Positions 1 through 33,373 of a stretch of 33,373 bases of DNA are shown piece after piece. The position numbers and the translations under genes are program-made. Under the pieces are notes generated by a model, which saw only the letters and a program-made list of their open reading frames with translations, did not search any database and was not told where the DNA came from. Position 1 is the stretch's first letter, and each line of letters opens with the position of its first letter. Location of the stretch: the IMG/VR virus record IMGVR_UViG_3300013126_000123, positions 1 to 33,373 of that record. The stretch is one strand, 5' to 3'. This DNA comes from a virus.

Positions 1-465
1 GGTGGTGGTGGCTTTGGTTGCTGATTTAATTAATATCCAATTAGTTCCATTGTAATACATTTCTACCATAACATTAGCAGGAATATCTCCAGCACCTAAA
101 TTTGTTCCATCTTGGTTTTTAGCTAAAATATTGCCAAAACCATAAGCATTAATATTAGTAGAGCCTGTATTAGCATTTCCAGTAGCAAATTTAATTGACA
201 TACCAGTTCTTATAACTGGTGGTGCTTGTAAAGGGCTAACAGGATTTAATACATAAGCATTTGCTGTTCCAGTGTCAACGCAATATAAAGAAGCTTGTGA
301 GGCAATTATAGCCATACCTTTAATTGTTTGGTCTATGTCTGCATCAATAGTTTGCCCAGTTTTTGTGCAAACATTTTTAAGCTCACTATTAACCATATTA
401 TACCAAACATCATCTACTGGGATTGTTGAATTATTATTTTGAAATATCGTTTGTTTATTTGCCAT
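1..465 (-). CDS. Tail fibre / tail collar-type protein, N-terminal part (runs off the window)
   Basis: An open frame of 155 codons starts at ATG 465 and continues past base 1 without a stop, so only the N-terminus is present. It begins MANKQTIFQNNNS and contains short beta-rich stretches (GTGMSIKFATGNANTGSTNINAYG is typical in style, with TG/TN turns) like the shaft-proximal part of phage fibres. The last visible codons form a Thr run (ACC repeats), perhaps a linker. It lies 3 bp after the gp48-like gene, the position of the Mu fibre gene, so it probably attaches to the baseplate through gp48. Function is inferred mainly from position; host-binding domains would lie outside the window. Confidence 0.6.
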   Translation of the reverse strand, partial: MANKQTIFQNNNSTIPVDDVWYNMVNSELKNVCTKTGQTIDADIDQTIKGMAIIASQASLYCVDTGTANAYVLNPVSPLQAPPVIRTGMSIKFATGNANTGSTNINAYGFGNILAKNQDGTNLGAGDIPANVMVEMYYNGTNWILIKSATKATTT

Positions 466-468
466 ATT

Positions 469-1074
469 TTATATAAAATTAATTTGTGTATTACTTGGTT
501 TTATTGCCAATAACAATTCCCTTACTTCTGATGAAAACCCAGTTGGAATAACTGGAGGAGTATAAGGAGGTGCATTATTAACAATAGATTGACCCATTCT
601 AACATTTAAAACAAATCTAGCTTCTGGTAAAGAAGTTGGAATAACTGGAGGAATATAAGGTGGAGCAACTGAATATTGAGCATTTTCAATAGTTATATTA
701 ATGTTTAATAATGCTATTAAATTTCTAATTTCATCAATATTTAAAACTCCTAAACTTCTTAATTTAACTAAAACTTGTTTCTTTCTTTCTTCAAAGGATA
801 GTGAGCTAGTATTTGGAAATATTTTATCAGGAATACCAACACTAGCTTCCCATAATTCTAAATAAGGCAAACTATCGCAAGTTAATATTGAAAGATTGTT
901 CCAATGAGTATTAAATAAATCATCAATTGCTTTTATACTTCCTGATAAACCAAAAAATAATTTATAAAGATTTGATTCTTTATAATCTTTAGAAGCAAAA
1001 ACCCTTCCACTAGGTAGATACTTCAACATTATGCTGGTATGCTCTTCTTTTGTTAATGGTAAATAGTTTTTCAT
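469..1074 (-). CDS. Baseplate protein, Mu gp48 / YmfQ (DUF2313) family
   Basis: The 201-residue product has the family hallmarks: an N-terminal LPSGRVF motif (about residues 20-26), a central helical region, and a C-terminal part with LPEARFVLNVRMGQS resembling the usual PEARF/VRMG block. In Mu this protein sits at the baseplate edge and links the wedge protein gpJ (gp47) to the fibre. Its ATG overlaps the stop of the gpJ gene by one base (TAATG), so translation is probably coupled. Unusually, the segment APPY(I/T)PPVIPT occurs twice, 31 residues apart, reflecting a 93-bp-period DNA duplication (GTTGGAATAACTGGAGGA at 542 and 635 on the plus strand). Confidence 0.85.
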   Translation of the reverse strand: MKNYLPLTKEEHTSIMLKYLPSGRVFASKDYKESNLYKLFFGLSGSIKAIDDLFNTHWNNLSILTCDSLPYLELWEASVGIPDKIFPNTSSLSFEERKKQVLVKLRSLGVLNIDEIRNLIALLNINITIENAQYSVAPPYIPPVIPTSLPEARFVLNVRMGQSIVNNAPPYTPPVIPTGFSSEVRELLLAIKPSNTQINFI

Positions 1075-2609
1075 TAGAAAGTTATTGTTCCAAGGGTTGA
1101 TAATTTATTAAAAGTATTAACTATATCAGCTGATGGAGAAGCTAAAGTATATTTAGGCTTTGCACCAGTTGAATCGAAGGAATTGGCTATTACAGCCCTA
1201 ATATTGTCAATTTTATCTGTCTCACCAACATTATTTTGAGTTTTAAAATAATTTTTTAAATTATTAGCAATAGCATTTTGCATCGCAGAAGTATTTGGCT
1301 CTAGAGAAGAAAATGTAAAATTTACTGGATTTGCAATTGGTGATAAAACTGATAAATCTTCTTCAACCATATTGCTTGGAATTATTTTAAGTATTTCATC
1401 TCTAACCTTAGTAACTTCTAAAGAAGATGGAATATTTGAAGTATCGTCGTCTCTAGTAAATAAAACAGCTACTTGACCAGGTGAAACATAACTATGACTT
1501 GCGGTAATAGTTCCTGTTGCTGGTGTTGTTGGATTATTTGCAACTTTAAAATAAATATTATTACCATCGACTAAAACTCTAGCTTTAATATTGTAAGCAC
1601 TTTGATCAGCACCAGAAACATTGATAAAAGAACCATCTATCATAACATTACCAGTAGAAACTGCAGTGGCAACATTACCATTTCTAGTTAGTGATGTAAT
1701 TGATATTGTAGAAGATACTGTTGATGGGCTAAATACCCAAACTCTAGTAACCCCTGATATTTTTTTAGCTTGGTTTATAATTTCATTTTTATTAAAATGA
1801 GCTACTGGTTGTTGCTTTCTAAATAAAAGCCTTTCGCGATAAGATTCAAAATCTTCAACATCAGTTCCATTGGATAATTCACCATTATCAACATAAACAC
1901 TTGAATCAACATTTGGAATAGTGGTTGTGGTAATAAGTTTTGTTCCTGCGATTTGATTAGTATTTAAACCACTTGTTGTTGCTTTAACTCCTACTTTAGC
2001 ACTTTTCCATTGAACAACAATTGTGCCAGTAGGTGTTCCAATAGTTCCAGCTTTTTCAAAGGTAAAAGTATTGTCATTAACTACTACGATTGGTTGGTTA
2101 ACAACATTAAAATCATCAGGAGTTGCTCCAGTTATGGAGTCAATAATAAAACCACTTGCAAGATTATGAGGATTGGAAAAGAAAACAGAAACTACACTTC
2201 CAGTTCTTGAAATAGAGCTAGGTATAATTTGATTTAATGTTATAGTTGCATCGCTTTGAGTTGCATAGGTTATACCATTTGCAGATTGTAATTGACTATT
2301 AGTTGGAATAATAACTCCAGAAGTTCCAGTGAAAATAACATTACCTTCAGCTGGTGTTGCAGGATTTAAAGAAATTCCTAAATCGTTTCCGTGTTGTGTT
2401 AAATAAAAATCTTCAGCGGTTGTGATAAAGTATTGTTTAAATTGTCTAACTGATTTTCTATAAACATCAAATATTCTTGAGCCAATACTAGCTAATAAGG
2501 TTTTATTTAAGTCAACTTTGTAAAAATCACCATTAGTTTCAATACTAACTTCAGCGACCATCTTGTCGACTACTTCTTTTCTTGTATCTGGTGTGTTAAA
2601 TTCAGCCAT
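1074..2609 (-). CDS. Baseplate wedge protein gpJ (Mu gp47 / Baseplate_J family)
   Basis: The 511-residue protein forms the baseplate wedge of contractile tails. The Baseplate_J core is clear: the YRERLLFRKQQP motif near residue 257, GVTRVWVF near 286, and the C-terminal domain with SPGQVAVLFTRDDD and VRDEILKIIPSNM, ending in the ANPVNFTF region. It is longer than the usual 350-400 residues because of two beta-rich insertions, about residues 108-205 and 300-375. The second has ISGAD-like VSGADQSAYN and PTTPATGTI signatures. The same module appears in the tail terminator at 12866-14203. The gene overlaps gp46 upstream by 8 bp. Confidence 0.92.
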   Translation of the reverse strand: MAEFNTPDTRKEVVDKMVAEVSIETNGDFYKVDLNKTLLASIGSRIFDVYRKSVRQFKQYFITTAEDFYLTQHGNDLGISLNPATPAEGNVIFTGTSGVIIPTNSQLQSANGITYATQSDATITLNQIIPSSISRTGSVVSVFFSNPHNLASGFIIDSITGATPDDFNVVNQPIVVVNDNTFTFEKAGTIGTPTGTIVVQWKSAKVGVKATTSGLNTNQIAGTKLITTTTIPNVDSSVYVDNGELSNGTDVEDFESYRERLLFRKQQPVAHFNKNEIINQAKKISGVTRVWVFSPSTVSSTISITSLTRNGNVATAVSTGNVMIDGSFINVSGADQSAYNIKARVLVDGNNIYFKVANNPTTPATGTITASHSYVSPGQVAVLFTRDDDTSNIPSSLEVTKVRDEILKIIPSNMVEEDLSVLSPIANPVNFTFSSLEPNTSAMQNAIANNLKNYFKTQNNVGETDKIDNIRAVIANSFDSTGAKPKYTLASPSADIVNTFNKLSTLGTITF

Positions 2610-3081
2610 TATAACTTAAATATTGTAAATTTTTTAAATCAATATTATTACCATTTTGGTCAATAATAGTTATTTTAAATTGAAGAGTTGATTTAGAATA
2701 ATCAATTTTTTCTATATCAATTATTTCAATTTTGTTATCAATAATATTAATAAAATCAACATTTACTTCACTTGCAATGTTGTCAGTTAATAACCATTCT
2801 AAACATTCTTCAATGTAGCTTTGAAATAATATTGCAGTATCTTGGTCTAATTTAGATTGCTCTAAAGTCCATAATAAACTACCTTGTTCAAAACCATCAC
2901 TATGTAATATCAAATTTCCGTGCCAACCACCTCTCCTTTCAGGAATTTCAATGGTTTCATCTCTTTGATTGCTGTAAAGAGATATTAAAATAGCATTATA
3001 AAGAGAATTACCCTCTTTATCAAAATCTAAATCATATAAAGTAGAATCACCTACCTTAAATTCTTTTAAACCCATTGTCAT
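2602..3081 (-). CDS. Baseplate protein, Mu gp46 family
   Basis: The 159-residue product carries the gp46/GP46 signature: D-x-x-x-EGNSLYNAILISLYSNQR, then IPERRGGWHGN, then LLWTLEQSKLDQDTA (the family's R-x-G-W-W-G-D and S-x-L-W-L-L blocks). In Mu-like tails it is a T4 gp25-like wedge component that nucleates the sheath on the baseplate. The start ATGACAATG has two in-frame ATGs. A GGAGGAG sequence lies 6 nt upstream, inside the end of the spike gene, one of the few Shine-Dalgarno-like sequences in the window. The ATG overlaps the preceding TGA (ATGA), implying translational coupling. Confidence 0.85.
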   Translation of the reverse strand: MTMGLKEFKVGDSTLYDLDFDKEGNSLYNAILISLYSNQRDETIEIPERRGGWHGNLILHSDGFEQGSLLWTLEQSKLDQDTAILFQSYIEECLEWLLTDNIASEVNVDFINIIDNKIEIIDIEKIDYSKSTLQFKITIIDQNGNNIDLKNLQYLSYNG

Positions 3082-3620
3082 ACAACTCCTCCAGTTGTTG
3101 CTGGTCCAGATAATACCCCACTATGAATATGAGTGAGGAATTGTTTGCCCGCAATAGTTGTTCCAGAGCCTGTTAATGTTGCATTACCACTAACTTCTAA
3201 ATTACCTGTTATTTTAACATTTCCAGTTATTTCAATGCCATTGGAATTGAGTTTGATTATATTTGAATTCGATTTTATGTCAATATCGCCGTTTGCTTTA
3301 AAAATAAGTGAATTATTTGCATTGGAGTATAAACATAATTCACCTTCTTCGACTGAATTAGCATTCTCAGCATCAAAAGCAAAAGCGTAATAATCATCAT
3401 TTTTTGAAGGTGGATTTATTATCAAACATTTAGTATTAATATTAGGATATACATTTGATTTGGATTGATTTACCAAAACAACATCATCAATTTCAATATT
3501 TGAAGGGCAAATTAAAACTCTAAGTAGAATTTGATTACCTTCTTTATAAGCTTTAGTTATAGTTCCCCATCGGATAGAATCTCTTAAGGAAATTAATTGA
3601 TTAATTATTTCTTTGTTCAT
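3078..3620 (-). CDS. Baseplate central spike, Mu gp45 / gpV-like
   Basis: The 180-residue product matches the spike layout: a small OB-fold N-terminal part (WGTITKAYKEGNQILLRVLI), then a repetitive beta-prism (INSNGIEITGNVKITGNLEVSGNATLTGSG-type G-N-x-x-V/I repeats, about residues 125-160) and a C-terminal apex containing THIHSG. The H-x-H pair is the iron-binding tip motif of P2 gpV/Mu gp45 spikes. The trimer is the membrane-piercing needle under the tube. Its ATG overlaps the TGA of the gpP gene (ATGA). Function is confident from motif plus synteny. Confidence 0.88.
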   Translation of the reverse strand: MNKEIINQLISLRDSIRWGTITKAYKEGNQILLRVLICPSNIEIDDVVLVNQSKSNVYPNINTKCLIINPPSKNDDYYAFAFDAENANSVEEGELCLYSNANNSLIFKANGDIDIKSNSNIIKLNSNGIEITGNVKITGNLEVSGNATLTGSGTTIAGKQFLTHIHSGVLSGPATTGGVV

Positions 3621-4840
3621 AATATTTTTTCTGGTTCTTTACTAACTCTTTTTCTACCTCTAATTCTTTCTGATATTGGTTCAAATAGAGAATCCGTATA
3701 AGCATATTTATCAACCAATTGCAAAAGGGTTGTAGTACCATTTTCATTAGTTTTTGAATAATTTATTGATTTAATTAAGTAAGAACCAAAAACCCTTCTT
3801 CTTTCGTCCCAAACATCAACTAAATTATTAACTTTCCATAGTGGATTAAATTTAATATTTTCATTTAGATTTTGTCTAAATCCATAAATTTCACAAGAAT
3901 AAGTAAATGATTTAGTTTTTTGTATATTTGCCTCCCATTTAGCTCTAGCAACTGCTTTTCGTGTTGAGGTCATTGACATATAATGATAATGAGTTCTTGT
4001 TTCTCTTACTTCACTATCAATAGTTTCCGCTTGCGTATTAACAAAAGAACCATAATTTTGTCTTGAAACTTTAGTTGTAAAAACCCTATCGCTATTAATC
4101 GGCAAAGGCTCGATAATTTCCATAGTTCCACCATCACCATTTCCTGCTGTTGATTTTACAATATATTTATGAAAACGATGAGTCCAATCTCTATCAACAC
4201 TTGATTGAATAATATTATTTTCAGAACCACCTATAACTCTTTGTAAAATAGTATTACATCTATTTTCGCCAATATCATTAATTACAAGATTGCTAAAGCC
4301 ATCAGTAGTTAAGATTAAACCTCTTTTATCAGCACATCTTTTAATAACTTCAAAAGCAGAATCACCATCACGATGAGAAATATCATCTTCAGAACCTAAC
4401 TTATCAATTAATCCATATTTATTTATTATTGATACTTCGTTAGATTTGTAACCAATAAACCTTTTAAAAGGAATTATTTTAAAATTAATAGTTTCTAAAG
4501 CATTTTTACATAAAGTAATAAAATCCATTGGAGGCTTATATATTTTAGCTCCAACCTTGCTATCAACTAAATCACCTAATCTATCTCTACCACTTATTTT
4601 AATAAGATTTCCATAATTAGAATCAGACTCACTAACTCTTTCTATAAAGCCGTCAATTAATTCTTCATTATCTACTTTAATTTCAATTCTATCACCAATA
4701 TTAATTATTTCATCATCAGGGACGGAAACAATTAATTCAAAAATATTAACCAAAGATTCTAAATCAATATCAATATTATAAGATATGAAACTTGTGTAAA
4801 TTTTATTATTAATTGTTGCAGATATAATATTAATAGCCAT
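3617..4840 (-). CDS. Baseplate hub protein, Mu gpP (gp44) / late control D-like
   Basis: A 407-residue baseplate hub protein equivalent to Mu gpP/gp44 and T4 gp27. The N-terminus has IDIDLESLVNIFELIVSVPD followed by a short beta domain with GDRIEIKVDNEELIDGFIE and ISGRDRLGDLVDS, a classic block of the family (about residues 60-95). The C-terminal half has NPLWKVNNLVDVWDE and SYLIKSINYS, matching the usual WRPGQLVxV and L-I-x-x-V blocks. It connects the end of the tube to the spike. It lies directly between gpN and gp45 homologues, as in Mu. The upstream stop is 1 bp from the ATG. Confidence 0.88.
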   Translation of the reverse strand: MAINIISATINNKIYTSFISYNIDIDLESLVNIFELIVSVPDDEIINIGDRIEIKVDNEELIDGFIERVSESDSNYGNLIKISGRDRLGDLVDSKVGAKIYKPPMDFITLCKNALETINFKIIPFKRFIGYKSNEVSIINKYGLIDKLGSEDDISHRDGDSAFEVIKRCADKRGLILTTDGFSNLVINDIGENRCNTILQRVIGGSENNIIQSSVDRDWTHRFHKYIVKSTAGNGDGGTMEIIEPLPINSDRVFTTKVSRQNYGSFVNTQAETIDSEVRETRTHYHYMSMTSTRKAVARAKWEANIQKTKSFTYSCEIYGFRQNLNENIKFNPLWKVNNLVDVWDERRRVFGSYLIKSINYSKTNENGTTTLLQLVDKYAYTDSLFEPISERIRGRKRVSKEPEKIL

Positions 4841-4841
4841 T

Positions 4842-6035
4842 TTATAAGAAAATATTAATTTTACCTTTTAAATTTGCACTATCCTCGGGATTGTTTAAAT
4901 CTATAATATTTTGATATTCAGATGGGGTTTCAGAACCATAATATTGATATGTTAAAATAACTGCTGGAGTAGATTCCTTAACATCAATAACTTTTATATT
5001 TGGTAATTTTAATTTTAAACTATTTAACAATTTAATGTTTTGTAATCTAGCATTTTCTAAGTAAGAATATAATTCATCGTCAATCTTATTTTGTTCGAAT
5101 TGAAAATACATTTTATCAAGTCTTTTAATCATTGAATCGATTTGCTCTTGATTAGTATAGTCAACCTGAGAACTTGCTTGCATAGCATTTGATAAACAGG
5201 CAATTTTTGTATAAGTTGCAACTGCATTTTTAGAACTATTAGTAGAAAATTGAACGCTATTAAATATTCTTTCAGAGTTTTTAATATTAGAGGTAAAGTT
5301 ATCAAAAGCATTTAAGACACTTTCAAAGATATTGCTTAATTTTCCAATTAATTGACCTGGTAATTGCATTAAACTATTAATTGAAGTCATAAACTCATTA
5401 ATATCAGCCACAACACCAGCAACTTCATCAACAATGCCATTAGCAAAACCAATTACATCATTAATAGTATTGGTAACCTCGTCTATTGCATCTCTTGCTT
5501 CATTGTAAGTTTCAGCTAATTCATTAGCTCCTTCAATAGCATCTTTTAATAACTGAGCATTTTTTTCACCAATTAATTTATAAAATTCATTTAATAAACT
5601 TTTCTCATTATTAACACCTTCAGGAAATTTATTCTTATCACTTTCAGCAAAGGTTACTTGATATTGAACCCTTCCAATTTCTCCTTGTAATTGTTCATTA
5701 GTTAATTGACATTGAACAACAACAACTTTCTTTTTACCTTCAGTTGGGTGGATTAATACTCCAATCCCTTTTTGACTCATTACTTCTTCAAACTTTTTCT
5801 TGTTTCTTTTATAGGAAGTTCCAGTATTATTATTGGCTTCAATAAATATATTTAAAACATAAATTGGTGATTTTTCTCCAGTATCTTCAACATATCTTGA
5901 TTTTATAGAATCAGGAAATTCGTGAATTGCTGTTTTTCTTCCTAAATCAGGTTTTTGAGCTACTTCACAAAAGAATTGAGAGCTTTTACCATTGCAAGAA
6001 AATTTGGCTCTTTGCCAAAATGAATTAATAGCCAC
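4842..6035 (-). CDS. Tail/DNA circularisation protein, Mu gpN (gp43) family
   Basis: The 397-residue product has the 'DNA circularisation N-terminus' block: FWQRAKFSCNG, then GRKTAIHEFPDS near residue 33, an ETG-like VEDTGEK, and F(E/L)EVMSQKGIGVLIHPTEGKK with a QVTFAE strand. The C-terminal half is helical. In Mu the protein is a tail/baseplate component near the tape-measure end. The start is GTG at 6035. A consensus AGGAGG lies 8 nt upstream inside the end of the tape-measure gene, which it overlaps by 11 bp. That makes it one of the few genes here with a real Shine-Dalgarno. Confidence 0.85.
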   Translation of the reverse strand: MAINSFWQRAKFSCNGKSSQFFCEVAQKPDLGRKTAIHEFPDSIKSRYVEDTGEKSPIYVLNIFIEANNNTGTSYKRNKKKFEEVMSQKGIGVLIHPTEGKKKVVVVQCQLTNEQLQGEIGRVQYQVTFAESDKNKFPEGVNNEKSLLNEFYKLIGEKNAQLLKDAIEGANELAETYNEARDAIDEVTNTINDVIGFANGIVDEVAGVVADINEFMTSINSLMQLPGQLIGKLSNIFESVLNAFDNFTSNIKNSERIFNSVQFSTNSSKNAVATYTKIACLSNAMQASSQVDYTNQEQIDSMIKRLDKMYFQFEQNKIDDELYSYLENARLQNIKLLNSLKLKLPNIKVIDVKESTPAVILTYQYYGSETPSEYQNIIDLNNPEDSANLKGKINIFL

Positions 6036-8529
6036 CTACACCTCCTACACTTATATTTTTACCAGTATCAAAAGTAAAATTAACATTAGAGTTGGCTGTT
6101 TGTTTAGTTTTATATGGAGTCATATTTAAACCATTAGGTAGTCCACCTTCAATTCTTAAAACCAATTCAATTTCTTGTTTAGGCATAATAATTTGTAATT
6201 GTGGCTGAATTTCAGTTCCTTGTGGAATTGGTGTCATATTTTGATTTGCAATAGCATCTAGAAGCAAGTTTTTATTTTGCTTTGAATAATCTGCAATACT
6301 CATTCCTTTTCTATTCCAGATTTTATCCCATTTTTTTCTTTCATTATAATCATCTGTGAAGTTTAAATCAAACCACTTATTATAACCATATTCTTCTAAA
6401 GGTAAATTCTCAGCTCTTTTTTTAGAGCCATCCCAAATATCTTTACCTAAAGTATATCCAGCAAAAGTAAGACCTATTGCCGCTCCCATTGGATTAGCAA
6501 GAGCAGCACCACCCACGCCAGCACCAAACAATCTTGAGCCATATTTAATAGCATATTTTGCTCCAAGACCTATTAACGCACTAGTAGCGCCTGTTTCAGA
6601 TAATTTAAAACCAGTTCCTAAAGTTTTTTGTGCTTTGGTTTTTTTTGGGTCATTAAATATGTTTGTATAATAATCTATATTTCCTTCTTCATCTTTCATT
6701 CCAATTAAGCCAGTTTGAACAACATAATTTACACCTCTAGTTAAATTTGAAAAGGCAGGAACTGCTTTTTTACTAGAAATATCAGATAAGTTTGATATAG
6801 ACGAACTCAATCTTCCAATTTCAGCTGATAAACTTTTAAATTTATCATCTAATTTATCACCAAATTTTAATTCAAGAGCTTGTTTTAAATATGGCATAAC
6901 ACCAGCACCTAAAACATTTTCTTTCATTAAAGGAAATATATCTTGGGTTCTATTAATTTTTCCTCTATATTGTGCATATTTATGAGCATTTCTAGGGTCA
7001 TTTATTGCTAAATTAGTAGCTACTAATAATGTATCATAAAAACCTGCAACTTGTTCATTAATTTGTTGATTAACTTCTTCAGCACTAATTTTTTCTTTAG
7101 TTAAAGTTTGTTGAAAACCTTTTTGTAAAAAACCAGTCTCTTCAGCTGTTAAATTAAATAAAGCTGAGTAAATGGTGCCAGTTTCAGTCACCGCTCTAAT
7201 CTTATCTAAAGACATTCTATCTTTACCACCAGCACCTAACATTTTAATATGTGAATTTGCTATGGCATTTATATTAACACCATATTTTTGCCCTAGTCCA
7301 TATAAATATTCAATCTCTTTATTAGCATTACTAATGTCTTGTTCTTTTGTTCCACCAGTATAATATTGGCTTGATAAAATAACTTTAGCAGAATTTCGTA
7401 AAGCATCCATCGAACGCATATTATCAAACATTCTTGAAGGAGCTTCTTGAATAGTAGATGCAATTTTATATGCAGCTAAATACCTCATTGCTCTCTTGGT
7501 AGTTCCAAAATAACTAGCTCTTTCCTTTTTTTTCCTTTCAGTTTCTTGATTTAGAACCTGAGGGTCAATCATAGTTGGAGCATTAAGACCAATATCGTTA
7601 TACATTGAAGAGGTAAAGCCAGATGATTTTCTAGCTTGATATGTTCCAATAATTTTACCATTCAAATCAGTTCTATATCCCAAAGCAGAAAACGGAGCAT
7701 TGCTTTCCAATTTTCTTTTTTGCATCAATTCTTTATTAAATCTTTTTTCCAACAGTTCTCTTTCTTTAGCAGACCTTTTATGTATTTTATTTTGTTCAGT
7801 TTGAAATTTAATATTGTCTTTCTTTTCTTGTTTTATTTTATCAGAAAGATTTTTAGCATATTCTTTATTATAATTTTTAGCAATATCAAGGGTTTCATTT
7901 CTTAATGCAATTTCTTTTTTAGTTTGATTAGATATTAATTTAGAATTTTCTTTAGAAGCTCTTTCATTTTGGGCAAACATTGCATTCATTTGAGCTTGCT
8001 TTGTTTGTGCTGATATTGATGAGCCATAAACTTCTTTCCAAGCCTGCTCTTGTTGTCTTAATTTTTGAGTGGCAGATAATGGTTTATTAATTTTATCAAA
8101 GGCAGAATTTCTAACACCAAAAGAAGGAGTGCCTAAATCTTTCATAACTTTAAGATTTTGCTTTTGCATTATTTGTTCTCTAAGATTTGCTTTTCTAGCT
8201 TCAGAATCAATTCTTTTTAAATCAGCAATAGATTGTCCACCAATAGAAGATTTAAACTGCTCAAAAGACATTGTGCCAGTGGTATATTTACTATTAGCAC
8301 CTTGATATTTTTGAACTCCAGTAACCTTTCCCGCTAAATCAGTTGAATAGCTTATGGGGGTTAATCTACTTTTTGCGGTTTTTTTATTAAGGTCATCTAT
8401 TTCATTACCTAAATCATCAATTTCTTTCTTAGCTTTTTTGGCACTTTTAGCAACCTGTTCTAATTTAGGGGATAAATTATCAATAGTGTCAATTGTAAAT
8501 TTAGCTCCGCCTTTGTTTATATTTGCCAT
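6025..8529 (-). CDS. Tail tape measure protein
   Basis: At 834 residues this is the longest protein in the window, sitting between the frameshifted chaperone and gpN as tape measures do. Residues 1-330 are charged, Lys/Gln-rich and predicted helical/coiled coil. The segment around 370-480 (MRSMDALRNSAKV, VNINAIANSHIKMLGAGG) is the tape-measure N-terminal domain seen in Mu-like tails. A Gly/Ala-rich hydrophobic stretch near 655-705 could be a membrane segment used in DNA ejection. A Y(S/R)TDLxGKxxG motif is duplicated at residues 61 and 285, probably an internal duplication. It governs tail length. The gene overlaps the chaperone extension by 29 bp. Confidence 0.88.
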   Translation of the reverse strand: MANINKGGAKFTIDTIDNLSPKLEQVAKSAKKAKKEIDDLGNEIDDLNKKTAKSRLTPISYSTDLAGKVTGVQKYQGANSKYTTGTMSFEQFKSSIGGQSIADLKRIDSEARKANLREQIMQKQNLKVMKDLGTPSFGVRNSAFDKINKPLSATQKLRQQEQAWKEVYGSSISAQTKQAQMNAMFAQNERASKENSKLISNQTKKEIALRNETLDIAKNYNKEYAKNLSDKIKQEKKDNIKFQTEQNKIHKRSAKERELLEKRFNKELMQKRKLESNAPFSALGYRTDLNGKIIGTYQARKSSGFTSSMYNDIGLNAPTMIDPQVLNQETERKKKERASYFGTTKRAMRYLAAYKIASTIQEAPSRMFDNMRSMDALRNSAKVILSSQYYTGGTKEQDISNANKEIEYLYGLGQKYGVNINAIANSHIKMLGAGGKDRMSLDKIRAVTETGTIYSALFNLTAEETGFLQKGFQQTLTKEKISAEEVNQQINEQVAGFYDTLLVATNLAINDPRNAHKYAQYRGKINRTQDIFPLMKENVLGAGVMPYLKQALELKFGDKLDDKFKSLSAEIGRLSSSISNLSDISSKKAVPAFSNLTRGVNYVVQTGLIGMKDEEGNIDYYTNIFNDPKKTKAQKTLGTGFKLSETGATSALIGLGAKYAIKYGSRLFGAGVGGAALANPMGAAIGLTFAGYTLGKDIWDGSKKRAENLPLEEYGYNKWFDLNFTDDYNERKKWDKIWNRKGMSIADYSKQNKNLLLDAIANQNMTPIPQGTEIQPQLQIIMPKQEIELVLRIEGGLPNGLNMTPYKTKQTANSNVNFTFDTGKNISVGGVGGY

Positions 8530-9135
8530 TGTTTAATTTACTTTGTAATTCCGCTAAATCTTGTTGCCTTTTTATTTCGGCACTTACTTTTTTAGCGTGG
8601 TTATTTGCTATTTGTATATATTCTTCAAATTCACCAATAGTAAAATTTACAATTTCACTATAAGTAAATATTGATTTGTGATAAGATAAAAATTCAAAAA
8701 TTTGTCTTTTTAAATTTTTAATCAAACTATCTACTATCTTTCTCTGCCAATCTTGTGGAATACCGAATTTATTTATTCGTTTTCTTGTGTCTCCGTCAAA
8801 ATTGACCCTACTGATAAAAAAGCGTCTACATATTTTCTATGAATAGCATAAGCCAATTTAGCAGAGATAGAAACTTTAGATAAAGGTTGGTCTTCGCCTT
8901 TTGCTTTGATTAATTTATTGTTGATAAGAAAATCAAACTCGGCACCAGCAACATCTTCTTTACCTTTTCCAGCTTGTTGAAAATTTTCCATTTGGTTAAT
9001 TTGTATATCAACAAGTTCAATTTCAGTAACTACAGAATCAGGTTTATTATTTACCTTAACTTCAAAACTTGGATTAATTTTAATAGTTATTGTTTTTTCG
9101 TATTTATAATCAGGATTAATTTTAATATTTGACAT
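8501..9135 (-). CDS. Tail assembly chaperone, -1 frameshift fusion product (G-GT type)
   Basis: A -1 slip on T_TTT_TTA (8821 to 8815) moves ribosomes into a frame open from before the slip to base 8501, giving a product of about 211 residues: 107 from the chaperone frame plus 104 new. The extension reads through FGIPQDWQRKIVDSL and continues into the helical SLIKNLKRQIFEFLSYHKS segment. The only separate starts in this extension are weak (a TTG at 8725), which argues that it is translated as a fusion. It overlaps the tape-measure start by 29 bp. The arrangement equals lambda G/GT and Mu gp41/gp41'. The slip itself is inferred from sequence. Confidence 0.8.
8773..9135 (-). CDS. Tail assembly chaperone, short (zero-frame) product
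   Basis: The 120-residue protein has the small tail assembly chaperone pattern (Mu gp41 / lambda gpG role). It follows the tube gene by 6 bp and precedes the tape measure, and it ends in a helical segment (KLAYAIHRKYVDAFLS). The ATG at 9135 has no Shine-Dalgarno; the upstream sequence is TAATAAAAT. Such chaperones bind the tape measure before the tube polymerises. Sixteen codons before its stop lies a perfect T_TTT_TTA slippery heptamer, from which a longer fusion is expected (separate entry). Confidence 0.8.
   Translation of the reverse strand: MSNIKINPDYKYEKTITIKINPSFEVKVNNKPDSVVTEIELVDIQINQMENFQQAGKGKEDVAGAEFDFLINNKLIKAKGEDQPLSKVSISAKLAYAIHRKYVDAFLSVGSILTETQENE
8815..8821 (-). other. Programmed -1 frameshift slippery site T_TTT_TTA
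   Basis: On the minus strand the codons are GCT TTT TTA in the chaperone frame, so the heptamer T TTT TTA is exactly in the X XXY YYZ register. The -1 frame is open on both sides and runs to 8501. The same position in the genome carries conserved frameshifts in many phages. Confidence 0.8.
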
Positions 9136-9141
9136 ATTTTA

Positions 9142-9555
9142 TTATTGATTAGTTAAGGTAGAAGGATTGGTTTGAAACATAAACATTACAGAGCCATCTG
9201 GTCCATAGGATTGTTCCAAATCATTCATTAATGAACAACTAGTGTGTTGTTCATCAACTCCACCTGATTCTGATAAAATATCAATTTGGCATCCTCCACT
9301 ATTATTTTGAGCTTTTAATTTTCTAAATATAAGAACTGGATTTTGTTCATTGCCAGCAACATCATAATTAGCTACTGAGAATTGAACTGAACCAATTTTA
9401 GTAGTTTGGTCTTCAGTGATTCTAATTTGAGTTTTATTGCCATTAATAACAGGTCTTGAAACGGTTTGTCCTAATCCAGCAACACTTTGTAAAGAATTGG
9501 CATCAATCCAAATATCTTTATTATCAATTTGTAATCTTTTAAGGTTAGTTGTCAT
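9142..9555 (-). CDS. Tail tube protein (Mu gpM-like)
   Basis: The 137-residue product lies directly downstream of the sheath gene (5 bp gap), the invariant place of the contractile tail tube protein. It contains beta-strand rich segments such as TQIRITEDQTTKIGSVQFSVAN and a Gly/Asn-rich loop (NNSGGCQIDILSESGG) like tube proteins with a hexameric jelly-roll-derived fold. It would polymerise on the baseplate to form the DNA conduit. Sequence similarity to a named family is weak by eye; synteny gives most of the support. The ATG has an A/T-only leader and no Shine-Dalgarno. Confidence 0.75.
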   Translation of the reverse strand: MTTNLKRLQIDNKDIWIDANSLQSVAGLGQTVSRPVINGNKTQIRITEDQTTKIGSVQFSVANYDVAGNEQNPVLIFRKLKAQNNSGGCQIDILSESGGVDEQHTSCSLMNDLEQSYGPDGSVMFMFQTNPSTLTNQ

Positions 9556-9560
9556 ATAAA

Positions 9561-11075
9561 TTAATTTTTAGGAGTTAATACAAAATCAGCTTTTTCAAAT
9601 TGTCCCATATTCCAAAAAGAATAAGAACCACTAATTAAACCTGTTGCAGTATTAATATTTAATACAATACTTTTTAAGAAATCATCAATTTTATCTGGTT
9701 GAACAATACCAAATTCAGATAATTCTTTATAAATTCCTGACATCCAAGCTTTAAATGATTGTTTGTCAATATATTTATTATCTGGAATATTAGGAGCTTG
9801 TCCATTAACCATTCCAGCTTGTGACCAATCTTTTTTAATTCTTTTATAAAAAGTTCCTTTGACAAAACGAGATGTATGAACTTTGTTTAAATTGTAATAA
9901 GTATTGCCATCAGCACTTTCAGTAGCTTTTTTATAGCAAGTCATTAAATATTTGCTAGTAAGGGTATAAGTTCCAGTATCATCGATTCCATAAACAGAAC
10001 CACCTAAATCATTAATAGCTTTTCTTTCAGTAGTTGACCAATTTGTTCCTTCTACAAGAACTGGTAAATCAGCTAAAATAATGTTATGGTAAGGAATACC
10101 TAATTTATCAACTCCACCTCTAATATTACCACCAAGCATATATCTTGAAATAGGAGCATCAGTGAATACTCTTAAAGTGTTTATAGCTATTCTGTAAGCA
10201 GTTAAAATCAATGGTTGAACTGGAATAGAAGAACCTTTATGATTTGAATTATTTATTAATTTAACACAACCTTTTTGAATGGTTTTAGTGTTTAATGTAT
10301 TTGGTGCTAAAGATGAAGTAATGTTTGCATAAGTATCAACATCATCAAAATGTCCAACTGATTCAATTGACAAATCTGGAGTATTCCATTTAGCATCAAG
10401 GTGAGCTTTGGCATTACTTAAGAAATGTTTAGGGAAAATTAAATCATATTGAGCTTCAGCAATTTTATCTAAAACATTTGTAATAACTGGGTCAGTTGCA
10501 CCACCTGAGAAAGCGGTAATGGTATAAGAAACACCAGAAACAATACCATTAATTAAAATGGTTGCCATATTCATTGCAGTTCCTTTATTTTTTGCAGTAA
10601 AGGTAATTGTTCCAGTCGAATTAACGGCAGTTACTGAAGAATTTTTATTAGCTGTAATTTGAGCTACTAAATCATCACCTATGGTAGTTGCGGTAGAAGT
10701 AGTTAAAATGTTTAAAGTGTATTTGTCAAAAATACCATCAGAAACAATAACTTCTAAAATACCAATTTTAGGATTTGAAACAGTAAAGGCAATAGAACCT
10801 GTTGCCGCTACACCTGAACCATTGTCAGAAATTGGAATAATAGATAGCTCTGTATAAACATCAACCATTTTAAATGCTTTTACAGCATTGCAAGCTTGAG
10901 AACCAGCTCCTAGAAGTGCCTCATAATCTTCAAAATTATTGTTTAATTTATAGATATTACCTGAAGTAAAACCTGCTCCAAGACCTTGAGCAATGATAAG
11001 TGGTTTTACACTATCAGCTTTATATAATGGGTCTTCTGGTTTCAATGTTAAATTTGCAATAGGGTCGATTGTCAT
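9561..11075 (-). CDS. Contractile tail sheath protein (Mu gpL-like)
   Basis: The 504-residue protein starts MTIDPIANL and has LTLKPEDPLYKADSVKPLIIAQG at the N-terminus, the sheath opening with a G-x-x-x-G-N-x-x-x (GLGAGFTSGNIYKLNN) block. The middle has the variable beta domain (about 90-200). The C-terminal half carries the conserved DLIFPKHFLSNAKAHL, PVQPLILTAYRIAI and NIILADLPVLVEGT segments, and SYSFWNMGQFEKADFVLTPKN at the end. It encloses the tube and contracts to drive DNA delivery. It is 2 bp from the upstream gp38-like gene. Annotated with high confidence from length, motifs and synteny. Confidence 0.88.
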   Translation of the reverse strand: MTIDPIANLTLKPEDPLYKADSVKPLIIAQGLGAGFTSGNIYKLNNNFEDYEALLGAGSQACNAVKAFKMVDVYTELSIIPISDNGSGVAATGSIAFTVSNPKIGILEVIVSDGIFDKYTLNILTTSTATTIGDDLVAQITANKNSSVTAVNSTGTITFTAKNKGTAMNMATILINGIVSGVSYTITAFSGGATDPVITNVLDKIAEAQYDLIFPKHFLSNAKAHLDAKWNTPDLSIESVGHFDDVDTYANITSSLAPNTLNTKTIQKGCVKLINNSNHKGSSIPVQPLILTAYRIAINTLRVFTDAPISRYMLGGNIRGGVDKLGIPYHNIILADLPVLVEGTNWSTTERKAINDLGGSVYGIDDTGTYTLTSKYLMTCYKKATESADGNTYYNLNKVHTSRFVKGTFYKRIKKDWSQAGMVNGQAPNIPDNKYIDKQSFKAWMSGIYKELSEFGIVQPDKIDDFLKSIVLNINTATGLISGSYSFWNMGQFEKADFVLTPKN

Positions 11076-11077
11076 AT

Positions 11078-11260
11078 TTATTTAGTTTTAGGTTTAATAA
11101 TTTTTAAATGATTGCTAAATTCATTATATTTGATTTGTTCAGCCCAAAATGAATCATAAACATTTCCATACTCATCAGCCTCTAATTCAAGAGAGTGACC
11201 AATTGGCAAAAATTTACCTTCATAAAAAAACTCTTTTAAAATTTCAATTTTGATTTTCAT
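11078..11260 (-). CDS. Small tail protein, Mu gp38-like (DUF2635-type)
   Basis: A 60-residue product directly upstream of the sheath gene (2 bp gap), where Mu-like phages encode a short DUF2635 protein. The C-terminal part, EYGNVYDSFWAEQIKYNEFSNH, has the aromatic/charged spacing of that family (V-x-x-S-x-Y/F-W-x-x-x), but the match is weak by eye. Its role in Mu is not well defined. It is the first gene of the leftward tail operon, reading out from the divergent gap with the terminase gene. Confidence 0.5.
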   Translation of the reverse strand: MKIKIEILKEFFYEGKFLPIGHSLELEADEYGNVYDSFWAEQIKYNEFSNHLKIIKPKTK

Positions 11261-11356
11261 AAAAAATATTTGATTTATTAATTTTTATTATTATTATTAT
11301 TTTCAAACATAAGTCAATAATAGTAAATAGTTTAAAACTAAGTAAAAAATATAAAA
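11261..11356. promoter_or_regulatory. Divergent promoter gap between tail operon and large terminase
   Basis: The 96-bp A/T-rich gap separates diverging genes and must hold two promoters. Leftward, TTGACT (11317 to 11312 on the minus strand) is a good -35, followed at about 15-18 nt by overlapping TAATAA/AATAAT -10 candidates. Rightward, TTGATT (from about 11270) is followed 17 nt later by ATTATT. An (ATT)n run lies in the centre. No stem-loop is obvious. Confidence 0.4.
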
Positions 11357-12874
11357 ATGTTATTAAGTAATATAGAATTAGATTCGATTGTTCAAGCTGG
11401 TTATTTAGATTCTTATAGAAGTAATTTTAGAAAATTTTATAAAGAAGTGGCTTTTAATGCTATATTTCCCGGAAAGAAGTTAATTGAAGCCTATGTTACT
11501 GATTATCTATGTGAAATTTGCGAAGCAAGTTTCCGTAAAGAAAAAGGTTATGCAAAAATAATTGTAAATATTCCACCGGGTTTAATGAAGTCAACAATTA
11601 TCTCTGGTGCTTTACCAGCTTGGGCTTTAGGAAATAGACCACAAGAAAGAATTTTTGGTGTTTCAAATACAGATGAATTAGTTAAAAGAAATATTGATTG
11701 GACTAAACTAGTAATAGAAAACGAAAAATATAAAAAAATATTTCCTGAATTTTCTTTAAGAAAAGATACACAAACACATATTCAAACTCCCTTTGGTGGT
11801 GAACGAAAAGGATTTTCTACCTTAGGTGGTATTACAGGTGAAAGATGCGATATGATGCTTGTTGATGATTTTATGAATACTAAAATGTTATTATCAGATG
11901 CAGAAAGGACAAGGGCATTAACATTATGGGCAGAGGGTTTTGAATCAAGACCAGATGCAAATGGTTCTATTGTAATTATCGAACAAAGATTAGACCCAAG
12001 AGATTTAACTGGTTATATTTTAAGAACTAGAAGAGATGAATATACTCATATTTCTATACCAGCCTATTTTGAAGCTAAAAAATATTATACTATTGAATAT
12101 ACTAGAAAAATTAAAGATATTTCAGAAAAAGTAAAGTTTGAAATGTCTTTTGAAGAGGGGGATTTATTATCACCTCAAATTATTACTCAGAAAAAAATTG
12201 ATGATTTAAAAAATAGAGTAGTTGACCCTGAAACTGGAATTGCAAATGGTAAATTTGTTTTCTTTGCTCAATACTTACAAGACCCTATTAATAAAGAAGG
12301 GAATTTAGTAGATGTTAATTGGTTTTTGCCATCGAGATTAATTGATTTTGAAACTCTAGTATTTGATTATATTGTATGCTCTGTTGATTCCGCTCAAAAA
12401 GCTGAACAGATTAATGACCCATCTTGTTTTCATAAATATGGAATTATAAAAAATAAACCATATTTAATTGATAGATACTCAGAGAGGTGTTTATATCCTA
12501 AGACTAAAAAATCTTTGATAGAATTTTTAACAAATGGATATAAAGTAAATTTTTGTTTAATTGAAGATAAAAATACAGGTTCATCATTATTGCAAGAATT
12601 ACAAACCGAGCCTAGATGTGCTGGAGTTAGATTTATTAAAATCGAACCTGGTATAACTTCAAAAGAATTAAGATTTTCAACAGCTACTGGTTATATGTCA
12701 AAAGGAATCTATGTTCCTAAAGATGCTATTTGGTATCCTGAATTTGAATCGCAAATGGTAAGATTTCCAAAAGCTCCGCACGATGATGATGCTGATGCTT
12801 GTTCACAATTTTGCAATTATATGACAATGAATAATTTTATGATGAATCCTAAAAATTTAATTTTTTCAGTTTAA
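11357..12874 (+). CDS. Terminase large subunit (TerL)
   Basis: The 505-residue packaging motor ATPase-nuclease. The ATPase domain has Walker A PPGLMKST (residues 73-80), Walker B MMLVDDF (166-172, D170/D171) and a coupling region near SIVIIEQRLD. The RNase H-like nuclease domain has VCSVDSAQK (acidic residue near 343), LIEDKNTGSS near 400, and a late HDDDADACSQ cluster (about 475-482). It pumps DNA into the prohead through the portal. It is oddly placed: it is on the plus strand in the middle of the leftward structural genes, about 12 kb from the small subunit. Its 3' end overlaps the convergent tail-terminator gene by 9 bp. The leader is A-rich, without Shine-Dalgarno. Confidence 0.93.
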   Translation: MLLSNIELDSIVQAGYLDSYRSNFRKFYKEVAFNAIFPGKKLIEAYVTDYLCEICEASFRKEKGYAKIIVNIPPGLMKSTIISGALPAWALGNRPQERIFGVSNTDELVKRNIDWTKLVIENEKYKKIFPEFSLRKDTQTHIQTPFGGERKGFSTLGGITGERCDMMLVDDFMNTKMLLSDAERTRALTLWAEGFESRPDANGSIVIIEQRLDPRDLTGYILRTRRDEYTHISIPAYFEAKKYYTIEYTRKIKDISEKVKFEMSFEEGDLLSPQIITQKKIDDLKNRVVDPETGIANGKFVFFAQYLQDPINKEGNLVDVNWFLPSRLIDFETLVFDYIVCSVDSAQKAEQINDPSCFHKYGIIKNKPYLIDRYSERCLYPKTKKSLIEFLTNGYKVNFCLIEDKNTGSSLLQELQTEPRCAGVRFIKIEPGITSKELRFSTATGYMSKGIYVPKDAIWYPEFESQMVRFPKAPHDDDADACSQFCNYMTMNNFMMNPKNLIFSV

Positions 12875-14203
12875 TTTACCACTAACATTTAAAAGCTCAT
12901 TTTGAATTAAAAAATTAAATTCTTTCAAGGCAACTTTATCAACTTCATTCAAGAAGTCATCTGCTGATGGATTATTTCTTAAATAAATAGTTGTTTCAAA
13001 ATTATAATTATAACAAAATAAACCATCTTCTTCAATAGCGACACCATCATTAATTGGTGTAATTCTAGTATGCGAAGCTTCTGATAATTGAGAGCTAGGT
13101 GCGAAACCACCAATAGACTTTAAAATAGGTTTAAAATAATTTAAACACTTATCTTTAACATAAGCATTAGTGTAATTGTTATTTTCATAAGTAAGAGGAT
13201 AAAAAATAAAAAGACTAATTGGGACAATTTGCATTATTCTTAATGTTTGATAATTTAAAGCTTGATTACTAACATCTGTATTGTTATAAGGGTCTTTTCC
13301 TATTAATCTTTCATTAATTACAACAGCAAGACTTGGTTTATAAGTTACTGCACCATTATCTTCAGTAGTTGCAAAATTCTGATATAAATTTCTTGCATCG
13401 GTTAAACTAGAAGCACCAAAGATTCTTGAAGCTGATTTAACTTTTCCACCATAGCCAATAGTTCCAATATTGTCATTATTTATAAAGGTAAATTGATGAC
13501 TATGAACACTAGTTACCAATTTATATCCATTAAAGCCACCATTAATTAATTTTTTTACAATAGGACTTCCTGTTGCTGGTGTTGTGGCGGTTTGGTCAAC
13601 TTCAAAAAAGATTAAGTATGGAGAAGGTTTTAAGTAAATATATTTTATATCCCAATCATTGTTAATTCCCCTACTATTGTTTATAATAAAGGTATTTGGA
13701 TTAGTAATAGAAGCAATACCTTTATCAATATCTAAAGAATTTCCAAGACTATCATAAAGACTTATTTTGTAATTTGAATTTACAATAAAAGGGTTTGCTT
13801 CAGTGGTTGTAATTGTTATTTGATTAGTTGCTTGATTTACAGCAAAACTTGTTATTTCAAATAAAAGATTTTGATTATAAATTTTTTTAATTCCATTGTA
13901 TTTACTATCACTTGCACCACTTATTTCAATCTCTTTATCAGATGGTAAAAAGTCGTGTGGATTAGTTGTTAAAGCTATTGCTATATTATCATGTCTTTTT
14001 AAAGATACTATTGAGTTTTCAAATTTTACATCAGTTATTAAAACACCATTGCCAACTTTAAGATGTGAAACTTGGTCTGTTTGAATAGTAACAATATTAC
14101 CTGCTTTAGTTGCAGAAACAATATTGTAAGTATCATTAAATACACCATCAAGGTATTTAGGCAATACGGCTTTTAATTGATGAACTAGTTCTTCTCCTTG
14201 CAT
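12866..14203 (-). CDS. Probable tail terminator/completion protein (Mu gp37 position) with inserted beta domains
   Basis: A 445-residue protein between the head-joining genes and, across the terminase, the gp38-like and sheath genes: the place of Mu gp37. The C-terminal 200 residues (PSLAVVINERLIG, LRIMQIVPISLFIFYPL, FNFETTIYLRN-like YNFETTIYLRNNP) look like a terminator core, which normally totals 150-200 residues. The N-terminal half is made of beta modules (EISGASDSKYNG near 95, TATTPATGSPI near 210) of the kind also inserted in gpJ. The role as the ring that ends tube growth and binds the head is inferred from position. Its 3' end overlaps terL by 9 bp. Confidence 0.55.
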   Translation of the reverse strand: MQGEELVHQLKAVLPKYLDGVFNDTYNIVSATKAGNIVTIQTDQVSHLKVGNGVLITDVKFENSIVSLKRHDNIAIALTTNPHDFLPSDKEIEISGASDSKYNGIKKIYNQNLLFEITSFAVNQATNQITITTTEANPFIVNSNYKISLYDSLGNSLDIDKGIASITNPNTFIINNSRGINNDWDIKYIYLKPSPYLIFFEVDQTATTPATGSPIVKKLINGGFNGYKLVTSVHSHQFTFINNDNIGTIGYGGKVKSASRIFGASSLTDARNLYQNFATTEDNGAVTYKPSLAVVINERLIGKDPYNNTDVSNQALNYQTLRIMQIVPISLFIFYPLTYENNNYTNAYVKDKCLNYFKPILKSIGGFAPSSQLSEASHTRITPINDGVAIEEDGLFCYNYNFETTIYLRNNPSADDFLNEVDKVALKEFNFLIQNELLNVSGKLN

Positions 14204-14446
14204 TTATAATCCTAAATTAATTTTATTATTTAAATCAATGGAGTTATAATAAGCTTCCATTGCATAAGCATCAATAACTATAATAGCACATTTTAAACAT
14301 TCAAATTTTTGTTTATCATTAAATTTTTCAAAATTATCAATACATTTAGTCACCATACTTCTATAATTTTTTGGTGAATCACTTTGTTTCTTGGCAAAGG
14401 AATTTATTGGTAATAAAAGAATAAAAGCGATTACAAGGTATTTCAT
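14204..14446 (-). CDS. Small secreted protein of unknown function within head-tail gene cluster
   Basis: The 80-residue product has a textbook signal peptide: MKYLVIAFILLLPINSFA with a predicted signal peptidase I site after SFA (residue 18). The mature part of about 62 residues has three Cys, two in a C-x-x-C (CLKC), and looks helical. I recognise no family. Its ATG overlaps the TGA of the gp10-like gene (ATGA) and its stop abuts the terminator gene, so it is embedded in the operon of virion genes. A periplasmic role such as superinfection exclusion, lysis accessory or envelope modification is possible, but nothing in the sequence decides between them. Confidence 0.6.
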   Translation of the reverse strand: MKYLVIAFILLLPINSFAKKQSDSPKNYRSMVTKCIDNFEKFNDKQKFECLKCAIIVIDAYAMEAYYNSIDLNNKINLGL

Positions 14447-14934
14447 AGTTTTTTAAGGCTTTGGTTAATAGAAGCTATAATTTTGTTTCTAATCGCTAAT
14501 TTATTTTGTTTTAATGGTCTCGATATATTGTTTCTAGGTGCAATTACTTTTCCAAGTGAATTAGTACCACCAAATTCTTGTAAAGCTCCGTGTTTAGCTA
14601 TGGAGGAATCAGAACCAATAACTTGACGATTATTTCCAGCAGATTGAGTATAAATTGACCTATATAATTTACCATCATAAATAGCAGAACTTTCTCTGCC
14701 ATTTCTATTTGAAGCTCTATGTTTTCTTTTTAAACCCCAAGCTGGTGGAACATATAAAGTCCCTGTTTTTTTAAGGGTCATTTCCTGTTTAATTTTATTT
14801 ACCATAAAATTACCAGCATTTTTTAAGCCATTCCTTTTTCCCCTTTTATAAGCATTTAAAAACTTTCTAACATTTTCAGGGGTAATTTCTAATTTGTTTA
14901 ATGATGTTTTAAGTGATATTTTAATATTGCTCAT
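14443..14934 (-). CDS. HK97 gp10-like head-tail / tail completion protein
   Basis: The 163-residue product carries the typical pattern: an N-terminal helix with many Lys (RKFLNAYKRGKRNGLKNAG), then VNKIKQEMTLKKTGTLY, and the conserved block HGALQEFGG...IAPRNNISRPL (about residues 112-142), the 'YA..lE.GT..mparPfL' motif of HK97 gp10/virion morphogenesis proteins. These adapt the head connector to the tail. ATGA overlap with the preceding SPP1 gp16-like gene implies coupling. Confidence 0.8.
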   Translation of the reverse strand: MSNIKISLKTSLNKLEITPENVRKFLNAYKRGKRNGLKNAGNFMVNKIKQEMTLKKTGTLYVPPAWGLKRKHRASNRNGRESSAIYDGKLYRSIYTQSAGNNRQVIGSDSSIAKHGALQEFGGTNSLGKVIAPRNNISRPLKQNKLAIRNKIIASINQSLKKL

Positions 14935-15338
14935 TTTATATTGATTTTATATTGATTATCGCCTTTGTGAACACATCTTAAAACTGTGAATGTGTGTTGA
15001 TTATGAACATCTTGTTTAATATCAACTATGTCATAAGCCTGATTATTAACAGGGTTTAATAAGTAGTGGTGTTTTTTTATAGGTTTATCTTTGTTAAATC
15101 TAATATAAAATTCATCAGTAATTTTGCCTAAGGAATTTGTTGCATCAAAAACTTCTTCACCATTAATTGTTTTTTGTTTAGACCAAAAAGTAGCATAAAC
15201 ACTAAGAATTGCATTTATATCTTGATTGTTTTGCAAGTTGTTTCTTGTTTGGTGTCTAGCAATTATTTGAATAGGTGTGTTTAAATCACCAATTGAGACT
15301 TTACTTTTAGGTGAAGTAATATAACCGCAATTTTGCAT
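14931..15338 (-). CDS. Head-tail joining protein, SPP1 gp16-like (Phage_H_T_join)
   Basis: The 135-residue protein has the family order: an N-terminal LNTPIQIIARHQTRN, the central aspartate/Trp block NAILSVYATFWSKQKTINGEEVFDA, then ITDEFYIRFNKDKPI and a final AYDIVDIKQDVHNQHTFTVLRCVHK strand pair (V/I-x-x-v-x-x-x...l.c). It forms the stopper/adaptor ring under the portal in HK97/SPP1 heads. It sits between the QLRG connector and the gp10-like gene, the canonical order. Confidence 0.82.
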   Translation of the reverse strand: MQNCGYITSPKSKVSIGDLNTPIQIIARHQTRNNLQNNQDINAILSVYATFWSKQKTINGEEVFDATNSLGKITDEFYIRFNKDKPIKKHHYLLNPVNNQAYDIVDIKQDVHNQHTFTVLRCVHKGDNQYKINIK

Positions 15339-15341
15339 ATC

Positions 15342-15929
15342 TTAAATAATTTCAATTATATAAGGTCTAAAATTATTAATAGCTAATGAATAATGATTGC
15401 AATTAACATCTCCTCTATTCATATAGTAATTAGCTATAAACATTAGTAGTGCTTGTTTTACATCGCTAGGAATGTTGGCATTAGTTGCACCATATCCAGC
15501 TGTAAAAGTAATTGCAACACAATTTTTAATTTCATCAATAAAATCAGGATACTGATTATTAGTTATTAACAAAATTTCAGAAAATCTTGTAGATTCGTTA
15601 AAATAATAATTTTGACTTGTGTAAGTTGTTAATACATTGTTTAATTTAAATTGTATCGAAACAATGCTTTGTAATTTAGATTTCCTTATTTTTATACCAA
15701 CATTATATTGAGGAAATTTATCAATATAAGTTTTATATGTTTTAGTAATTAAAGACCTTCCTGTTATGTCTTCAAAGAAAGTGCTAGCAACTTTAATTAA
15801 ATGAGTTAAATAATCATCTTCATTGGTAAAATCTATTCTTAAATGATTTTTAACCTCTGTTAATGTTAAAGGCAACTCATTTGTTTGAGAAGTAATTATG
15901 TATTCAGTTGGTTGCCTAAAATTTAACAT
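15342..15929 (-). CDS. Head-tail connector protein, HK97 gp6-like (Phage_QLRG)
   Basis: The 195-residue product has LTLTEVKNHLRIDFTNEDDYLTHLIKVASTFFEDITGRSL at the N-terminus, the strong gp6-like signature (a-K-x-x-L-R-I-D-x-x-x-D-D-x-x-l). It ends with IPSDVKQALLMFIANYYMNR, the closing helix of the family. It forms the connector ring docked on the portal. The start overlaps the stop of the upstream interrupted ORF by one base (TAATG), which suggests that ORF was once translated right up to it. Confidence 0.85.
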   Translation of the reverse strand: MLNFRQPTEYIITSQTNELPLTLTEVKNHLRIDFTNEDDYLTHLIKVASTFFEDITGRSLITKTYKTYIDKFPQYNVGIKIRKSKLQSIVSIQFKLNNVLTTYTSQNYYFNESTRFSEILLITNNQYPDFIDEIKNCVAITFTAGYGATNANIPSDVKQALLMFIANYYMNRGDVNCNHYSLAINNFRPYIIEII

Positions 15930-16288
15930 TATTTTCTATTTTTAGTATTTTTTTTATTATCTTTTAATTCTTTAGTAGTTTTTTCTTTAACTTCTTTTTC
16001 TTGAGTTAATTCTTCAACTACTTCTTCAGTTGGTTCTTCAGTTGGTTCTTCAACAATTTCTTCTTTAATATTATTAATTTCATCTAAAGTTTTTTCTTTT
16101 ATGAAATCCTTAAAGTTAGTGCAATTTAAAGCAAATTCAAATGATTCACCGATAATTAATTTTAAATAATTTTCAGTATAAAAACCTTGTTCTAAAATAG
16201 GATAGCTATTAGGAAATACATATTATTCAATTATTTCATAAATTTTTGATTGATTAATATTTTCTTTTAGAACTGAATTTATTTTCAT
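15929..16288 (-). pseudogene. 120-codon ORF with an in-frame TAA at codon 22 (head-gene remnant or readthrough gene)
   Basis: Starting at ATG 16288, the frame reads 21 residues (MKINSVLKENINQSKIYEIIE), hits TAA at 16225-16223, and then stays open for 97 more codons to a TAA overlapping the ATG of the connector gene (TAATG). The second part continues the same style (YVFPNSYPILEQGFYTENYL) and then becomes acidic/lysine-rich with EEPTEEPTEE repeats and a Lys-rich tail. A single C-to-T change (CAA to TAA) would explain the break. The tight junction with the downstream gene and intact downstream codons suggest a recent nonsense mutation, a sequencing error, readthrough or initiation at a non-ATG codon. 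No family recognised. Confidence 0.6.
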
Positions 16289-16312
16289 ATTGGAAATTAT
16301 TTAAGTTAAATT

Positions 16313-16336
16313 CCACCCCCTAATTAAAGAGGGTGG
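16313..16336. terminator. GC-rich hairpin between decoration-like gene and connector genes
   Basis: CCACCC and GGGTGG pair as a 6-bp stem. After one mismatch, CT/AG extend it, leaving the loop AATTAA. It is the only GC-rich hairpin in the leftward operon and lies just after the capsid genes. No clean T-run follows on either strand, so attenuation or mRNA end protection is as likely as termination. Confidence 0.45.
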
Positions 16337-16349
16337 ATAAGTAAAAAAA

Positions 16350-16823
16350 TTATACTTGTTTAAGTGGGTTTGTCAATGATTCTGTTAAAACATTAAGTCT
16401 ATAAGTTCCAGAGAAACCAACAGTCTTAACATTAAACCTAACAAATTTATGAGTTGAATTAGCTAGATTTGAAAAAGCAATTGATGATTTGCCATCTGCA
16501 ATCAGTTTAGTTTGAGCAAATGGTTCAACATCAGAAGTTCTATCATTAGAATAGATTGAAGTCTTATAGTTTGATGCACTATAAGTAACTAAATCAGTGC
16601 TATTGAAGGTATTTACTGAGTCAAACTCAATATTTAAAATTTCAATAGAACCAGCAGTTCTAACAACTTCTAAAAAAGCTTTAATATTAGAACCTAAACT
16701 TCCAAAGCTTGCATTTCTTAAAGTTAATGCATCACTTGGTAGAGTAGCGGTGCTAGTAGTTAAAGTAGTATTTTCTTTTAATGTTATTAAAACATCACCA
16801 GAATATTTATCAAATGGATTCAT
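16350..16823 (-). CDS. Probable capsid decoration/cement protein
   Basis: The 157-residue protein lies 22 bp after the major capsid gene. It is Ser/Thr/Asn-rich with alternating beta-strand pattern, few charged residues, and ends in HKFVRFNVKTVGFSGTYRLNVL, resembling small beta-sandwich cement proteins whose last strands read 'rYvRv...tt..t'. I cannot assign a named family. It has the best Shine-Dalgarno of the window (AAAGGAG, 5 nt before ATG), fitting a protein needed in hundreds of copies. Alternatives: a head fibre or an unrelated virion protein. Confidence 0.55.
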   Translation of the reverse strand: MNPFDKYSGDVLITLKENTTLTTSTATLPSDALTLRNASFGSLGSNIKAFLEVVRTAGSIEILNIEFDSVNTFNSTDLVTYSASNYKTSIYSNDRTSDVEPFAQTKLIADGKSSIAFSNLANSTHKFVRFNVKTVGFSGTYRLNVLTESLTNPLKQV

Positions 16824-16828
16824 ATTTT

Positions 16829-16835
16829 CTCCTTT
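16829..16835 (-). promoter_or_regulatory. Strong Shine-Dalgarno AAAGGAG
   Basis: AAAGGAG lies 5 nt upstream of the ATG of the decoration-like gene. It stands out because nearly every other gene here has only an A/T leader. It shows that the host ribosome can use a canonical anti-SD. Confidence 0.8.
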
Positions 16836-16845
16836 ATATTTTTAA

Positions 16846-18294
16846 TTAATTTTTAAGAACTGCAATACCTAAAGCTTCTTCTTTAGTTACATTACCAGCT
16901 CTATAAGATACTTTACCCATTACAAATTCGCCATCTTCTAATTCATCTTTAAATGAACTAGCAACACCTGTTTTAACAACAGTGCTTGTAGCTAAAGTAT
17001 ATGCTTCATTAAACAAACCTGCAACGCAAGCAAGCTTACCAGAATCAGGACCTGCACTTCCAACAAATCCAGTTGTCGCAGGATTATTTTGAGCAGTAAA
17101 GTCGTCATTAAATAGATTATATTTAGCGAAACCATCATTTTCATCAACTTTATTGGCATCAGTATTTGTATCTACTGGGATAATTCTAATTAAACCTTGA
17201 GCAGTTTTAATTTTCATCAATCCATCATCAGCATAAACAAATCTTTCAGTTTTTTGGTGACCATCAGTTCCTTCAGTTATAAACATAGAAGCTAAAACAC
17301 CTTTGTCCATTAAACAAGCAAATCCTGGGTTAAGAGTATAACCTACTTTAAATTTTTGAATAAATTTATCAAAATCATTAAAAGTAAATACCCCTTGAGC
17401 AGCACTTAAATATCTTTGGAAATTTGAATTAGCTGAAGTTGTTTGTTGAATTGCAGGAATTATTCCTTTAATACCTTGAGTTTCAGCTTGAAGAACTCCG
17501 TTCATAATTGAAGCAGAAATTTCTTTTCTATCATTTTCCTCAATAGCAGCAAATTCAGATAACAACCAATCAAAATCATACTGACCTTGTTGTAAAGCTT
17601 CGTATGCTTCTGCAGTGATATAGTCTTTAGCAATATATTTTCCTAGATAAAAACGAACTTTTTTGCCTTTGCTTTTTTTCATTTCTTTAGCAGTTCCACC
17701 TTCATTAGCTAATTTTCCATTAACTGAATTTGGCGCAGATTTATCAATAAGATTAAAAGCTAATCCGCCAATAACTTGATTAGTAGAGAAATTTCTAACT
17801 AAGTCAATAATTGGGTTAACAGTAGCTAATTTTTCAATAATATTACCAATTTGAGTTTCTCCATTGAAAAATAAACCAGCGTGAGAGTTATCAGAAGTAT
17901 TAATAAAAGCTTTAAATTTCCCTTTTTTGAAAAATTTACCAGAGTCTGTTTTAATAGATACTGGGTTCAATAAATCTACTTCTGTTTTAATAACTTCAGC
18001 AAATTCTTTTTTTTCAACTTCAGATAAACCACTAGATTCTTTTTGAGTGTAACTTTTAGTGTTATTAACAAATTCCTCAACAGTATTTTGGAATTTATCA
18101 TTACTTTCGTTAATTTTTTTGAATTGAGTTTCAACTGATTCATTGATTTTTTTAATTTCAGAATCAACTATAGATTTGGTTTGATTAACCAAATTTTCTT
18201 TAATATCTTTAACAGAAGTTTCTAAACCTTGTTGAATACCATCAAGTTTTTTAGATATTTCTGATACAGAATTTTTGTTTTCTTGTCCTTCCAT
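16846..18294 (-). CDS. Major capsid protein, HK97 fold, with N-terminal scaffold (delta) domain
   Basis: The 482-residue product begins with about 100 residues of coiled coil (GIQQGLETSVKDIKENL...KINESVETQFKKINESNDKF), the delta/scaffold domain that is cut off by the protease encoded next door. The rest follows HK97 order: the extended N-arm and E-loop around LFFNGETQIGNIIEKL, NLIDKSAPNSVNGKLANEGG, then KKVRFYLGKYIAKDYITAEAYEAL (spine helix region), P-domain and A-domain segments (AAQGVFTFNDFDKFIQKF, VGYTLNPGFACLMDKG), ending EEALGIAVLKN. It forms the icosahedral shell. It is 1 bp from the protease stop and precedes the decoration-like gene. Confidence 0.92.
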   Translation of the reverse strand: MEGQENKNSVSEISKKLDGIQQGLETSVKDIKENLVNQTKSIVDSEIKKINESVETQFKKINESNDKFQNTVEEFVNNTKSYTQKESSGLSEVEKKEFAEVIKTEVDLLNPVSIKTDSGKFFKKGKFKAFINTSDNSHAGLFFNGETQIGNIIEKLATVNPIIDLVRNFSTNQVIGGLAFNLIDKSAPNSVNGKLANEGGTAKEMKKSKGKKVRFYLGKYIAKDYITAEAYEALQQGQYDFDWLLSEFAAIEENDRKEISASIMNGVLQAETQGIKGIIPAIQQTTSANSNFQRYLSAAQGVFTFNDFDKFIQKFKVGYTLNPGFACLMDKGVLASMFITEGTDGHQKTERFVYADDGLMKIKTAQGLIRIIPVDTNTDANKVDENDGFAKYNLFNDDFTAQNNPATTGFVGSAGPDSGKLACVAGLFNEAYTLATSTVVKTGVASSFKDELEDGEFVMGKVSYRAGNVTKEEALGIAVLKN

Positions 18295-18295
18295 A

Positions 18296-19036
18296 TTATA
18301 ATTTAATTTTAGGGTTAAAATTGTTAATTGCTAAATTGATAGCAAAATTGTCTAACATTATTTCAATATCATTTTCAGATATTGGTGAAGCTTCCCGCTC
18401 CATTTTTTCCTCAACTTCTCGTTGATTAGAAATTCTCTTAATCAAGGCAATAAAAGCCTTGGCATCGCTTGAAGATAATTCACATCTTTCTCTTAATAAA
18501 TCTTCAGCATCTCTAATGGTTTTAACTTCATTTAAAAATGATTTAAAGTTTTCCACAAGAGCATTATCATTAGCTCCTTTAACTACTAATGAATATTCAA
18601 TTAATTCACCTTTGGTAATTGTTCTAATACCAGTTTTAGAATCATAATCAGATTCTCTAGTTAAAAATCCTACTGAAAATTCACTAATAGCTCCACCTTT
18701 TACAAGTGGAATAATTTCTTTAGATACAAATTCACTTTCTTTAATAAGCTTGGCAGTAGAAGCTAAGCCATCTTGTCTATCAAAATTAAACTCAGTAGCA
18801 ATTCCAATAGGTCTATCGCTTTTATGGTTAAATAATATTGGAAAAGGACGATTAGCATTTAATCTTTTTTGAATGCTATCATCAAAAATACCTTTAACCA
18901 AAATATCATTATCGTGGTCAATATTGTTATAACCAGCAACCAAGCCAGATACATTAAAATACTTATCATCTTCATTGCTTAAATCTTTTTGAGTTAAGTC
19001 AATGTTAAAAGTTTTTCTTATAAAGTTTTTGGACAT
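18296..19036 (-). CDS. Prohead maturation protease (U35 / HK97 gp4 family)
   Basis: The 246-residue serine protease removes the capsid scaffold domain during maturation. It has the family's NVSGLVAGYNNIDHDNDILVKGIF start, the catalytic His in FNHKSDRPIG (H71), and the Ser in SEFSVGF (S121), followed by IEYSLVVKGANDNALV, the usual E-x-S-l-V-x-x-p-A-N block. The C-terminal about 60 residues are charged and probably self-cleaved. The gene is the first of the leftward capsid operon and diverges from the plus-strand cassette at 19139, across a 102-bp gap. Confidence 0.93.
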   Translation of the reverse strand: MSKNFIRKTFNIDLTQKDLSNEDDKYFNVSGLVAGYNNIDHDNDILVKGIFDDSIQKRLNANRPFPILFNHKSDRPIGIATEFNFDRQDGLASTAKLIKESEFVSKEIIPLVKGGAISEFSVGFLTRESDYDSKTGIRTITKGELIEYSLVVKGANDNALVENFKSFLNEVKTIRDAEDLLRERCELSSSDAKAFIALIKRISNQREVEEKMEREASPISENDIEIMLDNFAINLAINNFNPKIKL

Positions 19037-19062
19037 AAGATATTAAAAATTAATAAAATTAT

Positions 19063-19090
19063 TTGACATTTTATTTTTTATTAATAAATT
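19063..19090 (+). promoter_or_regulatory. Promoter of the plus-strand accessory cassette
   Basis: TTGACA (19063-19068) is a perfect -35; TAAATT (19085-19090) follows after 16 nt as a fair -10. It points into the genes from 19139 on. The transcript would begin about 45 nt before the first ATG, just ahead of a copy of the ACTTTAATTTAAA leader motif (19112-19124). Confidence 0.55.
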
Positions 19091-19138
19091 GTAAATATAA
19101 AACTTGCTTTTACTTTAATTTAAACTAAAATATATTAT

Positions 19139-19513
19139 ATGGACGATAAAGATTCTAAATTTACTAATACAACAAATTTTATTAGAAAGTTAAAACAACA
19201 TATACCAATGTTGGTAGAATTAAATATGTTGAGTGGTAAAAAAGAACCTGATAAATTTTTAGATATAAATAATTTAGAATATTTAGAATATCGTCAGGCA
19301 TTAGCTAAACAAAAGAAAGCAAAAAAGAAATATTTAGAAAAAGAATTCAATAAAAATATACTTGGCATTTCAGGATACTCGCAATGGTATGTTAAAGATG
19401 TTCAAGGAATTAGAAATTGTTATAAAACAATTTTAACTCTTTTAAATCAAATCAAAGATTTAAGAGAAAAAAATAAAAAATTAGAAGAAGAACTAAATAA
19501 ACCATTAAAATAA
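19139..19513 (+). CDS. Unknown basic, coiled-coil-tailed protein, first gene of accessory cassette
   Basis: The 124-residue protein is Lys-rich, with an almost uninterrupted charged helix at the C-terminus (LLNQIKDLREKNKKLEEELN), likely a dimerising coiled coil. A middle stretch (LAKQKKAKKKYLEKEF) is strongly basic, and SGYSQWYVKDVQGI follows. I recognise no family; it could bind nucleic acid, but no helix-turn-helix is evident. It opens the plus-strand cassette behind the TTGACA promoter, and its leader contains the ACTTTAATTTAAA motif that marks many genes of the right arm. Confidence 0.7.
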   Translation: MDDKDSKFTNTTNFIRKLKQHIPMLVELNMLSGKKEPDKFLDINNLEYLEYRQALAKQKKAKKKYLEKEFNKNILGISGYSQWYVKDVQGIRNCYKTILTLLNQIKDLREKNKKLEEELNKPLK

Positions 19514-19528
19514 TTAATAAATAAAAAT

Positions 19529-20119
19529 ATGACAGTATTAGTAGCACAAAACACCAAAGACAAAATTATCTTAGGAGCAGACACGGGAACTTTTTATGGT
19601 GATTATCATAAAATTCATTTAACTAACCATAAAAACCGACTTAAAATAATGTCAGTGAATGATATTATTTACTCTGGCACTGGTTCAGTAAGTGAAATTA
19701 TTAATTTTGGTTTATTTTGTCAAACAAGAAAGCCAGAAAGAAGTGATCAATTAGGAATACAAAGATTTTTTATTGATTTTGGTAAATGGCTAAAAGAACA
19801 AAATATTGAAAAAGATGGTAAAGTCGATAATCATTATTTCTTAGTTTTTGAAAAAAAATTATTTCATTTACGATGTGGTGCAGTTTATGAAATTTTAGAA
19901 GATGATTTTGCGACTGATGGAGCTGGATTTAAAGAGGCTTATATGGCAATGTATCTAGGTAAATCAGTTAAAGAAGCTATTGATTTAACAATTGAAATGA
20001 ATATTTGGGCTAGTGGGCAACCTCAGATTGTAGAGATACAAAAAGATAAGAATAGTAATGTTCCCAAACCAAATCTTGAAGATATAAGCGGAATACAATG
20101 TAAAGGAATTAAAAAATAA
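19529..20119 (+). CDS. Phage-encoded Ntn-hydrolase, proteasome beta / HslV-like peptidase
   Basis: The 196-residue product looks like a proteasome-fold Ntn hydrolase. After removal of Met1 the first residue is Thr, as in mature HslV and beta subunits. Counting from that Thr, the Asp of ILGAD is residue 17, the exact catalytic position. Strand order fits: a first hydrophobic strand (TVLVAQ), IILGAD, a basic segment HKNRLKIM (the catalytic Lys33 is probably K34 or K38; alignment is ambiguous), then IIYSGTGSVSEI like the GxGxxxD turn, and FATDGAGFKEAYMAMYLG late, like the usual 'GSG..yA...' helix. No propeptide and no ATPase partner are visible. Substrate unknown. It could alternatively be an inactive or peptide-processing homologue. 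Confidence 0.7.
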   Translation: MTVLVAQNTKDKIILGADTGTFYGDYHKIHLTNHKNRLKIMSVNDIIYSGTGSVSEIINFGLFCQTRKPERSDQLGIQRFFIDFGKWLKEQNIEKDGKVDNHYFLVFEKKLFHLRCGAVYEILEDDFATDGAGFKEAYMAMYLGKSVKEAIDLTIEMNIWASGQPQIVEIQKDKNSNVPKPNLEDISGIQCKGIKK

Positions 20120-20125
20120 AAATAT

Positions 20126-20566
20126 ATGATAGATTTAAAATTAGCAGAATATAATTCAGAAGGAAAGTTTGTAGGGTTTATAGGGCTTGCTGAGGCTTGC
20201 TATGCAATTTATGGTGAATTTCAAGATAGTTTTCTATCTTTTAGAGCTGGATTTATTTTTGGTAAAAATTCCGTTCAAATAGTAAATTTTTTTGATAATT
20301 CAAAAAAGGATGATATTTTTCTAAAAGATGAAAAAGACCCGCTAAATCGCTTTGATGGTTTGTTTGATGGCAGAACTTATGGTAATGGGAGGTTTGTTTT
20401 AATTATAAATGACGGAGATGACGTTTATCTAAGAAAAGTTAATTGGTTTGAAGATTTCTCAAAGTTTATGCAGAGAGAATTTCAGAGTGAATTCAAACCA
20501 AAATTAATTGGCAACCTCCATAAAAACCCTGGATTATATGAAAAAGTAAAAAATAATGAATTATGA
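20126..20566 (+). CDS. Unknown protein, third gene of accessory cassette
   Basis: The 146-residue protein starts 6 bp after the Ntn hydrolase gene, and its TGA overlaps the ATG of the RlaP-like gene (ATGA), so it is co-translated with it. It is acidic with alternating strands (GLAEACYAIYGEFQD, FVLIINDGDDVYLRKVNWF) and an aromatic-rich middle. No family, catalytic triad or membrane segment is recognised. It may be a partner of one of the adjacent enzymes. Confidence 0.7.
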   Translation: MIDLKLAEYNSEGKFVGFIGLAEACYAIYGEFQDSFLSFRAGFIFGKNSVQIVNFFDNSKKDDIFLKDEKDPLNRFDGLFDGRTYGNGRFVLIINDGDDVYLRKVNWFEDFSKFMQREFQSEFKPKLIGNLHKNPGLYEKVKNNEL

Positions 20567-21513
20567 AAATAATTGTTAAAATGAATTTTGGTAGTCATCT
20601 TTATGGCACCAATTCTGAGTCATCTGATAAAGATTACAAGGGCGTATATTTGCCAAAATTAGAAGATTGTATATTGGGAACGGTTAAGAAAAGTATTGTG
20701 AATAATAGCAAATCTGACTCAACTGCAAAAAATACAAACGAAGATTTTGACTCGGAAATATATTCGCTACAATATTTTTTATTAGAACTTGGTAAAAATG
20801 GTGATACAGCATTTCTTGATATGATTCACGCTCCAGACTCAGCATTAATTGAATCAAGTGAGATATGGGAATATATAAGAAAAAATAGAGCTAAGTTTTA
20901 TATTAAAAGCTTAAAATCGTATGTTGGTTATTGTAGAGGACAAGCAGCAAAATATGGAATAAGAGGCTCTAAATTAGAAGAGGCTCAAAAAATTTTAAAA
21001 GTTCTAAATAATTATAATGACAATGTGAAACTTGCTTATTTTTGGGAACACTTGCCAGACGGTGAATATTCTAAAAGATATGATATTGACAATTGTCAAG
21101 CTAAAGATAAAAGAGCTTTTGATTTTTGCGGAAAAAAATTAATGGCTGATACCAATGTGTTATATGCAAGAGCAACAATACAAAAGTTTTATGATTCTTA
21201 TGGTGCTAGAGCAAAAATGGCACAAGCTAATGAAGGAATTGACTGGAAAGCCATCTCACACGCTTTTAGAGTTGGTTATCAATTAAAAGAGTTGTATACA
21301 ACTAATGACCTTATTTTTCCTTTAAAAGATTCTGAATTTATAAAAGAAATTAAAAAAGGTAATTATCATTATGTTAATGATAATATTGCTGAAAAGCTAG
21401 AAGATTTAGTATTTGAAATTGAAAATTTAGCAAGGAATTCTAATTATCCTGAGCAAGTCAACATTAGTGAGTGGCAAGATTTTATAATTAAATTGTATAA
21501 CAATGAACTATAA
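20563..21513 (+). CDS. Nucleotidyltransferase of the RlaP / YcgL family (PF10127-type)
   Basis: The 316-residue protein begins with the minimal nucleotidyltransferase core: FGSHLYGTNSESSDKDYKG holds the G-S (residues 10-11) and D-x-D (D22, D24) metal-binding motif. It is followed by DSEIYSLQYFLLELGKNGDTAFLDMIHAP (about 63-91), the block typical of RlaP-type 'predicted nucleotidyltransferase' proteins (S-l-x-x-f-l-x-l-x-x-x-G-x-x). Known members have been linked to RNA repair, and large phages carry homologues. Here it would add a nucleotide to an RNA or other target; the substrate cannot be read from sequence. It overlaps both neighbours (4 bp upstream, 11 bp downstream), so the operon is tightly coupled. 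Confidence 0.82.
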   Translation: MKIIVKMNFGSHLYGTNSESSDKDYKGVYLPKLEDCILGTVKKSIVNNSKSDSTAKNTNEDFDSEIYSLQYFLLELGKNGDTAFLDMIHAPDSALIESSEIWEYIRKNRAKFYIKSLKSYVGYCRGQAAKYGIRGSKLEEAQKILKVLNNYNDNVKLAYFWEHLPDGEYSKRYDIDNCQAKDKRAFDFCGKKLMADTNVLYARATIQKFYDSYGARAKMAQANEGIDWKAISHAFRVGYQLKELYTTNDLIFPLKDSEFIKEIKKGNYHYVNDNIAEKLEDLVFEIENLARNSNYPEQVNISEWQDFIIKLYNNEL

Positions 21514-22534
21514 CTGGAACTTAAAAGATACAAATTTTACCAAAGATAAAGGCAAGGTATTTTCTTGTTTTGCTGGAGGTGGTGGTAGCACAATGGGCTA
21601 TAAACTAGCTGGCTTCGATGTTATTGGTTGTAATGAAATAGATAAAAAGATGATGGAGGTTTATATTGAGAACCATAAACCAAAATATAATTTCTTAGAA
21701 CCAATTCAATACTTCAAGAATAGAAATGATTTACCTGAAGAATTATTTAATTTAGATATTTTAGATGGTAGCTTTCCTTGCTCTTCATTCTCAATGGCTG
21801 GTAGTAGAGAGAAAGAATGGGGAAAAGAAAAGAAATTTAGAGAAGGTCAACAAATGCAAGTATTAGATACTTTAGCTTTTGACTTTATCGATTTAGCTGG
21901 AAAATTAAGACCTAAAATAATTATTGCAGAAAATGTAAAAGGTATTTTAATGGGCAAAGCTAAAGATTATGTTAAAAGGATTTATCAAGAGCTAGATAAG
22001 ATTGGTTATACTTGCAATCATTATGTTTTAAATGCTTCTAAAATGGGAGTTCCTCAAAGAAGGGAAAGAGTTTTTTTTATTTGTGTTCGCAAAGATTTGA
22101 ATAAGAATATTTTTGACCTCAATTTAGATTTCAATGAAAAGCCAATTTTATTTGGTGAATTTTATCAACAAGGAGTTAATGATAGAAAAATAAGTGATGG
22201 TAAGATGAAAGAATATTGGCTTAAGAGAGAAATTGGTGATACAAGTTTTGCAGATACAATTATGAGAACAGAAGGTAAGACAAGATGTTTCAATAATAGA
22301 TATGTTTATGCTAATAAGGTATGCGATACTTACACTAGCAATGGTGATGCTTTATACTTATTTGATGAATATAGAAAACCAAATAGATTTGAAAGCTGTT
22401 GCATTGGAACTTTTCCACAAGACTACAATTTCTTAAATCAGCAATATAACTATATCATTGGAATGAGTGTTCCGCCATTAATGATAGCTAAAGTTGCAAA
22501 AAAAGTTTATGATAAATTTTTACTAAAGAAGTAA
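21503..22534 (+). CDS. DNA (cytosine-5) methyltransferase, orphan
   Basis: The 343-residue enzyme transfers a methyl group from S-adenosylmethionine to C5 of cytosine. Motif I is SCFAGGGGSTMGYKLAGF (22-38), motif II has GCNEID, motif IV GSFPCSSFS with catalytic Cys93, motif VI AENVKG (142-147), motif VIII VPQRRERVFF (183-192), and motif X is near the end (IIGMSVPPLMIAKVA). The target-recognition region lies around 225-310, so the recognised site is unknown. No restriction endonuclease is next to it. It probably protects phage DNA from host restriction or alters gene expression. Last gene of the cassette, followed by hairpins. Confidence 0.95.
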   Translation: MNYNWNLKDTNFTKDKGKVFSCFAGGGGSTMGYKLAGFDVIGCNEIDKKMMEVYIENHKPKYNFLEPIQYFKNRNDLPEELFNLDILDGSFPCSSFSMAGSREKEWGKEKKFREGQQMQVLDTLAFDFIDLAGKLRPKIIIAENVKGILMGKAKDYVKRIYQELDKIGYTCNHYVLNASKMGVPQRRERVFFICVRKDLNKNIFDLNLDFNEKPILFGEFYQQGVNDRKISDGKMKEYWLKREIGDTSFADTIMRTEGKTRCFNNRYVYANKVCDTYTSNGDALYLFDEYRKPNRFESCCIGTFPQDYNFLNQQYNYIIGMSVPPLMIAKVAKKVYDKFLLKK

Positions 22535-22583
22535 ATAGTTTTTTAAATTCAACTATTAGAAGTTATTAATAAATATTATTAAT
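22534..22583. terminator. Hairpins between convergent methyltransferase and portal genes
   Basis: AATAGTT/AACTATT (22534-22540 and 22551-22557, 10-nt loop) and ATTAATA/TATTAAT (22565-22571 and 22577-22583) are two AT-only stems in the gap between the convergent stop codons. The first stem begins with the methyltransferase stop region. They would be weak, possibly bidirectional terminators. Confidence 0.35.
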
Positions 22584-24252
22584 CTTTTAACTTTTCCCAA
22601 ATGTTGGTAGCCCAAGTCCTACCTGCATCCCCACCCCATAAATCCCAAGCTATTCTCCAAGTTGTAGGTTCACCATCTCTAAATTCGTAATGAGTTGAGC
22701 GATAGTTGCCGTGTCTTGAAAAGAAGGAATACATTCTTCTAATAGTTGTAGGTGTAAGATTTTCTCTATTCTTTAATTGATTGGCTCTTTTAACTCCAAC
22801 AGCCGTGCCACCTCTACCATATTTTTGTCTCCATTCTAAAGCTCTAGTTGCCGCTCTTGCCATTTCTTCAGTTGGCTTATAAGTTTCAACTGCTTTTAAA
22901 ACTTTATTATTAGAATTTACATCACTACTTCCCCTATTTTTGTTATAATCAATAAGAGGTTCGCCAATCATTTCTTTATCTTTAGCATCAATACCAATTG
23001 GAACTTGGTTGCCGTCCATAAAAAAGATGTCTAATCCTTTATTTGTTGGCATATTAAATAAACTTCTTAATTCATTTTTATATAAGAATTTACCTTTATC
23101 TAAATTTAAAGCATTATCAATTAATTTACTTCTTAAAGGTAAAATATCCCATAATTTATAGGTAAAATTATCAATAGATTTATAAGTAAAATTATTGTAA
23201 ATAGAATTTTTAATAAAGCTAAAGTAATTATTAAAGTGGGGAATAATCACTCTTTCATATAAATTAAAATTTGCTTGCTCTAAAATATTTTGAGAATTGG
23301 AGGTAACTGAATTAACCAAAGATAAGGGTATTTCGAATTTCTTATATATTTGTAATTCAGAATTCATTTTCTGAGCAGAAAAATCCATATCTTTAGCAAC
23401 AAATTGATTTTTCAAATCTTGAATCTTTAACTTAATTAAAGAAATAATTGTTCTGCCTGAATTTTTAGCTCCAGAAAATTGATTAGATAATTCATTTTGT
23501 AAATTCTTTCTTTGCTCATCAGTGTTAAAAGCAGCAAAATTAGAGTTTTCGTCAAGAGTCACAATTTTATCAGCAGTTAAAGCCTTTTCCATACCACTTT
23601 TATTATGTATATTAGCTTCATTATACAACAATATTTCTTTTTCAACGGAAGTTAATGATGATTTACCTAGAAAAGTAGAAAAGGGGATTATTCCATTGGG
23701 GTCAGATGCTTCTTTATATACCACTAACTCATCATTATTTAAAAAATAACCTAATCTTCCTCTTTTTAATTTATATTCATAAACATCTTCTAAACCATTG
23801 ATATTTTGAACTTTAATCTTGGTAGGGTGTAATTGTTTTGTAGCAAATTCACTTTCAAAAAAGGATATTCTACGAGGATGTATATTTTCTATTGATTGTA
23901 GTTTATCATTTTTACTTTTAATCAAAATAAAATTATTGCCACAAGAAAAAAAATGGGCTAAGCCTTCACTAACAAATTGTTGGTAGGTCTGCCAAGAATT
24001 AGGTTTAGCCAAAAATTCAAGAAAATCATTTCTTAAATTTAAATTATTATCTTTTGAAGCATAAGGTTTAATTGAAGCAACACCTTGGCTTATCATATCA
24101 ATAGCCGTGGCAACAGGGGCGCAAGTGCGATAATACTCCATATATTCATCTAAAGAAACGGCTACTGCAAATTCTTTCTCACCTGAAGGAAGAACACTTA
24201 CATAATAGCTTTTGCCCCTAGAAGAAAAGATTCTATTGAAAAAACTAAACAT
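22579..24252 (-). CDS. Portal protein (HK97 type) with fused C-terminal domain
   Basis: The 557-residue portal forms the dodecameric DNA gate. Residues 1-400 follow the HK97/Phage_portal family: VATAIDMISQGVASIKPY (about 48-65), FLAKPNSWQTYQQFVSEGLAHFFSCGN (stem region, about 84-110), VYKEASDPNG, and the wing/clip segments with DMDFSAQKMNSELQIYKKFEIPLSLVN. The C-terminal about 100 residues, after a low-complexity linker, form a separate module (LEWRQKYGRGGTAVGVKRANQL...RRMYSFFSRHG...RIAWDLWGGDAGRTWA), a domain that occurs alone or fused to other head proteins in many phages. Its job is unknown. The gene lies alone, separated from the protease/capsid genes by the plus-strand cassette. Confidence 0.9.
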   Translation of the reverse strand: MFSFFNRIFSSRGKSYYVSVLPSGEKEFAVAVSLDEYMEYYRTCAPVATAIDMISQGVASIKPYASKDNNLNLRNDFLEFLAKPNSWQTYQQFVSEGLAHFFSCGNNFILIKSKNDKLQSIENIHPRRISFFESEFATKQLHPTKIKVQNINGLEDVYEYKLKRGRLGYFLNNDELVVYKEASDPNGIIPFSTFLGKSSLTSVEKEILLYNEANIHNKSGMEKALTADKIVTLDENSNFAAFNTDEQRKNLQNELSNQFSGAKNSGRTIISLIKLKIQDLKNQFVAKDMDFSAQKMNSELQIYKKFEIPLSLVNSVTSNSQNILEQANFNLYERVIIPHFNNYFSFIKNSIYNNFTYKSIDNFTYKLWDILPLRSKLIDNALNLDKGKFLYKNELRSLFNMPTNKGLDIFFMDGNQVPIGIDAKDKEMIGEPLIDYNKNRGSSDVNSNNKVLKAVETYKPTEEMARAATRALEWRQKYGRGGTAVGVKRANQLKNRENLTPTTIRRMYSFFSRHGNYRSTHYEFRDGEPTTWRIAWDLWGGDAGRTWATNIWEKLKD

Positions 24253-24308
24253 TTATTTTAAAATTATGTTTTATAAAACATTAATGATTATTAATAAAAA
24301 AATATATT

Positions 24309-24554
24309 ATGCAAGTAGAAAAAGTTAGAGAGTTAAAATACAAGGAATTTGAAGAGATATTTAAAAGAAATAAAGGGAAATTATATATAAAAATAGGTAT
24401 AAATAGTAAAAATAAATGGAAAAAAATGAGTTATATTCCAAAAAAAGGGCGAGATTCTAAGATTTTCGCCCAAAATCCTATGGTAATTATAGAATTTTAC
24501 AATGATTTAGGTGGTTTTCTTGTAAGAAAATGGGATTTAGGCTTAATTAAGTAG
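24309..24554 (+). CDS. Unknown small basic protein between portal and small terminase
   Basis: An 81-residue, Lys-rich protein (KEFEEIFKRNKGKLYIKIGINSKNKWKKMSYIPKKGRD) on the plus strand in a gap of the leftward genes. It ends in TAG and its last 12 bases overlap the 3' end of the small terminase gene. It has an A-rich leader (AAAAAAATATATT before ATG). No family recognised; the high Lys content suggests nucleic acid contact. It may be a small regulatory gene or an accidental open frame; codon usage resembles the neighbours. Confidence 0.45.
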   Translation: MQVEKVRELKYKEFEEIFKRNKGKLYIKIGINSKNKWKKMSYIPKKGRDSKIFAQNPMVIIEFYNDLGGFLVRKWDLGLIK

Positions 24555-25205
24555 AGTTTGAGCCTCAGAATCTTCAATTAAATCAATTTTCCTAGCTATT
24601 TCCCTTTGAATTTCAATTAATTGCCTTTTATCAAGAGAATTAGATAATTGTTTAATTGCTACAACAATCTTTTCAGGTTCATTAAGTAGAATGTTATTTT
24701 GAGTGTTATTATAAACCTTAGTAGAAGTATTATGCTTTTCAGGGTCTCTAAGTTTAATCGAACTTTCTAAACTTCCAAGATATACTTTAGCACCTAAATC
24801 ACTAAGAACAGATTTACCATCTTTAAAATCATCAAGAAACTCAGAATGTTTATCAATTATACTTGAAGTTGCTATTTGTTGTTGTTTTTCAAACTCTATT
24901 CTAAAATTAGGATTCTTAGCTTTATATTGTCTAATATGGTCAGCAGGTGGCATTCCTTTAATACTAGAAACCTTTTTAATACTATAACCTAAAGAAGTAA
25001 ATTCAAGAATCCTTTCTAATATCTTATCATTAAAATCAATAAGAAGTCCGGGAGCTTTCTCAGCTTCCAACTCTTCATCACTTTTAAATTCAATACCATT
25101 TATATAATTTGAATACTCTTCAGCTTCCTTCCTAGCTCTTTTATTTTTCTCAGAACTAGTATATTCATTTTTAAAATAATGACCTTCATTTCTATTGTTT
25201 TCCAT
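24543..25205 (-). CDS. Terminase small subunit (TerS), start revised to ATG 25205
   Basis: A 220-residue DNA-recognition subunit for packaging. Residues about 60-120 carry the TerS helix-turn-helix pattern: FNDKILERILEFTSLGYSIKKVSSIKGMPPADHIRQYKAKNPNFRIEFEKQQQ (the usual 'ia.Gls....c..pgmPs..tv..Wl..npeF...y..A'). The C-terminus is charged (QLIEIQREIARKIDLIEDSEA), as in TerS proteins. The frame continues upstream to TTG 25277, but that TTG is the -35 box of a promoter with TSS near 25243, so the hydrophobic N-terminus it would add is not expected; the ATG at 25205 with the TTATAATAAT leader is preferred. First gene of the leftward transcript. Confidence 0.75.
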   Translation of the reverse strand: MENNRNEGHYFKNEYTSSEKNKRARKEAEEYSNYINGIEFKSDEELEAEKAPGLLIDFNDKILERILEFTSLGYSIKKVSSIKGMPPADHIRQYKAKNPNFRIEFEKQQQIATSSIIDKHSEFLDDFKDGKSVLSDLGAKVYLGSLESSIKLRDPEKHNTSTKVYNNTQNNILLNEPEKIVVAIKQLSNSLDKRQLIEIQREIARKIDLIEDSEAQTLLN

Positions 25206-25249
25206 ATTATTATAATTAATACATTTATTTAACATTAAACATAATAACA

Positions 25250-25277
25250 ACAATAATATAAACCTTTTACAAGTCAA
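25250..25277 (-). promoter_or_regulatory. Leftward promoter for small terminase (TTGACT-16-TATTGT)
   Basis: On the minus strand, TTGACT (25277-25272) is followed after 16 nt by TATTGT (25255-25250). A transcript would start near 25243, 38 nt upstream of the ATG at 25205. Confidence 0.5.
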
Positions 25278-25369
25278 GAACTTTTAAAACCTTACTCTAA
25301 CTTAACTTCGGACAATCACATACCTTTTAAAACCAATAAAATCAATACTATAAAAAAAAATAAAATACT

Positions 25370-25398
25370 ACTTGACAAAAATAAATAACTTGACAAAA
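25370..25398 (+). repeat. Direct repeat ACTTGACAAAA x2 (18-bp period)
   Basis: ACTTGACAAAA occurs at 25370-25380 and 25388-25398. Each contains TTGACA, but neither has a good -10 at 16-18 nt. Adjacent to the hairpin cluster; tandem operator sites or redundant -35 boxes are both possible. Confidence 0.5.
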
Positions 25399-25402
25399 TA
25401 TA

Positions 25403-25486
25403 ACACTTATGGGGAAGTGTATCTTAATAATAAACACTTTTATTCATTTAGATACACGGGGTCTTCAGTATAATTGAGGAGAAGAC
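25403..25486 (+). other. Stacked hairpins with two mutually exclusive stems
   Basis: Hairpin A: ACACTT/AAGTGT (25403-25408 and 25415-25420) with loop ATGGGG. Hairpin B: GTGTATCT/AGATACAC (25417-25424 and 25450-25457) with inner AAT/ATT and AATAAA/TTTATT pairs, 41 nt in all. Hairpin C: GTCTTC/GAAGAC (25461-25466 and 25481-25486) with a 14-nt loop that contains GAGGA. A and B share bases 25417-25420, so they cannot form together. GGGG occurs in both the A loop and the B-C junction. Confidence 0.6.
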
Positions 25487-25491
25487 TATTT

Positions 25492-25527
25492 ATGTCCATT
25501 ATTGAAATCAACTCATATCTCTTTTAA
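25492..25527 (+). CDS. 11-codon ORF behind a Shine-Dalgarno (possible leader peptide)
   Basis: ATG at 25492 reads MSIIEINSYLF then TAA. GAGGAG lies at 25475-25480, ten nt upstream and partly in hairpin C, so folding could hide it. No larger gene follows at once. It could be an attenuator peptide, but chance is plausible. Confidence 0.25.
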   Translation: MSIIEINSYLF

Positions 25528-25748
25528 TAAAAATATTATTTCAATAATAATAAATAGGCTTACAAAGTTTTCCTTTCAAATAATCTCTTAAGAAATCTTC
25601 CTAGAATTATAATATATGTGTTTTATCTTGTAGATGTGGTGTTATAGCCAATAGATTCAAACAGGGGGGCTAGTGTGTTTAAAATTAAGTTTAAATAGTT
25701 TTTTAAAAGAGAGAGTGAGAAAAGTGAAAAAACATCTATTTTTGAAAT

Positions 25749-25832
25749 GAGTTGAGTGGCATCTAAAATTAAACTGAGTTGTGTAAGTATAGTTAAAAAA
25801 AGCATTAAAAATTAGTGGGAGTTGTGTAAGTA
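25749..25832 (+). repeat. 14-bp direct repeat GAGTTGTGTAAGTA with a diverged third copy
   Basis: Identical copies at 25776-25789 and 25819-25832, 43 bp apart, with a partial copy (GAGTTGAGTGGCA) from 25749. The spacing and the adjacent G-rich tract suggest a protein-binding array, for example for small terminase or an initiator. Confidence 0.5.
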
Positions 25833-25843
25833 GGTTATTCCAC

Positions 25844-25866
25844 CGCCCCCCGCCCCCCCTCTTCCC
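25844..25866 (-). other. G-quadruplex-capable tract
   Basis: On the minus strand the tract reads GGG, AAGA, seven G, C, six G, C, GG. Splitting the seven-G run gives four runs of three G with short loops. In DNA this AT-rich it is a striking island. A six-G run on the plus strand lies at 25669-25674. Confidence 0.6.
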
Positions 25867-25917
25867 AATCAAATTTTATGCCCCTTCCAAAACAATAAAC
25901 CAATTAAAAACAAATAT

Positions 25918-26205
25918 ATTTTTTTTAATAACAATTATTATTTTATATTAATTTATAATAATTATATTTTTTTTTAATAATCCTACTACTTCCAATAAGT
26001 TATAAACATTTACAAAATAAAAATAGATATTGTTTAAAAATAATAAATTTAATAACAATTATTTATTTATAATATTTTAATAATAAATAATATAAATATT
26101 ATAAAAATTATTTATTAATATTATTATTATTGATTAATATTATTATTAATAATAAATAAGATTAATATTTATTGATGAAAATTAATAAGATTATTAGAAA
26201 ATATT
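25918..26205. other. Long A/T-only tract (candidate unwinding element)
   Basis: About 290 bp almost without G or C, made of ATT/TTA/AAT runs, with many short self-complementary stretches. It directly precedes 10-bp repeats. Such DNA melts readily and is typical of origins or of intrinsically bent regions. Confidence 0.45.
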
Positions 26206-26260
26206 AAAGACAGGAGTAGTTTATTAAGAAAATTAGAGAGAGTTAGATTGTAGTAAGACT

Positions 26261-26320
26261 TATTCAAATTTATTCAAATTTATTTACATTTATTTAAATT
26301 AATCAAAATCATTTAAAATT
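26261..26320 (+). repeat. Iteron-like tandem repeats of 10 bp (TATTCAAATT)
   Basis: TATTCAAATT, TATTCAAATT, TATTTACATT and TATTTAAATT follow one another from 26261 to 26300; diverged copies (AATCAAAATC, ATTTAAAATT) run on to 26320. The helical-turn period puts the copies on one DNA face, as in bent DNA or an initiator array. Confidence 0.55.
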
Positions 26321-26730
26321 ATTAATAACTATTAAAAAATAATTACATTAAATAAATAAAAATCATTAAAACTTAATAACTTCTAATAAATAAAATAACA
26401 AAATCAAATTGGAACAAAAAACAAAAAAATAAAATAAAAATCAATTAATACTTGACAGCTAAAACGGGACAAAACAAAAAAAACTCTTGACATAATTTTT
26501 TTAAATAAAACTTAATAAAAATTAATAAAAATAATATAAGTTAATAAAAATATTATAAATTAAACTTAAAATTTTTATGGAATTAATAAAAAAAATATTA
26601 AAATAATTTTAAAAAAATATTTTAATTTGAATAAAATTAAATAAAAAAAATCTTGTAAAGCCTTGATTTTATTGATTCCATCAAGTTATTGTTTCAAAAT
26701 AAAAAACTTAAAAAAAGATTAAAATAATGT

Positions 26731-26759
26731 TTGACATTATAAATAAAGTAAGTTATTAT
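26731..26759 (+). promoter_or_regulatory. Strong rightward promoter TTGACA-17-TATTAT
   Basis: TTGACA (26731-26736), exactly 17 nt, then TATTAT (26754-26759): a near-consensus sigma-70 promoter. It reads into the rightward array with a start near 26766 and a leader of about 50 nt before ATG 26819. Confidence 0.75.
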
Positions 26760-26818
26760 ATTTATATAACAAAAAGATAAATAAAAAATCTTTTAAATAA
26801 TAACTTAAAAAAAAATTT

Positions 26819-26956
26819 ATGGCTTATAAAAAAGAAAATTTGCAAGAAACTATTAATTTAATTTTTCAAGCAACTAAAGAATTTTTAATGATTGCTACAG
26901 TAATTATTTTAACTTCGTTTATTGCGCTATCATTGTTCAATGATTTAGCTAAATAA
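26819..26956 (+). CDS. Small single-span membrane protein
   Basis: A 45-residue product, the first gene after the strong rightward promoter. After a polar N-terminus (MAYKKENLQET) it has one hydrophobic helix (FLMIATVIILTSFIALSLF, about residues 23-41) and ends NDLAK. The leader is A-run then TTTATG, without Shine-Dalgarno. Such small inner-membrane proteins occur early in many phages, in superinfection exclusion or host takeover; no family is recognised here. Confidence 0.6.
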   Translation: MAYKKENLQETINLIFQATKEFLMIATVIILTSFIALSLFNDLAK

Positions 26957-26981
26957 TTTATTAACTTTAATTTAAAAACTT

Positions 26982-27221
26982 ATGTATTACAAAATAAAAT
27001 GGTATTTTATAAATAAAAAGACAGCTCACAAAGCTGTGGATTTATTAGGAGCTAAGTCAATTGATTGTTTAAAATTTTATAAAAATAATAAACTTTTAGA
27101 TGAATTAAGCTTTAGTCATTTCAGTGATTTTGAAGCTAATAAAAGAGCTAAAAAAGAAATAACTAAATTTTTTAAGCAAAATCAAAGCATAAATGATTTT
27201 GTTGAATTCTATAAACTTTAA
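26982..27221 (+). CDS. Unknown 79-residue basic protein; parent of a duplicated remnant
   Basis: A small basic protein starting MYYKIKWYFINKKTAHKAVDLLG, which could be one compact alpha/beta domain (strand-helix-strand). No family recognised. Its last 22 codons, FFKQNQSINDFVEFYKL and a few before it, recur almost unchanged at 32577-32645, where only the tail is left. The gene has the full leader motif ACTTTAATTTAAAA before its ATG, and its own stop lies inside the leader of the next gene (AAACTTTAA). Confidence 0.65.
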   Translation: MYYKIKWYFINKKTAHKAVDLLGAKSIDCLKFYKNNKLLDELSFSHFSDFEANKRAKKEITKFFKQNQSINDFVEFYKL

Positions 27222-27231
27222 TTTTAATTTT

Positions 27232-27507
27232 ATGTCAACTATTCTATTTAATGAACGCATCGACAACGCTAATAGATTCAAAACAATTTATTTAAAACAA
27301 TTTAAGAATGGCAATGCTACTCTTGAATTTGAGAACTATCGATATACAAAGGAAGGTTTTGTAGTTGGAAACTGTAAAAAAGTTAGAACTACAATTAAAA
27401 AAGTGGACGATTTTTTGGAGAATTGTGATTCTTATTGTGAAAGTGTTGGACGTTTCGACGATTTTGACGACTTGAACAAATTCTTAAAAGAATTTAAATT
27501 AAATTAA
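27232..27507 (+). CDS. Unknown acidic small protein; start revised to ATG 27232
   Basis: The frame is open from ATG 27193, but the ATG at 27232 (MSTILFNERIDNANRF) is preceded by AACTTTAATTTTAATTTT, the leader found before the neighbours, and the extra 13 residues (MILLNSINFNFNF) would encode that leader. The 91-residue product is rich in Asp at its C-terminus (GRFDDFDDLNKFLKEF). Tyr/Lys-rich middle, two Cys. No family recognised; possibly a DNA mimic-like small protein, but the acidic part is short. Confidence 0.65.
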   Translation: MSTILFNERIDNANRFKTIYLKQFKNGNATLEFENYRYTKEGFVVGNCKKVRTTIKKVDDFLENCDSYCESVGRFDDFDDLNKFLKEFKLN

Positions 27508-27542
27508 TAATCAAGATTCTATTAACTTTAATTTATAACTTT

Positions 27543-27683
27543 ATGAAAATAATTTTAATAATAACAATCTTGTTAAGTTATGCACTATATAGCGATTTGA
27601 CAAGACCACCAAATACAATTTTTGAATCAGAGGAAAGCTACAAAAATTATTTACATTATTTAGATAAAAACGGCTTAAATTAA
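27543..27683 (+). CDS. Small protein with N-terminal membrane or signal segment
   Basis: A 46-residue product beginning MKIILIITILLSYALYSD, a hydrophobic N-terminal helix that could be a signal anchor or uncleaved signal peptide, followed by a polar tail (SEESYKNYLHYLDKNGLN). Short enough to have been missed by a length cut-off. It carries the repeated leader (AACTTTAATTTATAAC before ATG). No family recognised. Confidence 0.5.
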   Translation: MKIILIITILLSYALYSDLTRPPNTIFESEESYKNYLHYLDKNGLN

Positions 27684-27709
27684 ATTAATAACTTAACAAC
27701 GGGGACATT

Positions 27710-28135
27710 ATGGAATTCAACACAATAAAAAATATAGAAAATTTAAAAAACAACTCAGAAGCTTGGAATTTGATATTGTCAAATTATGGTTTATTGGATA
27801 CTAGTACTTTACGTGATATTAAAAACTCTTTAATATCTAATTTTGGACACACAAACGGTTATTATCATTCAGGAAGCTCTTTAAAATATTTAATTAAAAT
27901 TTTTGGAAGTCCGACGATTGCAAAAAAACAAAGCAGGAAAATTTTAGGTAAAAGAATAAACGATTTGCGCGAGCTCGCCGGGGCTTTAGATATTCACTAT
28001 TTTACGATTGAATTAAATGAATTGGATGATGAACTTGAAATTGTAAGAATTTTTATAAGGAATGAATTATTTAAAAAAAGAAAAAAAGAGCAAGAATTAA
28101 TAAAAAAAGATTATATTGATTATTATGGTTCCTAA
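27710..28135 (+). CDS. Unknown 141-residue protein
   Basis: No family recognised. The N-terminal part (FNTIKNIENLKNNSEAWNLILSNYG) and middle (FGHTNGYYHSGSSLKYLIKIFGSP) look helical, followed by KKQSRKILGKRINDLRELAGALD and a Lys-rich C-terminal helix (RNELFKKRKKEQELIKKDY). It is basic overall, so nucleic acid binding is possible. The leader differs from the neighbours: AACAACGGGGACATT before ATG, without ACTTTAATT, which may mean different expression. Codons include GCGC/GCTCGCC, unlike the A/T background around. Confidence 0.6.
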   Translation: MEFNTIKNIENLKNNSEAWNLILSNYGLLDTSTLRDIKNSLISNFGHTNGYYHSGSSLKYLIKIFGSPTIAKKQSRKILGKRINDLRELAGALDIHYFTIELNELDDELEIVRIFIRNELFKKRKKEQELIKKDYIDYYGS

Positions 28136-28139
28136 TGAA

Positions 28140-28197
28140 CTTTAATAATAACTAATAATCTTTAATAATAACTAATAAACTTAATAACTAATAAAAA
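28140..28197 (+). repeat. 20-bp tandem repeat of leader-like sequence
   Basis: CTTTAATAATAACTAATAAT (28140-28159) is followed by a near-identical copy (28160-28179) and a partial third (from 28180). Each begins with the CTTTAAT element of the gene leaders. It sits directly upstream of the 52-residue ORF. Confidence 0.6.
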
Positions 28198-28201
28198 ATT
28201 T

Positions 28202-28360
28202 ATGAAATTTTACTTAAACAATCAACTTGTAACATTACAGGAATTAATAAACATTAATAATAATTATAATTTAAAAATAAATAATATTATTATTAAGAAT
28301 AATCAAATTTTAGTATTTTTTAATAAAAAAATACAATTAAAAAACTTTTTAACTTTCTAA
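28202..28360 (+). CDS. Very small Asn/Ile-rich ORF (52 residues)
   Basis: MKFYLNNQLVTLQELININN and on, ending FFNKKIQLKNFLTF. The A/T-only leader precedes the ATG and the frame is intact to TAA. The composition (Asn, Ile, Lys) is what AT-rich DNA gives by chance, but the strand, leader and spacing match the array. No family recognised; a short beta-hairpin protein is plausible. Confidence 0.4.
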   Translation: MKFYLNNQLVTLQELININNNYNLKINNIIIKNNQILVFFNKKIQLKNFLTF

Positions 28361-28505
28361 ATTATCAAAATCAATTTTAGGGCGGTAAATTTAAGTTTAT
28401 AGCGGTTTTTAACTTGCTAGCTAGTAAGTAGCTATAAATTTTATTTTAACGGCTTTAAAAACAAGGTTTTAATAATTTAAATATACTAACTTAATTAATT
28501 AATTT
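28361..28505 (+). other. Non-coding spacer with palindromes (ACTTGCTAG/CTAGTAAGT)
   Basis: The spacer holds ACTTGCTAG/CTAGTAAGT (28412-28429), a near-perfect 18-bp palindrome, overlapped by TAGCTA/TAGCTA (28418-28423 and 28429-28434). Upstream GGTTTTTAACTTGCTA (28404-28419) resembles GTTTTTAGCTTGCTA at 29993 and 30071. It looks like an operator or recombination point. Confidence 0.4.
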
Positions 28506-28874
28506 ATGAAAAATACAAAACTAGACTTTAAAGAATACTTAATAAATTTTAAAAATGATAAATTTTTAAAATTTACGACTAAAAACGGTTATTTAACCGG
28601 GCAAATCTTGCTTTTTAATAAAACTAGAGAAATTAAGGATTATCAAGATTTTTTAATTTATATCGATGATTATGAATTTAAAAAAAATTATAATAATATT
28701 AATTTACTTGAACACTACAGCGACGGCAACGGGGGCGGTTCGGTCTATGTTAATAAAACTCGTTTTAATAATTCTAATGAAATGGTTGAGCATCATAATT
28801 TAATAATTCAAGTAATTGATAAAATAAATAAAGAAATTGCCGGCAACTTTAGCAATTGCCAGATTTTAGAATAA
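28506..28874 (+). CDS. Unknown 122-residue protein
   Basis: A soluble protein with no recognised family. The N-terminal part is Lys/Phe/Asn-rich (MKNTKLDFKEYLINFKND). A glycine-rich turn (HYSDGNGGGSVYVNKT, about residues 77-92) in the middle separates two alpha/beta halves, followed by a helix (SNEMVEHHNLIIQVIDKINKEI) that contains His-His. Two His and an Asp nearby could bind metal, but no known motif is matched. The leader carries AACTTAATTAATTAATTT before ATG, a member of the repeated leader class. Confidence 0.6.
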   Translation: MKNTKLDFKEYLINFKNDKFLKFTTKNGYLTGQILLFNKTREIKDYQDFLIYIDDYEFKKNYNNINLLEHYSDGNGGGSVYVNKTRFNNSNEMVEHHNLIIQVIDKINKEIAGNFSNCQILE

Positions 28875-28917
28875 AAATAAAAATTAATAAATAATATTAA
28901 CATTTAATAAAAACATT

Positions 28918-29391
28918 ATGAACAAATATTTTATTAATATTTTGGGGCTTGATAGTCTAAAACAAAAATATAAAGAATTAGCAAAAAAATTGCATCCAGA
29001 TTTAGGCGGCGATGCTGAGGAATTTAAAGCAATGCGGGCAGAATTTGAGGAGGTGTTTTACAAATTCAACGGCGAAGATAACAAGGAAAGGCCGGGGCAA
29101 TTAACGGGCTTGTTAGATAAATTAATTTTCTTGTTTAATTTGCCGGGAGTTGGTGTTGATATAGTCGGGCGGTGGCTGTGGATTAGTTTTGAAAATAAAC
29201 CAGAAACCGCAATAATTGACAAATTAAAAGAGGCGGGCTTGAGGTGGAGTAGTAAGCAAAAAAAATGGTATAGCGGCGGGGAAAATTTCAAATATAAACC
29301 GATAAAAAGCGGCTTGAATTATAGCGAGATAGTAGCGAGGCACGGCAGGCAAGAATACAAGGGGCAAGGCTTGAAAGGCTTGGAAAATTAA
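28918..29391 (+). CDS. Small J-domain (DnaJ-like) protein with a C-terminal recognition module
   Basis: The 157-residue protein has a short J domain at the N-terminus: LKQKYKELAKKLHPDLGGD (HPD at about 29-31, with the Lys-rich helix II before it), then helices III (FKAMRAEFEEVF). J domains stimulate Hsp70/DnaK ATPase. The C-terminal half (VDIVGRWLWISFENKPE, then LKEAGLRWSSKQKKWYSGG) is the 'GLRW..kkk.WY' module found with small J domains in phages and mobile elements. It may divert host DnaK. The gene is visibly less AT-rich than its neighbours (GGC, GCG, CGG codons), a sign of separate origin. Confidence 0.8.
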   Translation: MNKYFINILGLDSLKQKYKELAKKLHPDLGGDAEEFKAMRAEFEEVFYKFNGEDNKERPGQLTGLLDKLIFLFNLPGVGVDIVGRWLWISFENKPETAIIDKLKEAGLRWSSKQKKWYSGGENFKYKPIKSGLNYSEIVARHGRQEYKGQGLKGLEN

Positions 29392-29402
29392 TAAAATAAA
29401 CT

Positions 29403-29422
29403 GGGGGGCTTTATAACCTCCC
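29403..29422 (+). terminator. GC-rich hairpin after the J-domain gene
   Basis: GGGGGG pairs with CCTCCC (one G-T wobble), loop CTTTATAA. It follows the J-domain gene stop by 12 bp. The sequence after it is GGCAACTTT, with only a short T-run, so it may be a weak terminator or an RNA end-stabiliser. Confidence 0.45.
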
Positions 29423-29459
29423 GGCAACTTTAAAAAATTAACAATTGATTTAAAAAATT

Positions 29460-29759
29460 ATGTATAGAATAAAATATAGAATAAAATTTTATGGTCAAAA
29501 AAACGGGGCAACTCAAGCTAGAGAGCTTGATAACCTAGGGCTTGAAACTTCAACTTTAACTAATAAAGAGGCTTATAACTATGGCCGGGAAGTCTTGGCA
29601 GAATTTGCCCGCGATTATGTCAATAACTACGAGGGGGCGGACGATGACTCCCGCCTTGAAAATGCTAAGTATTATTTAAAGGAATTAATGGCAAATAATA
29701 TCAATAATTATTACGAGGATGTAACAACTTATTTTTTTAAAGTCTTTAAAATTAAATAA
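29460..29759 (+). CDS. Unknown 99-residue protein
   Basis: A soluble protein with no recognised family. It begins MYRIKYRIKFYGQKNG, an N-terminal strand-rich segment, then ARELDNLGLETSTLTNKEAYNYGREVLAEFARDYVNNYEGADDDS (helical, acidic), and ends with YEDVTTYFFKVFKIK. It has the same less AT-rich codon style as the J-domain gene next to it (GGCCGGG, CCCGC), so the two may have arrived together. Leader: AATTAACAATTGATTTAAAAAATT. Confidence 0.6.
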   Translation: MYRIKYRIKFYGQKNGATQARELDNLGLETSTLTNKEAYNYGREVLAEFARDYVNNYEGADDDSRLENAKYYLKELMANNINNYYEDVTTYFFKVFKIK

Positions 29760-29766
29760 AAAATTT

Positions 29767-29988
29767 ATGAAATATTAAAAAAAATTTATATCGCAATTTA
29801 AAGAAAATAATAAAATGGTTGCTATGGTCTGTAATTATAAAACTAAAAAAGTAAAGTTTTTTTTGGGTCAAAATGAAATTACAAAAAAAAAATATTTTGA
29901 TTTAAAATTTAAAAATAATTTCAAATATTTAATGGATGATTGCGAATTTTTTGGCGGTAAATATAGATTATTTTTAGATAAAATTTAA
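29767..29988 (+). pseudogene. Short ORF with in-frame TAA at codon 4 (or gene starting at ATG 29815)
   Basis: ATG 29767 with a leader-like AAATTT is followed by AAA TAT TAA (stop at 29776), then the frame is open for 69 codons to TAA 29988: KKFISQFKENNK, then MVAMVCNYKTKKVKFFLGQNE and on to GGKYRLFLDKI. The frame could instead begin at ATG 29815 (57 residues). A second leader-like run (AAAAAAATTTAT) precedes codon 8, where ATA stands in the place of ATG. It looks like a small array gene with a damaged or unusual start. No family recognised. Confidence 0.4.
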
Positions 29989-29997
29989 ACAAGTTTT

Positions 29998-30033
29998 TAG
30001 CTTGCTACAATCAATTTTTAAAGTAGCAAGCTA
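29998..30033 (+). repeat. 11-bp perfect inverted repeat TAGCTTGCTAC / GTAGCAAGCTA
   Basis: TAGCTTGCTAC (29998-30008) pairs with GTAGCAAGCTA (30023-30033), 14-nt loop. The GTTTTTAGCTTG lead-in recurs at 30070 and, slightly changed, at 28406. No T-run follows the stem, so it is more likely an operator, packaging-related or recombination element than a terminator. Confidence 0.6.
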
Positions 30034-30132
30034 CTTAACTAAATAATAACCTTAAAATCTATTTAAAAATAGGTTTTTAGCTTGTTATTTATAAAAAATA
30101 ATGGGGCTTTTACTAACTTAATTAAAAAATAT

Positions 30133-30456
30133 ATGAATAATTACACTTACAACAATAAACAAGCCAACACAACGATTAAACTGCCTGAGCTTGGTGGGTC
30201 AAGAGTTTTAAAAATATCAACTTCAAAAGGAAATGGAGAGGTTAAAACCTGGTTGACAGTTGGCACGGAAGAGCAAATTGCCCCTAATTATGTTGCATTT
30301 GAAACCGCTATTTTTAGCGATTTTAGTAAATCGGTAGGCTCTGGATTGCCCCGAGCAACTGAAAAAAACATTAAAACTGCTCACGAGGCGGTCTTAAATA
30401 AAATCAATAATTTTATTGAAGAAATTAAAATTTTTTATACAAAAAAGGCAAGTTAA
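30133..30456 (+). CDS. Unknown 107-residue protein; start revised to ATG 30133
   Basis: The frame extends upstream to TTG 30082, but ATG 30133 (MNNYTYNNKQANTT) has the leader ACTTAATTAAAAAATAT, as for neighbouring genes, so it is preferred. The product has a beta-type N-terminal half (TIKLPELGGSRVLKISTSKGNG, VKTWLTVGTEEQ) and a helical C-terminus (ATEKNIKTAHEAVLNKINNFIEEIK). No family recognised; similar short proteins occur in phage and plasmid accessory arrays, but I cannot name one. Confidence 0.6.
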   Translation: MNNYTYNNKQANTTIKLPELGGSRVLKISTSKGNGEVKTWLTVGTEEQIAPNYVAFETAIFSDFSKSVGSGLPRATEKNIKTAHEAVLNKINNFIEEIKIFYTKKAS

Positions 30457-30471
30457 AAAGCCGGTTTATTA

Positions 30472-30491
30472 ACACCACAAAAAAACTTTTT
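30472..30491 (+). repeat. 20-bp spacer repeat, copy 1
   Basis: ACACCACAAAAAAACTTTTT occurs here and again at 30933, so the spacers before two consecutive genes share a 20-bp identical block. It resembles neither the ACTTTAATT leader nor a promoter. Confidence 0.6.
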
Positions 30492-30514
30492 TATTAATCT
30501 TAATTATTATATTT

Positions 30515-30913
30515 ATGGGAAACAGAGCAGTTTTAAAATTTATCGATGATATTGACCAACCAACCATTTATTTACATTGGAACGGCGGGCGTTCAAGCGT
30601 TCAAGCCTTTTTAAATGTAGCTAAAAAAATGAATTTGCGGGCTGATAGCTACGGAGTGGCTAGGATGTGCCAGATTATTGGGAATTTTTTAGGCGGCAAT
30701 TTGAGCCTTGGCTGTAATAAAAAAGCTTTTTCTTGCGGCGATAATGGAATTTATTTAATAAAAAATTTTGAAATTGTTGGCAGGGAAGATTTTGAAGGGG
30801 CTGAAGAATTAGACGAGGAAGCAACTAAATTAATGACCGATTATATTCTTGATTTAAATAAAAAAATTGACGAGGCAAGGGAGGAATTAAACAATTTAGA
30901 AAAATATAAATAA
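30515..30913 (+). CDS. MGNRAV / YLHWNGGR-type accessory protein
   Basis: The 132-residue protein starts MGNRAVLKFIDD and has YLHWNGGRSSVQAFL (about residues 19-33), then ADSYGVARMCQIIGNFLGG and NGIYLIKNFEIVGRE, ending in an acidic helix (LDLNKKIDEAREELNNLEKYK). Proteins with this MGNRAV...YLHWNGGR signature are common, uncharacterised residents of phage and plasmid accessory regions; I cannot name a function. The conserved His-Trp-Asn and Arg could form a small active or binding site. The codons (GGCGGGCG, CGG) are less AT-rich than usual here, so it may have a separate origin. Confidence 0.6.
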   Translation: MGNRAVLKFIDDIDQPTIYLHWNGGRSSVQAFLNVAKKMNLRADSYGVARMCQIIGNFLGGNLSLGCNKKAFSCGDNGIYLIKNFEIVGREDFEGAEELDEEATKLMTDYILDLNKKIDEAREELNNLEKYK

Positions 30914-30932
30914 TTATTAATTATTAACCAAA

Positions 30933-30952
30933 ACACCACAAAAAAACTTTTT
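30933..30952 (+). repeat. 20-bp spacer repeat, copy 2
   Basis: ACACCACAAAAAAACTTTTT, identical to the copy at 30472-30491. The two copies bracket the MGNRAV gene, in the spacers before genes 30515 and 30975. Confidence 0.6.
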
Positions 30953-30974
30953 ATAAACCTTTAATTAAAAATAT

Positions 30975-31496
30975 ATGATAAAAATTAATAAAAATGCAGT
31001 AAAAAACATTATTAAAAATCAAGTTAAAAAAAACAAGGATTTAATTTATAATGCCGGGGTCAAAGATAAAGAAAATATAAAATATTTATTAAAAAAAATT
31101 GAAGATGATTTTTTAAGCGAAAACGACATTGCTGACAAAATCGAAAATCAAATAAAAGATAATGAAATAATTTTAGAAAATATTGATTTAGACGAGATAA
31201 AAGAATTAAGAGCGGCGGCAATGCATAAAATTCTTAATGATTTAAAAGAAACCTATTTTTTTCAAAGATATTTAGTTGATTTTGCTTTAAACCATAAAAA
31301 TTTTTATATTGAATATTGTTTTAAAAATGATGATTATAAATTAATTTTTGAGACAAAAAACAAAAATATTTTTGTCAAACATTTAACCTCGCAAGATTTA
31401 CAAAATCTTGATGATGAATTAGAAGAGGAATATGGGTATTATTGCGGTCAATCTGCGGGCTGTATTCAATATTTAATAAATAAATTTTCATTATAA
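30975..31496 (+). CDS. Unknown 173-residue acidic/Lys-rich helical protein
   Basis: No family recognised. The first 90 residues are charged and helical (KKNKDLIYNAGVKDKENIKYLLKKIEDDFL...). A central ELRAAAMHKILNDLKETYFFQRY is followed by a beta segment (YIEYCFKNDDYKLIFETKNKNIFVKHL) and an acidic EELEEEYGYYCGQSAGCIQYL near the C-terminus, with two Cys close together. No membrane segment. The leader CTTTAATTAAAAATAT before ATG is in the repeated class. Confidence 0.6.
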   Translation: MIKINKNAVKNIIKNQVKKNKDLIYNAGVKDKENIKYLLKKIEDDFLSENDIADKIENQIKDNEIILENIDLDEIKELRAAAMHKILNDLKETYFFQRYLVDFALNHKNFYIEYCFKNDDYKLIFETKNKNIFVKHLTSQDLQNLDDELEEEYGYYCGQSAGCIQYLINKFSL

Positions 31497-31514
31497 ACTT
31501 TAATTTAAAAAACT

Positions 31515-31895
31515 ATGTCAAATAAAAATCAGTATTTATATTTTAATACTTATACAAAACAAGCCAGTTTTTTTGAAGCTTTAAACGATTTTGAAGCTCA
31601 ACATTATATTATAAATCATTATGATATATCCGAAGGGTCAGTATATGAAAGCGGGCCAGAATTTATAAAAATTTATCACGAAAATTGGTCGTTGGATAAT
31701 CAAATAAAACTAGACTTAAAAAATTTTGATAGTTTTAAAATTATAAATAGAAAATATATGCAATGTAATTATATTAATAAATTTTTCAAATGTAAATGGT
31801 CTGGAAAAAATGCAATTTGCTATTTAAATAATAAAAATAAGTCTAAAATAGACTTAACACCAATTTTTGAAGAAATGGAAGCCCTAGGGCTTTAA
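31515..31895 (+). CDS. Unknown 126-residue protein
   Basis: No family recognised. The N-terminus (MSNKNQYLYFNTYTKQASFF) is aromatic-rich. The middle has an Asp/Glu/Ser-containing stretch (HYDISEGSVYESGPEFIKIYHENW), and the C-terminal part is basic with four Cys dispersed (CNYINKFFKCKWSGKNAICYLNN), which may bind metal, but the spacing (Cys, nine, Cys, eight, Cys) is not a known motif. Leader ACTTTAATTTAAAAAAC before ATG. Confidence 0.6.
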   Translation: MSNKNQYLYFNTYTKQASFFEALNDFEAQHYIINHYDISEGSVYESGPEFIKIYHENWSLDNQIKLDLKNFDSFKIINRKYMQCNYINKFFKCKWSGKNAICYLNNKNKSKIDLTPIFEEMEALGL

Positions 31896-31929
31896 AATCA
31901 ATTTAATATTAACCTTAATTAAAAAATAT

Positions 31930-32577
31930 ATGATTTTAGAACAATTAAAACAATTACATAAAGATGGCAAGGCTGACTCGATAATTTTAAAAAATAACAC
32001 AAAATTAAGACTTTTTATTGCTAGTGGTGATTATGGAGGGCTATGTTATTATAAAAAAGGAAGCTCAAGGCGAGGCTATCAAATTACAAGCTATCATTTA
32101 GAACAAATTAAAGAAATAAAAGAAAAAATTATTATCAATCCAGATGATAAAAATTATAAATTAGTAGCAAAATACAGAAAGCAAGCTTTAAAAGCTGGTT
32201 TTATTAATGATTTTATTCGGGATTGTTTATCAATTCCAGATTCAAGGGAAAAATGGGAAGCTGAAGGGAAAAAAGATTTATATAAATATGGTATAACTTC
32301 TGGAAATTGGATTGAGGGGCAAGTAATAACACTAAAAAATATACTCTCAAAATTAAGGCAGGAGTATCAAGAAATGGTAATTGAAGCGATAAAAGAAAAA
32401 AAAGATTTTAGTCTATCAAGATTTGAATTTAATGGATATGATGGCAGCTTGCAATTTACAAAAAAAGAAAATGGCGATTTTATTGGCTACTTCAACAAAG
32501 AATTTAGGGGTTGCGGTAATGGATATTATTATCTTTTAATTAATGAAGATAATTTTATCGGTTACGATGTAGATTAA
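31930..32577 (+). CDS. Unknown 215-residue protein with GCGNGYYYLL-type C-terminus
   Basis: The largest gene of the array in this window. Its C-terminal segment, FIGYFNKEFRGCGNGYYYLLINED (about residues 182-206), resembles the 'GCGNGHYYL' signature of uncharacterised plasmid and phage proteins. N-terminal half: EQLKQLHKDGKADSIILKNNTKLRLFIAS and a basic strand (YKKGSSRRGYQITSY); the middle is helical. It directly abuts the remnant of gene 26982 (32577-32645), so its 3' end is a recombination boundary. Function unknown. Confidence 0.6.
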   Translation: MILEQLKQLHKDGKADSIILKNNTKLRLFIASGDYGGLCYYKKGSSRRGYQITSYHLEQIKEIKEKIIINPDDKNYKLVAKYRKQALKAGFINDFIRDCLSIPDSREKWEAEGKKDLYKYGITSGNWIEGQVITLKNILSKLRQEYQEMVIEAIKEKKDFSLSRFEFNGYDGSLQFTKKENGDFIGYFNKEFRGCGNGYYYLLINEDNFIGYDVD

Positions 32578-32645
32578 ATAAAATAGCTAAATTTTTTAAG
32601 CAAAATCAAAACATAAATGATTTTGTAGAATTTTATAAACTTTAA
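32577..32645 (+). pseudogene. Truncated duplicate of the 3' end of gene 26982
   Basis: Bases 32577-32645 read in frame K-I-A-K then FFKQNQNINDFVEFYKL and TAA, almost the same as the end of gene 26982 (FFKQNQSINDFVEFYKL); DNA is nearly identical, including the following AAACTTTAATT leader. There is no start codon: the stop of gene 31930 is immediately before it. The two copies are about 5.4 kb apart and head-to-tail. It marks where the 31930 gene replaced the rest of a duplicated cassette. Confidence 0.85.
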
Positions 32646-32657
32646 TTAAAAAAATAT

Positions 32658-32972
32658 ATGAAAATACAAGATTTTGACTTAATCAAAAAAAAATTTAATA
32701 AATTTTTAAAAAAACAAAATAAAAAAATTAATGAAAATGATATAAACCAACTAATTGAAGAATTAGATAATTTTATATCGCCTCTTGATGATTTAGATTT
32801 TATCTTGAGTGTAAATTGCTCGGTTAGTGGTGAATTGGTATTTTATTTAATTAGTGTTTATGATTTAAAAGAATATGTAAAACAAAATGAATTAAATAAA
32901 ACTCTTAAATTCACAATTAAAAACCTTATTAAATTTTGTAAAATTAATAAGATTGATTATTTAAAAAATTAA
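32658..32972 (+). CDS. Unknown 104-residue Lys/Asn/Asp-rich protein
   Basis: No family recognised. A helical Lys-rich N-terminus (MKIQDFDLIKKKFNKFLKKQNKK) and an acidic segment (NFISPLDDLDFILSVNCSVSGELVFYLISVYDL), which may be a strand pair. It follows the pseudogene tail with leader CTTTAATTAAAAAAATAT before ATG, so it has exchanged its upstream neighbour. One Cys; no membrane segment. Confidence 0.55.
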   Translation: MKIQDFDLIKKKFNKFLKKQNKKINENDINQLIEELDNFISPLDDLDFILSVNCSVSGELVFYLISVYDLKEYVKQNELNKTLKFTIKNLIKFCKINKIDYLKN

Positions 32973-32989
32973 CTTTAATTAAAAAAACT

Positions 32990-33316
32990 ATGAATAATAT
33001 TTTAAAAAGAATAAAAGAAAAAAACGAGTTAATTTTAGAAATTGAAATTAACAAAAACGGGGCAGTTTTAATTTATGCAAGTAATTTATACAATGATAAA
33101 TTAAAAAGGGGCGTGCGGTTGGTAATGGTTGGCGGGGCTGGTAAAGTTAATAAAATTGATTTAGCTTTTATTAAGCTTTTTAAAATGCTAGATATTGAAG
33201 CCAAGGATTTTATTTATAATAAAAATATGTTATATTATTATTTTTTAAAACTAGGCTTTAATTTAAAAGCAATGGCAACTTTAAAAAATGGTTCGGAAGT
33301 AATTATTTTAAATTAA
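32990..33316 (+). CDS. Unknown 108-residue protein
   Basis: No family recognised. It starts MNNILKRIKEKNELILEIEINKNG and has a Val/Gly-rich segment (RGVRLVMVGGAGKVNKIDLAFIKLF). The middle VMVGGAGKV is rich in Gly but is not a P-loop (no GK[ST]). C-terminal strand/helix (FLKLGFNLKAMATLKNGSEVIIL). Leader CTTTAATTAAAAAAAC before ATG. A further gene is expected after base 33373. Confidence 0.6.
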   Translation: MNNILKRIKEKNELILEIEINKNGAVLIYASNLYNDKLKRGVRLVMVGGAGKVNKIDLAFIKLFKMLDIEAKDFIYNKNMLYYYFLKLGFNLKAMATLKNGSEVIILN

Positions 33317-33373
33317 TACTTGATTTAATTAAATAAGCTACTAAATTTAATATTAACCTCAATTTTAACTTTA

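Follow-up and report, generated by a model that had tools for sequence, protein, structure and literature searches.

How are start codons marked in a block of small phage genes that have no Shine-Dalgarno (SD) sequence and share a short motif before their ATG codons? The window (the whole stretch of DNA that was analysed, 33,373 nucleotides) ends in such a block, a very A/T-rich arm. An earlier note on this DNA had described the motif before almost every gene of the arm and had left open whether it is a translation signal, an operator, a recombination joint, or all of these. We consider it probable that this leader acts at the RNA level and lets translation begin in the absence of an SD sequence. 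The arm, its promoter and the leaders are located as follows.

26731..26759, + strand: single sigma70-type promoter ahead of the arm (TTGACA-17-TATTAT, 11/12 match)
26801..26818, + strand: weak leader AACTTAAAAAAAAATTT before gene 26819, the first of the arm (leave-one-out score 0.8, under threshold)
26819..33316, + strand: the arm served by the leaders, with 17 small genes of which most belong to no known family
26964..26972, + strand: core ACTTTAATT before gene 26982
27215..27223, + strand: core ACTTTAATT before gene 27232, including the stop codon of gene 26982
27525..27533, + strand: core ACTTTAATT before gene 27543
28488..28496, + strand: variant core AACTTAATT before gene 28506 (leave-one-out score 0.6, under threshold)
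28895..28917, + strand: diverged leader TATTAACATTTAATAAAAACATT before the DnaJ-like gene 28918 (leave-one-out score 5.9, threshold 4.3)
30115..30123, + strand: variant core AACTTAATT before gene 30133
30497..30505, + strand: variant core ATCTTAATT before gene 30515
30958..30966, + strand: variant core CCTTTAATT before gene 30975
31497..31505, + strand: core ACTTTAATT before gene 31515
31912..31920, + strand: variant core ACCTTAATT before gene 31930
32576..32640, + strand: 3' remnant of a second copy of gene 26982, whose frame reads AKFFKQNQNINDFVEFYKL, ending in a leader
32639..32647, + strand: core ACTTTAATT before gene 32658, right behind the remnant of gene 26982
32972..32980, + strand: core ACTTTAATT before gene 32990
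33367..33373, + strand: truncated copy AACTTTA, cut by the contig end

Linkage of the motif to gene starts

Six exact copies of the core ACTTTAATT lie in the arm; each is on the + strand, 17–19 nt upstream of a start. With one-base variants included (CTT(T)AATT/CCTTAATT), 11 starts share the motif, as had been claimed: 26982, 27232, 27543, 28506, 30133, 30515, 30975, 31515, 31930, 32658, and 32990. CTT(T)AATT was present 14–22 nt upstream of 11 of the 17 arm starts and of one of the 92 other + strand ATGs of the arm (Fisher 4e-10), and when the start set was shifted circularly, 0.27 starts on average and never more than three were linked to the motif. The linkage therefore stands; its extent to almost every gene does not, since six of 17 starts fall outside it, and gene 27710 has the G-rich leader GGGGACATT in place of the motif. 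The motif was oriented with the coding strand in every arm case, and the gap between core and ATG was 8, 9, or 10 nt in 11/11 copies (9 nt in eight). Leave-one-out matrix scores exceeded the threshold (4.3) at 11 of the 17 arm starts.

The raw motif count in the window was not above chance (58 versus 69 expected); only the linkage to starts exceeds chance. The AT-rich hub at 25278–26800 (12.5% GC) had no exact copy. Equal frequency before internal ATGs or in the hub, which the earlier note had named as refuting the link, was thus not seen. The start at 19139, which the earlier note had added to the set, is not a good member, because its nonamer lies 18 nt from the ATG instead of 8–10. The higher conservation of the motif compared with the coding sequences is trivial, as the arm genes are mutually unrelated.

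Several motif copies overlap the stop codon of the preceding gene. A leader stretch of the arm reads TTAACTTTAATT. We found no Rfam families or tRNAs in the window and no close relative in IMG/VR of the protein encoded at 31930–32577. The copy that the earlier note placed at 33366, and from which it predicted a further gene just outside the window, is AACTTTA at 33367–33373; no IMG/VR contig overlapping the window end (beyond 33373) was found.

Gene starts without a Shine-Dalgarno sequence

None of the 17 arm starts had SD pairing below −6 kcal/mol with the anti-SD, which agrees with the reported lack of AGGAGG-like sequences; no SD lies between motif and ATG, and the core has no G. The 20 nt upstream of the ATG held 0.35 G at arm starts versus 3.01 at other ATGs, T stood at position −1 in 16/17 versus 23/92, and the fold energy from −30 to +30 was −1.3 versus −6.2 (p = 3e-8). 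The clear SD sequences noted at 16823, 6035, and 3081 were confirmed (anti-SD pairing −8.0, −11.1, and −9.3). The starts 3081 and 6035 fall within overlapping upstream genes.

SD-less starts are not specific to the arm, as a strong SD was also missing at 17 of 20 starts of the leftward module. It counts against the translation reading that many leftward-module genes lack both SD and motif: the host does not simply require the motif for translation start, and the contrast between the arm and this module must come from an arm-specific property such as time, level or regulation. In the distant relative G015, SD pairing was found at 1/13 arm starts versus 8/17 genes of the adjacent segment (G015:1-7774), which indicates that an SD is probably usable in that host. 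Whether a specific A/U-rich RNA element is enough by itself for ribosomes to select a start could be tested cleanly in this natural setting, which combines dozens of near-identical SD-less leaders with the SD-bearing genes of that segment.

The promoter at 26731 has a predicted transcription start about 53 nt upstream of the first arm ATG (26819). Sigma70 sites of similar quality precede the first arm gene in G015 (−74), G006 (−81), G019 (−99), and L291 (−88), and a single near-perfect site lies 74–99 nt upstream of the first gene in five of the seven arms examined. At least the first gene's leader would therefore be transcribed.

The locked spacing to the ATG, the T at −1, the lack of G, structure and SD, and the position inside a predicted sigma70 transcript support well the reading of the leader as a translation signal, one of those first proposed. 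The host-type promoter at 26731 would produce a polycistronic mRNA of the arm, presumably as a single unit and early in infection. Before most cistrons, this mRNA would carry an unstructured, G-free leader with (U)UAAC and then (U)UUAAUU about 10–19 nt upstream of the AUG, followed by an A-run and U at −1. The U/A-rich block would replace the SD, and ribosomal protein S1 of the 30S subunit would probably bind it, as has been proposed for the T7 epsilon sequence; the A-run and U(−1) may help to fix the start codon, judging from published work on other organisms. An A-rich sequence upstream of the AUG promotes initiation, and S1 may contact A/U-rich RNA 10–20 nt upstream (PMC7043885). Pairing of epsilon with 16S is not supported, and S1 has been proposed instead (PMC8748333). 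In E. coli, however, A/U-rich enhancers mostly cooperate with an SD (PMC2176067), which counts against an SD-free reading.

The epsilon translational enhancer of T7 gene 10 has the sequence UUAACUUUA (PMC9590205). Its nonamer TTAACTTTA is present exactly in 3 of the 11 leaders (26982, 27543, and 32990) and with one or two changed bases in others. Both elements are A/U-rich, unstructured and upstream of a phage start codon, but epsilon precedes a real SD and serves a single strongly expressed gene, whereas the arm leader occupies the place of the SD and serves most genes of the arm. A sequence usually seen as an aid to a strong SD thus has a counterpart here that seems to substitute for it across a whole early region. 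The A-rich or Kozak-like SD-independent initiation of Flavobacterium and E. coli (PMC6847099, PMC7043885) resembles the arm in the missing SD, the A before AUG and the low structure. Its key base A(−3) occurs in only 35% of arm starts, and the arm has in addition T at −1 and a conserved nonamer of specific sequence. No Bacteroidota-type promoter TAnnTTTG occurs in the 500 nt ahead of the arm, where the near-perfect sigma70 site stands instead; together with the low A(−3), this does not fit initiation of the Bacteroidota Kozak-like type.

Leaders in other phages

A matrix trained only on the window and applied to G015 served as an independent test. It picked 7 of 13 G015 arm starts versus 1 of 53 other genes and 0.5% of other ATGs, so the weight-matrix scan suggested earlier bore out the motif in a relative; shuffled upstream sequences gave a mean of 0.63 matches, and 0/2000 shuffles reached seven. 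Related leaders of early arms were found in G006, G019, L142, L291, L272, and others, some of which have unrelated virions, and the consensus across phages is TATTAAC-TTAAWT-A-run-xT-ATG. In ten sequences, TAAC-N(0-3)-TTAAW was tied to ORF starts 58 times, with 3–11 cases per sequence versus 0–0.35 in composition-preserving shuffles; 54 of the 58 starts had T at −1. The AT-rich phages HTVC010P and L081 had no genes over the matrix threshold. Pelagibacter phage HTVC010P is a distant relative of the connector of L142 and does not use the leader.

That other AT-rich phages have their own versions of the signal suggests that these phages probably share a mode of translation initiation on their early mRNA. 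More tentatively, AT-rich phages with virions of contractile-tail and podovirus type might form a community whose early arms are built on a common, SD-independent and portable ribosome-binding module. Small genes would then move between phages with leader-type borders, any gene behind a leader would be translated, and the consensus would be tuned in each lineage, possibly to the host S1 or to a phage factor.

A search for the host by portal alignment found no relatives of the window among 84,980 species genomes. The exact motif pattern gave at least 117 scattered single matches across many AT-rich phyla, and among the matches listed only 24 precede a plausible ORF start. Compared with its reversed control, TTAACTTAAWT..ATG was not enriched in 385 genomes from a single class, chosen around an alphaproteobacterial genome, nor in 16 other genomes.

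The start-associated sequences (SAS) of cluster K mycobacteriophages, which have been proposed to act in translation initiation (Pope et al. 2011, PMC3203893), are 13 bp long (GGGATAGGAGCCC), contain an SD core (AGGAG), lie 3–7 bp from the start, and in about half of the cases come with a 17-bp inverted repeat (ESAS). Like the arm leader, they are short, conserved, specific to a phage group and placed in one orientation directly upstream of the starts of many unrelated genes, sometimes holding the stop codon of the preceding gene. SAS are confined to the non-structural right half, and the leader is likewise non-structural, both in the arm of the window and in G015. The arm leader differs in having no SD and no GC-rich sequence, in its core 8–10 nt from the ATG, and in having relatives in phages with unrelated virions.

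Other readings of the leader and gene exchange

The leader could instead be an RNA operator to which a phage protein acting like T4 RegA binds, so that the translation of many early mRNAs is switched off (or on) together, an unlikely reading that would nevertheless account for the restriction of the leader to the arm. RegA operators (PMC3014915) resemble the arm leaders in being A+U-rich, poly(A)-containing, unstructured and present at many early starts, but they overlap or adjoin the AUG without clear sequence conservation, and nothing here points to repression. T4 has RegA, while a Pfam scan of the arm proteins found no RegA-like family, a weak argument given the incomplete contig.

Genes are also exchanged at borders that coincide with leaders or lie close to them. 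The G015 and L142 versions of gene 26982 are 89% identical over 278 bp, the gene plus about 31 nt, and almost nothing else matches between the two phages; this gene moved alone, and the ends of the exchanged segment fall within the flanking leaders or close by. Arm genes are shared by phages in pairs, the arm of G019 has a RecT-like gene (a 59% relative is present in G006), and the motif forms the end of the gene 26982 remnant. These observations favour a leader that acts mainly as a DNA recombination joint: its short homologies at gene borders would allow small genes to be exchanged whole, and recombination, not a role in expression, would preserve their similarity. We give this little credence as the main role, because it leaves unexplained the near-fixed ATG spacing, the T at −1, the exclusion of G, and the similar, non-identical leaders at unrelated genes of different phages. 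The recombination joint of the earlier note survives as a by-product. If the leader is a translation signal that works alone and is near-identical for every gene, a gene that arrives with or beside it would be translatable at once, which fits the small-gene turnover observed in the arm and would keep leaders alike within a genome. This may explain how the tiny genes of AT-rich phages are swapped and immediately expressed.

It is very improbable that the leader serves as a promoter element, with TTTAAT as a −10-like hexamer, from which each gene would be transcribed separately as a leaderless or nearly leaderless mRNA. TTTAAT does resemble TATAAT and lies at a fixed distance from the ATG, but its second base is T and not the conserved A, and motif-bearing starts had at best 1–4/6 matches to a −35 at 16–18 nt upstream of the motif. 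The promoter score at individual starts was close to the arm background (mean 8.44 versus 8.15 of 12), the stop-codon overlaps also speak against it, and in five phages the transcript from one strong promoter ahead of the entire arm would include the first leader at least. A promoter at each gene was therefore rejected. The DNA operator that had been read from the palindrome TTTAATTAAA was rejected as well: it is found in a minority of copies, preceding only three starts, and the motif always has the orientation of the gene. Barely credible is the view that the motif merely mirrors the A/T-rich and G-poor composition of intergenic DNA in an AT-rich phage, which the composition of the arm and the chance-level raw counts would allow and which we reject for the linkage to starts, the near-absence of scores in upstream sequences shuffled at equal composition, the shuffles across the ten sequences, the hub without an exact copy, and the lack of the motif in other genes of the same genomes and in HTVC010P and L081.

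The leader also provides a practical rule for calling the starts of tiny genes in AT-rich phages. Such use, already suggested for this arm, appears reasonable; the motif favours the start at 27232 over that of the longer ORF at 27193.

Gene layout and the leader at arm starts

The window is the complete IMG/VR record (33,373 bases) of a phage with genes for a Mu-like baseplate, contractile-tail sheath, portal, and terminase. The structural genes are the leftward ones, and a hub with a GC content of 12.5% at 26–27 kb precedes an arm of small genes, most of them without a known family.

16376, minus strand: perfect TTGACA-16-TATAAT, directed at the head-tail connector genes
19529–21513: accessory cassette with an HslV-family peptidase and an RlaP-type nucleotidyltransferase (phage sequence L016: 67% identical)
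21503–22534: cytosine methyltransferase (identity 74% in the distant relative G015, 60% in a Flavobacterium phage)
22579–24252: portal ORF; its final ~100 residues match many other phages at 50–67%, and the portal-like part and this C-terminal domain are separate ORFs in phage sequence L002 and others
25300–26800: hub, very AT-rich and non-coding, between structural genes and arm, possibly an origin or regulatory region; comparable hubs lie ahead of the arms of G015 and phage sequence L142
26819–33316, plus strand: arm, 17 small genes

The nonamer ACTTTAATT was present in nine copies in the window, all on the plus strand; six were within the arm, each 17–19 nt upstream of a start. Counting one-base variants, the motif preceded 11 of the 17 arm starts but only one of the 92 other ATGs on that strand in the arm (Fisher 4e-10), a comparison of the kind that an earlier note had proposed; circular shifts of the start set marked at most three. 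Total matches in the window were no higher than chance, and the excess was only in their linkage to starts. The gap between core and ATG was 8–10 nt in all 11 cases (9 nt in eight). The choice of starts 27232 (over 27193) and 30133 (over a TTG at 30082) is in line with the motif, which might be seen as circular; without these two, 9 of 15 starts were still marked. The same note had included a copy before 19139, which does not belong with the others: it is 18 nt from the ATG and does not fit the spacing. It is unchanged in the sister phage G001, whose overall similarity is too high for this to mean much.

Aligned on the ATG, the arm starts showed AA[C/T][C/T]TTAATT, an A run at −9 to −4, two A/T bases, and T at −1 (16 of 17 arm starts vs. 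23 of 92 other ATGs). The 20 nt before the ATG held on average 0.35 G, against 3.0 at other ATGs, and the stretch from −30 to +30 had almost no folded structure (−1.3 vs. −6.2 kcal/mol, p = 3e-8). The arm starts had been described as lacking a Shine–Dalgarno (SD) sequence, and indeed in none of the 17 did pairing to the anti-SD go below −6 kcal/mol. A good SD does precede 8 of 17 genes in G015 segment 1–7774, so the host ribosome is probably able to use one.

Two adjacent genes share a longer leader, with AACACCACAAAAAAACTTTTT ahead of the core (30471–30506 and 30932–30967), and phage sequence L085 has a similar stretch, CACCACAAAAAACCC, near 7145.

Occurrence in other phages

A weight matrix, also suggested earlier, was trained on the window's eleven sites only and applied to automatically called starts of G015 (42.7 kb; protein identity about 38% for the portal, 74% for the methyltransferase, and 57–58% for arm gene 26982). 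Of the 13 G015 arm starts, 7 passed, against 1 in 53 for the remaining genes and 0.5% for other ATGs; shuffled upstream stretches gave a mean of 0.63, and seven were reached in none of 2,000 trials. Starts outside the window came from a simple ORF caller, and the sequences of relatives G031, G033, and G034 stop short of their arms. The matrix also picked out arms in phages G019 and G006 and gave zero hits in Pelagibacter phage HTVC010P, L081, L083, and G003. L142, which has a podovirus-type connector and one arm gene in common with G015, has SD-less leaders of its own, of the form TTAACAATTAAATTAAAAATATATG.

An IMG/VR scan with ATTAACTTAAATAAA..ATG gave, among the matches listed, additional contigs that each had several linked copies, including L291 with eight (e.g., TATTAACTTAAATAAAAAAAATATATG); these contigs are fragments chosen for the motif in a limited scan, so they set a minimum for the family's breadth. 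In ten sequences selected for the motif, TAAC-N(0-3)-TTAAW preceded ORF starts 58 times vs. 0–0.35 per shuffled sequence, with T at −1 in 54 of the 58. At 112 loci among the matches listed, 174 motifs pointed toward a start vs. 11 in the opposite control direction, a contrast partly built in because the loci were selected by a motif-plus-ATG pattern. Judging from gene content, the arms are most likely early regions, because pairs of otherwise different phages have arm genes in common and two arms carry RecT or replication genes.

A signal probably read on the mRNA

In the window, G015, G006, G019, and L291, the first arm gene has a near-perfect sigma70 promoter (11–12 of 12 positions, spacer 17) 74–99 nt upstream; no site of such quality was seen ahead of the L142 and L272 arms. 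Transcription is therefore predicted to start about 40–60 nt before the first ATG, so that the mRNA would include the leader of the first gene at least. A promoter at each arm gene was rejected: matches at individual starts did not exceed those at random positions in the arm, and a −35 element at the right distance was lacking. Because of this promoter arrangement, the fixed orientation and spacing to the ATG, the rarity of a palindrome, and the frequent overlap of leaders with the preceding stop codon, the leader fits a signal read on the mRNA, and the translation signal proposed earlier is the reading that we favor.

The T7 gene 10 epsilon enhancer, UUAACUUUA (PMC9590205), is present in three leaders, and the remaining ones have close variants of it. 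Pairing of epsilon with 16S rRNA was once proposed, rRNA mutants gave no support, and binding of ribosomal protein S1 was proposed instead (PMC8748333). In E. coli, an A-rich sequence before AUG promotes initiation, and S1 may contact A/U-rich RNA 10–20 nt upstream (PMC7043885), the interval in which the core lies. From this position, the likeness to epsilon, and the S1 proposal, we infer that the 30S subunit would hold the U/A block through its S1; the A run and U(−1) may help to place the start codon. A serious rival is a RegA-like regulator acting on the leader, as RegA sites have the same A/U-rich, unstructured character and also recur across many early mRNAs (PMC3014915).

Among described systems, the start-associated sequence of cluster K mycobacteriophages comes closest, with the same logic and genomic distribution but an SD core, another sequence, and another spacing (PMC3203893). 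The present leader resembles it in arrangement and T7 epsilon in sequence, and fully meets the definition of neither.

Gene exchange at leader borders

The leader had also been read as a recombination joint. Directly before the leader of 32658 lie 65 nt left over from a second copy of gene 26982 (the final ~19 codons; 32576–32640), which end in the motif and indicate that a gene in the arm was lost or replaced. The same gene is 89% identical over 278 bp between L142 (7961–8238) and G015 (41225–41503); the match runs from about 31 nt before the ATG to 4 nt past the stop codon and covers one small gene along with its leader. No other similarity was detected in the L142 locus, and the virion modules of the two phages differ. 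By these alignments, single genes are indeed exchanged, with borders inside or close to leaders, but such exchange leaves the fixed spacing and T(−1) unexplained. The operator suggested from the palindrome is disfavored by that element's rarity and the leaders' fixed orientation.

At 29746–29778, a leader resembling that of 28202 (84% over 32 nt) is followed by ATGAAATATTAA, an ORF of three codons; this is probably where a gene, now decayed, once began.
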